Source: Candidatus Propionivibrio aalborgensis
GTDB taxonomy: Bacteria; Pseudomonadota; Gammaproteobacteria; Burkholderiales; Rhodocyclaceae
Assembly: GCF_900089945.1 (NCBI RefSeq)
Contig: NZ_FLQY01000246.1
Span: 1-64,000, forward strand
DNA: 64,000 nucleotides
Direction: 5' to 3'
Part shown: positions 1 to 64,000 of the stretch, piece after piece
Numbering within the stretch: the stretch's first letter is position 1
Layout: each line of letters begins with the position of its first letter
Notes under the pieces: generated by a model
Databases searched by the model: none
What the model saw: only the letters and a program-made list of their open reading frames with translations
Told to the model about the DNA's origin: nothing
Position numbers and translations under genes: made by a program

Positions 1-1
1 T

Positions 2-298
2 CTGAAAGAGAAAAATCTGATGCAGGCGGTGCCGATGCTGCTTGGCCAGGCGGATATCCGAGGTGGGCCGAACGCCGACAACCTCTCGATTGTCGTCGTG
101 CGCTGGGAAGACAGTTATGTCGAAGAAGGAGCCAGCACCTCCAGTGTCGTTTCTACGCAAACGATGTCACGAGACACGGTGACGACCAAGCTTGACCAAT
201 TCGGACGCAATCCGAAGTACAAGACTGAATTGACCGAGGATGAAATCGAGCGCGCAATCGATGAGATCCGCTCAACCATCCAGAAGTACTCAAAATAG
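2..298 (+). CDS. PP2C-family serine/threonine phosphatase, C-terminal end (5' truncated by window)
   Basis: Only the last 98 codons are in the window and the reading frame is open from base 2. The stretch [15 protein letters not shown] is the terminal DN-containing motif of PP2C phosphatases, in which the Asp helps bind catalytic metal. It is followed by a Ser/Thr-rich linker and an acidic helical tail (about residues 45-98) outside the catalytic fold. PP2C enzymes reverse Ser/Thr kinase phosphorylation. A kinase partner would be expected upstream but is not visible. The stop lies 8 bases before rph, so the two may be cotranscribed. The family call is fairly safe from the one motif; the substrate is unknown. 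Confidence 0.75.
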
Positions 299-306
299 GA
301 ATTTCC

Positions 307-1023
307 ATGCGCCCCAGCCAACGTCTGTCTTCGCAGCTTCGCACTGTCCGCATCACACGCAATTTCACCCGCTACGCCGAAGGCTCGGTGCTCATCGAAA
401 TGGGCCATACGCAGGTTCTATGCACCGCCAGTGTCGAGGAGTCGTTGCCGGGCTTCCTGCGGGGCAAGGGACAGGGCTGGGTTACTGCCGAATACGGCAT
501 GCTGCCGCGTTCGACGCACACGCGCACTGCGCGTGAAGCGGCCAAAGGCAAGCAGAGCGGTCGCACCCAGGAAATCCAGCGCCTGATTGGCCGTTCGCTG
601 CGCGCTGTGACTGACCTCAAAGCGCTGGGCGAGCGCCAGATCACGCTCGATTGCGACGTTCTGCAAGCCGATGGTGGCACCCGCTGCGCCTCAATCACCG
701 GTGCCTGGATAGCGCTCCGTGCCGCTTGTGCGCAGCTCGTGGCCCAGGGCAAGTTGCCTGAAAACCCGATTCGCGACCACGTAGCCGCAATTTCGGTGGG
801 GATCTACAAAGGGGTGCCGGTACTCGACCTCGACTACCCTGAGGATTCCGATTGCGATACCGACATGAATGTCGTGATGACCGGCGATAAGGGAATCGTC
901 GAGATTCAGGGGACAGCCGAGGGTGAGCCGTTCACCCGCACACAGATGGGACAGTTGATCGATCTTGCCGAAGCCGGCATTGATGAACTGGTTGCCCGAC
1001 AGAAAGCGGCACTCGTCGCATGA
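307..1023 (+). CDS. rph: Ribonuclease PH
   Basis: 238 residues, the normal length for RNase PH, a phosphorolytic 3'-5' exoribonuclease that trims tRNA 3' ends in the cytoplasm. The family pattern is present from the first residues (MRPSQR), with the phosphate-binding Arg at residue 86 in SGRTQEIQR and the acidic metal-site cluster [13 protein letters not shown] at 174-186. The ATG is preceded by an AGGAA ribosome-binding sequence with about 5-6 bases of spacing. It overlaps rdgB by four bases (ATGA), so translation of the two is probably coupled. No oddities seen. Confidence 0.97.
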
Positions 1024-1619
1024 AGCTTGTACTTGCGTCGAACAACACCAAGAAGCTCAAGGAACTCGGCGAGATCCTCACGCCGCTCGGCTGGGAGCTT
1101 ATTCCGCAAGCGCAGCTCGGTGTACCGGAAACGGACGAACCGCACTGCACTTTCGTCGAAAATGCCTTGGAGAAAGCCCGCCATGCCTCACGGCTGACCG
1201 GCCTGCCGGCACTCGCTGACGATTCAGGTTTGTGCGTCGAAGCTTTCGGTGGTGCGCCGGGCGTGCAATCGGCCCGCTACGCGCAGACGACGGCCGACGA
1301 CCCAAAATCGGATGCGCGTAACAACGCGAAGCTGTTGGCTGAGTTGGGCGAGCGCACGGATAGAAGGGCCCATTTTGTCGCGGTAATCGTCTTTGTGCGG
1401 CACGCTGATGATCCGCAGCCGATCATTGCCGAAGGTGAATGGCACGGTGAGATTCTCGCCGCAGAGCGCGGCATGGACGGCTTTGGCTACGATCCGCTGT
1501 TCTACATCCGCGAGCTCGACCAAACCTCCGCAGAACTCAGCGCCGAGGAGAAGAATCGCCGCTCGCACCGTGGGCAAGCCTTGGCGCGACTCGTCGAACG
1601 TCTGCAAACCCGACGTTGA
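1020..1619 (+). CDS. rdgB: dITP/XTP pyrophosphatase (non-canonical purine NTPase)
   Basis: 199 residues, full length. RdgB/HAM1 enzymes hydrolyse dITP, ITP and XTP to monophosphates and PPi, cleansing the nucleotide pool. Visible motifs are SNNTKKLKE at residues 7-15 (nucleotide binding), [10 protein letters not shown] around 66-75 containing the catalytic and metal aspartates, FGYDP at 155-159, and SHRGQAL at 182-188. The start overlaps the rph stop as ATGA. The stop overlaps the start of hemW by one base (TGATG). The rph-rdgB-hemW order is a common proteobacterial arrangement. Confidence 0.96.
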
Positions 1620-2878
1620 TGTCAGCCAGGAACGCTGCACGCGTCATCCCGATTGTTCCGCTGAGCAAGGCGCAGAGCCAGGCTGGAGGAAAACTCGAAT
1701 TTCGCAGCCCGCCTCCGCTTTCGCTCTACGTTCATATTCCGTGGTGCGTCCGAAAGTGCCCTTACTGCGACTTTAATTCGCATGAAGTGCGCGGCCAGAA
1801 GGCAGGCGAGGTCATCCCCGAGGCAGCCTATATCGGCGCATTGATTGCCGATCTCGAATCCGCCTTGCCGCTGGTCTGGGGGCGCAAGGTGTCGAGCATC
1901 TTCTTCGGCGGTGGTACGCCCAGCCTGCTGTCCGGGCAGGCGCTCGATGAATTGCTCACGGCCATCCGCACGCTCCTGCCGGTAGTGCCCGATGCCGAAG
2001 TCACGCTGGAAGCCAACCCCGGCACGGTTGAGGCTGAAAAATTCGCTGCTTTCCGCGAGGCCGGCATCAACCGTTTGTCGTTGGGTATTCAGAGCTTCAA
2101 CCCGAGCCATCTCAAGGCGCTCGGGCGAATCCACAGTGATAGCGATGCCCGGCGCGCCATCGAGATTGCGGCCAGCCACTTTGACAATTTCAATCTCGAT
2201 CTGATGTACGGGTTGCCTGGCCAAACGCTCGAGCAGGCTTTGGCCGATGTGGACAATGCGCTCGCCTTTTCCCCGCCGCACCTTTCATGCTATCAACTGA
2301 CGATTGAACCAAACACAGCCTTCGCTGCAGCGCCACCGATATTGCCCGATTCCGATCGTTGTGCCGACATGCAGGACGCCATCGAGGCAAAGCTGGCTGG
2401 AGCGGTGGGCTCGGCCGGCTTCACGCATTATGAAACTTCAGCCTTTGCGAGGCCGGGGCGGCAATGCCGACACAACCTCAACTACTGGCATTTTGGCGAC
2501 TACCTGGGAATAGGTGCGGGAGCGCATGGCAAACTGACCTTGCACGACCGTGTGTTGCGGCAGATGCGTTGGAAACAACCGAAACAATACATGGCGAAAG
2601 TTGCAGAAGGCGCTCCCGTGCAGGAGGAATTCTCGGTCGAAACTACCGGTCTTACTTTCGAATTCATGATGAACGCGCTGCGTCTGAATCGAGGATTTGA
2701 CGCGCGGCTTTTCGAATTGCGCACCTCGCTGCCACTGATTACCATCGAGAGCGAATTGCGCCGGGCTGTAGATGAAGGTTTGATCGAGCGCAAACCAGGG
2801 CATATCGCGCCAACGGATCGCGGACGACGCTATCTCAATCGTTTGCTGGAGATGTTCCTCGTCGAGCGCCCGACGTAG
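1619..2878 (+). CDS. hemW: HemW, radical SAM haem chaperone (formerly HemN-like coproporphyrinogen oxidase)
   Basis: About 419 residues from the ATG that overlaps the rdgB stop by one base. A TTG one codon upstream is the only other close start and is less likely. The radical SAM cluster motif CVRKCPYC gives Cys43, Cys47 and Cys50, followed by the SAM-binding FFGGGTPSLL. The HemN C-terminal domain occupies roughly residues 300-400. HemW binds haem and is thought to hand it to respiratory proteins; it lacks true coproporphyrinogen oxidase activity in characterised members. It is the last gene of the plus-strand operon and converges on the ankyrin gene 10 bases away. No clear intrinsic terminator is visible between them. 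Confidence 0.93.
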   Translation: MSARNAARVIPIVPLSKAQSQAGGKLEFRSPPPLSLYVHIPWCVRKCPYCDFNSHEVRGQKAGEVIPEAAYIGALIADLESALPLVWGRKVSSIFFGGGTPSLLSGQALDELLTAIRTLLPVVPDAEVTLEANPGTVEAEKFAAFREAGINRLSLGIQSFNPSHLKALGRIHSDSDARRAIEIAASHFDNFNLDLMYGLPGQTLEQALADVDNALAFSPPHLSCYQLTIEPNTAFAAAPPILPDSDRCADMQDAIEAKLAGAVGSAGFTHYETSAFARPGRQCRHNLNYWHFGDYLGIGAGAHGKLTLHDRVLRQMRWKQPKQYMAKVAEGAPVQEEFSVETTGLTFEFMMNALRLNRGFDARLFELRTSLPLITIESELRRAVDEGLIERKPGHIAPTDRGRRYLNRLLEMFLVERPT

Positions 2879-2888
2879 GCACTACTCG

Positions 2889-4037
2889 CTACTGCTTAAG
2901 CGATTCGACAGCTTCGTAAAGCCGGTTTTTGAGATCGTTTGCCGTCCCGCCCTGCGCCTCCTCCAGGCGTATCTGGCGCATCAGCTCGGCAATCTGGGCT
3001 TGCGTTGCGCGCTTGTTGACCGGGGTAATGGAGATCGAAGCAGCTCCGGTGGCTGGTTTTGGCGCGCCCAGCGTATTGACGGGCCGGCCATCGACCATTA
3101 CTTGCGCCCGCTCAACGCCCGGCCGGCCACGTTTGCCGGTAATCACGAGCGTTCTACTGGGTTGATAGGACCTGGGCATCTGTTGGCGCGCTGCAGCCTT
3201 CCGTGCCATTGCATTGCGTCTGAAGGCATTGACCGCCTCCAGCAGTTGCTTGTGCAAGGCTTCGCTCGGCCGCCCTTCGGCCTCCGCCTCGCGGATTTGT
3301 GCCAGCAGCATCTCGATTTCGGTCGGCGCTGAGCCCGATCTGCTGGCCTCGCCAAAGCTCTCCTTCGGCGCCTTGACGGCAATCGAGAATTCTTCGGGCG
3401 TCGAAATCATTTTACCCAGTCGATAATGATCGTAACGCATGGCCATCGTCAGCGCGGTGTCACCCCAATCGTTCCTTGATCGTGGATCGGCACCTGATTC
3501 AAGCAAAGTTTTGGTCAGGTCTTCACGACCTTCACGCGCGGCCAGGATGAGCGGGGTCGATTTATTGGGCGAACGCGCGTTGACCTCTGCGCCCTGTTCG
3601 ATCAAGTACCTGGCGAGTTCCTCGTGTCCATTGAACACGGCGTAATGGAGCGCTCCCCAGTGGTTTCCCTCGCGGTTAAGCACCGCGCCATGAGCGAGCA
3701 GCCATTTCACCGCTTCCAGATGTCCATTCCATGCGGCCAGTTGCAACGGCTGTTCACCATTCCGATTGGCGCGCCTGACATTGGCGCCACGCTCAAGAAA
3801 CAGGGTCATCATCGGGATGTTTCCGTGCCAGGCGGCAATCATCAGCCCCGAACCGAGCTGATTGGTCTGGAATTCAGGATTCAGGCCTTCATCCAGCCAA
3901 GCGGTGACCTTGCCGATATCATTCCGCTCGATCGCCCAGCTAAAGGTAATGGGATCAGGCAGAGCTGCCCACGTCGCTCCGCCAAACAAAAACAGCACAA
4001 CAAACAAAGTCCGACTGCCTCTGGTGATCAACTGCAT
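2889..4037 (-). CDS. Secreted or periplasmic ankyrin-repeat protein
   Basis: 382 residues. I chose the second ATG (4037) because a strong GGAGG (4047-4051, minus strand) sits 9 bases ahead of it, whereas the first ATG (4046) abuts the same GGAGG. A signal peptide is evident (TLFVVLFLFGGATWA, then ALPDP). About five ankyrin repeats follow (roughly residues 30-190), recognisable by NRNGEQPLQLAAWNGH, GNHWGALHYAVFNGH and PNKSTPLILAAREGR. The C-terminal third carries two similar helical segments, EMLLAQIREAEAEGRPSEAL and ELMRQIRLEEAQGGTAND, joined by a basic Pro/Arg linker. Ankyrin repeats mediate protein-protein contacts and no catalytic motif is seen. Divergent from the TonB-like gene, 71 bp away. 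Confidence 0.85.
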   Translation of the reverse strand: MQLITRGSRTLFVVLFLFGGATWAALPDPITFSWAIERNDIGKVTAWLDEGLNPEFQTNQLGSGLMIAAWHGNIPMMTLFLERGANVRRANRNGEQPLQLAAWNGHLEAVKWLLAHGAVLNREGNHWGALHYAVFNGHEELARYLIEQGAEVNARSPNKSTPLILAAREGREDLTKTLLESGADPRSRNDWGDTALTMAMRYDHYRLGKMISTPEEFSIAVKAPKESFGEASRSGSAPTEIEMLLAQIREAEAEGRPSEALHKQLLEAVNAFRRNAMARKAAARQQMPRSYQPSRTLVITGKRGRPGVERAQVMVDGRPVNTLGAPKPATGAASISITPVNKRATQAQIAELMRQIRLEEAQGGTANDLKNRLYEAVESLKQ

Positions 4038-4046
4038 CGAAAACAT

Positions 4047-4051
4047 CCTCC
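4047..4051 (-). promoter_or_regulatory. Ribosome-binding site (GGAGG) that decides the ankyrin-gene start
   Basis: The minus strand reads GGAGG followed by 9 bases and then ATG at 4037. Another ATG (4046) directly follows the GGAGG and would leave no spacing, so the downstream ATG is the better start. Confidence 0.7.
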
Positions 4052-4108
4052 ATCATCTTGACGCCCCACAAAATGTTACGCCGGGTTTTGTTGCACAATA
4101 GCAAGTCG

Positions 4109-4627
4109 ATGTCACTCCGTCTGATAACCGCTTTCGCGCTTTCGCTCGTCCTGCACGGCGGCCTGCTCCTTCCGGATATCCTGAAGCGCCTGTCTGTTGC
4201 CCCGCCCCGCCCGGCGCTTCAGGCCACTTTGCGGCTGCCACCAAAACGGGAAGAGCCGCCTGCCGAGCCATTGCTCAAAGATACAATCGCTACTAAAGAC
4301 ACGCCAGAAGTTGCCAAGACGCCTCCCCCAGCCCCTGCACCGCCAACAAAGAACGCTCTAGTCAAACGCGAGGTTCAGGAAGCGCAGAGAAAAATGTCGC
4401 AGTACGTATATTATCCACCCGAGGCCGTCACGCGTGGCATTGAAGGTGAAGTGCGACTAATCCTCAAACTTTCTGCCGATGGAAGCGTTGAAGACGTCGT
4501 CATCGCCGCAAGTAGCGGCCACCCCATTCTTGACAACGCCGCCATCAAAGCGGCCTACGCCATGGGCAAACTCACCGGCGTTACGTCGCGCGAACTCATC
4601 CTGCCAGTCAGCTTCCGGCTAGAGTAA
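4109..4627 (+). CDS. TonB-family energy-transducer protein (TonB C-terminal domain)
   Basis: 172 residues from the ATG at 4109, which begins [20 protein letters not shown], the usual short cytoplasmic tail plus a single inner-membrane helix with the TonB-like SxxxH (SLVLHGG). A Pro/Lys-rich periplasmic linker follows (residues about 40-95, [10 protein letters not shown]). The C-terminal domain has the [16 protein letters not shown] pattern, equivalent to the YP...A...EG.V of TonB. Such proteins couple proton-motive force to outer-membrane receptors, but no ExbB/ExbD or receptor is adjacent, so its partner is unknown. An in-frame ATG upstream at 4073 would give a basic leader and is less typical. 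Its 3' end overlaps convergent trmB by nine bases. Confidence 0.85.
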
Positions 4628-5344
4628 TTCATGCCTTCGACGGAATACAACATCCCAAACGTCATGACCCAGGCGCAAACCGCGCTGTTCGAACTTGGTG
4701 AGTGGGCGATGGTCGGGACGAGGCGCAAAATCCTTCGCCGTATTTTCCAGCACAGGTTCGGCTGACAGGACTTCAAGCATCTGGTGGGCGTAATCCTCCC
4801 AGTCGGTCGCGCAATGAATGTAAGCGCCGGGTGCGAGCCGGCTGGCGATCAGCGCAACCAGCGGTGGCTGGATCAGACGCCGCTTGTGATGGCGAGCCTT
4901 CGGCCATGGGTCGGGGAAGAAGATATGCACACCGGACAGGGTGCCGGGTTGAATCATGTCGCGCAGGACCTCTACGGCATCGTGCTGGATAATGCGCTGG
5001 TTGCTGAGTCCGGCTTCGGCGACCAGCTTGCACAGATTTCCCACGCCTGGCGTATGCACCTCAATTCCGAGATAGTCGTTTTGCGGATTGGCTGCCGCAA
5101 TTGCTGCCGATGTTTCACCCATCCCGAATCCGATTTCGAAGATGCAGGGCGAAGCGCGTCCGAATATGGCTGTCAGATCGATCTGCACAGGTGCATACGG
5201 CACACCAATCCTGGCCATCAACTCCTTGTGGTAGCGATGCTGGGCATTGGAAACACGTCCCTGGCGAAGCACGTAGCTGCGAATGTGACGAGGCGCCTTG
5301 TCGGCCTCATTTGCCGCATGCAAGTTCTCACACAGCGCGTTCAC
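4619..5344 (-). CDS. trmB: tRNA (guanine-N7-)-methyltransferase
   Basis: 241 residues, normal for TrmB, which makes m7G46 in the tRNA variable loop using SAM. Key motifs: RSYVLRQGR near residue 22, the SAM-binding EIGFGMG at 70-76, [14 protein letters not shown] from 143 (catalytic and tRNA-binding), and [11 protein letters not shown] near the C terminus. The stop codon lies inside the end of the convergent TonB-like gene. It is two bases downstream of thiG, in the thiS-thiG-trmB order seen in many betaproteobacteria. Confidence 0.96.
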
Positions 5345-5346
5345 GG

Positions 5347-6141
5347 TCAGGAGCCAATCAGTCCGACGGTCGGTGATGATGGGTCGGCCGAGTAGTATTT
5401 GCGCGCCATGCGCCCGGCGCAGAAAGCCTCTCGTCCGGCCTCAACGGCTTTCTTCATGGCGCTGCCCATCAGTACGGGATTCCTGGCGTGCGCGATGGCG
5501 GTATTCATCAGCACGCCGTCACAACCGAGCTCCATGGCAATGGTTGCATCCGATGCAGTCCCCACGCCAGCGTCGACAAGTACCGGCACCTTGGCATTGT
5601 CGATGATCAAGCGCAGGTTCCAGGGATTGACAATGCCCATGCCGGAGCCGATCAGCGATGCCAAAGGCATGACTGCGACACAGCCGATTTCCTCAAGCAT
5701 CTTGGCCTGTATGGGGTCATCGGCGCAGTACACCATCACATCGAAACCATCCTTGACTAGCGTTTCCGCGGCCTTCAGTGTCTCCGGCATATTCGGGAAA
5801 AGGTTGGTCGGATCCCCCAGCACTTCCAGCTTGCAGAGCGAATGACCGTCGAGCAGTTCCCGTCCCAGGCGCAGCGTGCGCACGGCGTCCTCGGCCGTAA
5901 AACAGCCCGCCGTATTGGGCAGAATGGTAAATTCAGAAACAGGCAGCGCATCGAGCAGATTCGGCTCACTGGAATTCTGGCCGATGTTCACGCGTCGGAT
6001 GGCAACCGTAATGATTTCGGCACCCGATGCGTCGATCGCCGCGCGCGTTTGGTCGAAATCCCTGTATTTTCCAGTCCCGACAAGAAGTCGCGAGCGGTAC
6101 GTTTTTCCAGCGATCGTCAGGCTGTGCTCTGGGGTATTCAT
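5347..6141 (-). CDS. thiG: Thiazole synthase
   Basis: 264 residues from the ATG at 6141 ([20 protein letters not shown]), which matches the usual ThiG N terminus. ATGs at 6159 and 6165 would add eight residues and cannot be excluded. ThiG is a TIM barrel that builds the thiazole phosphate of thiamin from 1-deoxy-D-xylulose 5-phosphate, dehydroglycine and ThiS-thiocarboxylate. Visible motifs are [10 protein letters not shown], the Schiff-base lysine in CKLEVLGDP, and the phosphate-binding [11 protein letters not shown] and GVLMNTAIA. Directly downstream of thiS and probably in one operon with it. Confidence 0.96.
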
Positions 6142-6170
6142 GGTTCTTTCGTCACTCATCAGCAAATAAA

Positions 6171-6371
6171 CTAGCCGCCGCCAACAGCGACCACAATCTC
6201 AATGCAGTCACCGGAAACCAACTCAACGTCGGCATGGCGGCTACGCGGCACAATCTCTCCGTTACATTCAACAGCGATGCGCTTGCCGGTATAGCCTAGC
6301 GCCTCGACCAGTGCAGCCACCGTTAGGGGGGCGGGGAATTGGCGGGTCTCGCCATTGATTGTGATTTCCAT
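6171..6371 (-). CDS. thiS: Sulfur carrier protein ThiS
   Basis: 66 residues with a ubiquitin-like fold pattern ([24 protein letters not shown]) ending in the GG needed for C-terminal adenylation and thiocarboxylation; here the tail is VVAVGGG. It donates sulfur to ThiG for thiamin thiazole formation. It is the first gene of the thiS-thiG-trmB group. The preceding bases contain a GGTGATAG stretch, not a strong Shine-Dalgarno sequence. Confidence 0.94.
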
Positions 6372-6477
6372 GGGGGTAAGATTCTATCACCCTGCCTGAT
6401 CGGTCGCCTCGTCGAGCCGTCTTCGACCCGGACTGCGAAGGAGCGAGGATTGCAATTGCTGAACGGTGCCAGGTGAC

Positions 6478-6551
6478 TGGAGCGGGCGATGGGAATCGAA
6501 CCCACGGCTCTAGCTTGGGAAGCTAGGGTATTACCATTATACGACGCCCGC
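6478..6551 (-). tRNA. tRNA-Gly (anticodon CCC)
   Basis: On the minus strand the acceptor stem GCGGGCG pairs with CGCCCGC, followed by discriminator T and an encoded CCA. The anticodon stem CTAGC/GCTAG encloses the 7-base loop TTCCCAA, giving anticodon CCC after U33. The T arm contains GGTTCGATTCC. Total length is 74 bases including CCA. It reads GGG glycine codons. Confidence 0.95.
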
Positions 6552-6565
6552 AAAAGCAGTCGGGC

Positions 6566-6595
6566 ATTCTACGATGCTTCGGCCTGCTTCCACAA
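6566..6595 (-). promoter_or_regulatory. Likely promoter of tRNA-Gly
   Basis: On the minus strand a -35-like TTGTGG (6595-6590) is separated by 18 bases from a -10-like TAGAAT (6571-6566), which ends 14 bases before the tRNA 5' end. The match to a housekeeping sigma promoter is reasonable and is an inference from spacing and sequence only. Confidence 0.4.
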
Positions 6596-6741
6596 CTCCG
6601 AGCGCTGTGCGGGATTCGTTCGAGAGTGGACGATAATAGGCAAGGGCCATTAGAGTCCAGGCGGCGAACGACGCAAGCGGCGCCGTCTGACGAGCGGGAT
6701 ACAGCGGGATACAATGTCGATCCTAGTTATGGAGCAAGGTA

Positions 6742-7545
6742 TTGCCTTCACTGCCCACTGAGCCCAGCACTGATCTTGGGATTCATCAGAACGCGCAGCC
6801 CCGTTCCTATGTGCGCCAACTGGCATTACAGGGCGCTGCTGCATTGGCCGTGCTTTCACTGGCGTGGCCTTACTTTGGCATCAGGGACGAAGTTCTGCCT
6901 TGGCCGGCAACCGCTGCAGCCATCGGCGGGGCCGCCCTGCTGATCGCAATACTCACGCACCAACCCTGGTGGTGGCGGTTGATCCACGCATCTTTCGCCC
7001 CGCTGGGATGGGGTGTAGCCACGCTGGCGATTGATCCGGGTTGGTTCTTGCTGGCTTTCATTCTGATGCTGCTTGTATATCGCGGTGCAGTCACTGGTCA
7101 GATACCCCTCTTCCTTTCGAACAACGAGACTGCATCCGCTCTTGCCGCACTGGTCCCAGAGCGTCCGGGCACGCGCTTCATCGATCTGGGTGCCGGCGTC
7201 GGTAGCGTACTGCGGCCGCTAGCCAGATTCCATCGGGATGCACAGTTCACCGGGATCGAGAATGCGCCGGCGACCTGGCTTGCCGGCTATTTGTTGACGG
7301 CCGGTCTGACAAACTGCGACTGGCGATGGGGTGATTTTTGGCGCGTAAATCTTGCTGAATACGATGTGGTTTACGCTTTTCTTTCTCCTGCCCCCATGCC
7401 TGCACTCTGGGAAAAGGTTTTGCGCGAGATGCATCCGGGGAGTCTTTTCATTAGCAACAGCTTTCCCGTGCCGGGAGTTGAAGCCAAGCACGTGATCGAG
7501 ATTGACGATGCCAGGGGAACCCGGCTGTATTGCTACAGGCGCTGA
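6742..7545 (+). CDS. Membrane-anchored class I SAM-dependent methyltransferase
   Basis: 267 residues from a TTG start; GGAG (6731-6734) lies seven bases ahead. The N-terminal half (about residues 25-120) holds three or four hydrophobic helices, including ALQGAAALAVLSLAWPYFG and FLLAFILMLLVYRGAV. The C-terminal half carries SAM motif I, FIDLGAGVGSVLRPL, around residue 150, followed by GIENAPATW. Substrate unknown. The membrane segment suggests a lipid, quinone or membrane-protein target but nothing adjacent confirms this. It does not appear to be part of the polysaccharide locus. Confidence 0.78.
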   Translation: MPSLPTEPSTDLGIHQNAQPRSYVRQLALQGAAALAVLSLAWPYFGIRDEVLPWPATAAAIGGAALLIAILTHQPWWWRLIHASFAPLGWGVATLAIDPGWFLLAFILMLLVYRGAVTGQIPLFLSNNETASALAALVPERPGTRFIDLGAGVGSVLRPLARFHRDAQFTGIENAPATWLAGYLLTAGLTNCDWRWGDFWRVNLAEYDVVYAFLSPAPMPALWEKVLREMHPGSLFISNSFPVPGVEAKHVIEIDDARGTRLYCYRR

Positions 7546-7599
7546 CTGCGCCAACTCTGGAGCACAACGCCCGTAGACTGGGTTCAGCCTAAATGAGGT

Positions 7600-7605
7600 T
7601 ATGAT
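7600..7605 (+). promoter_or_regulatory. phaM: Possible -10 element upstream of phaM
   Basis: TATGAT matches the -10 consensus at five of six positions. The best -35-like sequence (TAGACT, 7574-7579) is weak and 20 bases away. It would place transcription start near 7612, just before the hairpins at 7618-7663. Confidence 0.3.
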
Positions 7606-7617
7606 AGCCACACGCCC

Positions 7618-7663
7618 CGCTATCGACTTGGGGCTTGGCAAGTCCGGTAGCGAAGTATTTCGC
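7618..7663 (+). promoter_or_regulatory. Two adjacent hairpins in the phaM leader
   Basis: Left arm CGCTATCGACTT (7618-7629) pairs with AAGTCCGGTAGCG (7640-7652) across a 10-base loop, with one bulge and a G-T pair. It is directly followed by the perfect 5-bp hairpin GCGAA-GTAT-TTCGC (7650-7663), so the two are partly mutually exclusive. No T-run follows, so this is not an ordinary intrinsic terminator. It lies 36 bases upstream of phaM. Confidence 0.35.
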
Positions 7664-7698
7664 TTAGGAGTTCCTCATACAACGATTGGAGCGACAAC

Positions 7699-8208
7699 AT
7701 GACGACAAACAGTCCCCCGAACAATCCGCTGGAATTCGCTCAGAACCTGTGGGGGAAAATGGGTTTTTCCCTGCCAGGGATGGTCACTCCGACCTTCGAC
7801 GTGAATGAGCTGGAAAAACGGCTGGTTGATCTGAAAGCGGTTGAAGGTTGGTTGAAGATGAATCTGTCGATGTTGCAGATGACCATCCAAACGCTGGAAA
7901 TGCAGTGCACCACGCTCAATGCCGTCAAACAAATGAGCAACATCAAGCCTGATTTGGGATCTATGCCAACGCTCCCATTCACCAAGCCCACCGCTACCAA
8001 ACCAACTGCCACCAAGCCCTCCGTTTCCGAGCCGCCGGCTAAACCCGGCGAAAAAGATGGCGTGGGAGATGCGCTTCAGGCGACCATGTGGCCATGGGCG
8101 TTGATGCAACAAATCCAAACGCAAATGCAGGAGGCGATGGAAAAGCAAGTCGCTTCAGCGACAGAACCAGAAAAGTCCTCCGACAAGCCGAGCAAGAATT
8201 CGTCCTGA
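7699..8208 (+). CDS. phaM: PhaM-type polyhydroxyalkanoate granule-associated protein
   Basis: 169 residues. The N-terminal half has the PhaM family pattern: NPLEFAQNLWGKMG, LPGMVTPTFDVNELEKRL, then a helical stretch LKAVEGWLKMNLSMLQMTIQ followed by LEMQCTTL. The C-terminal part is Pro/Thr/Lys-rich (TKPTATKPTATKPSVSEPP), as in PhaM proteins, which in Ralstonia bind PHA synthase, granules and DNA. This family is found largely in betaproteobacteria and supports that placement. GGAGCG lies 7-8 bases before the ATG. It stands alone, transcribed away from the methyltransferase gene. Confidence 0.82.
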   Translation: MTTNSPPNNPLEFAQNLWGKMGFSLPGMVTPTFDVNELEKRLVDLKAVEGWLKMNLSMLQMTIQTLEMQCTTLNAVKQMSNIKPDLGSMPTLPFTKPTATKPTATKPSVSEPPAKPGEKDGVGDALQATMWPWALMQQIQTQMQEAMEKQVASATEPEKSSDKPSKNSS

Positions 8209-8349
8209 AGGCGACTGCGCAATTCGCTGGTTCTCCTCAAGCTAATCACAGTGCACTACCCTGCGCCGCTGGTTCAGACGCGCAAGAATGCTTGATTCTC
8301 GGGGTTTCGTGCGCGTCACTGATATTGAATCCCGTGGGGATTACGTGTA

Positions 8350-8769
8350 GTGTGTTCAATTGTTGAACGCACTTGGGCAGACTTCGTGCTAAGCGATGAC
8401 CTTCGTTACAGATTTCTGAAACTTCTTGCGGAAGAGCCGCAGATCAGCCAGCGCGATGTGGCGAGACACTTGGGCATCAGCGTCGGCAAAGCGAATTATT
8501 GTTTGAGCGCTCTGGTTGAAACAGGGCTGGTGAAGATAGACAATGTTCGCAAGGCTAGTAACAAGCTCGCCTATGCTTACTTGCTGACCCCCCGCGGAAT
8601 CGAAGAAAAGACGCGGATCACCGTAGGCTTTCTCCAGCGCAAGATGCGTGAATATGGCGATTTGCAGCGAGAGATTGAAGTCTTGAGACGGGAAGTGATG
8701 GCTACGGGTAGCGGCGAGTGTTATGTAAATGTTGACGCCGCGCTGCAACAGATTGGTGCCGGAGACTGA
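8350..8769 (+). CDS. EPS-associated MarR-type transcriptional regulator
   Basis: 139 residues from a GTG with GGGGA 9 bases upstream; a second GTG at 8386 (just before LSDDLRYRF) is also possible. The winged-helix motif is clear: RYRFLKLLAEEPQISQRDV, then LGISVGKANYCLSALVE (recognition helix), then a basic C-terminal coiled-coil-like segment rich in Arg/Glu. This matches the family of MarR-like regulators encoded beside exopolysaccharide loci. It is convergent with the initiating sugar transferase and marks the left edge of the locus. A 15-bp palindrome at 8354-8368 may be its operator. Confidence 0.85.
   Translation: MCSIVERTWADFVLSDDLRYRFLKLLAEEPQISQRDVARHLGISVGKANYCLSALVETGLVKIDNVRKASNKLAYAYLLTPRGIEEKTRITVGFLQRKMREYGDLQREIEVLRREVMATGSGECYVNVDAALQQIGAGD
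8354..8368. promoter_or_regulatory. 15-bp palindrome at the regulator start (candidate operator)
   Basis: GTTCAA-TTG-TTGAAC is a perfect 6-3-6 inverted repeat. Just upstream, TTGAAT (8325-8330) is separated by 17 bases from TAGTGT (8348-8353), a weak promoter-like pair that would put transcription start inside the palindrome. This is the geometry of an autoregulated winged-helix repressor; the functional role is inference. Confidence 0.4.
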
Positions 8770-8776
8770 TTTCCGC

Positions 8777-8950
8777 CTACCAGCTCCTGCTGGCGACGGG
8801 GCTACCCAAACCGAGCGCTTCAGCTTCCTGCTCCAGATAGACCCAGTCCACGATCTTGTCGCTGGGGGTGTAGCCAGAAACCAGGCGTTTAGTCCCACGG
8901 TGTGCTGATGTAATGAATAGCCAGCTACGGGTGAGTGAGTTGTGGGACAG
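8777..8950 (-). pseudogene. Start-less coding-like fragment, possible gene remnant
   Basis: The minus strand is open for 57 codons between two in-frame TAG codons and a terminal TAG, with no ATG, GTG or TTG start that looks usable. The peptide, which includes SAHRGTKRLVSGYTPSDKIV and then DWVYLEQEAEALGL, has the composition of a real soluble protein C terminus. I do not recognise the family. It lies between the convergent regulator and sugar-transferase genes, a place where decayed genes accumulate. It could equally be chance. Confidence 0.25.
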
Positions 8951-9027
8951 CTACTACATGGAAGCGCCCGAACGACAGAGGCAGTGCGTCGAGCACTGGT
9001 GGTCGTAAGTACTCAATCATCTTGAAG

Positions 9028-9588
9028 TCAGTGGGATACGCCATCGCGGCGGAGGACTCTGACCAACGTTAGCCAAAGAATTCGCAGGTCGAACCAGAAC
9101 GATTGGCGGTGCAGGTACTCCACGTCGAGTATCACCTTCTCGGGAATTGGCAACTCATCGCGACCATTTACTTGCGCCCAGCCTGTCAGACCGGGGACCA
9201 ACTCATGAACACCCTTCTCGGTACGTAGCGCAATCAAGTCGTTTTGGTTAAACAACGCCGGTCGCGGGCCGACAAAGCTCATGTCACCTTTCAGAATGCT
9301 CCACAGCTGCGGCAACTCGTCCAGACTAGTCTCGCGGAGGAAGGAGCCAATCGGTGTCAGATAAGCCTCTGGAGTGGTCAATAGGTGAGTGGCCACTGCC
9401 GGCGTATCGACGCGCATGCTGCGAAATTTTGGCATCCGGAAAACTCTGTTGCTTTTGCCGACCCGGTTGGACCAGTACAGAGCCGGTCCTCTGGAGGTCA
9501 GGCGAACCAGTAGGGCAATCAAGCAGAACGGCAAGGCAAGCAGCATTGCGGTACAGGCGACCAGAACGAGATCAAACGACCGCTTCAT
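9028..9588 (-). CDS. Initiating sugar-phosphate transferase (undecaprenyl-phosphate, WcaJ/PglC-type core)
   Basis: 186 residues from the ATG at 9588 ([20 protein letters not shown]); an upstream ATG at 9615 would overlap the preceding gene. It is the small, PglC-sized form of the bacterial sugar transferase family. This has one N-terminal re-entrant membrane helix and then the catalytic region with [14 protein letters not shown] (the Asp-Glu dyad), FVGPRP and [12 protein letters not shown]. These enzymes move a sugar-1-phosphate from a UDP-sugar to undecaprenyl phosphate at the inner membrane, starting each repeat unit. Last gene of the minus-strand locus, 7 bases after the GT2 gene. Confidence 0.92.
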
Positions 9589-9595
9589 GGTGGTG

Positions 9596-10345
9596 TCATA
9601 GTAGAAAGTACTCACACAGCTTCATAGGATACTTCGACAAAACCTTCATCAGGTTGGTGGGTATCCCATTTTCGCGGCATGCCCGCAATACTTCCCTATT
9701 CAGGAGCAAGGTACTGCGCCAGCCCGCCGTGCTGACGCCGCCCAAACGCATCATGACCAGGATCTCCGGCAGGTGCCGGTAGCGAAGGGTGCCGTCCTTG
9801 AATGCGCGCGCGACGAATTCGAAATCGCCGGCGATCCGGTAATCCGTGTGGAAAAGGCCGACGCGCTGGAAGATCTTGCGGCGCATGAACAAAGCGGGAT
9901 GTGCGGGCATCCAGCCCCAGGCGAGACGTCGCGGACTGAATCTATCGGAGCGATAGCGACGCACGACGGAATGCCGGTCTGGTACCCGGAAGAAGGCCGC
10001 ATCTCCGAAGATCGCATCGAGTCCCTCATCGTGGACAGCCCGCGCAACGCGCTCGAGCACACCGGCGTCGGCATAGCGATCATCGGCATTGAGAAAGGCA
10101 ACGAGGTCGCCGGTCGCTAGGCACAGGCCCTTGTTCATCGCGTCGTAGATGCCATGATCCGGCTCCGAGACGAACTTCGCGACATGATCGCCGTGCCGCC
10201 TGACCACCTCGGCCGTGGCGTCGGTGGATGCGCCATCGACGACGATGTGCTCGACCCCGGGCAGGCTCTGCTCGGCCACCGAGCGCAAGGTATCCGGCAG
10301 CGTCTCCTCGCTGTTGCGGCACACGGTGATGACCGTCACCTTCAT
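9596..10345 (-). CDS. Family 2 glycosyltransferase
   Basis: 249 residues from MKVTVITVCRN; the ATG at 10366 is possible but overlaps the upstream gene more. GT-A fold features: VTVITVCRNSEETLPDTLRS, IVVDGASTDAT, and the DXD-like LNADDRYAD that binds the metal-nucleotide. Residues EPDHGIYDAMNKGL resemble WcaA/WcaE-type colanic acid transferases. It adds one sugar to the lipid-linked repeat on the cytoplasmic face; donor unknown. The start overlaps the stop of the next gene upstream by four bases (ATGA). Confidence 0.9.
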   Translation of the reverse strand: MKVTVITVCRNSEETLPDTLRSVAEQSLPGVEHIVVDGASTDATAEVVRRHGDHVAKFVSEPDHGIYDAMNKGLCLATGDLVAFLNADDRYADAGVLERVARAVHDEGLDAIFGDAAFFRVPDRHSVVRRYRSDRFSPRRLAWGWMPAHPALFMRRKIFQRVGLFHTDYRIAGDFEFVARAFKDGTLRYRHLPEILVMMRLGGVSTAGWRSTLLLNREVLRACRENGIPTNLMKVLSKYPMKLCEYFLL

Positions 10346-11514
10346 GCGCCACCTGCTGCGCAACAAGCTCTTGCGACGGCGACGAATTCCTCGGCGAAGG
10401 CTTGAACGCGTCGATCCGCGTCCGCCGCTGCCGCTTGTCGGCGAAGCTCGCGTTCCTCTGCCGACAAGGGGCGGAAACTGGCGAGTGCCTCGGCCAGGGC
10501 CGATGCGGACGACCGCGCAAAGATGGCAGCCTCACCCATGGCCTGCTCCTGGTGGACGGACAGGTCCGACAGAATCAAGGGCACGCCCTGTGATCGCGCC
10601 TCCTCGACGGTCGTGCTCCAGCCCTCGAACAGCGAAGGGTTGAGCAGGGCAGCGCTCGCCTGCATCAACGCCCGCAGATGCGCGTAGGGAATCAGCCCCA
10701 GCAGGCGGAAATCCTCCTCCAGAGCGAGCGCACGGACTCGTTCGCCAAGCCGCAAGTAGTGGTCCGGAGCGCGCGGGTCCCGAGTGTTGCCGGATGCCGC
10801 CACCACCACGCGGCGGCCTTGCTCGCGCAGCAGAGCGAGAGCGTCCACCACCAGCAGGTGGTTCTTGTGTACCCAGAACTGGTTCGGCAGGTAGAAGAAG
10901 TCCCGCGGCAGGCCGTAGCTGTCGGCTACTTCTCTTGCCTCTTCGGGGCCCATCGGCGACGGCGGCGGAACGGCGAAATGCACGGCATGCGTGCGCTGCC
11001 TGGTTGCAGGATAGAAATGCTCGCAGTCCCGGCAAGCATCGTTGCTGCTCAGCATCACCGCGCGGCCAGCGGCGATCTGGGCGCGGAAGCCCAACTCGCG
11101 CTTCAGTCGTGCGACCCGCGAAAAGAGATGCGGCAGATGACGATGCTGAAAATCCGGCAGCCAGGCGATCGCCGGAATACCCAGTCGAGCGCCGAAAAAC
11201 TGCGCGACCTCGAACACCACCTCGATGCGATGCAGCACGAACAGTCGCCGGATCGGTCCGTCGGCGCCACTGACAAGGGCGAGCGCCAGCGACCGCAACC
11301 GCCGCTGCCGGTCAAACTCGGGTGCGCTGACCAGTTCGACCCCAGGCAGTCCGGCGAAGGGCGCCGTTTCGTCGGCGGACACATCGGAACCGACGAAGAG
11401 CACCGGGGTAACAGCGCCGGAGCAGCGAAGCGCCAGTGCGCGCACGAGGTTGAACAGGTAATTGCGTCCTCCCGTCCAGTCCTCACCGCCGATCAGCGGA
11501 AAAGCCACTCTCAT
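10342..11514 (-). CDS. Glycosyltransferase, GT4-like (GT-B fold)
   Basis: 390 residues. The N-terminal Rossmann half starts MRVAFPLIGGEDWTGGRNYL, and the C-terminal donor domain contains FYLPNQFWVHKNHLLVVDAL and then NPSLFEGWSTTVEEARSQGV, the E-x7-E-type region of GT4 enzymes. It presumably transfers a sugar to the growing repeat unit in the cytoplasm. ATGA overlaps tie it to genes on both sides. The donor sugar cannot be read from sequence. Confidence 0.88.
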   Translation of the reverse strand: MRVAFPLIGGEDWTGGRNYLFNLVRALALRCSGAVTPVLFVGSDVSADETAPFAGLPGVELVSAPEFDRQRRLRSLALALVSGADGPIRRLFVLHRIEVVFEVAQFFGARLGIPAIAWLPDFQHRHLPHLFSRVARLKRELGFRAQIAAGRAVMLSSNDACRDCEHFYPATRQRTHAVHFAVPPPSPMGPEEAREVADSYGLPRDFFYLPNQFWVHKNHLLVVDALALLREQGRRVVVAASGNTRDPRAPDHYLRLGERVRALALEEDFRLLGLIPYAHLRALMQASAALLNPSLFEGWSTTVEEARSQGVPLILSDLSVHQEQAMGEAAIFARSSASALAEALASFRPLSAEERELRRQAAAADADRRVQAFAEEFVAVARACCAAGGA

Positions 11515-12458
11515 CCGCTACGCCCCACATGCGCCGGTGCGAGAAAGTCGTGCACGTAGTCGGCGATCCCTTGCTGCGACGAAACGTGGCACTCGAAACC
11601 GAGGGCCTGCAGGCGGCTCGGATCGGCCACCAGGCTGAACGGATCGCCAGCGCGAACCTGGCCGTTGAAGCTCAGTTCACTGCGGACGCCAGCCTCGCCG
11701 AAGGCAGCGATCACCGTCTGCGCCACCTCGCGCACCGAAGTCGCGCGACCACTGCCGACGTTGAAGACTGGCATCTCGGGCGAGGCCAGTTCTGACGTCA
11801 CCTCGATCGCCCGCAGCACATCTTGAACGTGCGTCCAGTCACGCAGTTCGCCGCCCGTACCGCTCAACTCGATGCTGGCCGGCTTGCCCTGCAGGCGCTG
11901 GCACAAATCCCACAGCAATTGCTTGCGCAGACCCGGCCCATAGACCGAAAAAAGCCGCAGCACCAAACACGGCAAGCCATAAGAGCTGGCGTAGGAGCGG
12001 CACAGCTGCTCCATCATCAGCTTGTGGTAACCGTAGGGCGACAGCGGCCGCGTCGGCGCCGATTCGGCGATGCGCCCCGCGTGTCCGGTACCATGGACGG
12101 CCGCGCTGGACACCGCCACCAGCCGCGTCCGCGGCGCCTCCTGCCGCAGCCATTCGAGCAGTTCGGCGGTCGTCGCGACGGTGCGCAAAAAGTCCTCACG
12201 CGGATTGGCCATGGCCACGCCGACCGAAGATCCGCCCGCAAGGTGAACGACGAGGTCAGGCAGGCCACGCGCGATGCGCAGGCTGTTTAGGTTGCTGCCG
12301 GAAACCTCGCCGTTGAGCCAGTACGCCAGACCCGTCTCGACCGAGGCCTCGGGCCACAGGCCATGGCCAAGGCCGAGTACCGTGTCACCCCGTGCCACCA
12401 GATAGCGGGCAAGGTGCTGCCCGATGAATCCCTTCGCTCCCGAGATCCAGACGATCAT
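11511..12458 (-). CDS. NAD-dependent nucleotide-sugar epimerase/dehydratase (extended SDR)
   Basis: 315 residues from MIVWISGAKGFIG, chosen because this ATG overlaps the upstream gene stop by four bases and begins exactly at the glycine-rich NAD motif; the same frame stays open far upstream but only as a shadow of the methyltransferase gene. Features: GAKGFIGQHLA (GxxGxxG), VAVSSAAVHGTG, catalytic YGYHK (YxxxK) and LVLRLFSVYGPG. Such enzymes epimerise or dehydrate UDP/GDP sugars. Closest in pattern to UDP-glucose 4-epimerase/dTDP-rhamnose-type SDRs; precise product unknown. Confidence 0.88.
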   Translation of the reverse strand: MIVWISGAKGFIGQHLARYLVARGDTVLGLGHGLWPEASVETGLAYWLNGEVSGSNLNSLRIARGLPDLVVHLAGGSSVGVAMANPREDFLRTVATTAELLEWLRQEAPRTRLVAVSSAAVHGTGHAGRIAESAPTRPLSPYGYHKLMMEQLCRSYASSYGLPCLVLRLFSVYGPGLRKQLLWDLCQRLQGKPASIELSGTGGELRDWTHVQDVLRAIEVTSELASPEMPVFNVGSGRATSVREVAQTVIAAFGEAGVRSELSFNGQVRAGDPFSLVADPSRLQALGFECHVSSQQGIADYVHDFLAPAHVGRSG

Positions 12459-13330
12459 GGTGCAGCCTTTGCCGCGACGAAGGAATACAGTCGCCCAGGG
12501 CGATGGTCGAATGCCGAGAGGATGCGCCGCGCCACGGGCCACACGGCAGGCAGTGCGAGCAGTTTCGACAGGCCCCCCCCCGCACCAGGCAGGACGAGGC
12601 CTGCACGCCGCGCAATCTCGGCGTGCAGGCTGGTCAGCGTGTAGGGCGCGAAGTTGATCGGGCTCTCGAACGGATCCAGCACCTGCTGCAAGCGCAGACC
12701 CGACTGTTCCAGCGCCCCGACGTACTCGGACAACAGGAAGGCGTTCTCGCCGCCATACAACCGATGCAGCGGATGGGCGTCGAGGAAGGCCTGCTTGTCG
12801 GCGTGCCGTGAAATCACGTGCTCGCGAACCGCCAGGATCCGCCCGCCAGGTCGCAGCACTCTCGCAAACTCGCGGCAGGCCGCCGCCAGGTCGCGCGAAT
12901 GGTGAAGGACGGCACGGGCGAAGACGACATCGAAAGTCCCGTCCGGAAAGGGCAGCCGTTCGGAAAAGTCCTGGGCCACGGTGATCGGTAATCCGGACTC
13001 CTGTGCGAGAGAGCGAATCGCGCCTGCGCCGACCAGATCGCTGTCGTCTGGCTCGAGTGCGCTCACCACGAAACCTTCGTGGGCCAGCGCATAACTCGCG
13101 ATGCCGCGGCCTGCGCCGACGTCGAGCGCCATTCCCGGTGGCGGCAGCAGTTCGCATACCGCTCGCCACTCGTCGCTCTGCCGGTAGCGCTCGGCGGCGC
13201 CGATCAGGGGATCGTCATAGTAGGCGTCATGCACGAGCGCCTGCCGGTCCGGCTGCGTCCGCAGCCAGCGTACTGCCTCATCCCAGGTCGCGAAGGGTCG
13301 AGATTCCATGGCCATCGGCTCCGATGCCAC
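12455..13330 (-). CDS. Class I SAM-dependent methyltransferase
   Basis: 291 residues with a Methyltransf_11-like core: ALDVGAGRGIASYAL (motif I, around residues 68-82), FDVVFARAVLHHSRDLAAAC and LRPGGRILAVREHV. Probably O- or N-methylates a sugar or lipid-linked intermediate. A nine-base G tract (12573-12581 on the plus strand as C9) falls in codons for GAGGGLS near the C terminus, where slippage would truncate or extend the tail. One base separates it from the next gene upstream and it overlaps the SDR gene by four bases. Confidence 0.85.
   Translation of the reverse strand: MASEPMAMESRPFATWDEAVRWLRTQPDRQALVHDAYYDDPLIGAAERYRQSDEWRAVCELLPPPGMALDVGAGRGIASYALAHEGFVVSALEPDDSDLVGAGAIRSLAQESGLPITVAQDFSERLPFPDGTFDVVFARAVLHHSRDLAAACREFARVLRPGGRILAVREHVISRHADKQAFLDAHPLHRLYGGENAFLLSEYVGALEQSGLRLQQVLDPFESPINFAPYTLTSLHAEIARRAGLVLPGAGGGLSKLLALPAVWPVARRILSAFDHRPGRLYSFVAAKAAP
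12573..12581 (-). repeat. G9 homopolymer inside methyltransferase gene
   Basis: Nine consecutive G on the coding strand (C9 on plus). It lies within the codons for Gly-Gly-Gly close to the end of the methyltransferase at 12455-13330. Runs of this length are rare in ordinary coding sequence and are prone to replication slippage and to sequencing error. Confidence 0.9.
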
Positions 13331-14257
13331 CTACGGCAGATCGCCGACGCGAAGCGCGGCACGACTGACGACATCCAGTAGCGGCATGTCGGCGATGACC
13401 GCACGACGCGCGGCGCCACGGACGAAAGTCAGCTGTCCGCCGGCGTCGCGGCTGTCGGAGAAACTGGCGGGACGCCGGCAGCTTTCCATCATCACCTCCG
13501 CTACCTCCTCGTTCAGCAGCTCGCGGCGAACGAAGAAGGCGTTGCTGCCAGCAGCATTCACACCCACCAGGGCCATCCCCATTTCGTTCGCCAGGTGGGC
13601 AAAGGCGGGAAGGCTGGCGCCCCAGTAGAGATTGGAAAAATGCGCACCGGCGCGAACGAATGCCGGATCGTAGGGAACGGAAACTGCACGATCGAAACCG
13701 AAGACGTCGTTGTATTCGACCACCAGTACGCTCGGTCGCCAGTCTCGCAAAGCGTCGAGGACGTGCCAATCGACCCCATCGAGATCGACGGACAGCAGCC
13801 CCGGCCGCGGTGCGAAGCCACTCTCCTGCAACAGGGCGTCGATGTTGTCGCGGGTGATGAAAGCGGCCTTCGCGGTCAGCGGATAGCGCCAGTAGTAGGA
13901 AGAGGAGCGCAGACGACGGATGTTCGCCTCGCTACCATCGATGACATAGCCCTGCCAGTGGTCCTTCATCATCAGGAAGCGGCAGTTCGACTCGGAGAAA
14001 TCCTCGATGCCGAACTCGATGAAGGTTCGGTCGGGAATCTCCAGATGAGTTACCAGATGCTGGATGATCCCGTCCTCTCCCCATTGGGAGAAGACCTTGA
14101 ACTCGTAGTCGCTGATCCGCTCGTAACAACGGTCGCGATTGAGCCCGGCCAGGATCCGCCCCTGGTTGATCTTGATGTCGTCCACCTGACGGTCGAGCCG
14201 CGCCAGGCGTGCCATCCAGTCCACAACCCTCTTGAAGCTGCTGTTCATCGCTTTCAC
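13331..14257 (-). CDS. FkbM-like putative SAM-dependent methyltransferase
   Basis: 308 residues. The region FSQWGEDGIIQHLV, then RTFIEFGIEDFSESNCRFLM and GYVIDGSEANIRRLR, resembles a methyltransferase motif I/II of the FkbM type, and LLSVDLDGVDWHVLDALRDW resembles the FkbM-style acidic-loop and following helix. The usual D-G-A-N motif is altered to EFGIED, so catalytic competence is uncertain. The N terminus (about residues 1-40) is helical. Proteins of this type recur in exopolysaccharide loci, often called hypothetical. Linked by ATGA to the downstream acyltransferase gene. Confidence 0.6.
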   Translation of the reverse strand: MKAMNSSFKRVVDWMARLARLDRQVDDIKINQGRILAGLNRDRCYERISDYEFKVFSQWGEDGIIQHLVTHLEIPDRTFIEFGIEDFSESNCRFLMMKDHWQGYVIDGSEANIRRLRSSSYYWRYPLTAKAAFITRDNIDALLQESGFAPRPGLLSVDLDGVDWHVLDALRDWRPSVLVVEYNDVFGFDRAVSVPYDPAFVRAGAHFSNLYWGASLPAFAHLANEMGMALVGVNAAGSNAFFVRRELLNEEVAEVMMESCRRPASFSDSRDAGGQLTFVRGAARRAVIADMPLLDVVSRAALRVGDLP

Positions 14258-14847
14258 TGTCCTAGAGCCGCAAGGCCATTGTCAATCGGGTCAAGATGCC
14301 GAACGATGCGAGCCGGATTGCCGGCAACGACGCTCATCGGCGGCACGTCCCGGGTAACTACCGCTGCGGCGCCGACGATCGCGCCGCGCCCGATCCGCAC
14401 GCCACGCAGAATCGTCGCCGACGCCGCGATCCACGCGTCGTCCTCGATAACGACAGGCCGATCACCCAGATCGATGTCCTGCGGATGGCCCTGCTCGATG
14501 ATATGGCGGAAGTGCAGGTGCCGCCGCGCGGGGTCGAGCGGGTGAGTAAGGTTGTCGAAGATGTTGACGTTGTGGGAAATCATTACGCGATCGCCGATTT
14601 TAATCGACGCACCTGACCATATGCACGTCCCCGGGCCGACAAAGCACCAGTCGCCAACCGAGATTGTGCCACCGTGCGCGAACACCAGCAGCTGTCCTTC
14701 GATGCGCGATTGGCAACCGATGCGGATGCGAACACCACCACGCCGGCCGGTGTCGATGATCCGCGCCGATCGCGCCAGCACCGTGCCATGCCCGGCCTCG
14801 AAACCTCCGCGACCAAGGAGGCGCCGCAAGAGAAGTCGCAGATTCAT
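14254..14847 (-). CDS. Hexapeptide-repeat acyltransferase (sugar O-acetyltransferase, WbbJ-type)
   Basis: 197 residues from MNLRLLLRRLLG, an ATG overlapping the upstream stop by four bases; the longer open frame upstream is a shadow. Left-handed beta-helix hexapeptides are visible in ISVGDWCFVGPGTCIWSGAS, IKIGDRVMISHNVNI and AIVGAAAVVTRDVPPMSVVA, ending with the typical GNPARIVR. The HNVNIFDNLTHP stretch holds the catalytic His. It probably O-acetylates a sugar of the repeat unit using acetyl-CoA. Confidence 0.9.
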   Translation of the reverse strand: MNLRLLLRRLLGRGGFEAGHGTVLARSARIIDTGRRGGVRIRIGCQSRIEGQLLVFAHGGTISVGDWCFVGPGTCIWSGASIKIGDRVMISHNVNIFDNLTHPLDPARRHLHFRHIIEQGHPQDIDLGDRPVVIEDDAWIAASATILRGVRIGRGAIVGAAAVVTRDVPPMSVVAGNPARIVRHLDPIDNGLAALGQ

Positions 14848-15782
14848 CCTTGCGACCCCGCTCGCCGCGAGGCCTGCTTCAACAGGCGGCGCAAGTGGTT
14901 CCTCGCCTGACCGAGCCAGCCACCGTTCTGGCGCCAGATCGCCGCGCGAACCTGTGCGAATTGCGCCGGGTCCACCGCCACGTCCACCGGCATCCCGATC
15001 GGGCCCGATTGGGCGGGAGTGCGCTGCTCGCCCCCGAAGCTGGTCATCCGGCCACGGCCGTGCGTACCCGACCCGTCCATGCCGGCGTTGTCGACCAGGC
15101 TGCGCGGCGGAAACAGCACCAGGCCATCGCCGCGGAAAACCGTCCAGTACCAACGCACCGCCCAGGAGTTGGCACGACCCGTCATCTGGTTCTCCAGCAT
15201 GGCTGCATAATCGTAGGCCCCCGCGAGATTGAAACGCAGCAGCAGCTCCCTGTCGCTGAGCAGCCGCTCCCAACCCGAGGCCTCGGGGTCGAAGGCAACC
15301 CACGCGTGTCGCCACGTCGCCCAGCCCCAGGACACGGTGAGCGGCAGAAACAGCGCGTCGCGTTGACCGGCGAACTCTGGTACATCGAACATGTAACCCG
15401 AAACCTGATGAACCTCCGGGTCGTCGGCATACCGGTCGAGAGCCGAATTCATGTAGACCAGGAAGCCCGTCGCCAGCAACAGGTCGTCCTCGATGACGAT
15501 CGCCCGCCCGAAGCGTTGCGTCACTTCGCTGACGCCCCGGATGACCGAGCGCGACAGGCCCCGGTTGGCCTCGCTGAAATGGTATTCGGCGCCACTGCCT
15601 AGCATGTCCTGAGCCACCTGCCGGGTGGCCTCGATGCTTGGCCGCTCTTCGGCGCTCTTCGGTCCGTCGCAATAGACGATGACGGGGCTGTCGGCGAAGC
15701 CCTCGCACTCCATCAGGCTGAGCAGTGTGCGCCGCAGGTGTTCGGGGCGACGATAGGCAAATACGACGATGGGCGCTGCCAT
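14844..15782 (-). CDS. Glycosyltransferase with GT-A fold (GNT-I/GT2-like)
   Basis: 312 residues from MAAPIVVFAYRRPEHLRRTL, whose ATG overlaps the asnB stop by one base. The start VVFAYRRPEHLRRTLLSL, the segment IVIEDDLLLATGFLVYMNSA (EDD as the metal-binding motif) and VSWGWATWRHAW recur in bacterial sugar transferases related to eukaryotic GnT-I. Acts on a lipid-linked acceptor in the cytoplasm by inference. Donor and linkage unknown. Confidence 0.82.
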   Translation of the reverse strand: MAAPIVVFAYRRPEHLRRTLLSLMECEGFADSPVIVYCDGPKSAEERPSIEATRQVAQDMLGSGAEYHFSEANRGLSRSVIRGVSEVTQRFGRAIVIEDDLLLATGFLVYMNSALDRYADDPEVHQVSGYMFDVPEFAGQRDALFLPLTVSWGWATWRHAWVAFDPEASGWERLLSDRELLLRFNLAGAYDYAAMLENQMTGRANSWAVRWYWTVFRGDGLVLFPPRSLVDNAGMDGSGTHGRGRMTSFGGEQRTPAQSGPIGMPVDVAVDPAQFAQVRAAIWRQNGGWLGQARNHLRRLLKQASRRAGSQG

Positions 15783-17638
15783 CAATTCCCTCCCCCCTCG
15801 ATACACGTGGCGAGCCACATCTGAGTGGAAACCAGCTTGTACAGATGATGCTCGGCGCCCATCGCACCGTGGCGGTTGCGCTCGATGAGGTCCTTGATGG
15901 CGAACGGATCGCACCATTCGTGCAGCAAGCTGTGGCGATCGAGAAGCAGGGCCTCGATTTCGCGCCCCTGCTCCGACGCCAGCCAGTCGCCAACCGGCGT
16001 CGGATAGCCCTTCTTGTCGCGACGGTTGCCGATCGCCACCTGGTCATGGCTGCGCAGGTACTCGCGCAGAACCCACTTGGTCTCGCCGTCGTGCAGCTTC
16101 CACCGCGTTGGCAAACGGAAGATCCACTCGACCAGGCGGAAATCCATGAAGGGATGACGGGACTCGATCGAGTGGGCCATGCTGATGGCGTCGCCGTAAT
16201 GCAGCAAGCCGGGCAGGATCGCCCGCGCGTGGTCATCAAGGAGACGGGCGCGGACAGGGTCGCCGCGGTCGCCTCGCTCCATGCCGCATGCCGGCGGCGC
16301 CACGATGCCCGGGCGTAGCAGCGACTGGAAGCCGACGCGCCGCCGCCGCCAGCTCACCAGCCCCGGCCACGATTCGCGCAGCATCCACGCGGCTGCCCAG
16401 CGCAGCGAGAAGGTGGCGCGCATCGCGCGCACGCGGCCGAGCAGGCCGGCCAGCGTCCTGCCTTCGGGATGAGCACCGCGCGCGTAAGCGAGCAGTTCGA
16501 GAGCCGCGTACTGCGGATATCCAGCCAGGCTCTCGTCGGCACCCTGTCCTTCGAGCAGCACCGGAACACCTTCACTGCGGGCACGCTGCATCAGGCACCA
16601 CAGGGGATAGACGGCCGGAGAGTAGCCCGGCCCGTCCATGTGCCAGATCACGTCGCGCATGACGTTCAGCCACGACGTCTGCGGTGCCGACACCGGGATG
16701 AGACCGGCGCCGACCGGTTGGCAGGCACGCTGCGCCCACTCGAGCTCACCATGATTGTCGGCGCTGTATACGGATGTGAAGCAAGTCATCGCTTGCGCGC
16801 CGCCACCGCTGGCTGCCGCCAGGATGGCGGTCGAATCGAGGCCACCACTCAGCGTCAGGCCGACTGGCACATCGCTGCGCAGGCGCAGCCGTACCGCGTC
16901 ATCGAACAGTGCTTCGAACTGGGCGACCGCCTCGTCGGCTGCCAGATCCTCACTCTCGCCAGGCGGGTAGGTCCAGTAGGCTTGCAGGCGCAGCGACCCC
17001 CCCCCTTCGAGCACGCCAAAGTGGGCTGGCGGCAGGATGCGGATACCCTCGTAGAACGACTGATCGCCGGCATAGAGTGCATTATTGGCGAGAAAATCGA
17101 GTAGGGCCGTACGGCAGACTTGGCGATGCTGGGGGAACAACTGCAGAAGTGCCTTGGGTTCCGACGCGAAGGCCAGCCCTTCGGGCCCTAGGCGATAGTA
17201 GAGCGGCTTGACGCCGAAGCGGTCGCGCGCCAGCAACAAGCGCCGCCTTTGCGGATGCCAGAAGGCGAAAGCCCACATGCCGTTCAGCTTGGCCAACGCA
17301 TCGTCGCCCCAGTGCAGCAGCGCATGCAGCAGAACCTCTGTATCGGACGTGCCAAGGAAGCAATGCCCTAGGCTCGCCAGTTCGCTGCGCAACTCAACGT
17401 GATTGTAGATTTCGCCGTTGAAGACGATGGCAGCCCCGGATTCCGGTTCCAACATCGGCTGATGGCCGGTGAGCGACAGGTCGAGGATGGATAGACGCCG
17501 GTGGCCCAGGAGCACACCGGGCATTTCGACAATGCCGCGATCATCCGGTCCGCGATGGGCGAGCAGATCCAAGGCCTCGCCGAATCGCTCCTTGTCCAGC
17601 GGAGCGGCCGTACCGATCCAGCCGAGGATGCCGCACAT
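15782..17638 (-). CDS. asnB: Asparagine synthetase B-type amidotransferase (first copy)
   Basis: 618 residues with both domains. The class II glutamine amidotransferase (1-215) begins MCGILGWIG with the catalytic Cys2 and has HRGPDD, GHRRLSILDL and NGEIYNH. The synthetase domain has the PP-loop SGGLDS at 264-269. In exopolysaccharide loci such proteins may amidate sugar uronic acids or glycan substituents with glutamine-derived ammonia; the substrate here is unknown. A nine-base G tract encodes EGGGS at residues 211-215, in the hinge between domains. The stop overlaps the glycosyltransferase start by one base. Confidence 0.92.
   Translation of the reverse strand: MCGILGWIGTAAPLDKERFGEALDLLAHRGPDDRGIVEMPGVLLGHRRLSILDLSLTGHQPMLEPESGAAIVFNGEIYNHVELRSELASLGHCFLGTSDTEVLLHALLHWGDDALAKLNGMWAFAFWHPQRRRLLLARDRFGVKPLYYRLGPEGLAFASEPKALLQLFPQHRQVCRTALLDFLANNALYAGDQSFYEGIRILPPAHFGVLEGGGSLRLQAYWTYPPGESEDLAADEAVAQFEALFDDAVRLRLRSDVPVGLTLSGGLDSTAILAAASGGGAQAMTCFTSVYSADNHGELEWAQRACQPVGAGLIPVSAPQTSWLNVMRDVIWHMDGPGYSPAVYPLWCLMQRARSEGVPVLLEGQGADESLAGYPQYAALELLAYARGAHPEGRTLAGLLGRVRAMRATFSLRWAAAWMLRESWPGLVSWRRRRVGFQSLLRPGIVAPPACGMERGDRGDPVRARLLDDHARAILPGLLHYGDAISMAHSIESRHPFMDFRLVEWIFRLPTRWKLHDGETKWVLREYLRSHDQVAIGNRRDKKGYPTPVGDWLASEQGREIEALLLDRHSLLHEWCDPFAIKDLIERNRHGAMGAEHHLYKLVSTQMWLATCIEGGGN
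16997..17005 (-). repeat. G9 homopolymer inside the first asnB
   Basis: C9 on the plus strand, G9 on the coding strand, encoding Gly-Gly-Gly in the linker between the amidotransferase and synthetase domains. A one-base change would terminate translation before the synthetase domain. Confidence 0.9.
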
Positions 17639-18451
17639 TCAGGCGCCCTTTCCGTCGGCGCCGCCAGCACGACGCACCATACCGCGGAGCACGTAGCCCA
17701 GCTCGCCGCGGCCGAGCATCTGGCCAAGGCGGCGCAGCATGTAGAGTCGGCGCCTCCAGCCAGGCACCTCGCGCCCAGCCAGGATGCGACGGTTCTCCTC
17801 GGTGAAACGAGTTGCCTGATTCGCGGTCTTCGTCGCCCCGTGCAGACGCAGTCCGCCCCAGGTTCGATTGACATGCCGGCCTGGACAGGCCGCGGTAAGC
17901 CGCAGGAACCAGTCGTAATCGAAGGAACAATGATAGCTTTCGTCGAGCAGTCCGATACGCTGCTGCACATCGCGCCGCCAGAATGCCGCCTGGTTGGCCA
18001 GCAACATGCCCTCGGCGAGCATCGCGCCGTGATCGGGCGTGACGTAGTGCAGGTCGCGCAAGGGCCGGTCCATCTCGTCGATCAGCATCATGTTGCCGAT
18101 GATCAGGCCGTCCGCCGGGTGTTCGGCCGCCGCTTCGGCCAACTGTTCGAACGCCCCCGGAAAGAAGATGTCGTCGGAATTCTGCCAGCACAGCCATTCA
18201 CCGGTTGCCCGGCGCAGACCCCTGTTGATGGCGTCCACCTGGCCTCGGTCCGGCTCGCTCACCCAGTAGGCAAGACGATCGGCGTACTTGCGAATGAGCT
18301 CCACGCTGCCGTCCGCCGAGCCGCCATCAATCACGATGTACTCGAGGTTCGGGTAGCCCTGGTCGAGAACCGAACGGATCGTGCGTTCGAGGAACTCCGC
18401 CTGGTTGAAGCTCGGCGTGATCACCGATATGCGCGGGTGACTAGTCGCCAT
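17639..18451 (-). CDS. Family 2 glycosyltransferase
   Basis: About 270 residues from MATSHPRISVITPSF; an ATG four codons earlier is also possible. GT-A motifs are ISVITPSFNQAEFLERTI, YIVIDGGSADGSVELI and the DXD-like WQNSDDIFFPGAF. The segment EPDRGQVDAINRGLRRATGE corresponds to the family pattern seen also in the gene at 9596-10345. It would add one sugar to the repeat. It directly abuts asnB with no gap, suggesting translational coupling. Confidence 0.9.
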   Translation of the reverse strand: MATSHPRISVITPSFNQAEFLERTIRSVLDQGYPNLEYIVIDGGSADGSVELIRKYADRLAYWVSEPDRGQVDAINRGLRRATGEWLCWQNSDDIFFPGAFEQLAEAAAEHPADGLIIGNMMLIDEMDRPLRDLHYVTPDHGAMLAEGMLLANQAAFWRRDVQQRIGLLDESYHCSFDYDWFLRLTAACPGRHVNRTWGGLRLHGATKTANQATRFTEENRRILAGREVPGWRRRLYMLRRLGQMLGRGELGYVLRGMVRRAGGADGKGA

Positions 18452-18490
18452 GACCGCTCGCAAACGATAGCGCGGATGCTGGCATGGACA

Positions 18491-19375
18491 TCAGACCGGT
18501 TCCCTGCTATCCGCAGATTGCGGGTGGTAAAAGACGAAATTATGCGGCGCGAAGCCGGCCGGCTGTTCGACCTGGTAGGCGAACGGGGCAAGCAAGTCGC
18601 GCAGGATTTCCAGCTGCTCGGCTGAATTCGCCTCGATCAGCATCGTCGGGTGGCAGGTGCCCAGCAGGCCAGTGGCGCCGCGAATGACGGCCGCCTCGGC
18701 CCCCTCGACATCCATTTTCACGAAACCGATTCGCGGCCTGCCGGCTTCTTCCCAGACGGCGTCCAGACGACGCACAGGAACGGATACGCTGGTACCGTCG
18801 GCCAAGCCCGATTGCACCTCCAGCAGCGAGGGGTAGGCCGGATCCGTCGCCAGATGAAGCGTCATCTGGCCATCCGCTTCCCCCAGGGCACAAGGGAACA
18901 ACTGCGCGTGATCGAGACCGTTGCGCTCCAGATTTTTCTTGAGGCGAACGATGTTTCCCGGCGCCGGTTCGAACGCGAATACGCGGCCCGACCGGCCCAC
19001 GGCGGCGCCCATGACAACGGAGAAGATGCCGACATTGGCACCAATGTCCATCGCGTCGTCGCCCGGACGCAGGCGACTCCGGGCGAATTCGAGTTCCGCC
19101 AGCTCGAACGTGCCATAGAGCAGACTCGACAAGCCCAAGGTCTCGCGATAGCGGAGCGCGATTCTCACCTCACCGGGGAGCCGCAATTCAAACTCCGCGC
19201 CCGGCGGTGGCAGCAAAGGCGTGACGACATGCCGCAGCAGAATGCCTTTTCCCCTTTGCACAGGAAAGGAACTCAGATAGAGACGGATGGGCAGCAGCAA
19301 GCTCCAGATCAAGGGGAACAGGCGTTCCCGCCTGTTGCTGTGGGTGTTGTCCAATTGGTTAATCGCTGAATTCAT
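18491..19375 (-). CDS. FkbM-family methyltransferase
   Basis: 294 residues. The FkbM signature is complete: DDAMDIGANVGIFSVVMGAA (SAM motif I), VFAFEPAPGNIVRLKKNLE, and IGFVKMDVEGAEAAVIRGAT. These enzymes O-methylate hydroxyls of sugars or polyketides. The N terminus (about 1-60) is basic and hydrophobic (ERLFPLIWSLLLPIRLYLSS), hinting at membrane association. The gap to the Wzx gene is 33 bases. Confidence 0.85.
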   Translation of the reverse strand: MNSAINQLDNTHSNRRERLFPLIWSLLLPIRLYLSSFPVQRGKGILLRHVVTPLLPPPGAEFELRLPGEVRIALRYRETLGLSSLLYGTFELAELEFARSRLRPGDDAMDIGANVGIFSVVMGAAVGRSGRVFAFEPAPGNIVRLKKNLERNGLDHAQLFPCALGEADGQMTLHLATDPAYPSLLEVQSGLADGTSVSVPVRRLDAVWEEAGRPRIGFVKMDVEGAEAAVIRGATGLLGTCHPTMLIEANSAEQLEILRDLLAPFAYQVEQPAGFAPHNFVFYHPQSADSREPV

Positions 19376-19408
19376 CTTGTCTGACTCGTCACGCTGCTTT
19401 CGCTAGTT

Positions 19409-20881
19409 TCAAGTGCGTCCCGGAATGAACTGATCGATCATTCTGCTGACCAACGGCTCGCCTGCCATCATCACACCCAGGCCGGCAAGGATGGCGAGGA
19501 GCACTAGCGGCTGGCCACCGCCGGTTGTCGCCCAGGCAATCGACGCCACCAACAGGCCTATCGCCAGGACCACGCGACGTTTCGTCCGCAGCAGCGGGAC
19601 TTCCGGATTGTTGAACACCTCGGCCTCGATCCGGCAGCGAAGATAGATGGCGACGACATTGAGCCCCGTCGCCACCAACAGGCCGATGGCTGCGCCGACC
19701 AGGCCGAACAGCGGTATGGCCACACACGACGCCAGCACATTGACAACCGCCAGCAGGGCCTGGACGCGGAAGATGAAAATCAGGTCGTGGCGTCCGATCA
19801 GGCTCAGATAGAGAGGCGTGACGAAGATCATCCCGAGGTTGGAAATCGTCGCGACGCCGAATAGTATCATCAGCTGCGTGCCATCGATCGCCATCCAGTA
19901 GCGCGCCACCCCGAACAGAAAAAGCGTGCCGGCGGTGTGCATGGTCACCACCGGAACGCCCAGCAGGGCGATCGCCTTGACGAAGGTTCTGCCGACGGCT
20001 GAACTGTCCTGGCTGCCGATGTGCAGGAAGACCCTCATCGCGGCGCCGACCAGATGCTGAATGCCCCAGATCACCTTCATCGCCAGGTCGTAGATGGCCA
20101 CCGAGGCCGATCCGGTGAAGTGGTTGAGCAGAAACTTGTTCACTGGTTCGAGGAAGACGTTGAGCAGCGAAGTGGCCTGGAGGAGCCCGCCCGAACGCAG
20201 CAACTGCAGCACACCACTGGAGTTTCCGGCAAGCGACGCCGATAACGACAAGCTCAATCCAAGTGCGCCCCTGGCGTTCCAGAGCAGGGTCATGTCGATG
20301 GCCCCACCAACACAGAGCAGGGTCAGGTAGGCATCGGCCCTGAAGGCGATTCCGGTGACGAAGCTGGTCGCGAGTACTGCCACGACAGCCAGCGGACCCA
20401 CCAGTTGCCACTTAGTGGCAAGGTCGAGCCGTCCGGCTCCTTCGATGATCGCTGCCTGCAAGGCGACGCCGATCTGGATTGCAGTCAGCAGCCCCATCAA
20501 TAGGATGACCGTGCCGAATCCCGCAGGCGGCTCGCCGCCCGCCAGCGACAGTCGGACGACCAATGCGCTCAGCAATACGGTTGCTGCGGCAAGGAAGGCC
20601 AGCGAACAAATGCTGAACTTCACGGCGGCCGCCGTCGCAGCTTCTCGATCGATCGGAACCGCGTCGCTTCCGGCCGCCATCAACCTCACGACGAGCATGG
20701 TAAACGCGCTCGAATTCAGCGATAGGTAGAGCACGAACAGCGACAGCCAGGTGGCCACGTGGCCATAGTCGCCGGCACCGAGCAGGCGAATGGCGAGCAA
20801 CGCACTCAATAGGCCGGCCGCCGCCTTTATGCTGGCAGCCAGACCGCTCCAACTCGCGTTTCGAAAATGCAAGCCCGCCAC
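19409..20881 (-). CDS. Wzx-type lipid-linked oligosaccharide flippase (MOP superfamily)
   Basis: 490 residues, almost entirely hydrophobic, with about 12-14 predicted transmembrane helices such as LLSALLAIRLLGAGDYGHVA, AFLAAATVLLSALVVRLSLA and IGLLVASIAWATTGG. The early RLLGAGDYGHVATWLSLF fits the RLLGxxDYG pattern of polysaccharide exporters of the MATE/MOP group. It would move the undecaprenyl-linked repeat unit across the inner membrane for polymerisation by Wzy. Found between two FkbM-type genes. Confidence 0.88.
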   Translation of the reverse strand: MAGLHFRNASWSGLAASIKAAAGLLSALLAIRLLGAGDYGHVATWLSLFVLYLSLNSSAFTMLVVRLMAAGSDAVPIDREAATAAAVKFSICSLAFLAAATVLLSALVVRLSLAGGEPPAGFGTVILLMGLLTAIQIGVALQAAIIEGAGRLDLATKWQLVGPLAVVAVLATSFVTGIAFRADAYLTLLCVGGAIDMTLLWNARGALGLSLSLSASLAGNSSGVLQLLRSGGLLQATSLLNVFLEPVNKFLLNHFTGSASVAIYDLAMKVIWGIQHLVGAAMRVFLHIGSQDSSAVGRTFVKAIALLGVPVVTMHTAGTLFLFGVARYWMAIDGTQLMILFGVATISNLGMIFVTPLYLSLIGRHDLIFIFRVQALLAVVNVLASCVAIPLFGLVGAAIGLLVATGLNVVAIYLRCRIEAEVFNNPEVPLLRTKRRVVLAIGLLVASIAWATTGGGQPLVLLAILAGLGVMMAGEPLVSRMIDQFIPGRT

Positions 20882-20903
20882 GGCGCAGCCTCTGGCGCCG
20901 CGG

Positions 20904-21659
20904 CTAGGCCGCCGCCGCTGCGGCGCCAGTGCGCCGCTCGTCCCTCACGAAGATCGCATCGGCCCATAGCAATTCGGCCCGACTGCCGTAGTGAATACCG
21001 GACAGCGTAAAGAGCCTGAAGCCGTACTCGGCCATCAGGCCGAGTACGTCCGGAAAGAGATGACAGCCCCGGTAGATCTCTGTAAACAGGACTTCCACCA
21101 GCACCACTCGCGCCGCCTGCATGGTGTTCTTCGCGCCGACCAATGCGCGGTAGTCGTAACCCTGGAGGTCGAGCTTGACGATGTCTATGCGGCTCAAGCC
21201 TTGCTGTGCGCAATAGGCATCAATCGACGTCACCGCCACCTCGACCTTCTCGACGGTCTGGCAGAGCCCCTGCAGATCGGACTGCAGACCCTCGGCGGCA
21301 GGCAGCAACGAGTTGGTTGGCCGGGATACGTTGATGTTGAACACGGCCGTGCCAGGCTCCTCGCCAAGTGCGGCGGCGATCACATGAACATGGCGGTCGC
21401 CGGCAAACCTGGCCAGCAAATCGGCGGCAAGGGTGGCGTCAGGCTCGAAGCAATGGAACTCGGCACTCGGTGCGATGGCGCGGAAAGCGTCCACCGTACC
21501 GCCCTTGTGCGCCCCGCCGTCTATAATCACAGGGGCGTCACCAGCGCACTGTTCGAGGGCAACGCGATAGGAGTCGTCCTCGGGTAGATAGACGCGGGAG
21601 GATTGCCTCATCGCGATGAAACCGGCTTTTCGGATGAGTGCCTTGACAATGGCTTTCAC
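20904..21659 (-). CDS. FkbM-family methyltransferase
   Basis: 251 residues: VIIDGGAHKGGTVDAFRAIA (motif I; Gly-Ala-His in place of Gly-Ala-Asn), FHCFEPDATLAADLLARF, and IDIVKLDLQGYDYRALVGAK, the FkbM K-D-x-x-G pattern. The ORF ends in a run of alanines from an ATGAC-rich stretch. Transfer to sugars is inferred. Start ATG at 21659 is preceded by AGCC rather than a strong ribosome-binding site. Confidence 0.8.
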   Translation of the reverse strand: MKAIVKALIRKAGFIAMRQSSRVYLPEDDSYRVALEQCAGDAPVIIDGGAHKGGTVDAFRAIAPSAEFHCFEPDATLAADLLARFAGDRHVHVIAAALGEEPGTAVFNINVSRPTNSLLPAAEGLQSDLQGLCQTVEKVEVAVTSIDAYCAQQGLSRIDIVKLDLQGYDYRALVGAKNTMQAARVVLVEVLFTEIYRGCHLFPDVLGLMAEYGFRLFTLSGIHYGSRAELLWADAIFVRDERRTGAAAAAA

Positions 21660-21718
21660 TGGTTACCCCATGTATTTCCGTGACAGCAAGTGCGCAGTCG
21701 GTCTTGCCCGGAAGGTCG

Positions 21719-23863
21719 TCACTTGCCATCCTCGAGCTTTGCGCGGAGCAATCCGCGAATGATCTCCACCTGCCGCTCGATCACCCGACGCTCATCATAC
21801 AGGTTCAGCGCCCGCCGACGCCCGGCCCGGCCCATTTGACGACTTGTCTCCGGGTCGGAAACGAGCGCCTCCAGGGCTCGGGTCAGGGCGGTAGCATCCC
21901 TCGTCGGCACCAGCAACCCTGTCTTGCCAGGAATTACCTCTTCCCGCGCACCTCGAATGTTCGTCGCCACAACCGGAAGCTCCATTGTCATAGCCTCGAT
22001 AATGGATCGTGGCATACCCTCGCGATAGGATGGGAGGCAGAACAAGTCCATCGCTCCGAGCAATCCGGCCACATCAGCACGATATCCGGGGGCGATAAGG
22101 CGAGCGCCGAGTAGTTCTCGCGCATCCCGCAGTTCCCGTTCTATCGACGTATTGTGATCGCTCGGAAGGCGCTCTCCCACGAGAAGAAAGTGGACGTGTG
22201 GAAAGCGGCTGCCCAATGCAACGGCGGCCTCAAGAAACTCCACCAGACCTTTCTCTCGCACCAGTCGCGCCACAACTCCAATGACGAATGCGTCAGCCGG
22301 GAGCCCCAAGGCGGCGCGCACGTTTCCCCGATTTACCGGATCGGGTACAAAAGCGTCAACGCACACTCCGTTACCGATGGCCGTTACCTTGGCGGGGAGG
22401 GCGATCCGCTCGATGATCGCGGTCTTTGCGTCTTCACTGCTTTGAGTAAAGAGGTAGTCGGCCAACCACCCGCTCCAACGTTCCAGACAAACGAAGACCC
22501 GGTACTTCCACCATGGCATCTCGTCATGGAAATAGAAGCCGTGCGCGGTATAGATGATGAGCGGAACTCCGGCCATTTTGCCGGCAATTCGCCCCAGCAG
22601 AGCGGCTATCGGCGTATGGACGTGCAATACGTCGAAACACTCGCCACTGCATAGCTTGTAGATGCGCCAGATCGCCTTCAGATGCGAGCGAACACTGAAC
22701 AGGTTGCGCGAAATGGAAACTGTATGCAGCTGGTAGCCACGACGGCGCATGTCCTGAGCATAGTTTCCGTCAGCGCAGACTGATGTTACCGCCCAGCCAC
22801 TATCCCGCATGCCGTCGATCAATGGCCGCAACAGGTGCTGCAGCGTGAAGTCAACTGCGCAGAGTTGACACACCGACACTTGGTCATTGTGCCTACCCCG
22901 CCGACGGGCGGTGCTCTTCGATGTAGGGGAGCTCCGTAGGTACCAGTCCACCGTGTCCTGTATGCCCCGCTCGAACGAAAAGTCCGGCGACCATCCGAGC
23001 ACGCGCTGGATTCTCGTGCTGTCCACCTCGAGATCATTGATCAAGCGTTCGATCTGCTGGCGCTTTCCGATCGCGATACCGGCGACCTTCAGAAGCCACG
23101 TGGGGCAGGGGAATAGTCTCGGTTGCTTTCCCATCGCCCGCGACAGTCCGCCTACCAGTTCAGGGAGCCTCACCGAATCGTAGTCGGAGATGTGGAAGGT
23201 CTGCCCTGCTGCCCGAGGATCCGTCGCGCAAGCGGTTAATGCAGCCGCAAGATTTCCGAGATAGATTAGGCTGCGCTTGCTTTTGAGCCGGGAAAAAGGC
23301 AGCGGCAGACCAGTGCGCACCACGGACAAAAGGGCAAGAAAATTGGCCCTGACGCCAGGGCCGTAAACCAGGGGTGGCCGCAAAATAACCACTTCCAGAT
23401 CCGAATTCCCCTCTATACGTCGCAGTTCCTGCTCTGCAGTCCACTTAGACAAAGCATAGGCATCCGTCGGATGGCCAGCATCCTCCTCTCGCAAGGAGCC
23501 GCCGCTGGACGTTTCGCCGCATACTTTGATGCTGCTGACAAAAACGAAACGCCGGACACCGGCGTCACACGCCGCTTGAGCCAATCGCCGTGTCCAGTTT
23601 ACGTTCGTTTCCTGGTAGACGCTGCCAAGCTCGGCATCGACTTTCCCCATGGCATGCACAGCGGCCGCAAGATGGATCACGCAGTCGATGCCGGCCAAGG
23701 CGCTTGCCAAGGCACCAATCGATGCCGACTCATCGAGTTCAAGGGTATCCGGCAAGCCGTCATGCGCTCTAACCGTGCGCCTTACCCGAAACCCTTCCTC
23801 GACGAGGTAGGCGCACAGCCGGTCGCCGACAAATCCATTGGCTCCGGTTACCAGGATGTGCAT
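21719..23863 (-). CDS. Fused NAD-dependent SDR epimerase and GT4 glycosyltransferase (or two genes joined by a one-base change)
   Basis: 714 residues. Residues 1 to about 320 are an extended SDR: ILVTGANGFVGDRLCAYLVE, FVSSIKVCGET, catalytic YALSKWTAE. Residues about 330 to 714 are a GT4 transferase starting VSVCQLCAVDFTL, with donor domain motifs VVARLVREKGLVEFLEAAV and PSYREGMPRSIIEAM. The linker STARRRGRHNDQ overlaps an out-of-frame ATG (22887) that would give the usual start MTK...VSVCQLC if one more G were present near 22880. The fusion may be real, or may reflect an indel or a base-calling error. In other loci the two proteins are separate neighbours. Confidence 0.85.
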   Translation of the reverse strand: MHILVTGANGFVGDRLCAYLVEEGFRVRRTVRAHDGLPDTLELDESASIGALASALAGIDCVIHLAAAVHAMGKVDAELGSVYQETNVNWTRRLAQAACDAGVRRFVFVSSIKVCGETSSGGSLREEDAGHPTDAYALSKWTAEQELRRIEGNSDLEVVILRPPLVYGPGVRANFLALLSVVRTGLPLPFSRLKSKRSLIYLGNLAAALTACATDPRAAGQTFHISDYDSVRLPELVGGLSRAMGKQPRLFPCPTWLLKVAGIAIGKRQQIERLINDLEVDSTRIQRVLGWSPDFSFERGIQDTVDWYLRSSPTSKSTARRRGRHNDQVSVCQLCAVDFTLQHLLRPLIDGMRDSGWAVTSVCADGNYAQDMRRRGYQLHTVSISRNLFSVRSHLKAIWRIYKLCSGECFDVLHVHTPIAALLGRIAGKMAGVPLIIYTAHGFYFHDEMPWWKYRVFVCLERWSGWLADYLFTQSSEDAKTAIIERIALPAKVTAIGNGVCVDAFVPDPVNRGNVRAALGLPADAFVIGVVARLVREKGLVEFLEAAVALGSRFPHVHFLLVGERLPSDHNTSIERELRDARELLGARLIAPGYRADVAGLLGAMDLFCLPSYREGMPRSIIEAMTMELPVVATNIRGAREEVIPGKTGLLVPTRDATALTRALEALVSDPETSRQMGRAGRRRALNLYDERRVIERQVEIIRGLLRAKLEDGK

Positions 23864-25218
23864 GGTCGGCTTCCTCTCACAGCACCCGCATCTTGATCAA
23901 GCGCATTTGCGGCGATGCCAAAGAAATAATACATCCCTGCACTGAGGAAATAGTTTCCGCTCAGCTGCGCAAACAGAAATTGCATGAGGAAGAAAGAAGC
24001 GAACCAAGCCCAAAGAGATTCTGCGGCGAGTTCAGAAATACGCTCGCGAGACCGCAGCAAAACGCGAAACGTCTTCCACACCAAGATGCAGTAGACCAAA
24101 CCAACCGAGGCGCCGAGTTCAGCAAAGACCTGAAGCACGGTCGAATGAGGAAACGACCCAGGGCCCGTACACGCATAGGCACCATACTGATTGGCCCCGG
24201 CCCCGAAGATCGGTTTGGAGAGAAATAGGGCCAAAGCCTGCCTGTAGTGCACCCAGCGGTCGGATACTGAATCAACAATGGTCTCGCACGCTTCGTTACC
24301 TAAAATGGACATCATCTGTTTCGTTCCGGTCGACGAAACCAAGGCTTTGCCGGTCGTGTTCTCGTCAAGCACAGGCGGGTTGAGTATCGCCGAGTAGAAC
24401 TCAGTGCTCTCTTTTCTCAGTAGTGTATGGGCAGTAGCTATCGCCAACGCGAGAGCAATAACCAGCAGAATCTGTCTCTTTTGCTTGCTCGCTGATTTTG
24501 GGGACAGCATAAACAAGCTCGCCACGGCTGGAATCGCCGCGACCACCGACCCTCGTGGGGCTATCCAGCCCATAGTTACGATGATCACAGCCAGCGTCAC
24601 ATAAGAAATCAATCGACCGCTGGGGGAAGACATCCCTAAAGGAGATCGCGTGTCATCGGGTGAAAGTAATGCCGAGGTCAAACTGAGAAACGTCGCTGAG
24701 AGCAGGACTCCCGACAGCATAACGCCATGGCCTAGCCCAAAAAGCGTAGGATTCGGCGAATTCGAATACGGCAAACCGTACTGCAATACCCGCAGATACT
24801 CGGTGAATATTAGAGGTAAGAGAAGAATTCCCATCCCGATCAAAATGTTCCGTAGCAGGTACCCATCCTTGCCAAGCATCACCCGCCCGAGGGCATACGG
24901 CACCAAAATAAAGACCGGCATCATCTTGAAGTACTCTGCAGTACCGTCCCACCAGTTTATTGCAGACGAAAGCAAAATGGCCAGCAGGAAAATGGAGAAA
25001 AGTAAATCGATTCGATTGAAAGAACTGCGATGCCGACCGAACCTTTGGAACACCACAGTCGCCGACCAAACCGACACGCTCAGGTAAAGTGCGACCGTAT
25101 AGGCTCGCTGCCAAGGCACCTTTGAAAAATAGGTGCCAGCAAATAGAAAGATGATTCCGTAAAGGAGCACCGCTGATGGCACCGCCGGTGATCTCATGAT
25201 ATTTCTAGCGTTCAGCAT
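23848..25218 (-). CDS. Wzy-type O-antigen/exopolysaccharide polymerase (O-antigen ligase family)
   Basis: About 456 residues from the ATG at 25218; a TTG at 25227 would add MFN. Roughly 10-12 membrane helices, including VLLYGIIFLFAGTYFSKVP, IGMGILLLPLIFTEYL and LVIALALAIATAHTLL. A periplasmic loop around residues 280-350 has the ligase-family pattern ...PIFGAGANQYGAYACTG. Such proteins polymerise lipid-linked repeats or transfer chains to lipid A core or other acceptors. GC content looks lower than in the neighbours. It overlaps the SDR-GT gene by 16 bases. Confidence 0.8.
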   Translation of the reverse strand: MLNARNIMRSPAVPSAVLLYGIIFLFAGTYFSKVPWQRAYTVALYLSVSVWSATVVFQRFGRHRSSFNRIDLLFSIFLLAILLSSAINWWDGTAEYFKMMPVFILVPYALGRVMLGKDGYLLRNILIGMGILLLPLIFTEYLRVLQYGLPYSNSPNPTLFGLGHGVMLSGVLLSATFLSLTSALLSPDDTRSPLGMSSPSGRLISYVTLAVIIVTMGWIAPRGSVVAAIPAVASLFMLSPKSASKQKRQILLVIALALAIATAHTLLRKESTEFYSAILNPPVLDENTTGKALVSSTGTKQMMSILGNEACETIVDSVSDRWVHYRQALALFLSKPIFGAGANQYGAYACTGPGSFPHSTVLQVFAELGASVGLVYCILVWKTFRVLLRSRERISELAAESLWAWFASFFLMQFLFAQLSGNYFLSAGMYYFFGIAANALDQDAGAVRGSRPCTSW

Positions 25219-25225
25219 ATTGAAC
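25210..25225. promoter_or_regulatory. GTTCA-n6-TGAAC palindrome at the Wzy start
   Basis: GTTCA-GCATAT-TGAAC is a 16-bp inverted repeat overlapping the Wzy start codon. It shares the GTTCA/TGAAC half-sites of the palindrome at the EPS regulator gene (8354-8368) but with a spacer one base longer. It could be a second operator; it may also be chance. Confidence 0.25.
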
Positions 25226-25227
25226 AA

Positions 25228-25427
25228 TATTGATTGGGCATTACAACAGGCCGAAGATGGCTGATATTCGGGATGCAGCGAACCTTGCTTCAGAACTCAC
25301 AACAGATATCATCTTGTCAGGCCAATCGACGTCTCAGGAAACAAGAGGCCGCTCGCCCGGGATGTGCGCTGACAATCGCGCTTCGTACTACGCACAACAC
25401 CATCCGCGAATTGCTCCCAGTTGAATC
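25228..25427. other. 200-bp intergenic gap inside the locus
   Basis: The longest non-coding gap between minus-strand genes here. I looked for a -35/-10 pair, a hairpin with a T-run and a coding frame on both strands and found none that is convincing. An internal promoter for the Wzy-proximal genes could still be here. Confidence 0.4.
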
Positions 25428-27380
25428 TCAACGAAATACATCCTCATGCCACGCCTGGAACATAAGCACGTTCCACAACCAGTGCTGCCAGTTCCGCCTT
25501 CCCGAAAGGTGCTCCTGCCACTTGCGGCGTACCAGTTCCGGCTGCAGGAAGCCTTCCTTACGCAAGCGGCTTTCGGCAAGCAGGCTCTCAGCCCATTCGC
25601 GAAGGGGGCCGCGCAGCCATGCATCCAGTGGGATGCCGAAGCCCTGCTTCGGACGATCCATCAGGCTCCTCGGAACATATCGATAAAGAACCTGGCGAAG
25701 CAGCCACTTGCCCTGCCCGTCGCGGATCTTCATAGCCAGCGGCAGCCGCCAGGCGAACTCGATCAGTTCATGATCCAGCATGGGCACGCGGGTCTCCAAA
25801 CTTACCGCCATGGCAGCACGGTCCACCTTGGTCAGGATATCGTCCGTAAGATAGCCGACGATGTCGTGGAACATCATTTGCTCGCTGAAATCTGTTCTGG
25901 TGCAACGAGCAGCTTCGGCATCCGCCCAGATCGCCGTCTCGCCCCCGCCAATTATGAGGGAGCCTGAGTCGCGGTGCTGTGAAACCAGTCGCCGATACAG
26001 TTCGGCTGGGGAATCGACGTCTATCACGCCGGCCAATTTGTGAATTTTGTCGCCCAGAGCGGGCAGGCGCATGTGCCGCCCCAGCACCGCGCGTAGCGGG
26101 GCCGCCAACCCATCCCACGCTTCAGGGGGCAGCGCTGTCAAGGCACGTCCAATCATCCGCCGCAAACCCACCGGCAGTGGGCCGATGTGCCGCCATATCG
26201 ATCGTCCCCAAGAGTAGCGATTGTAGCCACCGAACAGCTCGTCGCCGCCATCCCCGGAAAGCGAGACCGCGACATGGCGCCGCGCCAGCTGCGCCACGAG
26301 GTAGGTAGGAATGCCGGAAGAGTCCCCAAACGGCTCATCGAAGATGTGGGGTAGGCGGGGGATGACGGCAAGCGCATCGGCCGGCGTCACATAGAGCTCG
26401 GTATGCTCCGTGCCAAGATGTGCCGCCACGGCCTTGGCATGCTTAGCCTCGTCATAGTCTCCTTCGGCGAAGCCGATCGAGAATGTCTTGACCGGCTTCG
26501 CCGACAGCGCCTGCATCAGGGCCACCACGGTCGAGGAGTCGATCCCGCCCGAGAGGAATGCACCAAGCGGCACATCCGAGATCATTTGGCGACCAACCGA
26601 TTGCCTCAACAGGGACTCCAATTGATCAACTCCCTCAGCATCCGTTAGGTCGGCCAGTTCACTCACATTGGCAACGCTCCGTGCCGACCAGTAGGCCGCT
26701 GGTTCGGGCCAAGTACCTGGCGCAGTCTCAGCTGAAATCGTCACAAACGTTCCGGGAATCAGCTTTCGAATCCCGCGATAAATCGAGTGAGGCAGAGGGA
26801 CGTAGCCGTAGCGCATGTAGTTCGCCGCCGCATCGCGGTCGATTTCACCTTGCCAGCCCGGAAACGCGCACAGTGTCTTGAGTTCCGATCCGAAGGCAAA
26901 GGTGCCAGCCAACCATCCATAGTAGAGAGGCTTCTCGCCGAGACGATCGCGGGCGAGGACGAGGCGGTGCTCGAGGCGGTCCCACAGCGCCAGTGAGAAC
27001 ATGCCCGTGATACTACGGAGTGTCGTATCAATACCCCAGACTTCAAATGCTGCGAGCAGCGTCTCGGTGTCGGAGTGCCCCCTCCATGACTGCCGATCGG
27101 CGAGCCGCGCCCGCAGTTCCATGTGGTTGTAGATTTCGCCGTTGAAGACGAGTACGTAACGGCCGCCAGACGAGTGCATCGGCTGATGACCAGCCGAAGA
27201 CAAATCGAGGATCGAAAGGCGACGATGCGCCAGCGCTATACCGCTAAGAGCATCTTCCCAAATGCCACTATCATCCGGCCCTCGGTGAACAATGGCATCG
27301 GCCATGGCGCGAGCATGGCGCGCCAGGGATTCGACACAGCCCGGTCGATCACTGGGAAAAAGGCCGGCTATTCCGCACAT
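25428..27380 (-). CDS. asnB: Asparagine synthetase B-type amidotransferase (second copy)
   Basis: 650 residues from MCGIAGLFP; a start eight codons earlier is excluded by the requirement that Cys2 be exposed after Met removal. The glutaminase domain shows Cys2, HRGPDDSG, HRRLSILDLSS and NGEIYNH; the synthetase domain has FLSGGIDSSTVVAL. It belongs to the longer asparagine-synthetase subfamily common in polysaccharide loci. Probable role: glutamine-dependent amidation of an exported glycan or a biosynthetic precursor. It abuts the GT4 gene at its upstream side (42-base gap). Confidence 0.92.
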   Translation of the reverse strand: MCGIAGLFPSDRPGCVESLARHARAMADAIVHRGPDDSGIWEDALSGIALAHRRLSILDLSSAGHQPMHSSGGRYVLVFNGEIYNHMELRARLADRQSWRGHSDTETLLAAFEVWGIDTTLRSITGMFSLALWDRLEHRLVLARDRLGEKPLYYGWLAGTFAFGSELKTLCAFPGWQGEIDRDAAANYMRYGYVPLPHSIYRGIRKLIPGTFVTISAETAPGTWPEPAAYWSARSVANVSELADLTDAEGVDQLESLLRQSVGRQMISDVPLGAFLSGGIDSSTVVALMQALSAKPVKTFSIGFAEGDYDEAKHAKAVAAHLGTEHTELYVTPADALAVIPRLPHIFDEPFGDSSGIPTYLVAQLARRHVAVSLSGDGGDELFGGYNRYSWGRSIWRHIGPLPVGLRRMIGRALTALPPEAWDGLAAPLRAVLGRHMRLPALGDKIHKLAGVIDVDSPAELYRRLVSQHRDSGSLIIGGGETAIWADAEAARCTRTDFSEQMMFHDIVGYLTDDILTKVDRAAMAVSLETRVPMLDHELIEFAWRLPLAMKIRDGQGKWLLRQVLYRYVPRSLMDRPKQGFGIPLDAWLRGPLREWAESLLAESRLRKEGFLQPELVRRKWQEHLSGRRNWQHWLWNVLMFQAWHEDVFR

Positions 27381-27422
27381 GCCGACAAACCCCCTCGCTG
27401 ACATCTGTGATTTGCATGATTA

Positions 27423-28553
27423 CTACGCCTGACCATTCCGAACCCAAATCTCCTTGTACAGAGCCTCGTATGCCTGGACACAAGAGGCGATCGAGAAAGA
27501 TGAAATGACGCGCGCTCGTGCGGCATCACCCATGGTGGATCTACTTCCTGCATCCAGGATCAAGATAGCCAACACCTCAGCCAGCCGGGATGGTTCCGAT
27601 GCAGATACAACATAACCGCATTTCCCGTCAGTCACCGCGTCAGCGTTACCACCAACATCCGTCACTACCATCGGTAGTCCTGCAGCCATGCTCTCCAAAA
27701 CAGCATTGGAAAATCCCTCTTCATGCGATGGAAGCACCCCTATATCACTAGCAGCGAGCAGGTCCTGAACGTCCTGTCGCTCCCCGAGGAACTGAACTTT
27801 GTCGGAAATACCTAGTTGCACTGCCTGCCTCCGCAAAGAGGGCAACTCCCCCGCATCGCGCCCTGCAAGCAGCATTACACAACTCTCGGTGAAGACAGGC
27901 CCCAGCATGGCCAGCGCCTCAAACAAATCTGCATGACCCTTGTAACGAAAGAGGTTAGCAACGCAGATCAATACAACGACATCATCTGATAGCCCAAGTC
28001 GGGTTCGCACTTCCTGGCGTTTGACCTGTCGCTGATACCCTGACGAAAATCGATCGGCGTCTACGCCGTTATAGATCAATCGAATACGATCAGGAGGCGC
28101 CCCTTCGGCAAGGAGATCGTCAACGACGGGGCTCGAGTTACCCACCAACGCCGCCATGTGCGAGTGCAAACGACGTTCGAACCATGCGGCGACAGGGTGT
28201 TGTCGCTGGTAACCATTTCGACTGCGGCGACTCATCAATACCAACGAACCTGTTGCAAGTCCGACCGGCGCAGCAAGAAGATACGGCTCCGGCAAGAAGC
28301 AATGAATCAACGCACGACATCCGACGAGACTTGTTGCGAGTCCAACTAGCGCGCCGAGACGCGATTCTGAAGCGGGCCAGACATTCAGCCCACTTTGCGA
28401 GAATGCCTCACGAAGCGTTCCTCCGGGATACAGTGCCAACACGCTAACCGCAAACTCCTCACGATTCAGGCGAGGGAGCGTTTGCAGCAAATGCTGTTCC
28501 GTACCGCCACAATCGAAACTACGAGTTACTGCGACTATCGGAATGGGGCGCAT
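27423..28553 (-). CDS. Glycosyltransferase, GT4 family
   Basis: About 376 residues from MRPIPIVAVTRS; upstream ATG at 28592 would extend the overlap with the neighbouring gene to 74 bases. N-terminal FDCGGTEQHLLQTLPRLN and GT4 donor-domain motifs VANLFRYKGHADLFEALAML and PSHEEGFSNAVLESMAAGLP, the E-x7-E region. Enzymes of this form transfer sugars from UDP/GDP donors with retention. Overlap with the upstream gene is 35 bases. Confidence 0.9.
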   Translation of the reverse strand: MRPIPIVAVTRSFDCGGTEQHLLQTLPRLNREEFAVSVLALYPGGTLREAFSQSGLNVWPASESRLGALVGLATSLVGCRALIHCFLPEPYLLAAPVGLATGSLVLMSRRSRNGYQRQHPVAAWFERRLHSHMAALVGNSSPVVDDLLAEGAPPDRIRLIYNGVDADRFSSGYQRQVKRQEVRTRLGLSDDVVVLICVANLFRYKGHADLFEALAMLGPVFTESCVMLLAGRDAGELPSLRRQAVQLGISDKVQFLGERQDVQDLLAASDIGVLPSHEEGFSNAVLESMAAGLPMVVTDVGGNADAVTDGKCGYVVSASEPSRLAEVLAILILDAGSRSTMGDAARARVISSFSIASCVQAYEALYKEIWVRNGQA

Positions 28554-29715
28554 AGATTCGACGGTAGTTCTCTGTGAAATTGCTGCGGCCAAGCGAGGCG
28601 GCGAAACGACCGGCTACCGACAGGCGGTCAAGTGACGGCAGTCGGAGACAGCCACCCTCGACGGTCACAAGGTTGCCCACGGCCGTAGCGATGCGCATAG
28701 CATACGGCACGGCTTCACTGGTCACAACTGCAAGGCCCGCCAAGCCATATTCGGCAAACTTTGTTGGCGCGGCTACCCGATTGGTGCGCAGAGGCTGGCG
28801 TAGCAGAAAGCCGACATCTGCAGCATTCAGGTAGGCGTTAACCTCGCCGAGAGCACAAGCGTGGACTTGAAAGCTGCCCTGCGGAAGACGGGCGAGTTCG
28901 CGCTGAGCAGCCACCAGTGCCGGCGTAAGCACCAGCAGGCGACTGCGAGAATCCTTGTCATAGGCTTCCGCGAAGAACGCAACCGTGTCGCCAAAGCCTT
29001 GGTACTCGGTAAGGCTGCCACTATAGACATATACGGTTTCTCCAGCTGCATAACCGAGGTGCCCGCGGGTTGCCGCACGCAGCTTGGGGTCAAAAAAGAA
29101 CAGCTCCTCATGGGCCGCGCAAGGCACGATTTCAACAGGTTTGTCTCCGACCAGTTCGCGGTACCGGTCATGCAACTCCTCGGTGACGAACAGTGCACCG
29201 CTACAGCATCGAGCCGCCACTCGCGTATAGCCACGGAGCTCACGCACGCGCAATTGCACCAGCAGGCCGAACCATCCGCGGCGACCGGCAATGCGCTCCT
29301 CAACCTCGGCCGTCGAGTCGCCGCGACAGTCCCAAATCAACTCGATACCAAACAGGCGTGCCACCGGCCCCGCCACAGCAGCAGAATAATCGGTGCGCGC
29401 ATGGATGTGGGTGAAGTCCCGGCGGCGCGGAAACAATCGCCACGCAAACAACAGCACATTGATGGCATAGGCCAGCGGCGAAAGTGGCCGCACCGCACGG
29501 TACAACAAGACGGGTGCCTGTGCCAGCCGTTCCGCAGCCCCGAGGCGAGAGCGGGAACTTTGCATGAGGGCGGCAAGACAGGCGAAAGCCCATACCTCGA
29601 ATTCCGCCACGCGCCTTGCCTGGAGCATGCGCACGGTGGCCAATACCTGCGATTCCACCACCGTGGCCGCCAACCCCTCGAAAAGGAGAAAGAGGACCTT
29701 AGGCTTTGCGGCCAT
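28519..29715 (-). CDS. Glycosyltransferase (GT-B, GT4-like)
   Basis: 398 residues from MAAKPKVLFLLFEG; the longer open frame upstream is only the shadow of the heparinase gene. Rossmann-type N terminus (KVLFLLFEGLAATVVESQVL), IWDCRGDSTAEVEERIAG, and a C-terminal donor domain with YVYSGSLTEYQGFGDTVAF and FAEYGLAGLAVVTSEAVPYA. The catalytic E-x7-E is degenerate, so the linkage is uncertain. It overlaps the heparinase gene by 17 bases and the next glycosyltransferase by 35. Confidence 0.75.
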   Translation of the reverse strand: MAAKPKVLFLLFEGLAATVVESQVLATVRMLQARRVAEFEVWAFACLAALMQSSRSRLGAAERLAQAPVLLYRAVRPLSPLAYAINVLLFAWRLFPRRRDFTHIHARTDYSAAVAGPVARLFGIELIWDCRGDSTAEVEERIAGRRGWFGLLVQLRVRELRGYTRVAARCCSGALFVTEELHDRYRELVGDKPVEIVPCAAHEELFFFDPKLRAATRGHLGYAAGETVYVYSGSLTEYQGFGDTVAFFAEAYDKDSRSRLLVLTPALVAAQRELARLPQGSFQVHACALGEVNAYLNAADVGFLLRQPLRTNRVAAPTKFAEYGLAGLAVVTSEAVPYAMRIATAVGNLVTVEGGCLRLPSLDRLSVAGRFAASLGRSNFTENYRRIYAPHSDSRSNS

Positions 29716-31822
29716 AGCCAATACATGGTGGTGGCGCATCACCGAGGGGCGCGAGTTGGCCTTCGGAAACGGCGTCCCATATCTCCAAGACATCATCCCG
29801 AAAGCGCACCAAGCGATGTAGCGCGCCCTCGTCGGCCACGATCCGCCCGGCAACTGCGTCAGGCTGCCAGCAGGTGCATTCGGCAGCGGCTTTCGGTGTC
29901 AGGGAGAAGAGCGCCGCACCTGGGGTAGCCACCGCCCAGTCGCGCGCCCGTGGCACATCATGTGCTGACGCAGATCGGTACAGATTGCGCGCCTGCGGAT
30001 CGGGCGAGTAAACATAGGTGCCCGGATCTTGTATCAACGGCCTCCCCCTCAATACGATGTCAATGCCGAGGTTATCGTCGTGAAGGTGTCCGTCCGGCGT
30101 GCCGGGTGCCGACGGACCGGAGCAGCGAAAGGCCACAAAGTCATCGTCGCGGCGAAAAATGTAGAGTCCGAAGACGGGGTAGGCGACACGGCGCCAGGGA
30201 TTCGCCGATCGCGCCAAGGGAAATCGCCTGACCCGCCGACATGCATCAGGTCGTTGATTGATTTCCGCCTCGATCGCTGTTGTATCGCCGCGGTCGCCCG
30301 GCATCGATACCGGCTCAGGAACCTGCCCCATCCACTCCCCGGCCAGCGCACGCACCACCAAGCTGTCTAACCAGTGGGTGGCAACGGGCGGTGAAAACAG
30401 CGCGTCGATAGATTCGATCAGCGCGCGATGATCCAGATCGTCGCGTCCGGGCGGGTGGCCACCGATTGCCACCGGATGCAGCCAGAAGAGCCGGCCGGAG
30501 TCAGTGTCACCGATCTGGCTGATGCGTCCGTCTGAACGGCTTACGGCTTCGCTGAAACGGGCCGCCCGCCAGAGTCGTTGAGCGACCATGGGGGAAACAG
30601 GCACTGACTGTCCAGTCGCGTCGGAAAAACCCGGTACGGGTGGCGGTGGAAAGCGCGGGCGCACCCGGATCGCACCCGGCTGATAAGATGTCAATGCGGG
30701 TCGTCTCGACTCCGCTAACCCGACGGCCAAAGCCACGCCAAAAAGAACCAGCTCGGCTGCAAGGCGATGGTAGCTCGTCGAACCCTCGTAAGAGCTGCCC
30801 TCGGCGTGGAACTGGGTCAGTGCTTCGCCCGTCAACTCCCGCACCGCGAAGGCAAGCCAAGCGTCGCTGCGCGGCGAGGAATCAAGCCGTGCGGCCGCAT
30901 AAAGCAGGCCAACCAGGTTGGCCAGATAATGGTTAGTGCGATTGACTTCGGACCACTCCAGGTGACCTGCAACGAAAACGGCATGATCGGTGACGCTGCG
31001 CGAGACAAGCGCATACTCCGATTGGCCCAATCCGAACCCACCGGATGCCAGGATATCAAGGGTAAGCAGCCAGTTCGCCGCACGAATTGCCACATCCATC
31101 GCGCAGGCCCAGTTGACCCCGAAGCGCGGCGGATTGGTAGCAATGAAATCGAGTAACTCGGCACGGATTTCGTCGACATAGAGGCCGGCATCCGCAAACC
31201 GAGTATCGCCCGATGCTGCCCGCAGCGCGCAAAGCGCGAGCTGGGGCAGGTGCTGCATTCGGGCAAGTTCCCGCGGCACTTTGATGTCGACGCCCGCGAC
31301 GGAAGCGATACGGATATCAAGATGGTAGGTCGACTCAGACCAACGAAAGCCCGACTTGAAATCGAGCTGCCAATCAATCGGGATGTAGTTGGCGCGGCCA
31401 ATCAACCGCCACGCACGCTGCGCAGTTGCCAAATTGGCGCGGTTGATTCGACCCCTTAGCCAGTACCCGGCCAGGTCTGCATTCACCGACGGGGCGATCG
31501 GATAACGATATCCGTCGAAGCCTCCGCATACCGTTCCGTGGGCGACCCGCACCCAGCCCGAGCCAAGCAAATTGAACCGGTGTTCCATGTAGGCCGGTGC
31601 AACCGCCGCGAGATAGGCGCAAAGAGCCTCAGGCATGTCCTCGCTGCGCAGCCGCAGCGCCACCGGATGCACGTTCTCCCGCCCGTCGCCGTGGCTCTTC
31701 AGAAACGTGTCGCACAGGCGCTGCAGCTCACCTCCCGCAGTCCTCCGCAAACGGCCGACCGCCTTCACCAGCAGCAGCCGCAGCGGATAATCGCGAAACT
31801 GGCTCGGGATGGCGAAGGACAC
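29699..31822 (-). CDS. Heparinase II/III-family protein (polysaccharide lyase-like)
   Basis: 707 residues. An alpha/alpha toroid (about 60-360) contains NRTNHYLANLVGLLYAAARL and EGSSYEGSTSYHRLAAELVL, both typical of this family, and a C-terminal beta-sandwich has HLHDDNLGIDIVLRGRPLI, DPGTYVYSPD and YRSASAHDVPRA. Heparinase II/III enzymes cleave uronic acid-containing glycans by beta-elimination. I see no signal peptide, so a cytoplasmic or lipid-linked-glycan role, or a modifying role within the biosynthetic locus, is possible. It occurs alongside a bi-domain oxidoreductase, a pairing found in other exopolysaccharide loci. Confidence 0.85.
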   Translation of the reverse strand: MSFAIPSQFRDYPLRLLLVKAVGRLRRTAGGELQRLCDTFLKSHGDGRENVHPVALRLRSEDMPEALCAYLAAVAPAYMEHRFNLLGSGWVRVAHGTVCGGFDGYRYPIAPSVNADLAGYWLRGRINRANLATAQRAWRLIGRANYIPIDWQLDFKSGFRWSESTYHLDIRIASVAGVDIKVPRELARMQHLPQLALCALRAASGDTRFADAGLYVDEIRAELLDFIATNPPRFGVNWACAMDVAIRAANWLLTLDILASGGFGLGQSEYALVSRSVTDHAVFVAGHLEWSEVNRTNHYLANLVGLLYAAARLDSSPRSDAWLAFAVRELTGEALTQFHAEGSSYEGSTSYHRLAAELVLFGVALAVGLAESRRPALTSYQPGAIRVRPRFPPPPVPGFSDATGQSVPVSPMVAQRLWRAARFSEAVSRSDGRISQIGDTDSGRLFWLHPVAIGGHPPGRDDLDHRALIESIDALFSPPVATHWLDSLVVRALAGEWMGQVPEPVSMPGDRGDTTAIEAEINQRPDACRRVRRFPLARSANPWRRVAYPVFGLYIFRRDDDFVAFRCSGPSAPGTPDGHLHDDNLGIDIVLRGRPLIQDPGTYVYSPDPQARNLYRSASAHDVPRARDWAVATPGAALFSLTPKAAAECTCWQPDAVAGRIVADEGALHRLVRFRDDVLEIWDAVSEGQLAPLGDAPPPCIGYGRKA

Positions 31823-31826
31823 CGAG

Positions 31827-32597
31827 CTAGGCTTCCTTGGCGCGGTGAAGCGTGAAGTGCCAAGTAGCGGCCGCCCATGCCGGCAAGTAGTCGGCCAGCT
31901 TCGTGTTGAACTCGATCAGCACGTGCGGCCGGAGAAACGTGGCGCCGCTCAGATCCGCTCCCATCACGCTTCCATTGCGCAGTTCGGCCACTTCCAGCCC
32001 CGCACTGCACACAGCACGCTCGAAGCTGCGCCGCGTGAAAAACTGGACATGGCCGCAGGCATGATTGTACGGCAGCCCCTCTTCCTGCCTTGCCAGACCT
32101 CCGCCGCGCAGACGACGCCAGACCCATCGTAATGCCTCATAGAGGTGCAGTTTCCGATCCACGTACTTCTCGATCTCGGTCAGTCCGTATCCATTGGGAA
32201 TCGAGCCGAGGACCATGCCGCCGGGTGCCAGCAGCGGCAGGTGCGAACGCAGTATCGCCGAAGGGTCATCCAGATGCTCGAGCACTTCAGAGTAGATAAG
32301 GATGTCAAAGCGCTCCCCGGCCGGAACGTGGGGCAGAAACCTCGCATTCCGCTCGCCGAAATGGGCGCGGGCGTAGTCGAGTGATGGGGCATGAAAGTCG
32401 ACGCCGAGGTAATCCACACCCTCACCGATCACATAGTGACCAAGTGCCGCCCCGTTGCCACAACCAAAGTCGAGAATACGCGGCGTCGAATTGACTTGCT
32501 GCCGATATCGCCTGATTCGCTCGAGAACGAAACAGATCTTCTTGGCCGTGGCGTAGACGTCCTCTGCTGGCAGTTCTGGGCGACCTAGCTCCCTCAT
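31827..32597 (-). CDS. Class I SAM-dependent methyltransferase
   Basis: 256 residues with RILDFGCGNGAALGHYVIGE (motif I), FDILIYSEVLEHLDDPSAIL and MVLGSIPNGYG. The C-terminal HVQFFTRRSFERAVCSAGLE is typical of Methyltransf_23/UbiG-like enzymes. Probable sugar O-methyltransferase. ATGA overlap with the next methyltransferase gene upstream; the two may act consecutively or on two positions. Confidence 0.85.
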   Translation of the reverse strand: MRELGRPELPAEDVYATAKKICFVLERIRRYRQQVNSTPRILDFGCGNGAALGHYVIGEGVDYLGVDFHAPSLDYARAHFGERNARFLPHVPAGERFDILIYSEVLEHLDDPSAILRSHLPLLAPGGMVLGSIPNGYGLTEIEKYVDRKLHLYEALRWVWRRLRGGGLARQEEGLPYNHACGHVQFFTRRSFERAVCSAGLEVAELRNGSVMGADLSGATFLRPHVLIEFNTKLADYLPAWAAATWHFTLHRAKEA

Positions 32598-33301
32598 CCC
32601 GCCTCCCCTAGCCGAGCGGTGAGCAGCAGCAGAGGGCCTGCGCAGGGGCCTGTCGGCTCCAAATTGAACCCGTGAGCGGCAATCATCTGAGCCCAGTTGC
32701 TAGGGCAATGTCTGTTTCGTGACAGGCGCAGATACGCGGCGCCTTCCGCCCAACGCCCCCGCTCAAGCCACGCGCCGACGAACGGCAGGCGTAGAAGAAG
32801 ACGCTTCAAAGCCTCGCGCTGCCGGTGCGGATGACGGCTGTCGGGAACAGTAGCCAATAGCCAGCCCCCAGGCACGAGAAGCCTGTGAAGCTCTGCCAAG
32901 GTTGCATCCAGATCAACCACGTATTCCAGCACGCTGGAGCTGATAATTGCGGCGAATGATTTGTCTGCATAAGGCAGCGGGCCATCGCCACAAGTGTTCC
33001 AGTTGATCTCACTCGCCGCATCATCACGCCGCGCGGCCTTGATCATCTCCAGCGAAACGTCGCAGCCGCTCATGACGTAACCACGGGTCGCCAACCAGCG
33101 GGCGATCACGCCGGCACCGCACCCGAAATCGAGTACGGCAGCGTCCGGCGCCACACGTTCGGCCAGCACATCTGAAAAGCGTGCCAGACGCGCCGTCATC
33201 GATGGGTCGTTCTTGTAACGGTCCGCCCAATCACCCGCCAAGCCATCAAAAAAAACGCGCGCGTCAGTGGCCGTGGCATGCTTGTCAGTCATCGTCGCCA
33301 C
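32594..33301 (-). CDS. Class I SAM-dependent methyltransferase
   Basis: 235 residues: VLDFGCGAGVIARWLATRGY (motif I), FAAIISSSVLEYVVDLDATL, and LVPGGWLLATVPDSRHP. A Methyltransf_11-type core. It is directly upstream of and overlapping the methyltransferase at 31827-32597. Substrate unknown. Confidence 0.85.
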   Translation of the reverse strand: MATMTDKHATATDARVFFDGLAGDWADRYKNDPSMTARLARFSDVLAERVAPDAAVLDFGCGAGVIARWLATRGYVMSGCDVSLEMIKAARRDDAASEINWNTCGDGPLPYADKSFAAIISSSVLEYVVDLDATLAELHRLLVPGGWLLATVPDSRHPHRQREALKRLLLRLPFVGAWLERGRWAEGAAYLRLSRNRHCPSNWAQMIAAHGFNLEPTGPCAGPLLLLTARLGEAG

Positions 33302-33370
33302 CCGGCAATCCTGTACGCGAGCATAGATCGGTATGGGAGCGTGCCCGCTTACGAAAGGATTCGCCGGACG

Positions 33371-34576
33371 TCACAGGGCTACCCCTCGAAAGTGGTCGCG
33401 CAGCCCGTCGGTCAAGGCATCGGTAAGGCGGATCAAAAATGCAGCGCAAACGATGATTATCACGTTGAAGAGGATAAATGCCACACTTCTGACCATCCAC
33501 GAAAGATTGGGAATGTCGAGACCAGCAATGTAAATGGCATTGATAATCGCCAAGGCAAGAGCGTAATGATTTATGTAGATGGGATAAGATAGGTTGCCGA
33601 CGGTTCGGTCGTGACGTCGCGTCAGACGAAACCGGCCCACTGAATACTCCTGCCGGCCACCAAGAATTACCAAGAAGCCGGCGAGCAAAGTCAGCACATA
33701 CAGCCCCACCACCAGCGATGCCCCGCTCATGTTGGGTCCAGCATAAACGCCAAGTTGCACGCACGCCATTGCGCCAGCGGCGAACAGTATCGCCAGGAGT
33801 AACGGGCGCCGCGAGCCCTCGCAACCGTAGTAAGAGATCATGACGCCAAGCAGAAAATGAGGTGCCCACTGCATATGGAACACCAACGGAATCCTCGCCG
33901 CCAAGTCGCCCCATTGAGACCCGCGCAGAAAGCCGCCGTAGTTCAGCGTGCCAACGGCGAACATTCCGAAGGCGGCAAGCAAAAAAACTGTACCAGCACT
34001 TCTTGTCCCGACGAATCGTGCGCAAAGTGAATGCAGAAACAGAGCCCAGTAGAAAATCATCTCGGTAAAGATCGCCCAAGAGTACCTGACGAACTGGTAA
34101 TAGGGCTCCGGTGTGATGCCAAAAAGCTTCGCGATGCGGCTGTCCAACGGGAACAGAGGCGCCAACAGCGACAGAACCGCGTTTTCGTAGGATATGGCGC
34201 CCTCTGGAATCGACTCAAGCCGGACACCGGCAGTACCGATGTGCAAAATGGCAAAATGCACTACGATCGATACGACCGCAGCAACCAAGAGTGGAGGGCC
34301 AATACGCAGGTAGCGATTGATGATAAAACTGAAACTCCTGAGCGAGTACCAGTTAGCCACGGCTTCCGCCATCAAGTAACCCGAGAGCACGAAGAAGACG
34401 CTCACCGCGACGTTTCCGAGTTGTAGTTGGGGCAACCACCCTGAGAGTTCCGGAATGAAAACAAGAGTGCTGTGACTCCATAACACCATGAGGGCCAAGA
34501 CGAAGCGAAAGACACCTTGCATCTTGTAGCCGTCAGCGAGAACCTCCGGAGGCCGGGCTGCTTCAGCCACCAGCAT
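33371..34576 (-). CDS. Acyltransferase family 3 membrane protein
   Basis: About 401 residues from the ATG at 34576; a later ATG at 34522 (MQGVFRFVLALMVLWSHS) is equally plausible. About ten membrane helices. The family signature starts FRFVLALMVLWSHSTL, where the His in the first helix is the expected catalytic residue, followed by FVLSGYLMAE. These inner-membrane acyltransferases O-acetylate exopolysaccharide or LPS sugars, using acyl-CoA. It overlaps the bi-domain oxidoreductase gene by about 14 bases. Confidence 0.85.
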   Translation of the reverse strand: MLVAEAARPPEVLADGYKMQGVFRFVLALMVLWSHSTLVFIPELSGWLPQLQLGNVAVSVFFVLSGYLMAEAVANWYSLRSFSFIINRYLRIGPPLLVAAVVSIVVHFAILHIGTAGVRLESIPEGAISYENAVLSLLAPLFPLDSRIAKLFGITPEPYYQFVRYSWAIFTEMIFYWALFLHSLCARFVGTRSAGTVFLLAAFGMFAVGTLNYGGFLRGSQWGDLAARIPLVFHMQWAPHFLLGVMISYYGCEGSRRPLLLAILFAAGAMACVQLGVYAGPNMSGASLVVGLYVLTLLAGFLVILGGRQEYSVGRFRLTRRHDRTVGNLSYPIYINHYALALAIINAIYIAGLDIPNLSWMVRSVAFILFNVIIIVCAAFLIRLTDALTDGLRDHFRGVAL

Positions 34577-36728
34577 TGGTTTCCTGTACAACCGATAGCT
34601 TCGCCTGGATATCAAGCGCCACTTGGGTCGCCTGCAGTTGTTGCCAAAGGGGAATCGGCCAGTCGCCGCCATTACGGACGGCTGAAGAAAAGGCCGCAAC
34701 TTCCTCGCGATGCCCCTTCTCCATCCGCGTGGTCTCGAAATTCCTGATGCCTTTCGCCCCGACCGCATCGAACCGCCGGTAGTCGTCTACGCTCAACACT
34801 TTGCCGTCCACATAGACATCGACACGCTCCTTGGAATGTCCGGCTGCGCCAAGCGCCGTATAGGTCAAGGTGGCGACCGATCCATCGTCGAAACTCAGGG
34901 TAGCAACGAAGTTGTCGCTCGGTCCATAGTGGGCAGTGCCGGAGCTTATGGCAGCAACGTCGACACGCCGTACGCGGGCACCCGTCAACCGGGTAAAGAA
35001 GTCATAGAAATGGCAGGCCTCGCCCAGGTTGCGACCACCTCCTTCCGCACTCTGGACCCAGTGGTCACGTGCGATGAAACCAGCATTGACTCGGTAGTTG
35101 ATAATCATCGGCGCGACACGATTCGCCGTGGCGCGAGCCAGCGCTTCGGCGTAGGGTGAGAAACGCCGGTTAAAGCCCACCATCAACACGGGCGCGCCAT
35201 CACCTGCAGCTTCGTAGAAGTCGCGGATGGCGTCGAGTTCCGCCTGGGCCAGGCACAGCGGCTTTTCCACGAAGACGTGTTTTCCCGCCTGCAGCGCCTC
35301 CAGCACCAGCGGCCCGTGCGTGTTGTGACGGGTGGCGATCATTACCGCATCGACTGCGCGATCGGAGAGTACCGCATGGTAGTCCGTCGAGGCGAACTCG
35401 GCGCCGAACTGGCGGGCAACATTCGTTGCATTGTGGCCTTGACGCGTGACCACCCCGGCCAGACTGAACGCCTCCGGCATCGCGGCGACGATCGGCATCA
35501 GTGTGCCACGAGCGAAGCCGCCGGCACCGAGCACGGCAAGGCGTATGGCACCGGGCCGGCCGCTCCTGGCGCCCGGATTGGGAACACGTCGTACCGGCTG
35601 CTTCTCATCGTTGACAGGATACGAGAGCAGAAGTGCGAGCGGCCGGGCATCGCCTGTCTGCAACGCCTGATAGGCATCGCCTGCACGTTCGACCGGATGG
35701 ACGCCCTCGATCAGCGGCGCGATTCTGAGCCGTCCGTCAGACATCAGGCGCAGGCATTCCTGCATATTGCGGTTTTCCGTCCAGCGTACATAGGCGAGCG
35801 GGTAATCGAGCCCCGCCTCCTCGTAGGTGCGGTCGTAACGGCCTGGTCCATAGGAAGTAGACACAAAGAAATCCAGCTCCTTGGCGTAGAAGTCGCCGCG
35901 TTGAAGATCGAGACCGACGTCGCCTACCAGCACCACCCGTCCCTTGCGCCGGCAACAGTGGAAGGCGGTGGCAACGATGTCGCTTGAAGCCGCAGCAGCA
36001 GTGACAATGACGCCATCCGCGCCATAGCCGTCAGTCATGCGGGCGACGTCGTCAGCCACCTTGCCGTCGTCGGGGTGAAGAGCCACCGCCATACCGTGAG
36101 CGACGGCCAGACTGAGACGCCTTCGGTCGAGGTCGAGGCCGATCACTCGCACACCGTTGGCGTGTAGCAACTGCTGGGTGAGCTGGCCGAGGATGCCGAG
36201 GCCGATGACCACGAACGTCTCGCCCAAGGTCGGCGCGGCGCGGCGCACGCCCTGCAGAGCGATGGCGCCAAGCGTCACGGTGGATGCGTCGGCAGTCGAG
36301 ACTCCATCCGGAATCGGCACCACCAGATTGCGTGCCACAGCGACCATCTCGGCGTGATAGGCGCTCTGCGAGCCGCCACAGGCAACATGGTCTCCCACCG
36401 CAATGTCGTCGACGCCCGCTCCCACCTCGATCACGACACCGGCCGCCGAGTAACCGAGAGGATGGGCTTCCTCCAGTTTGGCCTTGACGAGATCGCGGGT
36501 CTCCGCCAGTCCATGGCTGCGTACCCGGTCGATTACCTGCTTGACATCCTTCGGGCGCTGCAGGGCGCGCTTCCAGAGGGGAAGGTTGCTGGTGCGCACA
36601 CCGCTCATCTCCGTGCCGACCGAAATGCAGGAGTACTCGAGACGCACCAGCACATGACCCGCCTCTGCGACTGGCGCCGGGACCTCTTCGACTGCAACCC
36701 CGCCGTGGCGGATTAGCACCTGTTTCAC
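34563..36728 (-). CDS. Bi-domain oxidoreductase: MDR alcohol dehydrogenase fused to Gfo/Idh/MocA oxidoreductase
   Basis: 721 residues. The N-terminal half (1 to about 340) is a zinc-type MDR dehydrogenase with CISVGTEMSGVRT and the NAD fold GLGILGQLTQQLLHANGV. The C-terminal half (about 385 to 715) is Gfo/Idh/MocA with LAVLGAGGFARGTLMPIVAA and the EKP motif HVFVEKPLCLAQAELD. Fusions of these two dehydrogenases occur in polysaccharide loci near heparinase-type genes, where they are thought to oxidise a sugar or modify its stereochemistry. ATGA overlap with the GT4 gene downstream. Confidence 0.88.
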   Translation of the reverse strand: MKQVLIRHGGVAVEEVPAPVAEAGHVLVRLEYSCISVGTEMSGVRTSNLPLWKRALQRPKDVKQVIDRVRSHGLAETRDLVKAKLEEAHPLGYSAAGVVIEVGAGVDDIAVGDHVACGGSQSAYHAEMVAVARNLVVPIPDGVSTADASTVTLGAIALQGVRRAAPTLGETFVVIGLGILGQLTQQLLHANGVRVIGLDLDRRRLSLAVAHGMAVALHPDDGKVADDVARMTDGYGADGVIVTAAAASSDIVATAFHCCRRKGRVVLVGDVGLDLQRGDFYAKELDFFVSTSYGPGRYDRTYEEAGLDYPLAYVRWTENRNMQECLRLMSDGRLRIAPLIEGVHPVERAGDAYQALQTGDARPLALLLSYPVNDEKQPVRRVPNPGARSGRPGAIRLAVLGAGGFARGTLMPIVAAMPEAFSLAGVVTRQGHNATNVARQFGAEFASTDYHAVLSDRAVDAVMIATRHNTHGPLVLEALQAGKHVFVEKPLCLAQAELDAIRDFYEAAGDGAPVLMVGFNRRFSPYAEALARATANRVAPMIINYRVNAGFIARDHWVQSAEGGGRNLGEACHFYDFFTRLTGARVRRVDVAAISSGTAHYGPSDNFVATLSFDDGSVATLTYTALGAAGHSKERVDVYVDGKVLSVDDYRRFDAVGAKGIRNFETTRMEKGHREEVAAFSSAVRNGGDWPIPLWQQLQATQVALDIQAKLSVVQETNAGG

Positions 36729-38056
36729 TGTCTGCTCACTCCTTTTTGCACTGCTTTTGCCGCGCCGGCGCGGAGAACATCCCCGAACGCGGCCCGAATG
36801 CGCGCCGCGTCGTGGTTGCGCCCCGCCGTGGCGCGGGCGCCGGCCGACAAGCGTACGCGCAACTCTCTATCGATGATCACCCGGCGCAAGCCTTCGACAA
36901 GATCCCGCAGATCGCGCCGGTCGACCACTTCGGCCCAACCGGCTTTCAGCGCATAGGCGATTTGCGCAGTAGCTGCCGGACCGTATGCGAGAACTGGAGT
37001 GCCAACGGCAAGGTAGGCGGGCACCTTGGTCGGCATGGAATACCGGATGAATCGCATGCTCTCCTGGTCGAAGTTGACCGGCAAGAGCAGCGCATCGGCA
37101 GCGGCGATACGACGGAAAAAGGCCTCGTCGTCTTCTATTGGCGGTTCGATTCGAACCGCCGGGTCGATTGCGAGACGGGCCCTGTAGCGCGCACCGTGAT
37201 CGCTTGGTGTAGCGATAGTGAGGGTCGCTGCGACACCCTCGGCATTGAGCTTGGTCACGGCATGGCAGCAATCGACCAGCGATTCGAGCTGGGCATTGGG
37301 GAAGATCGAGCCGACGTAGAGCAGGTCCGCCGGAGAGCCGGTTGCGAGCGTGGCTTTGGAAAAGGAGCTCCACCGGGCCAGATCAACGGTGTTCTGGAAC
37401 GGTTGGAACGTGCGCCCGTAGCGTTTCCGATAGGCGTCACACATTGCCGGCGAAATGCCTAGGCACTGATCGGCAACCGACATGAAATGTCGCACCCAGC
37501 CCTGCATCCGGCGCTGCTGCCACGGTCCCAACAAGCCCCTGCGATGATTGGCAGCCGCCCAGTCGTCCATGACATGCACCGCCAGGGGAAGCTCGAACCG
37601 GCGTCTGATCTGCTCGATCAGGCTCATCATGCCGTTGGAGCCGAGAATCGTGTACAGCACTTGGGGGCGGAAGTCGGCGATCCAACGTTCCAATTCCGGA
37701 GTCAGACAGGCCCTTTCGGGAAAGCTGTCGCCGAGGATTCGAAGTGCCATGCTCTTCATGCGCGATGCGTCCCCGATCCGGCCTGCGGCAGCCTCTGGGG
37801 CTGACGCGGACACAGCGCTCGCAGCCCGATAGCGACGACGCAGGTGGTCGAACGGCGGAGCAAAATCCAGTTCCCCGGCACCGAGGACAAAGTATCGTTC
37901 GCACACGTCATCCGTGGTGGACTGCGGGTCGTTGTGCACCGTCGCCAAGGCCTCCTTCGGCCAACCCCGAAACAGACTGGAAAACGTAATTCCCCCGCCG
38001 CTGATGCGATTGAAGGCGACGGGGGTGACAAAAAGTACGCGTGGATAATCGTTCAT
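36725..38056 (-). CDS. Glycosyltransferase, GT4-like
   Basis: 443 residues: RVLFVTPVAFNRISGGGITF at the N terminus, LYTILGSNGMMSLIEQIRRR, and a donor domain with DLLYVGSIFPNAQLESLVD and SMPTKVPAYLAVGTPVLAYG, which is the typical GT4 donor end, though the E-x7-E is not clear. By context it builds the repeat unit in the cytoplasm. Confidence 0.8.
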   Translation of the reverse strand: MNDYPRVLFVTPVAFNRISGGGITFSSLFRGWPKEALATVHNDPQSTTDDVCERYFVLGAGELDFAPPFDHLRRRYRAASAVSASAPEAAAGRIGDASRMKSMALRILGDSFPERACLTPELERWIADFRPQVLYTILGSNGMMSLIEQIRRRFELPLAVHVMDDWAAANHRRGLLGPWQQRRMQGWVRHFMSVADQCLGISPAMCDAYRKRYGRTFQPFQNTVDLARWSSFSKATLATGSPADLLYVGSIFPNAQLESLVDCCHAVTKLNAEGVAATLTIATPSDHGARYRARLAIDPAVRIEPPIEDDEAFFRRIAAADALLLPVNFDQESMRFIRYSMPTKVPAYLAVGTPVLAYGPAATAQIAYALKAGWAEVVDRRDLRDLVEGLRRVIIDRELRVRLSAGARATAGRNHDAARIRAAFGDVLRAGAAKAVQKGVSRQ

Positions 38057-38087
38057 GCGACGAAATGCCCTCGGCCTGGACCTGCAA

Positions 38088-39017
38088 TCAGGAAACTACG
38101 GGGCACACACATGCCCGGCGCAGTTCGTCAATTCCGGCTTCGATCGACATTTTCGGCATCCACCCGGTAGCCTTGTTGAGAAGCGTGGCGTCAAGCACGT
38201 TGGCAGCCACATCAAAGCCGCGGAGTGGCAAGTAGCGGACCACAGTATGGCTTTGGTCTTGCCCGGTCACGATGCCAGCGAGGCGCAAAATATCATTGTT
38301 GGAGTACCCGATGCCGGTACCGATATTGTAGGTAGCGCCGACAACTCCTTCTGTCAGACTGGCGACGATCCCGGCAGCAACGTCGCTTACATGAACGTAG
38401 TCACGCACCACACTGCCATCTCCGTAAATCTGCAGCGGCTGCCCGCAAGCTGCGGCCCTTACTGCAGCCGTGACAAAGCCGCCGCCCATTCCGCCGTCGC
38501 ATCTCGCGCCATAGGCATTGCCCGGCCGCACGATGACCACGGGAAGTCCCTGAAGGGCATGATACATCTGGGCATACCGCTCAATGGTTAACTTGGTGAT
38601 GCCGTAGGGCGAGATAGGGTTGGTCGGCGCGCCCTCCAGGATCGGCAGACTGGCGGCATTGCCGTAGACAGTGCCGCCAGATGATACGAGAACGAACCGG
38701 CCGACGCCTGCGGCAGCAACCTGTTGAAAAAGCGTGACCGTGGGCGACACATTTGCAATCAGATCATGGATCGGGTCGGAAAAGCTGGTGCTCGGGACCG
38801 TTGCGTATGCCAGATGAACAATCGCATCAACGCGGGTCAGCACCTCGACCAAGGCATCTCTTGCATCGTAGGCAGTTCTGATGTACTCGACCTCGGCGGG
38901 CAGGCCTAGCGGACGCGGCGACCGGCCAATCACGATTGCGGCGTCTTCGCGCGAGAGCAGCTGACGAACCAGCCACTGGCCGATGAAGCCGCCGCCACCG
39001 ATAACGCAAACCTTCAA
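38088..39017 (-). CDS. NAD-dependent nucleotide-sugar epimerase/dehydratase (SDR)
   Basis: 309 residues: VCVIGGGGFIGQWLVRQLLS (GxGGFxG), VLVSSGGTVYG, the catalytic pair YGITKLTIERYAQM (YxxxK) and VVIVRPGNAYG. Pattern resembles UDP-glucose 4-epimerases and related UDP-sugar enzymes. It supplies a nucleotide sugar for one of the glycosyltransferases. One base separates it from the GT8-like gene upstream. Confidence 0.88.
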   Translation of the reverse strand: MKVCVIGGGGFIGQWLVRQLLSREDAAIVIGRSPRPLGLPAEVEYIRTAYDARDALVEVLTRVDAIVHLAYATVPSTSFSDPIHDLIANVSPTVTLFQQVAAAGVGRFVLVSSGGTVYGNAASLPILEGAPTNPISPYGITKLTIERYAQMYHALQGLPVVIVRPGNAYGARCDGGMGGGFVTAAVRAAACGQPLQIYGDGSVVRDYVHVSDVAAGIVASLTEGVVGATYNIGTGIGYSNNDILRLAGIVTGQDQSHTVVRYLPLRGFDVAANVLDATLLNKATGWMPKMSIEAGIDELRRACVCPVVS

Positions 39018-39018
39018 T

Positions 39019-39966
39019 TCAGTCTCGCAGGATCAATGCAATGTTCCTGCGGCCTCCCCATAGCGCACGTAGCGATTTGCGGAACCCCGGAAATTTCAGC
39101 AGATGCTGCACGCCATGTTGCCCGGCCATGCGACGAGCTTGCCCAAGTGCAGCCAAGTAAGGGCGGTAAACCAGTTTTTTCACAGCCTCAGGCAGCGGAT
39201 AGGCACCCCTGTACATTAGCGACAGCCGGCATGTGATAGGCTGAAATCCCTGAAAATGAAAGAACAATAATTCCTCGCCATCGACAAGAACTTGCGTCCC
39301 CTTTTGGGTAAAGCAGTAGCGTCCAACGTTCCAGGGCGCAACGTTGAGCCCCTTATGTACGACTCCCGGCGCCACATGAAACTGCTCCACCAGTTGCTCA
39401 AGGTACTTCTGGTCTCCGTACGCGCCTTCCGTCGGACGAGAGCTGACCGCTCCGGCACAGAGTCCTCGCCAAGTGACCAGGGCCGCCCTCCCGGCCTTAC
39501 TGTTCCGGAATGCGGCAAAGCCCGCGTTGTATCGTCCGGCCGTTGCTTCGAATTCAGCAAAAGTCGGGGCAAAGTTGTGCGGTGTAAACACGCAGTCAAA
39601 TCCATTCCGACCCATCAGCGCCGGTGAAATCCGACCGAAGACCAGCGAGTCGGCATCCAGGTAAACGGCCCACTCGGCATCCGGGTAAGCGTCCAGAACA
39701 TGTGACAGTAGGAACGGCTTGGTCGTCCAGCAAAACTCCGCGACATTGCGCCCATCCTTCAAGGCGAGCAACTCGCCAAAAATAAATGAGTCGGGGCCGA
39801 GGACTTTGGCGCCCGGCAGGTCCATCTTTGCCAAAGCTGCGGCGGAAGCTGCATCCATGCACCCGAGAAGCAGCACATCGTCAGCGTTGTGCGAAGCAAA
39901 GGATCGTGTCAGGGCTATCGCTCGATCCAAATAGCCGCTGTCGAACAACGTAGTGTATACAATCAT
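39019..39966 (-). CDS. Nucleotide-diphospho-sugar transferase (GT8-like)
   Basis: 315 residues: MIVYTTLFDSGYLDRAIALT, then WAVYLDADSLVFGRISPALM carrying the DXD motif that coordinates Mn-UDP, and NAGFAAFRNSKAG with YGDQKYLEQLVEQF, typical of family 8/sugar-nucleotidyl transfer proteins. It probably adds one sugar; acceptor unknown. It sits beside an SDR epimerase that may make its donor. Confidence 0.78.
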   Translation of the reverse strand: MIVYTTLFDSGYLDRAIALTRSFASHNADDVLLLGCMDAASAAALAKMDLPGAKVLGPDSFIFGELLALKDGRNVAEFCWTTKPFLLSHVLDAYPDAEWAVYLDADSLVFGRISPALMGRNGFDCVFTPHNFAPTFAEFEATAGRYNAGFAAFRNSKAGRAALVTWRGLCAGAVSSRPTEGAYGDQKYLEQLVEQFHVAPGVVHKGLNVAPWNVGRYCFTQKGTQVLVDGEELLFFHFQGFQPITCRLSLMYRGAYPLPEAVKKLVYRPYLAALGQARRMAGQHGVQHLLKFPGFRKSLRALWGGRRNIALILRD

Positions 39967-39967
39967 G

Positions 39968-40948
39968 CTATCGAACCGTAAAAACTACCGTGGTCGAGTG
40001 CCCGCGAGGGCGCATTTCCGCAGGTAAAATCCCTCTTCGTAGCATCGGCACCAGCATGGCTGCAATCTTACTGTAGACGCGAAGTCGGAACGAATCGTCG
40101 ACCAGACCGATCTTCTGCTGTCGCGCGTCCAGGCCCCGGATCACCAGCGCATTCAGATAGCCTTCCAAATGCTCCTCTGCCAAGATGTCGTTGAAGATCT
40201 TTCGGATTTCCAGCCCATACAGGCGCGCGATTGAGCGCAATGCCTCGTCGCTCCACCATGAAACGTGGTGCGGAGGACAGTTCAAAATGTTATTGATTGC
40301 GAATCGAAGGAACGAGTCTGCACTTGGTACCGAAACTATCAGACGACCGCCCGGTTTCAAACACCGAATGCTCGCGTCAAGGAAACTCCTCGGGCCAGCT
40401 ACGTGCTCCAGGACTTGGAATGCGCAAACGACATCGACAGACGCCGGATGCCGCCTCGAATACTCCTCGACCGTCTGTGAGAAGACAGTCAGGTGGCGCG
40501 CGCGGGCCTCGGCTGCCGCTGCGCCGGACAGCTCCAAGCCAACATAATGCTCCGTGCTGATGTAATTTGAAAAATTGCCGTCTCCACAGCCGATATCAAG
40601 CACGCTATCCGACTGGCCGATCTCCTGTGCCGCAATCAGGAACTCCTGCTTTTCCTTGATGTAATACCATCCGTGGTCCCGCAGTGCCTGGTAAAAGCAC
40701 TCTGGTCCGGTGATAGCGGGGTAGAAAAAGCGGAAGTCACAACCCTTGCACCGGTACGACGACAGTTTGGTAACGTCCGAAAAGAGATCGCTCACGTCGA
40801 TACCGAGTGTTTCGCGGTAAAGCTTCACCAAGACAGGCGGAGCCAGCGTCCGATGAATCTCTGCACTATTTCCATGACATAACGGGCACTGCATGCCTTC
40901 AACAGATTCTGTCACCGGAACGTTTTCATGCTTTGAAGCAGATATCAT
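39968..40948 (-). CDS. Zinc-ribbon class I SAM-dependent methyltransferase
   Basis: 326 residues with an N-terminal zinc ribbon (CPLCHG at residues 21-26 and CKGCDF about 70) and a SAM core containing SVLDIGCGDGNFSNYISTE and FQVLEHVAGPRSFLDASIRC. Zinc-ribbon methyltransferases often act on nucleotide-linked sugars. The start was chosen for the ATGA overlap with the upstream gene. Substrate unknown. Confidence 0.85.
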   Translation of the reverse strand: MISASKHENVPVTESVEGMQCPLCHGNSAEIHRTLAPPVLVKLYRETLGIDVSDLFSDVTKLSSYRCKGCDFRFFYPAITGPECFYQALRDHGWYYIKEKQEFLIAAQEIGQSDSVLDIGCGDGNFSNYISTEHYVGLELSGAAAAEARARHLTVFSQTVEEYSRRHPASVDVVCAFQVLEHVAGPRSFLDASIRCLKPGGRLIVSVPSADSFLRFAINNILNCPPHHVSWWSDEALRSIARLYGLEIRKIFNDILAEEHLEGYLNALVIRGLDARQQKIGLVDDSFRLRVYSKIAAMLVPMLRRGILPAEMRPRGHSTTVVFTVR

Positions 40949-42597
40949 CGATCGTTCTCCGGTAATGCACGCTGCTCATCCTGCAACAAGTCGCTCACTG
41001 CATCTTTCGCTATCCAGGCAGCAAGGGTTCGCAGGTCTTCTCCCGGTTGCCATGTTCTGACAGGCACAGTTCGCGTATTCTGTGCCAAGTCTTTCAATCC
41101 ATAGGTATTGGCGTTGAAGTCGAGGAGAAACGATCGCATTGGAAGCGGACGAAGAGTGAGCGCCCCATAATAGTGCCGACGCGCAAGACTCCTCGTTTCA
41201 GAATCCAGCTTGGGCTGCAAGTGCAGCGCAGAAAGTACCTGTGCGTACTCTTCACGGGATCCGGGGTCGATGGTGAAGCCAAGGCCGGTATATCGGCCGG
41301 TACCCGCCGTAACTACGGGGATCCCGAGACAGGGTAGTTCCATCCCAATGGTCCCTCTTACCGTCAGACCGACGTCTGCAACGTCGAATAGCGAGGCCGT
41401 GTTGATAGGTGTATCCGCAGGCATAATCTTGACGTGATCCGGCAACTTGCCGAAAGCCTGCGTCAGCGCCTGCACTTCAAGTTGCTCCAGCGGCGCATCA
41501 TCCATTTGCGAACGCCAGACGTTCACCGGATGAACCTTGACGATCCAGTTCACCCGGGGGTTGGCGATTGCCAGCCGAACCGTCTCGACCAGCCATTGCT
41601 CATAATCGTCATAGAGACTTTCCCCGTAGAAGAACGTTGCGTCATACAGGATGTGAGCAAAGATCACTGCTGTCTTGCGGGCGGTATCAAGCGAAAGGAG
41701 TTGGCGAACCTCATCCGCAGGCAACCGCTTCTTTCCGTCCTGCAGCTTCTGACGGTTGTACCAACCTCCATCCCGGTAATTTGCCTCAATCGTTTCAATT
41801 ACCGCCTGATCGTTCTTTTCCGTCCAGGGAAGAGACTTGAGCTTCGCCCATGTCGCGGGAGACAAGGCCATCGGATGCATCGCCCTGTTTGCGAGGCGAT
41901 AGCGGGTGTACATCAGGGAATCGGAGCGTGGAGCACCAAACCACTGAATTGAGTCGCAGCCCGAAAGCAGGCAAGCATCGAATACCTCTCCCGCCGGGGT
42001 ATAGCCGCGTTCATTGAACAGAGCCCGGGCAGGTTTCACCTCCGATATCAACATGGTTGCTGCATCCGCTGCCTGGATCGAATCCGCAAGAGCCCCCAGT
42101 ACGAGCGAACGGACGCCCTGGTCGGAAAGATCGAGGCGGCCTTCGCGACGAATGCGAAGCACCTTGGAAAGCGCATTGCGGCCAATTCGCACACCTGCTC
42201 GCTCGATTCCAGACAAGTCGGCTGTCGTCACGGCATTCCCCATGAGCCGCTCCGCCTCTACCTCGCCTGGCCGACGATGAACCGCTGCCAGGTACTTGTT
42301 GAAATAGGCGAACTCGACGTCAGGGCATGCCGCCCGATAAAGACGCTCCAGGATCGGCTCCCGGCGAGGCAGCAATACGGTCGAACGAAGACCCTCCTGC
42401 GACAAACAGCCGGCGATGAGTGACTCGACCTTTGCCGTACCTATCATTGTGAACAGATCGCAAACAAGAACCCGGCCACGAAATGCGGGGCGCGCCTCGG
42501 CGCGCAAGCCCGACAGCATTCGCCGCCAGGCCAAGGCGTCGATTTCGAGCAAAGCCCGACGCCACGCGCGGCGGGGAAGCGGCAGAATCCGCTTCAA
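40945..42597 (-). CDS. Large GT-B-like capsule/surface glycan protein, function unknown
   Basis: 550 residues and I cannot place it in a characterised family. The C-terminal third has features of GT-B donor domains and KpsC/KpsS-like capsule enzymes: VNWIVKVHPVNVWRSQ, SLFDVADVGLTVRGTIGMEL and LGIPVVTAGTGRYTGLGFTI, where the Gly/Glu-rich segment would bind nucleotide phosphates. The N-terminal two thirds are predicted soluble. It is located immediately downstream of neuA, which suggests that it may use CMP-nonulosonate as donor. That link is inference from position. Confidence 0.55.
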   Translation of the reverse strand: MKRILPLPRRAWRRALLEIDALAWRRMLSGLRAEARPAFRGRVLVCDLFTMIGTAKVESLIAGCLSQEGLRSTVLLPRREPILERLYRAACPDVEFAYFNKYLAAVHRRPGEVEAERLMGNAVTTADLSGIERAGVRIGRNALSKVLRIRREGRLDLSDQGVRSLVLGALADSIQAADAATMLISEVKPARALFNERGYTPAGEVFDACLLSGCDSIQWFGAPRSDSLMYTRYRLANRAMHPMALSPATWAKLKSLPWTEKNDQAVIETIEANYRDGGWYNRQKLQDGKKRLPADEVRQLLSLDTARKTAVIFAHILYDATFFYGESLYDDYEQWLVETVRLAIANPRVNWIVKVHPVNVWRSQMDDAPLEQLEVQALTQAFGKLPDHVKIMPADTPINTASLFDVADVGLTVRGTIGMELPCLGIPVVTAGTGRYTGLGFTIDPGSREEYAQVLSALHLQPKLDSETRSLARRHYYGALTLRPLPMRSFLLDFNANTYGLKDLAQNTRTVPVRTWQPGEDLRTLAAWIAKDAVSDLLQDEQRALPENDR

Positions 42598-43287
42598 CTA
42601 AATGCGATCCCGGAGCCGACGCTCGGCCGCAGCGAGATCTGCCGGGGTATCGATGTCGATGGACGACTCTTCGTCCATCAAATAGGGGATGATTCGCCCG
42701 CCGTAGATGAACTCCGGCAATCGTCCCGTGCGAGTGATATAGATTGCCGCTCCGTTACGCGCATAGGCCGGCTCCTTGTCCTGCCGACGAGTTGGCTGTG
42801 ATGCGTCGAGAAACGACTCGAGGTAACCTTCCGGGGTCTTGCGCATTACCGAGTAGGGATTGAATATGTGCGGCACCGGAATGCAGCTGACAAGGCTGTC
42901 TGCAGTCGCATCAGCTTCGAATAACGCTATTGCATCGTCAATGTGCGCAGCAGTGCGCAACGGAGACGTCGGCTGCAGGGTCATTACAGCGTCTGGGACG
43001 TAACTTGTCTTCGCCATTTCGCGGACTACATGAAGCAGCACTTCTCGAGTATCTGCCTGGTCATCGGCAAGAGCTGCGGGGCGCATCAGTACCTCCGCGC
43101 CCAGGGCACGACTCACCGCTAGAATTTCGTCGTCATCGCTTGACACGACAGTTCGGTCGAGACATTTTGCGGCATGTGCTGCCAGGATAGAGTAGGCGAT
43201 CAACGGACGCCCGGCGAGCGGACAAATGTTTTTGCGAGGAATCCCCTTGGAACCACCACGCGCGGGAATCACGGCCAATATACGCAT
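42598..43287 (-). CDS. neuA: CMP-nonulosonate cytidylyltransferase (NeuA/LegF/PseF family)
   Basis: 229 residues: MRILAVIPARGGSKGIPRKN contains the CTP-binding RGGSKGIPRKN (residues 10-20), followed by VVSSDDDEILAVSRALGAEV and MTLQPTSPLRTAAHIDDAI. The enzyme activates a nine-carbon acidic sugar as CMP-sugar using CTP. The length and core are like those of bacterial acylneuraminate cytidylyltransferases, which also accept legionaminic or pseudaminic acid. It abuts the GT-B-like gene and lies just downstream of neuC and neuB. Confidence 0.9.
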   Translation of the reverse strand: MRILAVIPARGGSKGIPRKNICPLAGRPLIAYSILAAHAAKCLDRTVVSSDDDEILAVSRALGAEVLMRPAALADDQADTREVLLHVVREMAKTSYVPDAVMTLQPTSPLRTAAHIDDAIALFEADATADSLVSCIPVPHIFNPYSVMRKTPEGYLESFLDASQPTRRQDKEPAYARNGAAIYITRTGRLPEFIYGGRIIPYLMDEESSIDIDTPADLAAAERRLRDRI

Positions 43288-43301
43288 CTCCGGTGGCTCT
43301 A

Positions 43302-44456
43302 CTAGTAGGTGATTTGCTTCTGGACGTTCACCGGCCCCAGAAACGCCAGCTTTTCAGCGATCCTCTCGCCGGCTTTGCCATCCCCGTAGATATCCTGCAT
43401 GGAATAACACCCATGGGAAATCTGTGTCGCGAGGGCATCGGCGATATCGGCAGCACTCGAACCCACATCCATGACATTGCTCCCGCGCTCTCTTGCCGTC
43501 TGGCGACTGCCGATGTTCACTACAGGCGTCCCGATGAATGCACCTTCACGAATGCCGCTCGACGAGTTTCCGACAAGACAAGCTGCCCGCTTCATCAGTT
43601 TGATATACGTCTCCGTCGGCAGATTCTTGAAAAAATGCATATTCTCGGCTTGGGTGTGTTCTCGCCATTTGCGCATGCCGCGTGCGATATCCTCGGAACC
43701 TGCATCGGCGTTCGGCCAAAGCACGATTGCCTGGATCCCGCGTTTACGCACCGCTTTCAGGGTCTCCGTGATTTGCTGCTCACCTTCGCCATATTCGGTC
43801 GTAACGGAATGCTGGCTGACGATCACAAAGGGTGTCCTCAGGTCAATCCTGTCGCCAACGCCGAGGTCGAATATATGGCTATCCAGATCATCGCCATCCT
43901 GTCGTAGGATTTCTGCCACCAGATCTATTCTCGGACAGCCGACGCGGAAAACCATCTCCGGCCGTTCGCCAAGCTTGATGATGCGCTCTGCCGCATCGCG
44001 GCTGGCGGGAAAGTGGATGTGGGCAAACTTGGTCACGGCGTGCCGGATGCTTTCGTCAATTGTTCCCGACACCTCACCGCCCATGGTATGGGCAACCGGA
44101 ATGTTCATATAGGCGGCGGCCAGAGTCGTTGCCATGGTCTCGAAGCGGTCGCCGACAGTAATCACAACATCCGGTTTTAGCCGCTCGAATACCGACGGCA
44201 ATTCAATCAGGCCGATGCCGGTCGATTTGGCCATGGTTGCCGGGGTTTCGCCCTCGATCAGGATATGCAATCGCTCATCGATCGCAAAGCCATCCCGCTC
44301 GATCAGGTTAACCACCTGGCCATAGCGATCAAGGACCGCCGAGGCCGTGGCGACGATCTGCAGTTCCAGATCGGGGTGACCCTGTATTGCGCGCATTGCG
44401 GACTTGATCGAACTGTAGTTCGCTCGCGATCCGATCACGGTACATATTCTTTTCAT
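43302..44456 (-). CDS. neuC: Hydrolysing UDP-N-acetylhexosamine 2-epimerase (NeuC/LegG family)
   Basis: 384 residues. ICTVIGSRANYSSIKSAMRA at the N terminus, TVGDRFETMATTLAAAYM, HTMGGEVSGTIDESIRHAV and GNSSSGIREGAFIGTPVV give the epimerase fold. NeuC makes ManNAc from UDP-GlcNAc; the LegG variant works on UDP-diacetylbacillosamine to give 2,4-diacetamido-2,4,6-trideoxymannose, the precursor of legionaminic acid. Sequence alone cannot tell which. Gene order neuB-neuC-neuA suggests one pathway. Confidence 0.88.
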   Translation of the reverse strand: MKRICTVIGSRANYSSIKSAMRAIQGHPDLELQIVATASAVLDRYGQVVNLIERDGFAIDERLHILIEGETPATMAKSTGIGLIELPSVFERLKPDVVITVGDRFETMATTLAAAYMNIPVAHTMGGEVSGTIDESIRHAVTKFAHIHFPASRDAAERIIKLGERPEMVFRVGCPRIDLVAEILRQDGDDLDSHIFDLGVGDRIDLRTPFVIVSQHSVTTEYGEGEQQITETLKAVRKRGIQAIVLWPNADAGSEDIARGMRKWREHTQAENMHFFKNLPTETYIKLMKRAACLVGNSSSGIREGAFIGTPVVNIGSRQTARERGSNVMDVGSSAADIADALATQISHGCYSMQDIYGDGKAGERIAEKLAFLGPVNVQKQITY

Positions 44457-44468
44457 CTTTGCCGGTCC

Positions 44469-45476
44469 CTACTTCGATACGGATGCCAAGACACTGAAGT
44501 CGTCAGCACTGAACTTGTGGTCAGGGGGCAGATCCTTTGAGACAACACGACCGATGAGCTCGCGGTAATCGGCTGCAGAAATACCGTCGCCCGGCTTCTT
44601 GAAGCAAAGATCGGCCATGCATATGGTCTCACCCGCTTTCAGAGGCCGCGAGCTAACAATGCTTTTCTCGAAGATCTGCTTCATGTCGCGGAATGGCTCA
44701 ATGTCGCCCTTGTCGATAGGCGAAGCCCACATCGCCCAGATTTCCCTCAGACCCGAGCAATAGGCTGTGAAACCATCCGGCTCCATGGCGTTGGCCGCAT
44801 CGCTGCCATACATCCGGCGCGAAAACGTCAGATGCTTTTCAATGACCGTCGCCCCCATGGCGGCAGCGGCAAAGGCGGCGGCACAGCTCTCAGTATGGTC
44901 CGAATATCCGACCGGTAGCCCGTAGCGGGCCTTCATCTCATCAATCACGTTCAAGCCGACTCTTTCCGGCGGGCACGGATAGGCTGAAGTGCATTGCAGC
45001 ACGGTCACCGGCCCGCCCACTTTCAGCGCCGCGACGGCGCGATCAAGCTCATCCCAGTTACTCATACCTGATGAAAGAAGAGCCGGCTTGCCCGTGGCCG
45101 CAATCTTCTCCAACAGCGGCAGATTGGTGACCTCACCGGAGGGTATCTTGTAGGCATCGACACCGACACGTTCCAGCAGGTCGACGGCCTCCAGTGAAAA
45201 TGGTGAGGAGAGAAAGGTGACGCCCATGTCCGCGCAGACTGCTCTCAGCTCATTCCACTGCGCCTCGGTGAATGCAATGCGGCGAAAATACTCCAGCCGC
45301 GGCTCACCTTGAAAGTACGGAGGTGTTGGAGCGTTGGCCAACGTTTCCGCTTCGGCGATGTGAGTTTGAAACTTGACGACGTCTGCACCACAATCTGCGG
45401 CGAGCTCCACGAGCTTACGGGCATTCCCGAACGAGCCATCGTGGACCGAACCGATCTCAGCAATTATCTGAGGCAC
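44469..45476 (-). CDS. neuB: Nonulosonic acid synthase (NeuB/LegI family)
   Basis: 335 residues. TIM barrel (about 1-255) with IIAEIGSVHDGSFGNARKLV, AYKIPSGEVTNLPLLEKIAA and VGYSDHTESCAAAFAAAAMG; the antifreeze-like SAF domain follows (about 275-335) with SIVSSRPLKAGETICMADLC and KKPGDGI. The enzyme condenses phosphoenolpyruvate with ManNAc or a 6-deoxy-diacetamido mannose to form a sialic- or legionaminic-type acid. It is the first of the neuB-neuC-neuA run in transcription order. Confidence 0.92.
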   Translation of the reverse strand: MPQIIAEIGSVHDGSFGNARKLVELAADCGADVVKFQTHIAEAETLANAPTPPYFQGEPRLEYFRRIAFTEAQWNELRAVCADMGVTFLSSPFSLEAVDLLERVGVDAYKIPSGEVTNLPLLEKIAATGKPALLSSGMSNWDELDRAVAALKVGGPVTVLQCTSAYPCPPERVGLNVIDEMKARYGLPVGYSDHTESCAAAFAAAAMGATVIEKHLTFSRRMYGSDAANAMEPDGFTAYCSGLREIWAMWASPIDKGDIEPFRDMKQIFEKSIVSSRPLKAGETICMADLCFKKPGDGISAADYRELIGRVVSKDLPPDHKFSADDFSVLASVSK

Positions 45477-45482
45477 TCTAAC

Positions 45483-46370
45483 TCACTCCCTGGTTGCCAG
45501 CCGCTCGGCCGCTTCCGTACACGTTGCAAACGCAAATGCGGTCAGTTTCCCGCTGGGTTCAAAGACGCGGCCAGTATCAAGCACCACGAGCCCCGCCCGA
45601 TCGAGCAAACGCACCAAGCCAGTGGGACTGTACAAATGGCAGTGCAACGCACCCAGGATATTGTCCGTCGGCGGCCGCCTACCGATTGTCATCACATCCG
45701 GAACCTCCACGTAGATGAGTCCCTGAGCGGGATCGATGGCAGCTGCGACTTGTTCAAGAAGCACCTTCGGATCCTGAATGTGCTCCAGCACCTTGTTAAG
45801 AGTCAGCAGCTTGAAGCCGTGCAACTCCGGCTGACCAGTAAACAGTTCCTGCTTGACATCAAAAAGCTCCAGCGAGCGCAGATGGTCTGCCGCATGCGGG
45901 TCTGGTTCGAGAGCAACGCCAGTCCAATCGCCGGGAACCTGGCCAAGAAATCGTGAAAGGAAGACGCCCGTCCCCGCGCCGATGTCCAATACCGACAAGG
46001 CGCCTTTGGACGATCGCAGCGACTCCCACCGCGTCAAGGCCGCAATGATTCTGTCCACCCGCCCGGCGTTATCCGACTTGTGCGGTGGCAGGCTCATCAC
46101 CAACGAATACTTCGCCCCGATATCCGAACCCGAAAAGTCCACTTCGTAATACTGGGCAGCAATATTCCTCAGCTTGCGCAGATTCTCGGGTTTCTGCCGA
46201 TTCGTTGCACTGCCGCAGGAGAGGCAACCGACCCACGCACGACGATATTTTTCTTCGGATACCCCTGCGGCACGCTCGAAACGATCCGGCCGGTCGTGCG
46301 CCAAAACCGTGTCGCCAAGCTCCCCGCCGCAGATGGCGCAAGTATCGAGGTTATTGTTCAAGGCCATCAT
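45483..46370 (-). CDS. Zinc-ribbon class I SAM-dependent methyltransferase
   Basis: 295 residues. Zinc ribbon CAICGG at residues 11-16 and CLSCGSATN around 50; methyltransferase motif I is LSVLDIGAGTGVFLSRFLGQ. The segment KLLTLNKVLEHIQDP and FDVKQELFTG are typical of Methyltransf_23. Directly upstream of neuB in transcription order, so it may methylate a precursor or product of the nonulosonate. Function inferred from domain and position only. Confidence 0.85.
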   Translation of the reverse strand: MMALNNNLDTCAICGGELGDTVLAHDRPDRFERAAGVSEEKYRRAWVGCLSCGSATNRQKPENLRKLRNIAAQYYEVDFSGSDIGAKYSLVMSLPPHKSDNAGRVDRIIAALTRWESLRSSKGALSVLDIGAGTGVFLSRFLGQVPGDWTGVALEPDPHAADHLRSLELFDVKQELFTGQPELHGFKLLTLNKVLEHIQDPKVLLEQVAAAIDPAQGLIYVEVPDVMTIGRRPPTDNILGALHCHLYSPTGLVRLLDRAGLVVLDTGRVFEPSGKLTAFAFATCTEAAERLATRE

Positions 46371-46458
46371 TTGCCAACGCTTTCATCGCTTGGTCAGTCT
46401 TTCGAGCAATCCGGTTTGTACCCGCTGCAAGCTGCTTCCTTGGGTAAGAAAACCATAA

Positions 46459-48339
46459 TCAAGCGCTCTCGACGCTCTTGGGGGTCGCATGCACACCATC
46501 CAGCCACAAACTTACGTTCAACACTTGCCACAGAAACATCATGTGGTTTTCCTGATTCGTCCCGCTTCCGACAATGCGGACATGATCGTCGATCAAAGCC
46601 AGTACCCGGGCAGGATCAAACACGCCGTGATTCCTGAATCGCTGGGATGCAACCATGTCCCTCAACGCCGACAGCACCGGTCCACCGAACCAACGATGTG
46701 CCGGCGCATTCCACCCGGTCTTCTTTATCCGTGCTCGAGTGGGCTCCGGCAATACGCCGCGCATCGCCGTGCGGAGGAGCTGTTTCGTAACGCCGTCTCG
46801 AATCTGCAGCGAGCCAGGCACCCTGAACATGAACTCCACCAGCTCATGATCGAGAAACGGGTCGAAGTGCTCAAGCCCCACTGCTGTGCATTGACGATCT
46901 TCGGCGCGCAGGCAGCAAGGCAGGGTCTCGCGCAGCATGTCCTGATAGGTTCGGTTCTTGAGGTAGCTGGAAAACGGAGTATCCATAACCGGAGCGAATT
47001 TGCCCAGGTCGAAATAGTCTTCTCGAACTGCATCGGCGTAGCGCAGCATACGTTCCAGGTTCGGCAGGCACCGGCCAGGCTTCTGAAGATCGACCATGCC
47101 GGCCATCATTTGCTCGGCCACCTGGCGATTCTTGCGATGAATCGGGTGGTCGTGATGGCGCGCCCATGCATCGACTTCCCGTGCCAGGAGTTCCTCCTGC
47201 CCGCGCACCCTGAGGTCCGCGAAATACATCGGAAAATATTCGTACTCGCCGGCATTGAGTTCATCGCCACCGAGCCCACCGAACAACGCCGTATACCCGC
47301 GTTCCGCAACGACCCTGCTCAGGAGATGGTGGGACAACCACGTCGCCGTTGCCACCGGTTCGTCATGCACCCTGACCATATCGGACACGATTGCAAAGAT
47401 GTCTATTTCATCGTCGAGTTCGACAGGCACCCATTCGGACACCCGTTCGACTACCACATCCTTGATCTCTTCACGCTCATCGTAAGTAGGATCCACATAC
47501 ACACTGGAGAACGCCACCTGCCTTCGGTTCTGAACCACGCTGCTGCAGCACAGGACCGAGGAAGAATCCAGGCCGCCGGACAAAGTAAACGCCGGTCGCT
47601 CGACCGCATTCACTCGGCGGGAAACCGACTTCATGAGCAATTCCCGGTAGCGCTCGGCCAGGGATTCTTCGCCGTCAGTCCAGTCCGGCTGCGGTGTCAG
47701 CATCCAATATGGCCGGCACCGCCAAGCGCCTCCAGGCGCCAAGCGACCCCAATGCGCTGCAGGCAACTGCCGGATGTTTGCGTACGGAGACTCCTCCGGG
47801 GCATTGTCGAAGGTTCGATAGTGCAGGCCAACGAAACGGGCAGCGAAACCGCGGTTGATGTCAGTCCGAAGACCGAGTGCCAATAGCGCGCGCGGCTGAG
47901 ATGAGAATGCAAAACCACCGCCCGAAAGCTCTGAGTAATAGAGCGGTTTGACGCCGAAGCGGTCGCGTCCCAGCGACACGACACCATCGTTGGGCTCGTA
48001 AACGGCCACGGCGAAATCCCCGATGAGCCGCTCGAGCATCCCCTCGAATCCATGGCGACGGTAGAGCGCTGCGAGCAAGGCAAGATCGCCATCCGGCACG
48101 TCACCGATGTCCGTGCGGAGCTCGCGAGCATTCAGAATTCGTCCATCGATCGCAACTTGCAGGCCCTCGTGCGTTCCTGCCCCGCCCGTACCCGTCCGGT
48201 ACCCCTTCCAGCCGAGCGCGCCCTTGCCGCCATTCGTGCAGCTGACCATGGATCCTGGAACAACCTCCAGCATGGATTTGACCTTGGCCGGCACGGTGGC
48301 CACGTCAAAGGGAGAAACAAGACCTGATATTCGGGACAT
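46459..48339 (-). CDS. Asparagine-synthetase homologue lacking the glutaminase cysteine
   Basis: 626 residues. The synthetase domain is intact, including FTLSGGLDSSSVLCCSSVV (PP-loop) and FGGLGGDELNAGE. The N terminus reads MSRISGLVS, where active members have MCGIxGx: residue 2 is Ser, not Cys, and the NGEIYNH motif is degraded to AIDGRILNARELR. It therefore cannot release ammonia from glutamine in the usual way. Known Cys-less homologues include lasso-peptide cyclases and beta-lactam synthetases, which join acyl-adenylates to amines. Here it may use free ammonia or form an amide or other bond on a glycan. The start has no better in-frame alternative that restores a Cys. Confidence 0.85.
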   Translation of the reverse strand: MSRISGLVSPFDVATVPAKVKSMLEVVPGSMVSCTNGGKGALGWKGYRTGTGGAGTHEGLQVAIDGRILNARELRTDIGDVPDGDLALLAALYRRHGFEGMLERLIGDFAVAVYEPNDGVVSLGRDRFGVKPLYYSELSGGGFAFSSQPRALLALGLRTDINRGFAARFVGLHYRTFDNAPEESPYANIRQLPAAHWGRLAPGGAWRCRPYWMLTPQPDWTDGEESLAERYRELLMKSVSRRVNAVERPAFTLSGGLDSSSVLCCSSVVQNRRQVAFSSVYVDPTYDEREEIKDVVVERVSEWVPVELDDEIDIFAIVSDMVRVHDEPVATATWLSHHLLSRVVAERGYTALFGGLGGDELNAGEYEYFPMYFADLRVRGQEELLAREVDAWARHHDHPIHRKNRQVAEQMMAGMVDLQKPGRCLPNLERMLRYADAVREDYFDLGKFAPVMDTPFSSYLKNRTYQDMLRETLPCCLRAEDRQCTAVGLEHFDPFLDHELVEFMFRVPGSLQIRDGVTKQLLRTAMRGVLPEPTRARIKKTGWNAPAHRWFGGPVLSALRDMVASQRFRNHGVFDPARVLALIDDHVRIVGSGTNQENHMMFLWQVLNVSLWLDGVHATPKSVESA

Positions 48340-48350
48340 TTTGGCAATAT

Positions 48351-49049
48351 CTACAAAGAGGGTGCGGCGCGGACAGCCCGCAGAAAAGTCCAGGCATGAG
48401 GATAGCCGATCACCATCTCGGTCGTCCCCATCGCGCGACGGTCGACGACTTCCTCTACCTCGAAGCCATAGCTTTCTATGAAAGGCATGATCTCCCGTCG
48501 TGCATAGGTATTCACGTGAACCTTTAGCCGCACCCCGGGATCAAGGTATTCATCGACCACGTAGCGGCAATTCCCAACATCGGCGATGGACTCGCGCAAT
48601 ATGAGGGTCTTGCGCGCCGCCAGCAGCAGGCGTTCCAGCGGTCGGTGGAAATTGTCGATATTCGACAAGACATTCATGCACAGAACATGGTCTGCTGCGC
48701 CCTGAAAGTCCTCGAGCCGGCAAACACGCAGCCGGTCGACTGGAAGACCGAAAGCCGGCAACTCGTTCTGCCCGACTTCGATCAATTCGGCTGTCGCGTC
48801 GAAACCGTGATATTCGGCGTCAAGACCCCTCGCCGCGAGTGAGTGAAAAAAATAGCCACTACCACATCCCGCATCGAGAACACTGTCGCCCGGACGGAAA
48901 AACGGCGTCAGAAGCTCGGCGGCTTGGGCGGCGCACGTCATCTCCTCGGCCTCGCATCTCGCGCGCTTCCGGTAAAGCTCGCGAACGATGACGCTGTGCC
49001 GCCAGATGTTGTGGCCTTCGAAACCGCGGTTGTTGAGCTCCGCCTTCAT
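48351..49049 (-). CDS. Class I SAM-dependent methyltransferase
   Basis: 232 residues: SVLDAGCGSGYFFHSLAARG (motif I), then VLCMNVLSNIDNFHRPLERL and LILRESIADVGNCRYVVDEY. A C-terminal DRRAMGTTEMVIGYPHAWTF could bind the acceptor. Eleven bases from the Cys-less asparagine-synthetase gene. Substrate unknown. Confidence 0.82.
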   Translation of the reverse strand: MKAELNNRGFEGHNIWRHSVIVRELYRKRARCEAEEMTCAAQAAELLTPFFRPGDSVLDAGCGSGYFFHSLAARGLDAEYHGFDATAELIEVGQNELPAFGLPVDRLRVCRLEDFQGAADHVLCMNVLSNIDNFHRPLERLLLAARKTLILRESIADVGNCRYVVDEYLDPGVRLKVHVNTYARREIMPFIESYGFEVEEVVDRRAMGTTEMVIGYPHAWTFLRAVRAAPSL

Positions 49050-49074
49050 GCGGCCGCCCCGACAAAACGAGTCA

Positions 49075-50025
49075 TCACTGTACCCGACCTACCAGGATGA
49101 AAGCCGATGCAAGGAAATGGCCGCGCCAGTCCTCGGGATCCTCCATGGCAATGCTGGCTCGGCGGAACAGCTTCGGAACCGCGCTTTCGAACATGGGCGG
49201 CAGGGCATGAAAATGATAGAACAGGACCCGGACATCGACCAGCCCCAGAGACTCGGCAAGTGCGCGCATCTCGAAGGGATTGTGGGTCCGCGACAGAACT
49301 TCGTCGTAGCCGGGTTCCTCGGCATAGCCTTTGCGTACCGGTGGCAGATCCATCCTGAATCGCTTGTCGAGATCGTCAAGCGCCCGTTCGAGCGCGTCCC
49401 GCTCATCACCGGCAGCAGCAAGCAGTCCATCGGAATCGATCAGACGGTTCTTGAACAGGCCGCTGCTATAGCGATTGAGGGTAAACAGGGAGAACAGCTC
49501 GTTTCGTGCCTCGATCGCAACGAGCCCGCCGGGGCGCACGACAGTCATGAAGTTGCCGATAACCGTGGCATCGCTGCCATCCCGCACATGGGGCAAGACG
49601 CCGAAGCAAATGCCGGCGTCGTAGTCCTTCTGCCCGTCAGGCGCGCCGAGAAAGGAGCTCCGTTCCAACACACTACCCGTCCAGATCCGATCCGAAGCAA
49701 TGCCATGGACAGACAGAACCCGCCGCGCCTCGGTAATCATTTCGGGCGTGAGATCGAAACCGTAAAGATTCAGTCCGAGGTCGACCAGGTCACGCAGCAT
49801 CGACGCCGGCCCGCATCCCGCATCGAGCAGGGTACGTGCGCCGGCGTTCTGCAGCAGTGTGCGCACGATATCGGTGTGGACAGGCGGATAGGCCGCATCT
49901 GACTTGTAGTACTCGTCGTAGTAACGTTCGCCCCACGTCGAATAGCAGTTGCGCACGGCCTGCTCCACGCGCTCGCGATCAGACGATGTCGGTTTCACGT
50001 TCATGTCCGGAGTCGATCCTGTCAT
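49075..50025 (-). CDS. Class I SAM-dependent methyltransferase (NELF-FTLNRY type)
   Basis: About 316 residues from MTGSTPDMNV; the ATG 11 codons further upstream is possible but overlaps the neighbour. Core motif TLLDAGCGPASMLRDLVD (motif I) and GICFGVLPHVRDGSDATVIG. The segment RNELFSLFTLNRYSSGLF recurs almost unchanged in the methyltransferase at 60246-61061 ([18 protein letters not shown]), indicating two paralogues acting on similar substrates. It is downstream of another methyltransferase gene by five bases. Confidence 0.82.
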   Translation of the reverse strand: MTGSTPDMNVKPTSSDRERVEQAVRNCYSTWGERYYDEYYKSDAAYPPVHTDIVRTLLQNAGARTLLDAGCGPASMLRDLVDLGLNLYGFDLTPEMITEARRVLSVHGIASDRIWTGSVLERSSFLGAPDGQKDYDAGICFGVLPHVRDGSDATVIGNFMTVVRPGGLVAIEARNELFSLFTLNRYSSGLFKNRLIDSDGLLAAAGDERDALERALDDLDKRFRMDLPPVRKGYAEEPGYDEVLSRTHNPFEMRALAESLGLVDVRVLFYHFHALPPMFESAVPKLFRRASIAMEDPEDWRGHFLASAFILVGRVQ

Positions 50026-50030
50026 TGGCG

Positions 50031-51071
50031 TCAGGACGGCAACCTGGCCACCAGCCACATGTGTGAGGACAGTCCCTGTTGAGCAAGGAACTGCTGAAAA
50101 GGCCAGCCGTGCTCATCCCATTGGTCAACAAGCACACGGTGCAGGAACGGATCGAGATCGATCTTCCCCTGCAATGCCGCCTCGCGCACGAATTCCGCGT
50201 CCAACCGGCCCGGCGTCAGTACCTTGAGAACCTCGAAACCACTGTCGGTCAACAGGCGAGCAAGCGACCCGGGATTGAACAGATTGACGTGCTCTGCATC
50301 AACGGCCAAGGCGCCGGCTCCGAGCATGGCAATGTCAAAACCCTGGCCATTCGGACAGGACAATACCAGAAGTCCGCCGGGGGCCATTATCGGCTTGATG
50401 CCCTCCAGGAAACAACGCGGCTCGAACAGATGCTCGACCACCTCGAAGGCGACCACCACATCCGCATCCTTGCAATCACCCCCAAGATCCTCGATCCGTT
50501 TCTCGATTACCTCAACGCCACGATCCCGGCATGCCTGAACCAATTCGGGCGTGGGTTCGACGGCCACCACACGGGCAAAGGCCCGTGATTCCGTGGCCAC
50601 CGAGGCGAAAGTCCCAAAGCCGGGGCCCACCTCCAGGAGCATGCCGCGCGGAATATGGAATTCCTCGCAGTAGTCGAGCACTCTCTTGAGCCAGGGCTTG
50701 TGGATCTTCTCGCGCCGGCTCTGTTCGGACGCCGGAAAAATATGCTTTGCCCAATAGGCGTAATTCTCCGAATTGGCATAGTAATCGCCCATGACCGCCT
50801 CAGACGGGCGTGGCGACATGTAGATCGTCCGGCAGGACTGGCAGAGGCAGAAGGTGAAGCCGTATTTCTCGAACGCCGGAGCGTACGTGGTCCCGCTACA
50901 GGCCGGACAGGGCACTGCCACGAACTCTACGGCACGCGCATGCATTCTGGCGATGTCCCGCTCGAATGCAGCCTCCTGCTCCTTCAGCAGATCATCCGGA
51001 CAGAGCTCAGACTCACTCAGCGGCTGGCCGAGCGCAGCCTCGGACACGGTAACGGAAACTTGATCGGTCAT
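50031..51071 (-). CDS. Zinc-ribbon class I SAM-dependent methyltransferase
   Basis: 346 residues. Zinc ribbon CPACSGTTYAPAFEKYG then CLCQSCRTIYMSPRP (about residues 55-90), and a SAM core with GMLLEVGPGFGTFASVATES and VVVAFEVVEHLFEP. The N-terminal 50 residues are charged and helical (LSESELCPDDLLKEQEAAFE). The acceptor is probably a nucleotide sugar or glycolipid. Confidence 0.85.
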   Translation of the reverse strand: MTDQVSVTVSEAALGQPLSESELCPDDLLKEQEAAFERDIARMHARAVEFVAVPCPACSGTTYAPAFEKYGFTFCLCQSCRTIYMSPRPSEAVMGDYYANSENYAYWAKHIFPASEQSRREKIHKPWLKRVLDYCEEFHIPRGMLLEVGPGFGTFASVATESRAFARVVAVEPTPELVQACRDRGVEVIEKRIEDLGGDCKDADVVVAFEVVEHLFEPRCFLEGIKPIMAPGGLLVLSCPNGQGFDIAMLGAGALAVDAEHVNLFNPGSLARLLTDSGFEVLKVLTPGRLDAEFVREAALQGKIDLDPFLHRVLVDQWDEHGWPFQQFLAQQGLSSHMWLVARLPS

Positions 51072-51128
51072 TGTTCAAGGATAGTATTCAAAGATGGCAG
51101 AATAGCTGTGCCCTCGGGGAGTTGGATG

Positions 51129-52961
51129 TCATTGCACGGCGACCGCGTCACCACACCGGAGATGCTCAACCATCTTGCGAAATGCAGGCAGATCGCTTGT
51201 CAGTTCGTTGAAGCTGCCCTGCCCGGCAACTTTTCCATCCTCAAAGAAATATATTGTATCGCAGTGAAAGATCGAACTTAGCCGGTGCGCAATGACGACA
51301 ATCGTCTTGCTGCCGCGAAGTTTCTGGATTGCCTCGGTAACCTCGTGTTCCGTCGTTGCGTCCAGAGAGGCTGTCGGCTCGTCGAGAATTATCACTGGAG
51401 CATCGAGATAGAGTGCGCGGGCGATGCCCAGGCGCTGGCGTTCCCCGCCCGAAAATGCATTACCCCGTTCTCCCATGGTTGAATTCAGCCGCCCGGGCAA
51501 GCCAATCACCTTGTCGTAGAGCGCTGCGCCTTTCAGTGCGTCATACACCTTGTCGTCATCTATTGACTCCGGCTTCATCCCGAAAGCGACGTTGCTGCGG
51601 ATGGTGTCGTCGAGAATCAATGGCTCCTGGGGAACGTAAGCGAAGAAGCCCGCTTGCCCGGGCTTGCCGGCGGGCATGCGGGGCTCCCCGTCAATCAGGA
51701 CGCGGCCACCCGCGGGTTCCAGCAAGCCCAGGAGAACGTCGACCGTTGTCGACTTCCCTGATCCGGAAGAGCCCGCAAAGCCAACGAGATGCCCGCTGGA
51801 AATCTCGATATCGACCCCATTGAGGGCGGGCGAGTCGGTGCCCGCGTACCGGAAAACCACATTCTCGAGCGTGATTGACCGCTCAAGCGCAAGCCGTCTC
51901 GTCGGAGGCGGCTTGCCGTCATCCAGGCTCTTCCGGTGTTCAGTTTCGAATTCACGATAATCCGGCAGTATCGCCTCAAGGCACGGAGTGGAGTTTCGAT
52001 ACAACTGCAGCGCGGCGATGATGCGGACAAAAGCCGGCGCCATGCGCAACGCGGCAATGCCGAATAAGGCCATCGTCGGGATGATCGACTGAACTGTTTC
52101 TCCGACGACAAAGACGCTGAACATGGTCCCGAATACGCCGACAACGATCACCGACTCCAAGATCAGGCGCGGAGTCTGTTGCGCAAGGCCGTTCTTGATT
52201 GTCAGGCTCATCTGCTCCTCGACAAGCGCACCAAATCTTTCTTCGAATGCCTTTTCGACCCCGTTGACTTTGATCGTCTTGATTGCGGCAGCCGTTTCGC
52301 CGACGGCGGCATAGACCCCCTCGTTCGCACGCATCATGCGCCGGCCCCAGAGGACCAATCGCTCGTGCATCACGTGCCAGTAAATGATCGCCAGGGCCGC
52401 AATAACGATCACCGCAACCAGTGTTTCAATGGGTTTTACCGCCAGAAGCGTGACGACGAACACAGCGGCCAGAATCACCGAACTCCCGATCTCCACCAGG
52501 CCCATCGTGCATTGTGCAACGGCGGCGCCGGCATTGGCCGTCACGTTGTTCATCAATTGCGAGGACTTCGATGAAAGGTGGCGAACGTAGGGCACACGCA
52601 TGTAGCCGGAAAAAAGCACACCGGCCACTCGCGTCTGGAGCTTCTTGCGCATCCAGAGCGTCATCCAGGTGCCGACGAACTGAATGGCGATCCGTACCAA
52701 AAAAACCGCCATGACGAACAAGGTCATGACAGCGAAGAACACGTGGCGCTCCTCGATCGCCATCCAGCCGTGGAGTTTTTGAAACAGTTCCAGGCCACCC
52801 AAGGTTTCCGGCTCCAATACCGCCTTGAGGAACACATAGACGAGGCCGACACCGCCGGCCTCGAGGATCGCACCGGCCAGATTGACGACGAACAACACCA
52901 GCAGCAAGAACTTTTCGCGTTCGTTCGCAAGCGCCAGGGAACCCTTGATGTGATTCAGCAT
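51129..52961 (-). CDS. ABC transporter with fused permease and ATPase (PglK/MsbA-like flippase)
   Basis: 610 residues: six membrane helices in the first 310 residues (VLFVVNLAGAILEAGGVGLV, FFAVMTLFVMAVFLVRIAI), then the ATPase with Walker A GFAGSSGSGKSTTVDVLLGL, the signature motif FSGGERQRLGIARALYL and Walker B APVIILDEPTASLDA. The architecture matches single-chain flippases such as PglK that translocate lipid-linked oligosaccharides. It probably exports the nonulosonate-containing glycan. This is a second export route beside Wzx in the same locus. Confidence 0.85.
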   Translation of the reverse strand: MLNHIKGSLALANEREKFLLLVLFVVNLAGAILEAGGVGLVYVFLKAVLEPETLGGLELFQKLHGWMAIEERHVFFAVMTLFVMAVFLVRIAIQFVGTWMTLWMRKKLQTRVAGVLFSGYMRVPYVRHLSSKSSQLMNNVTANAGAAVAQCTMGLVEIGSSVILAAVFVVTLLAVKPIETLVAVIVIAALAIIYWHVMHERLVLWGRRMMRANEGVYAAVGETAAAIKTIKVNGVEKAFEERFGALVEEQMSLTIKNGLAQQTPRLILESVIVVGVFGTMFSVFVVGETVQSIIPTMALFGIAALRMAPAFVRIIAALQLYRNSTPCLEAILPDYREFETEHRKSLDDGKPPPTRRLALERSITLENVVFRYAGTDSPALNGVDIEISSGHLVGFAGSSGSGKSTTVDVLLGLLEPAGGRVLIDGEPRMPAGKPGQAGFFAYVPQEPLILDDTIRSNVAFGMKPESIDDDKVYDALKGAALYDKVIGLPGRLNSTMGERGNAFSGGERQRLGIARALYLDAPVIILDEPTASLDATTEHEVTEAIQKLRGSKTIVVIAHRLSSIFHCDTIYFFEDGKVAGQGSFNELTSDLPAFRKMVEHLRCGDAVAVQ

Positions 52962-55028
52962 TCAATTTGCATCCAGCACATCCCGCTTCCAGGTACCGTT
53001 CTCCATGCGCCACACTCGCGGATCCCTGAAGGTGTCCGCGATCCGGTCGAACTCGTCTTCCGTCATTCCGACGTACTCGAGCCATCGCTTCAGGTCGCGT
53101 GGCTTGATGGGATCGTAGTGGTTGACGACTTCAACGGCTTTTCCGCGGGTCATGAGTTCGGCGCGAATGTCCTTGCATGCATGGTCGGTGGCGCGTCCGT
53201 ACCCGAATTTCACGTACTTCAGGTAGTCATGCACTCCGTTCTCGTGCATGTCGTCCAAGTTGGACATTGTCCGATAGGTGCGATCGAACGGCTCGTTATT
53301 CACCTCAAAGCCGTAGCGGTCGATCACCATCTTCGTGTGTTCATTGCCTTCCCAGTAAACATAGTTTCCGAGAAAGATTCCGCGCAATCCCAGGTCGAAC
53401 AGTGCCTCGTCGCCGGGATACTTCCAGGGAATCATGTCGGCACTCGTCAGTCCTTCGCGGCCGACAAAATAGTTCCACTCGTAGCCGCGGGCAAAGTGTT
53501 CGAGCCGATCGCGGTAACTGATCTCGGGGAAGTCGTCCATCGAGAACTGGCCGCACAGGTCCAGGTAACCGTGCTCGCCATAGAAGACCAATGGAATGCC
53601 ATACTGTGCGGCCACGCGAACCGGTGCAGTCATGATCCCCACATGGGCATGCCAATTCATGTCCCCCATGATTTCGAAGGCCAGCCGGTTGAGCTTTACC
53701 AGATTCTTTACTGCAGGTTGCACGATCAGATGGTCACAATCGAAGACTTCCTTCATGCGCAGCATGTTGCGCCATCCGACCGGCGTCCAGTTGTTGCCGT
53801 TGTAGGTCACCAGCAGCGGGTTCAGGCCGAGCTCATGCTTGAGGACATGGGTCTGAAAATAGCTGTCCTTGCCGCCGGACACGGCGATGACGCAATCGTG
53901 GCGCGCACCATCCCGGCTGCGGTAGCGATCGACGATCTCCCGCAGCAGCTCCCTGCGCCGGTCCCATTCGGAGCTGGGGATCGTCGCCTTCACCTTGGCC
54001 ATCTGGCAACCGGTACATTCGCCCGCGTCGTTGAATTCCATCGGCGCAGCGCTGATGGACGGGTAGACGCAACTGGTGCACCAGCGGATGTGGTGACGAC
54101 GTCCCGCGCTCTCGGGCCTTGCCGCGACGTAGTCGCCATCGCGTGCCTGGCGAAGCCGCTCGCTATGGCGGGCGATCTCGCGCTCGATGTCGTACTCCGG
54201 CACGCGCACGAGGTAGCGGCTGCCGAGGCCGACCGGACGGAGGGCCACCCCCGCGTCGATGCAGGCCTGCTTTGCGTGCGGGTAGCTGAGCTCGAAGAAG
54301 TGGAAGATATTCGCCGCCGAAATCGCACTCGCGCCGCCGTCGAGAACCCCCGGGGCAAAGTGCTCGTATTGCCCGACCCCACCGCAGACGATGACCGGTA
54401 TGGTCACCGCGCCAGTCACCGAGCGGACGAGGTCGAGGTCGTACCCCATTCCCGAGCCATCGCGGTCGATGGAATTGAGAAAGATCTCGCCGGCACCGAG
54501 CTCTTCGACGCGGCGGGCCCAGTCGGCCGGCGTCATGCCCGTCGGGCGCTTGCCGCCGTCGGCCATAACCTCGTAAGCGCCGCTACCATCCTCGCGGGCA
54601 TCAATGGAAACGACAATGCACTGACTGCCGAAACGCTCCGCCGCGCGCGAAACGAATGACGGATCGTCGATGACCGCGGTATTGATCGTAACCTTGTCGG
54701 CGCCTGCCGCGAGCCGGGCGCCGATGTCATCGATGCTGCGAATGCCGCCGCCGAAGGTCAGGGGCATGAAGCAGACCTTCGCCACCTCGCGCAAGACGTC
54801 GAGCACGGTATCACCCTCGTAGCGCTGCTGAATGTCGTCGCGACGAAGGTCATGCCCCGCATCGCCGGCCCTGATATCAAGTATGACAAGCTCGTCCACA
54901 TTCCAGTGCGAGTAACGCTCCACGGTGCTCATCGGGTTGCCGATCACCTGATGCACTTTGAACAACTGGCTGCGCACGATGACCCCGTTCTTCAGCAGGA
55001 GGCAGGGTATGAGGCGTGGCCGGTTCAT
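52962..55028 (-). CDS. Fused HisF2-type cyclase subunit and WbpG-type N-acetyl sugar amidotransferase
   Basis: 688 residues from MNRPRLIPCLLLKNG, whose ATG overlaps the hisH stop by four bases. Residues 1 to about 265 are a HisF-like TIM barrel: LIPCLLLKNG, LTFGGGIRSIDD, VVSIDAREDG, VIVCGGVGQ. As in HisF2 proteins of surface-glycan loci the first catalytic Asp of true HisF is replaced (Leu11) while Asp143 is kept. Residues about 313-688 are an N-acetyl sugar amidotransferase of the WbpG/PseA type: WCTSCVYPS, ECTGC (zinc ribbon), and the PP-loop VIAVSGGKDSYFQTHV (SGGKDS at 384-389). In Pseudomonas the separate WbpG, HisF2 and HisH2 convert an acetamido sugar to the acetamidino form. Fusion into one chain channels ammonia from HisH through the barrel to the amidotransferase site. 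Confidence 0.88.
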   Translation of the reverse strand: MNRPRLIPCLLLKNGVIVRSQLFKVHQVIGNPMSTVERYSHWNVDELVILDIRAGDAGHDLRRDDIQQRYEGDTVLDVLREVAKVCFMPLTFGGGIRSIDDIGARLAAGADKVTINTAVIDDPSFVSRAAERFGSQCIVVSIDAREDGSGAYEVMADGGKRPTGMTPADWARRVEELGAGEIFLNSIDRDGSGMGYDLDLVRSVTGAVTIPVIVCGGVGQYEHFAPGVLDGGASAISAANIFHFFELSYPHAKQACIDAGVALRPVGLGSRYLVRVPEYDIEREIARHSERLRQARDGDYVAARPESAGRRHHIRWCTSCVYPSISAAPMEFNDAGECTGCQMAKVKATIPSSEWDRRRELLREIVDRYRSRDGARHDCVIAVSGGKDSYFQTHVLKHELGLNPLLVTYNGNNWTPVGWRNMLRMKEVFDCDHLIVQPAVKNLVKLNRLAFEIMGDMNWHAHVGIMTAPVRVAAQYGIPLVFYGEHGYLDLCGQFSMDDFPEISYRDRLEHFARGYEWNYFVGREGLTSADMIPWKYPGDEALFDLGLRGIFLGNYVYWEGNEHTKMVIDRYGFEVNNEPFDRTYRTMSNLDDMHENGVHDYLKYVKFGYGRATDHACKDIRAELMTRGKAVEVVNHYDPIKPRDLKRWLEYVGMTEDEFDRIADTFRDPRVWRMENGTWKRDVLDAN

Positions 55029-55672
55029 GATGCGGTGTGTTCCGTTGCGATGGATACAAAGGCGTCGAGTATGCCCAGCCCGGCGTCCTGGCTTTTTTCC
55101 GGATGACACTGGATGCCGAACACATTACCGTGTTCCACCGCAACCGTCGCTTGTCCGCCGCCGAACGACATGGTCGCGGCAACGTGGCCGGGATTCGCGC
55201 AGATCATGTGGTAGCCATGGACAAAATAGAGCGGCGTGCTCGCGGCAAAATCGCGGAACAGGCGCGTGCCGTCGTGGGGCACGACATCGCACCAGCCGAT
55301 GTTCGGAACCCGCTCGCCGACACCCGGCTTGAGCCTAACCACCGCGCCCGGAATGATCCCCAGCCCCTTGTGGCTGCCATATTCCTCGCTTGAGTCGGCC
55401 AGCAATTGCATACCAAGGCAAAGGCCAAGAATCGGCTTGCCGGCCCGCGCCGCTTCGCGCAGCGGTTCCACCAGTCCTTTGTCCCTGAGTGCAGCCATGC
55501 CGTCACCGAATGCGCCGACGCCCGGCAGGACGATCGCCCGTGCACCTTCCACCGCAGCCGCATCGGCAACGAGGTCCGGTTGAACCCCAAGATGCTGGAA
55601 AGCCCGGACCACGGACCCGATGTTGCTGATTCCGATGTCGATGATGCTCAGTATGGGCCGCGGTTTGTTCAT
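55025..55672 (-). CDS. HisH2-type glutamine amidotransferase subunit
   Basis: 215 residues from MNKPRPILSIIDIG; the ATG overlaps the upstream stop by one base (TGATG). The class I glutaminase triad is intact: Cys85 in ILGLCLGMQLL, His190 and Glu192 in GIQCHPEKSQ. It supplies ammonia to the fused HisF2-WbpG protein by inference from its position and the known HisH-HisF pairing. A histidine-biosynthetic role is unlikely because the other his genes are absent and the partner barrel lacks the HisF Asp11. Translational coupling to the fusion gene is suggested by ATGA. Confidence 0.9.
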   Translation of the reverse strand: MNKPRPILSIIDIGISNIGSVVRAFQHLGVQPDLVADAAAVEGARAIVLPGVGAFGDGMAALRDKGLVEPLREAARAGKPILGLCLGMQLLADSSEEYGSHKGLGIIPGAVVRLKPGVGERVPNIGWCDVVPHDGTRLFRDFAASTPLYFVHGYHMICANPGHVAATMSFGGGQATVAVEHGNVFGIQCHPEKSQDAGLGILDAFVSIATEHTAS

Positions 55673-57009
55673 CACACGCGTACGGCTTCGGTTCGGGTGC
55701 ACTCGGAGAACGTCAGGCGCACCAAGCCCTTCTCTTCGTAGCGGCGCAGGTAGCGCAGCAGTCTTTCGAAAGGCAGGTCATGACGTTCGGCGATGTCGAG
55801 AATGGTCATTTTTCCGTCCATGTACCGGAACAGGCAGTCTAGCAAGTGACCCCATTTCTCCGCATCGGCGTCGAGATCCTTGGTCACCGTCGGATCGGGG
55901 CGTTCCATGTACAGGTCATAAGCCGGATTGGAAAGGCAGATCAGGCCGTTGAAGGTTCGCTGCACGGTGGCATCGCCTTCCAGCGTCAAGACCACCTGCC
56001 GCAAGACCTCCAGCATCTCATCCAACTGCCCGGGAATCATCAGTTCCGGCTTGTCGAGGCTGGAATGGTACTCGGGATAGGGAGCGAACTGATCCTCGCA
56101 ACGCGTCACTTCGACAAATGGAACTTCGTAGCCTGGAGCCTCCCACACGGTCTCATCGTTGCCAGCCCCCATGCGCCAAGGTACCAGGGCGTGTTCCCGC
56201 GCATGGTGCTTCAGGGCATTGGCGAAAGCGAAGTCCAGCTTGTGCCCGCCGTTGAACGTACTGGTTGCCTTCACGGCCCCGCCGGTGCCAGGCATTTCCT
56301 CGAAGACGCCGCAGACCATGCGCGCAACCTCACCCGCCGGCAGATCGCGAAGATAGAACACGCTTCCCAAGTGCTCGGGCCCGAGCACAAGGCGGTAGGT
56401 GTAATGGTTGTCGCGCGTTGCCAGCCACTGCATCAACCGGATCAACACGGCCGTGCCGGCGAAACCGTCGTTGGCCATGTGCGGATGGCAAGTGTTGGAA
56501 TTGAACACGACAATCTTGTCGCTGCGCCCCTTGATCTCCGCATGGGCAACCAGCATTTCGCCCGGCTCGTATTCCGTTTCCAGATCGACGCGGTAGCGGC
56601 CGGGCCCGAGATCCATGAAGACCCGGTATGGCATCGAGAACACCCAATCGGCGTCCCACGGCCGGTACTGCCAGACGCAGTGGAACATGTAGGCCTCGGG
56701 CTGGTTGGGGTTGGTCACCAAACGCGGGCGTAGTTCATCCCAGGAGAGTTCGCCGGAGAACGATTTCGAGTAGTAACCAACGCCCAGCGTGTTGGCCATG
56801 CCGTCGAAAACCTCTACGCCATCCCTATAAAGCTTGGCGCGCCTGACCCGCCAGTTGTCCGGTACTTGCCAGCCGTTATAGGCATCGCCCGAGGCAAAGC
56901 GGAACATCTGCAAGGGCAGTTCCCGGCCGATGCGCTCGAAAAGCGGCGCGTTTCCATCGGCAACCACGCCTGTGGCAAATTCGCACAACTCCTCAACTAG
57001 CTGGATCAT
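55672..57009 (-). CDS. DUF4910-type aminopeptidase-like protein
   Basis: About 445 residues from MIQLVEELCEFATG. The fold resembles M28-like metallo-aminopeptidases: VFNSNTCHPHMANDGFAGTA (His and Asp zinc ligands), then VCGVFEEMPGTGGAVKATST (Glu-Glu), and YEVPFVEVTRCEDQF. The C-terminal 80 residues form a winged-helix-like segment (TILDIAERHDLPFERLLRYL). Proteins of this kind recur in nonulosonate and flagellin/LPS glycan loci without known function. One base overlaps hisH. Confidence 0.72.
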   Translation of the reverse strand: MIQLVEELCEFATGVVADGNAPLFERIGRELPLQMFRFASGDAYNGWQVPDNWRVRRAKLYRDGVEVFDGMANTLGVGYYSKSFSGELSWDELRPRLVTNPNQPEAYMFHCVWQYRPWDADWVFSMPYRVFMDLGPGRYRVDLETEYEPGEMLVAHAEIKGRSDKIVVFNSNTCHPHMANDGFAGTAVLIRLMQWLATRDNHYTYRLVLGPEHLGSVFYLRDLPAGEVARMVCGVFEEMPGTGGAVKATSTFNGGHKLDFAFANALKHHAREHALVPWRMGAGNDETVWEAPGYEVPFVEVTRCEDQFAPYPEYHSSLDKPELMIPGQLDEMLEVLRQVVLTLEGDATVQRTFNGLICLSNPAYDLYMERPDPTVTKDLDADAEKWGHLLDCLFRYMDGKMTILDIAERHDLPFERLLRYLRRYEEKGLVRLTFSECTRTEAVRV

Positions 57010-57016
57010 TCTCGCC

Positions 57017-58546
57017 TCACATCGGCACCTGAACATCGGACTGAATAGATGAAACTATTATTTCCGTCGCTCGGCGGCCTATCGAACCCCCTTGCATCCG
57101 AACGCCTGACGCTGTCAACGTCTTGCGCAGCTCCCTGACGTACCCAGGAATTTCGGATGCAGACTGAGCGAGAAGTGCTCTCGGAATGCTGTTGAGAATC
57201 TTGCTCTCCTCATCCCGACTCAATATTCTAAAATGATCATAGATGATGAGAGGTTTCTTGAAGGTCAGTGCGAGCAGATTTGTTGAACACGGAAATGAAA
57301 TGCTGATTGAGCAGTAAGGATACAGATCGTGGATGCGAAAATCTGTACAGATAACTACCCCGTATTGCTCTTCCGCGAATCGGTAGTCTTCCAGGCGACA
57401 TAACGGATGCAGCGACAAAACTACCGGCAAACCAGATTCCACGTACTCAACGAGTGACGCCATAAGTTCATGGAACTGTCGCCAGTGCCGATTCCAATCG
57501 CAATATTTGTGTTCGGCCGATGGTTCAACATTGAACAGAATGAATGGTGATCCGACCGGAAGATTGACATGCGAGAACAATAGTTTCTCTTTCGCTGGAT
57601 CGCCAATCTTGGCCACTACGGCATCAAGGAGCGGCGGACCACTAACCACAATCCGATCCGCTGGATAGCCGTCGCGCAACAACAGTTCGCGCGAATACTC
57701 GGAATGGACGAACACCTTTCTGAAATCGAGCGATGGCTTCAACCACAAACGGTTCATTTGCAAGCCAGTCAGGGTCGCTGCCAGCATCGTCAGGGGATCC
57801 CAATAGAAAACCCTGTTACCGTCCGGAATAACACTGGTCCACGACGGAAAAAGCCACGCGAGAATACGGTTGATCGGGTCGTATCGGACGCGGATCACCT
57901 CGGACGCCATACCTTGCTCGAGGTGGTTCAAGCGGGCAACCCGTAGCGCTAGCGTCCCGAGATACGGCGAGTTCGGAATGCAATACATCGGGACTGATTG
58001 TCGAATGCACGCACGCGTCATTGCGTTGTCGATTTGCCCCGAGCTATGGTAGGACCCCATAATCACGGCGTCAGGCTGGTGTCTTGTGAGAATGGCTTTT
58101 GCAACGCGGCGCTTGGTCAGGCACTTCATGAGATGTATGGGTAAACTGAGCAATCGTGCGAGCCCTGTTTTCCGTATCCAAACCCGAAGAATGGTTGACT
58201 TCGTCGATGACTTACCTGCAGTAGGCTTCGTTGCCCCATTCGGAGCCGCTGGAACGACCGAGGTCTCCGGCGCTCCGTACCCAGCCTCTACCGGAACCGT
58301 CTCCACGGTGATGCCTTGTCTTCGACAAGCCTCGACGATGGGTTCAGTGTGATTGGAGTGAAATCCCAGCAGGACCGTTACGACAGCCCCCTTACGAACG
58401 AACTCCTCGACCACCGGTGCCGCCTCCCGATGGTAGGATTCCGCGGTAAATACGAACAAAACCGACAACGGAGTCAACCGCGCGATCTCAGCCGGCGTTT
58501 CAGCTTGGTGAATGTTTCGTACGCGGCGACCGGAACTCGATTCCAT
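57017..58546 (-). CDS. GT-B-like surface-carbohydrate biosynthesis protein
   Basis: 509 residues. The core starts TPLSVLFVFTAESYHREAAP and includes QPDAVIMGSYHSSGQIDNAM and a C-terminal donor-like region FKKPLIIYDHFRILSRDEES. The overall shape is that of GT-B proteins related to capsule and CDP-glycerol-type transferases. I do not recognise its substrate. It overlaps the upstream FkbM gene by 73 bases; a TTG start at about 58477 (before LTPLSVL) would remove nearly all of this, so the first 23 residues are uncertain. Confidence 0.6.
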   Translation of the reverse strand: MESSSGRRVRNIHQAETPAEIARLTPLSVLFVFTAESYHREAAPVVEEFVRKGAVVTVLLGFHSNHTEPIVEACRRQGITVETVPVEAGYGAPETSVVPAAPNGATKPTAGKSSTKSTILRVWIRKTGLARLLSLPIHLMKCLTKRRVAKAILTRHQPDAVIMGSYHSSGQIDNAMTRACIRQSVPMYCIPNSPYLGTLALRVARLNHLEQGMASEVIRVRYDPINRILAWLFPSWTSVIPDGNRVFYWDPLTMLAATLTGLQMNRLWLKPSLDFRKVFVHSEYSRELLLRDGYPADRIVVSGPPLLDAVVAKIGDPAKEKLLFSHVNLPVGSPFILFNVEPSAEHKYCDWNRHWRQFHELMASLVEYVESGLPVVLSLHPLCRLEDYRFAEEQYGVVICTDFRIHDLYPYCSISISFPCSTNLLALTFKKPLIIYDHFRILSRDEESKILNSIPRALLAQSASEIPGYVRELRKTLTASGVRMQGGSIGRRATEIIVSSIQSDVQVPM

Positions 58547-59538
58547 GCGTCCAACAATCTACGCTTTGGTGATTTGTCCGGACTCGACGTGATCGCCTTA
58601 CTAATTGCGGCCAGTTCACCATCGGTTAATAAACGAGCTTCGACAAGAAGACTAAGTGCGAGGGAATTGAATCCAAAGGCCAGCAACACCAAGGCCACCC
58701 GCTGACGATCCATGGGACTCAAATCATTCCTGTCGGGATCAATTACGAAAAGCGCATCGCCTGAGAACAACGGCAGACGACTGCACTCGTCCGGAACGTC
58801 AATGTCACCACGGCGATAACGAGAATGTTCGAGGTTAAGGTCGATCAAACGCATTCCATTTCTTGAAAGGAACGCATGCTGATCCCCAAAAACGGCATGA
58901 TCCTGATAATAGGGAAAAGCTTGGAACTCTGCCTGGACAAACAGAATCTGACCTCCTTCAAACAGGGCTTGTGCTCCCTTGAAGACCTTGAGCTCTCCGC
59001 CTTCTACGTCAACCTTCAGGAAGTCGATCTTTTCATTGGCTCCAAACAATGCGTCCAGAGGCTTGCAACGGATTTCACTTTCTTCGACAACGCGGGTGTG
59101 AAGGTCATAAACACTCTGGCGCCGCCGAGGGTCACCCCATGGATAGAGGAAATAGGTGCTTTTCATAAGCGACAACGTTGGCCCCATCAGGGTACAGGCA
59201 CCGGGCCCCTGTGTGATGTAGAGGGTCTGTGAACACTCGCGATCCCATACTGCGCAGTCGAAGTAGCGCTGCTCCCGGAACTTCGGGATATCGCAATTGT
59301 TCTTCGCTGCCCACGAATGCATATCGGTCTCGCCCTTGGCGAGCTTCCGATACTCGTCCGGATTCGGTTCGAACCCCACGAGCGTGGCCATCGCAGAATA
59401 GGCTGATGGAAGAAGGAACATGCCGTTGCGGGCGCCGACGTCGACCACCAAAGGCGACACTTTCGCCTCCTGAAGTGGTGTTGCAACGATTTCGCCAATC
59501 GTTCGACCCAAGCTCGTTCTACGTCCGAATACAGCCAT
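58474..59538 (-). CDS. FkbM-family methyltransferase
   Basis: 354 residues. SAM motif I is VSPLVVDVGARNGMFLLPSA (Arg-Asn in place of Ala-Asn), then LVGFEPNPDEYRKLAKGETD and IDFLKVDVEGGELKVFKGAQ with the FkbM pattern. A C-terminal extension beyond residue 270 (LSPMDRQRVALVLLAFGFNS) is unusual. Probable O-methylation of a sugar. The 3' end overlaps the GT-B-like gene. Confidence 0.82.
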   Translation of the reverse strand: MAVFGRRTSLGRTIGEIVATPLQEAKVSPLVVDVGARNGMFLLPSAYSAMATLVGFEPNPDEYRKLAKGETDMHSWAAKNNCDIPKFREQRYFDCAVWDRECSQTLYITQGPGACTLMGPTLSLMKSTYFLYPWGDPRRRQSVYDLHTRVVEESEIRCKPLDALFGANEKIDFLKVDVEGGELKVFKGAQALFEGGQILFVQAEFQAFPYYQDHAVFGDQHAFLSRNGMRLIDLNLEHSRYRRGDIDVPDECSRLPLFSGDALFVIDPDRNDLSPMDRQRVALVLLAFGFNSLALSLLVEARLLTDGELAAISKAITSSPDKSPKRRLLDAWNRVPVAAYETFTKLKRRLRSRG

Positions 59539-59622
59539 TACCTAGCTCTCCTCAAGCACGTTGCTGTCGTACCACCAACCGATACCTTGGAAAGCGCCTT
59601 CCCGCCAAGGCCATTCCATTGC

Positions 59623-60249
59623 CTATGCTTTTTGGTCGAGGGTGAAGTGAGTACCCACGTAGCCGAGCAAACTCTGCACGCTTCGCTCGATGTCTGTCGC
59701 CGACGTTTCGAGAACAAGTTCAGGCTTGAGGGGTGCTTCGTACGGAGCGCTAATTCCGGTGAACGCTTCAATTTCGCCTCGCCTCGCCTTACCGTAGAGC
59801 CCTTTGGGATCGCGAGCCTCACAAACCTCGAGCGACGTCGCAACGTGGACTTCGTGAAACAGTTCGCCGGCAATCGCGCGCACACGGTCGCGGTCGGCGC
59901 GATATGGCGAGATGAAGGCCGTAATCACAAGGCAACCCGATTGCGCAAAGAGCTTGGCGACCTCGCCGATACGGCGGATATTCTCCGCGCGATCCGCGGG
60001 CGAAAATCCCAGATCGGCACACAGTCCGTGACGAACGTTGTCTCCGTCGAGAACGAACGTGCGCCAGCCTTTCTGAAACAGAAGCCGGTCCAGCTCGAAT
60101 GCCAGCGTCGTCTTTCCAGACGCAGACAGACCAGTGAGCCAGAGTATTCCACTGCGATGGCCATGCGCCATCCACCGGTCCTCAAGTGATACCTTGTGCT
60201 CGGTGAATTGAATGTTCTTGGATCGCATTTCTCGCCAATTCGACTTCAA
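59623..60249 (-). CDS. cysC: Adenylylsulfate (APS) kinase
   Basis: 208 residues from the ATG at 60249, which overlaps the upstream stop by four bases; a second ATG seven codons later is also possible. Key motifs: P-loop [18 protein letters not shown] (P-loop at 40-47), [34 protein letters not shown] and [19 protein letters not shown]. It phosphorylates APS to PAPS, the universal sulfate donor. No ATP sulfurylase or PAPS reductase is adjacent; the nearest user of PAPS is the sulfotransferase at 61902-63059, so a role in glycan sulfation is likely. Confidence 0.93.
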
Positions 60250-61061
60250 TTTTTCCGGCTACTGATTGAGCCGAATACGCTGCACATGAACATCAGCTTC
60301 CAGCGCTGAGCTTCCGGCCACCCCACAGTCTCCGGGTACTTTCGGCTGTCAATATCGTCGAAATCGATTGACGGAGTCAGGAGCGGTGGGAGTGAATGCA
60401 GGATTGCAAATTCTTGGCGTGTCTCGCTGAAGCCATAGCTCTTCAACTTGTACCTGTAAGCGAGGGGGTTCTCGCGAACCCCGAAGACATACCGATCCGG
60501 CACATCAGGATGAACAAGAAGATCCCGAACGTTGCACTCCTCCGCAGCTATCGAAAAGTGTTTGCCAAAAAAATTCGCCGTGTACCGATTCAGAGTGAAC
60601 ATGTCAAACAATTCGTTGGAATGGGTGACAACGAGCGCGCCTCCTTCCCTTAACAATCGCTGCGCCTGTTGATAAAACGTCGCCTCTTCCTTGGGGTTCA
60701 GATACGCAAGGACGTTTAACGCAAACAAGCAATCGAAGGAATTGCCGGGAAGTTCAGACAGGTGTTCGACACCGCCACACGCTAGCTTGGTATCTTTCCA
60801 GCGCCCCAGCAGTCTGGACTGAGCGGCGTGAATCATCGCTGAATCCACATCAACCCCCGAAACCGTTGCGCCATCCTCCAGAAGCCGCTCTACGAACACG
60901 CCATCACCACAACCGAAATCCAGGCAATTCTTGCCCGCAAGAGAGAGTTCGGACAATAACGCCTCAACCATCTGTAGACGATTCGCATGGTAGGGCCCTT
61001 CTATCGCGCTCAGATAGGAGGCGGTCTTATCGCTCCAGTAGTCCTTCCCGCTAATCGTCAT
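60246..61061 (-). CDS. Class I SAM-dependent methyltransferase (NELF-FTLNRY type)
   Basis: 271 residues from [20 protein letters not shown], chosen because AGGAG (61069-61073) lies seven bases ahead; a start at 61133 would overlap the neighbour. Motif I is [20 protein letters not shown], then [20 protein letters not shown]. It carries [18 protein letters not shown], which recurs in the paralogue at 49075-50025. It overlaps cysC by four bases. Confidence 0.85.
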
Positions 61062-61116
61062 TCTGTGTCTCCTGCGATTCTTGATGAGTGCCAAAAGAGC
61101 TCTAAGCTCGGTTTCA

Positions 61117-61875
61117 TCACGCGCGCGTAGCACTCATATGGCACCAAGGCTGAAACAAGGTACCGCGAAACGGCAATTTTTTCCCGTCGGCAGCAGGCAC
61201 CGTATAGGTAATGAGGTCGCCTTCACCGCCGGACGGCGGTAGGTCGATCGGCAGCGTAAATGGACGAAATACCGGTATAGCGAACCCTGAACTTACCAGC
61301 AGTGCTTCTACCTTGGACATGGGGCGAAATCGGAGACGTAGTCCGGCAAGGTGGCTTTTCGACATTTCAGTGATGTGCAGGTCCTGCGGATAGGGATGGA
61401 AGAAATCGAAGACGATCATGGTTCCGCCCTGCTTCAATGCACCCGCGATGTTCTTTATTGCCATTTCGAACTGGGCGTCCTCCATCATGTAGAGGACGGC
61501 GTTGATCGTGATGATGTCGTATTCGTTCCTCTCGGGAAGATTCAAGAGATCCAGGATCTTGAAAGCAACGCCGTTGAGTTCCGGATTGGCCCGGCACTCA
61601 TCCAACGAAGACTCCGCCAGGTCCCCCCCGGTGAGTTCCAGCTGGGGGAAGAGCTTTCTCATGTGCAACAGAAGGTTTCCCGTCGAACAGCCGACATCCA
61701 GCAGCTTCAGCTTTCTCTTCTCCGGCTCGTGCTTGGCAACGATCTCGCTGACCAAACCAACCAGCACCTTGTCGCTTTCGCGCATCTGTTTTGCGTATTT
61801 CGCCTGATAGCTGTTGTATTCATCGAGGAAAGTCTTGTCGGTGACGTAGTCCTGATACGAAAATTCATTGCTCAT
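61117..61875 (-). CDS. Class I SAM-dependent methyltransferase
   Basis: 252 residues from MSNEFSYQDYVTDKTF, preceded by GGAAGG (61883-61888) at seven bases; a longer open frame upstream is unlikely. Motif I is LKLLDVGCSTGNLLLHMRKL and the next acidic segment is LELTGGDLAESSLDECRANP. The segment ITINAVLYMMEDAQFEMAI and MIVFDFFHPYPQDLHITEMS follow. It lies between the methyltransferase/cysC pair and the sulfotransferase, so it may act on the same glycan. Confidence 0.85.
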   Translation of the reverse strand: MSNEFSYQDYVTDKTFLDEYNSYQAKYAKQMRESDKVLVGLVSEIVAKHEPEKRKLKLLDVGCSTGNLLLHMRKLFPQLELTGGDLAESSLDECRANPELNGVAFKILDLLNLPERNEYDIITINAVLYMMEDAQFEMAIKNIAGALKQGGTMIVFDFFHPYPQDLHITEMSKSHLAGLRLRFRPMSKVEALLVSSGFAIPVFRPFTLPIDLPPSGGEGDLITYTVPAADGKKLPFRGTLFQPWCHMSATRA

Positions 61876-61901
61876 TTTCTTGCCTTCCCAAAACAAACGA
61901 C

Positions 61902-63059
61902 TCATGCAGCATATTGGCGCAATGAGCCGAGAATATCTTTGAACAAAAAGCATCTGCGCACCAGGGACTCTTCCGGCTCGCAGCCTGTGTCGAGCAGCAT
62001 ACGACGAACCATTTCCCCGCCGAAAGCAACCAGCAAGTCACCGCTGTCGCTGCGCCAGGACCCCGCCTCAATTCCGGCTTCCTCAAGGTATGTCAGGACT
62101 TCATCCGCTTTGGGTGAGGTGGTGGGGCGGTACGGGGTGAGGGCCATGTCCGGCCCGCAAAGATAGTCTGCCGCCTGAACGACGCGGGTCGGCAGAACCT
62201 TTCGCCAGCGGTCCACCGTTTCTGCGTATACGTCCTTTCCGCCATGATCGAAGCTGCTGTTTCCCCTCCAGCCATCGGCCGACAGGCGCAGCATCTCCGG
62301 ATGAAAATCGATATTGAGGGCGTCACAAAGCTGGCGGGCTTCGTGTTCAGGGTGGGTAGCGAGCTGCTCGAAGGAGACGCTGCGAAATCGCCCGGCCAGC
62401 AAGGGATCGGTGGCAAACCGGTGAGTCAACGCGACCTGCTTGCGCCAGTGGCGCAGATAGGAAGGCGCGTGCGCCGCCTGGGTCGGATCCTTCTCGGCCA
62501 TCGCCAATAACGACGCCACGATGGCCCGCGGATCACGTTCGAGAGCAAAGAAGCGCGCTTCCGGGAAAAGCCTCGCCAGCAGGGGCACGAACTCCATCAC
62601 CCAGACTTCCTTGCAGCCTGCCCAGCGCACACCGGTTTTCAAGCCAGCAACAAGATCCAGGCCGCTGCGAAACAGTTGTCCGTAGTCCTCGCCTGCCAGT
62701 CCGCTCATTTGTGCACCGAGGGTCGGGGATTCCAGGCTAGCGCGTTCCCCTGCCTTCAGGCGCAGCACCTTCAATTCGTCCTGGTCAAGAGGGAGGTTCG
62801 CTTCTCCGGCAAGCATCAAATCGAGCAGCGCCGCTCCATCGGGGTCGAAATAGTAGTCCTGGAACGGCGCTGACGAGGAAAACCGCTGCCGGACCTCCTT
62901 CGCAGCCCGGGATGCCACGAGTGCGTTGCGCAGCGAACGGAACAGCGGCAGATAGGGGTCGAGCGCCACGGTGACGTCCGGATGGCGATCAAGCATCCGG
63001 GCCAGCAGGTTGGTCCCGGAACGCGCCAGACCGAATATGAACAGCGGCTTGCAGGCCAT
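61902..63059 (-). CDS. Sulfotransferase-family protein
   Basis: 385 residues from MACKPLFIFGLARSGTNLLA, whose ATG lies four bases from the upstream stop; the longer open frame is a shadow. The 5'-phosphosulfate-binding loop is FIFGLARSGTNLLARML (residues 7-23), and the 3'-phosphate-binding region is FFALERDPRAIVASLLAMAE. It would transfer sulfate from PAPS to a glycan hydroxyl. The acceptor is unknown. Its position near cysC, with two methyltransferase genes between, is the basis for linking the pair functionally. Confidence 0.85.
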   Translation of the reverse strand: MACKPLFIFGLARSGTNLLARMLDRHPDVTVALDPYLPLFRSLRNALVASRAAKEVRQRFSSSAPFQDYYFDPDGAALLDLMLAGEANLPLDQDELKVLRLKAGERASLESPTLGAQMSGLAGEDYGQLFRSGLDLVAGLKTGVRWAGCKEVWVMEFVPLLARLFPEARFFALERDPRAIVASLLAMAEKDPTQAAHAPSYLRHWRKQVALTHRFATDPLLAGRFRSVSFEQLATHPEHEARQLCDALNIDFHPEMLRLSADGWRGNSSFDHGGKDVYAETVDRWRKVLPTRVVQAADYLCGPDMALTPYRPTTSPKADEVLTYLEEAGIEAGSWRSDSGDLLVAFGGEMVRRMLLDTGCEPEESLVRRCFLFKDILGSLRQYAA

Positions 63060-63063
63060 ATGG

Positions 63064-63939
63064 TCAGCCCGCCGGCACGGCCGCGACGATGATGTCGTCG
63101 CACTGCCGCCCGCGGTCCAGCGCCTGCTGGATGACCGGGATGAAGTCGGCCAGAACATCGAACAGCTTCGGATCGTCGGCCCTGAGCGCCGCCTGAACAC
63201 AGGTTTCGTAGGCATCCATGCCGAAATACCAGGCCGCCACGGGCACGAATCCTTCGTCGACCAATGCAGTGCATAGCGAAGCATCGGTAAAGCCATTGAC
63301 GTGCGTCGTGGGATCCATGTGACGCGCGATCACTGCACCCTCCATACCCTGAACCATCGTGCCGAGCGAGTCGACACGCGGAACTTCGACTATCAGCATG
63401 CCGTCGGGACTCAGCCGCCGTAACGCGGCGACAATGAAATCGCGAGGTTGTGCCACGTATTCAAGCAGGCCCCAAAAGGTGATGAGGTCAACCGGTGCGC
63501 CACCGGCCGACAGGAAATCGTCTTCGCGCAACTCCAGGCCGAAGGCATCCTGGGCAAAGACGCGCGACGCACGCGATTTCTCGAACCCCTCCACCGCCAT
63601 GCCGCGGCGCTGCGCCCCGGCCAGAAAATGCCCGCCGCCTGCCCCGACATCCAAGACGGTCCGTGGCGATTTTCCGGTCCGCCGCTGGAAATGCTCCAGG
63701 CACCAGTCCAGCTTGGGAGCGATGATCTGGGTCATGCGGGTTTCGATCGCACTGTGATCGATGTAGGTCGACGAATGCGCTTCGGATTCGGCGAAAACCT
63801 CGTCCAGAACTTCGGGTCGGGGCCGCGCTCCGACGCCTACATGGCCGCAGCTACCACAGCGCAGATAGGGTACGCCGAACACGGCCAGTTCGACGGCTGC
63901 ACCGTCGAGGGACGCATGACAAAGTGGACACTGCGTCAT
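63064..63939 (-). CDS. Zinc-ribbon class I SAM-dependent methyltransferase
   Basis: 291 residues with an N-terminal zinc ribbon (Cys4, Cys7, Cys28, Cys31 in CPLCHASLD and CGSCGHVGVG) and SAM motif I, TVLDVGAGGGHFLAGAQRRG. The next motif ITFWGLLEYVAQPRDFIVAA and LSPDGMLIVEVPRVDSLGTM follow. It is the fourth methyltransferase in the window with this zinc-ribbon N terminus. Four bases upstream of the sulfotransferase. Confidence 0.85.
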   Translation of the reverse strand: MTQCPLCHASLDGAAVELAVFGVPYLRCGSCGHVGVGARPRPEVLDEVFAESEAHSSTYIDHSAIETRMTQIIAPKLDWCLEHFQRRTGKSPRTVLDVGAGGGHFLAGAQRRGMAVEGFEKSRASRVFAQDAFGLELREDDFLSAGGAPVDLITFWGLLEYVAQPRDFIVAALRRLSPDGMLIVEVPRVDSLGTMVQGMEGAVIARHMDPTTHVNGFTDASLCTALVDEGFVPVAAWYFGMDAYETCVQAALRADDPKLFDVLADFIPVIQQALDRGRQCDDIIVAAVPAG

Positions 63940-64000
63940 TCGCCGGACTTTGGCCCCGGCTCCATATAGACGGGCCGCAGTAGTCTCAAGGAAGCCCGCA
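63936..64000 (-). CDS. 3' end of an upstream gene (truncated by the window)
   Basis: The minus strand is open from the window edge to a TGA at 63938-63936 that overlaps the next ATG as ATGA, the coupling used throughout the locus. The visible peptide ends in VYMEPGPKSGE. Nothing can be said about function from about 20 residues. Confidence 0.5.
   Translation of the reverse strand, partial: RASLRLLRPVYMEPGPKSGE

Follow-up and report, generated by a model that had tools for sequence, protein, structure and literature searches.

HisH2 and HisF2 take part in sugar amidination in Pseudomonas aeruginosa. In the HisH2-HisF2-WbpG system of P. aeruginosa O5 and the WbuX/WbuZ system of Escherichia coli O145, the glutaminase, the barrel and the PP-loop amidotransferase are three proteins. 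The same three parts are present in the DNA analyzed here, a stretch of 64,000 nucleotides from Candidatus Propionivibrio aalborgensis (contig NZ_FLQY01000246.1; hereafter the window), but the barrel and the amidotransferase form one chain joined by a conserved linker. The locus therefore raises the questions of whether this chain is a real protein, how it arose, and whether its barrel could still deliver ammonia to the attached enzyme. The original prediction had started from the premise that known systems use separate proteins, which agrees with two further reports: HisF, HisH and an LPS biosynthesis protein stand in successive table rows for Legionella pneumophila Sg6 (PMC3694923), and a WbuX, HisF2 and HisH trio is given for Sphingomonas (PMC11340318). 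As in the window, these are adjacent genes of a glycan locus, but they are unfused.

A Single Chain with Two Domains

The fusion gene reads without interruption from the ATG at 55028 to the stop at 52962, and an upstream GTG start would yield 715 residues instead of 688 (Table 1). This single frame and the NCBIfam domain matches bear out the prediction of one 688-residue chain carrying a barrel and an amidotransferase. The C-terminal part (residues 315-664) passes the WbuX model TIGR03573 with 289.2 bits against a cut-off of 203.2. The barrel stays below the cut-offs of WbuZ (TIGR03572, residues 1-244, 266.2 against 299.7 bits), of HisF (TIGR00735, 241.5 against 294.55 bits) and of AglZ/HisF2 (NF038364, 222.5 of 310 bits), yet its residues 1-264 match HisF/WbuZ models at E values of 2e-79 and 8e-72, and Pfam agrees with the assignment. 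The barrels of five split relatives that were scored also fall short of the WbuZ and AglZ/HisF2 cut-offs. On these scores the fusion barrel is HisF2-like, rather than a WbuZ, HisF2 or HisF equivalog. The solved structure that best matches the barrel in sequence is HisF-LUCA (4evz); for the C-terminal part the only such match is LpNASAT (8wex).

Table 1. Features of the fusion locus in the window, with the basis of each assignment.
Feature	Position	Strand	Basis
hisF2::wbpG fusion gene, 688 aa	52962..55028	-	Single open frame; WbuX model above cut-off
HisF-like barrel, residues 1-262	54243..55028	-	HisF/WbuZ models, alignment
Linker, residues 263-313	54090..54242	-	Conserved R264, R275-(E)-P-x-Y279, R291
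N-acetyl sugar amidotransferase (PP-loop) domain, residues 314-688	52965..54089	-	WbuX model
hisH2 glutaminase, 215 aa; Cys85, His190, Glu192	55025..55672	-	TIGR01855 passed
DUF4910-DUF2172-HTH_47 protein	55672..57036	-	Pfam (HTH_47 just under cut-off)
ABC transporter	51129..52961	-	PF00005; no NCBIfam cut-off reached among matches listed
SAM methyltransferase 1 of cassette	50031..51071	-	Pfam
SAM methyltransferase 2 of cassette	49075..50058	-	Pfam
SAM methyltransferase 3 of cassette	48351..49049	-	Pfam
Asparagine-synthase-like amidotransferase	46459..48339	-	PF00733 and PF13537
NeuB-like nonulosonate synthase	44469..45476	-	PF03102; TIGR03569 352 bits, below 399.65
NeuC-type UDP-GlcNAc 2-epimerase	43302..44456	-	TIGR03568 409.2 bits, cut-off 235.9 passed
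PseF-like CMP-sugar cytidylyltransferase	42598..43287	-	PF02348; TIGR03584 152.6 bits, below 205.7

Relatives were collected by a genome scan with the window protein as query; of 143 confirmed stretches, the best 80 were used, and they gave 79 loci. Stop-to-stop frames were scored in 83 loci, four of them from the window's own genome; 37 loci are fused (window included), 40 are split, and six are partial and were placed in neither class. Counts of 36 fused loci leave the window out, and counts of 37 fused sequences include it.

Residues of the Barrel and of HisH2

At position 11, where HisF-LUCA and the HisF of the same genome have Asp, the window barrel has Leu. The original prediction was correct as to this missing Asp, but split barrels share the loss: the 36 scorable fused sequences have Leu (35) or Phe (1), and among 38 scorable split barrels the residue is Leu in 17, Tyr in 11, Phe in 8, Asn in 1, Ile in 1 and Asp in none (two of the 40 split sequences are gapped there). 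Loss of Asp11 is therefore rejected as a mark of the fusion. All scorable sequences, whether fused or split, keep the equivalents of R5, E46, D98, K99, D130, E167 and D176, and these include R5, E46, K99 and E167, which we take to be the barrel gate of HisF. In the window barrel the gate residues are R5, E46, K112 and E181, and the channel residues are thus retained. D98 of HisF sits at the HisH interface (PMC8115485), and D11 and D130 are described as the catalytic pair of the cyclase (PMC11350729). Because Asp130 and Asp176, which the cyclase family also uses, are kept, the supposed loss of cyclase catalysis depends on position 11.

A (Y/H)DLRRDD-type insertion follows strand 2 of the barrel (fusion residues 54-68, window positions 54825-54869). 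By a loose criterion, an Arg within at least six residues, it is present in all 37 fused and in 38 of the 40 split sequences, the other two being truncated, and it is lacking in the single true HisF used for comparison, that of the same genome. The insertion may be a docking element, with the WbpG domain as a candidate partner. Two barrel positions, S40 and H59, are shared by at least 90% of the fused and at most 20% of the split sequences.

HisH2 passes TIGR01855 with 189.9 bits against a cut-off of 105.4, and by this score and its Cys-His-Glu triad it is a HisH-type class I glutaminase. The Cys, His and Glu residues and the Lys that follows are kept in all 36 HisH sequences of fused loci. 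As predicted, the hisH2 frame (55672-55025) shares ATGA with the start of the fusion gene, and the same overlap of four bases is found in 5 of the 33 fused loci in which it was measured. In 34 of the 36 other fused loci hisH lies upstream of the fusion gene; in one locus (L032) it lies downstream, and it is absent from the short contig of another (L019).

The Amidotransferase Domain and the Predicted Structure

In PMC10607449, which describes WbpG and WbuX, the family motifs are a zinc tetracysteine, CXXC...[GN]XCXXC, and a PP-loop, SGGXDS, and the reaction is one of ammonia in place of water. The zinc cysteines (317, 320, 338 and 341) are kept in all 36 aligned fused sequences and SGGKDS (at 384) in all 37, and GEHG stands at 484. 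With the WbuX cut-off passed, these motifs present and the LpNASAT fold matched, the C-terminal domain is, as far as its sequence can tell, an N-acetyl sugar amidotransferase of the WbuX/WbpG type, for which amidination is predicted. Seven positions of this domain (W316, Y488, Q494, F495, Y520, G523 and 634) are shared by at least 90% of the fused and at most 20% of the split sequences. Close to the conserved GEHG, residues 488, 494 and 495 are Tyr, Gln and Phe in the fused proteins, as against mostly Phe, Met and His or Tyr in split ones; these fused-clade residues (488-495) hint at a different substrate.

An AlphaFold2 (AF2) model made from 36 aligned fused sequences has a pLDDT of 89.0 and a pTM of 0.90 over both domains. 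Because two mobile domains of this size (about 264 and 376 residues) would be unlikely to give such a pTM, the fusion is read as one confidently predicted body with a defined domain arrangement. In fold comparisons, the model matches 8wex_A with a Z-score of 37.9 (rmsd 2.5, 351 residues, 30% identity) and HisF chains with Z-scores of 32-36 among the matches listed. Family models, alignments and predicted folds thus agree on the domain identities first proposed, HisF2-like and WbpG-type.

A Model for the Fused Enzyme

Taken together, the locus is likely to encode a two-chain, glutamine-dependent N-acetyl sugar amidotransferase in which ammonia is channeled via a retired barrel. By family resemblance, HisH2 would hydrolyze glutamine and release ammonia, which would tunnel through the HisF-like barrel, a conduit that would have lost its cyclase chemistry, and the attached ATP-dependent amidotransferase would then make an amidine on an N-acetyl sugar. 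The fusion and its conserved linker would hold barrel and synthase side by side. We infer the glutaminase activity, the tunneling, the use of ATP and the amidine product, and also an acetamidino product on the surface glycan, by analogy with the known systems. In favor of this model are the WbuX score, the fold matches, the pTM of the predicted structure, the replacement of Asp11, the kept gate, triad, zinc and PP-loop residues, and the upstream position of hisH in 34 of 36 fused loci. Against it are the barrel scores below the WbuZ, AglZ/HisF2 and HisF cut-offs, the kept Asp130 and Asp176 of the barrel, and the distribution of NeuB homologues, which lie within flanks of up to 6 kb of 7 of the 36 fused but 31 of the 40 split loci.

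Gene Neighborhood and the Nature of the Substrate

In order of transcription, the genes for the DUF4910 protein, HisH2, the fusion, the ABC transporter and three methyltransferases are followed by those for an asparagine-synthase-like enzyme, a further methyltransferase and the NeuB-like, NeuC and PseF-like proteins. This run is part of a glycan island that also encodes Wzy-like proteins, epimerases and glycosyltransferases, and the neighboring genes support the glycan setting originally proposed. An ordered run of three methyltransferase genes follows the fusion in at least 15 of the 36 other fused loci and in none of the 40 split loci, and in 13 of those 15 an asparagine-synthase-like gene comes next; a DUF4910 gene precedes the fusion on the same strand in 17 of the 36 fused loci, and no split locus of the 40 shows this arrangement. 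The cassette counts are lower bounds, because the downstream DNA is shorter than 4 kb in six fused and three split loci. In a looser count, DUF4910 is near 18 of 36 fused and 1 of 40 split loci, and the asparagine-synthase-like gene near 17 of 36 and 3 of 40, respectively.

The DUF4910 protein encoded directly upstream of hisH2 is metallopeptidase-like and may act in the pathway of the fusion. It is not an obligate partner, being present in half (18/36) of the fused loci, some of which lie on short contigs. DUF4910 proteins have been proposed to act in the synthesis of modified sugars, and in that work DUF4910-DUF2172-HTH_47 genes stand, as here, amid methyltransferase, epimerase and NeuB-type genes (PMC4000134); its main text does not mention HisF, WbpG or an amidotransferase.

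From the NeuB counts it follows that most split sisters adjoin nonulosonic-acid genes, and that for a large part of the fused clade no such genes are visible in flanks of up to 6 kb. Because the fused clade differs in gene context and in positions near GEHG, it may act on a different sugar from its split sisters. A possible, though less probable, alternative to the model above is accordingly that the substrate has changed, so that the fused chain amidates not the N-acetyl group of a nonulosonic acid but another amino sugar or metabolite of the DUF4910/methyltransferase/asparagine-synthase cassette. The restriction of the cassette to fused loci (15/36, against 0/40 split), the fused-only residues Y488, Q494 and F495 beside GEHG, and the scarcity of NeuB near fused genes argue for this reading; the NeuB-, NeuC- and PseF-like genes in the same gene run of the window and the NeuB homologues that flank seven fused loci argue against it.

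A further extension, for now speculative and rather doubtful, is a dedicated, horizontally spread pathway in which the amidine made by the one chain would be N-methylated by the downstream methyltransferases, or elaborated by the asparagine-synthase-like or DUF4910 enzymes, to give an undescribed surface sugar, the barrel being purely an ammonia pipe into an attached, unrelated synthase. The methylation step is suggested by analogy with PtmH (Cj1325), which is reported to N-methylate the amidine of CMP-Leg5Am7Ac (PMC3766260).

Other genes of the island were also noted. Asparagine-synthase-like amidotransferases are encoded at 15782-17638, 25428-27404 and 46459-48339, and a fourth lies just past the window end together with a second NeuB-like gene and genes for a GNAT protein, an epimerase, a DegT-type aminotransferase, a cytidylyltransferase and a stand-alone WbpG paralogue. 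Three frames of 315, 550 and 509 residues (39019-39966, 40945-42597 and 57017-58546) match neither Pfam nor NCBIfam models at E 0.001. An APS kinase (59623-60249) and a Sulfotransfer_3 protein (61902-63296) are encoded in the same island, with homologues near 4 and 8 of the 36 fused loci, respectively, and near none of the 40 split loci; the glycan or a group that it carries may be sulfated.

The WbpG paralogue (G000:C246:65413-66507; L085:2374-3495) scores 306.9 bits with TIGR03573 and adjoins the asparagine-synthase gene, with no HisF or HisH match beside it. Its relatives (55-62% identity) lie near the fusion gene in six loci (L021, L023, L029, L031, L033 and L054), and in genome G036 a WbpG paralogue lies 12 kb from the fusion. 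Paralogues of this kind, which stand without an adjacent barrel, would fit the idea that the barrel is a scaffold only, the amidotransferase using free ammonia and HisH2 not being its working partner. We regard this idea as improbable, given that hisH accompanies the fusion gene upstream or, once, downstream, that its triad is kept throughout, and that the barrel gate is kept.

Recurrence and Origin of the Fusion

The linker, predicted at about residues 266-312, is placed by alignment at 263-313 and contains a conserved motif. It is 40-52 residues long in the fused proteins, and R264 (35/36), R275 (35/36), E276 (34/36), P277 (33/36), Y279 (34/36) and R291 (35/36) are conserved, the window protein having Val at 276. 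The mean share of the majority residue is 60% over positions 263-296 and 32% over 297-313, compared with 73% in the barrel and 76% in the WbpG domain. Split barrels end at most about 13 residues past position 260 and lack the motif, the exceptions being L052 (25 residues) and L081, which is odd and truncated. The linker is not a simple read-through of present-day split sequence.

A search of other genomes, as the original prediction had proposed, found the same one-frame fusion in at least 36 other loci, which encode 35 distinct proteins (those of L006 and L049 are identical). By record title these loci span nine named phyla: Pseudomonadota (16), Myxococcota, Cyanobacteriota and Thermodesulfobacteriota (4 each), Actinomycetota (3), and Verrucomicrobiota, Planctomycetota, Fidelibacterota and Armatimonadota (1 each), with one unranked; single assignments may be wrong, because many carriers are metagenome-assembled genomes. 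The fusion is thus a real chain but is not peculiar to the window's genome. That a sequencing or assembly artifact joined two genes, a read-level frameshift being one of the findings that would have refuted the prediction, is extremely improbable even though the source genome is a draft (405 contigs, 5.01% contamination) and a lone in-frame stop parts the two frames in 4 of the 40 split loci (L039, L040, L042 and L045), because the one-frame fusion and its homologous linker motif recur in 36 other loci and the fused proteins form a single clade.

Among 59 genomes (the window's own, 27 congeners, and others of the family or order), the full fused frame was found only in the window's genome and in G036, a member of the same order, and of 398 genomes of the phylum, three, that of the window among them, matched a model of the junction. 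Because carriers are few among relatives and yet occur in many phyla, the gene is rare, accessory and spread across phyla. Carriage by phages or plasmids was considered and rejected on the IMG/VR, phage and plasmid records searched. None of the 65 IMG/VR loci is fused, the five fused sequences beside that set coming from the window's genome, G036, G066 and G353. None of 14 phage records with a match covers 80% of the query; 7 of 97 plasmid records do so, each as two joined pieces of 31-36% identity, which are annotated as separate genes in six and unannotated in one.

In trees of the barrel alone, of the WbpG domain alone and of both together, all 37 fused sequences lie on one side of a single branch, with SH-aLRT values of 100 (barrel) and 97 (WbpG) and, in the careful joint tree, a bootstrap of 100 and an SH-aLRT of 99. 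An earlier quick joint tree, which left out L081 (short barrel) and true HisF, gave this branch a support of 96. Alignment A1 was made without L019, and alignment A2 without L019 and L049. When 26 further split pairs, 25 of them from viral contigs, were added, the fused clade remained intact (SH-aLRT 99) and the added sequences fell on one side of one branch (97). The first 39 split sequences require two changes in this enlarged tree, the pattern expected of a fused clade nested within them. Because all fused sequences group in one clade amid split relatives, with support of 100 and 99, a single fusion event that then spread is most likely. Repeated independent fusions are not supported, since each of four trees requires one change of state; the trees contain several long branches, with one join of long branches flagged, and a query-centered sample taken from the best 80 of 143 stretches could miss distant or independent fusions.

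Relation to Known Systems and Significance

The three parts are known; their covalent arrangement appears to be new, and the fused form has a separate clade and often a separate cassette. The barrel differs from the named WbuZ and HisF2 equivalogs in lying below their cut-offs. LpNASAT (8wex) shares the fold, the zinc tetracysteine and the PP-loop with the C-terminal domain but is itself a stand-alone chain, and the main text of the paper on it does not mention HisF, HisH or a tunnel. In the accessible literature on histidine-gene fusions, which covers HIS7, hisNB, hisIE and HisHF-type fusions, HIS7/HisHF resembles the present chain in that a HisF barrel is joined to a partner of an ammonia-channeling complex; there the barrel is an active cyclase fused to the glutaminase, whereas here it lacks Asp11 and is fused to the acceptor enzyme. 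A HisF-WbpG fusion is named nowhere among the matches listed from the accessible open-license PMC literature, which is weak evidence that none has been reported. No account of how HisH2/HisF2 hand ammonia over to WbpG-type enzymes was found in the searchable literature.

The fused form offers a handy route to the study of ammonia transfer between enzymes, because a natural barrel-acceptor chain reduces the system to one protein and HisH2, which is suited to crystallography, cryo-EM and assays of gate mutants. The linker motif provides a simple sequence marker of a distinct, mobile amidination clade, often with its own cassette. The fusion would show that the barrel of an enzyme can be kept for its passage after its catalysis has been lost.
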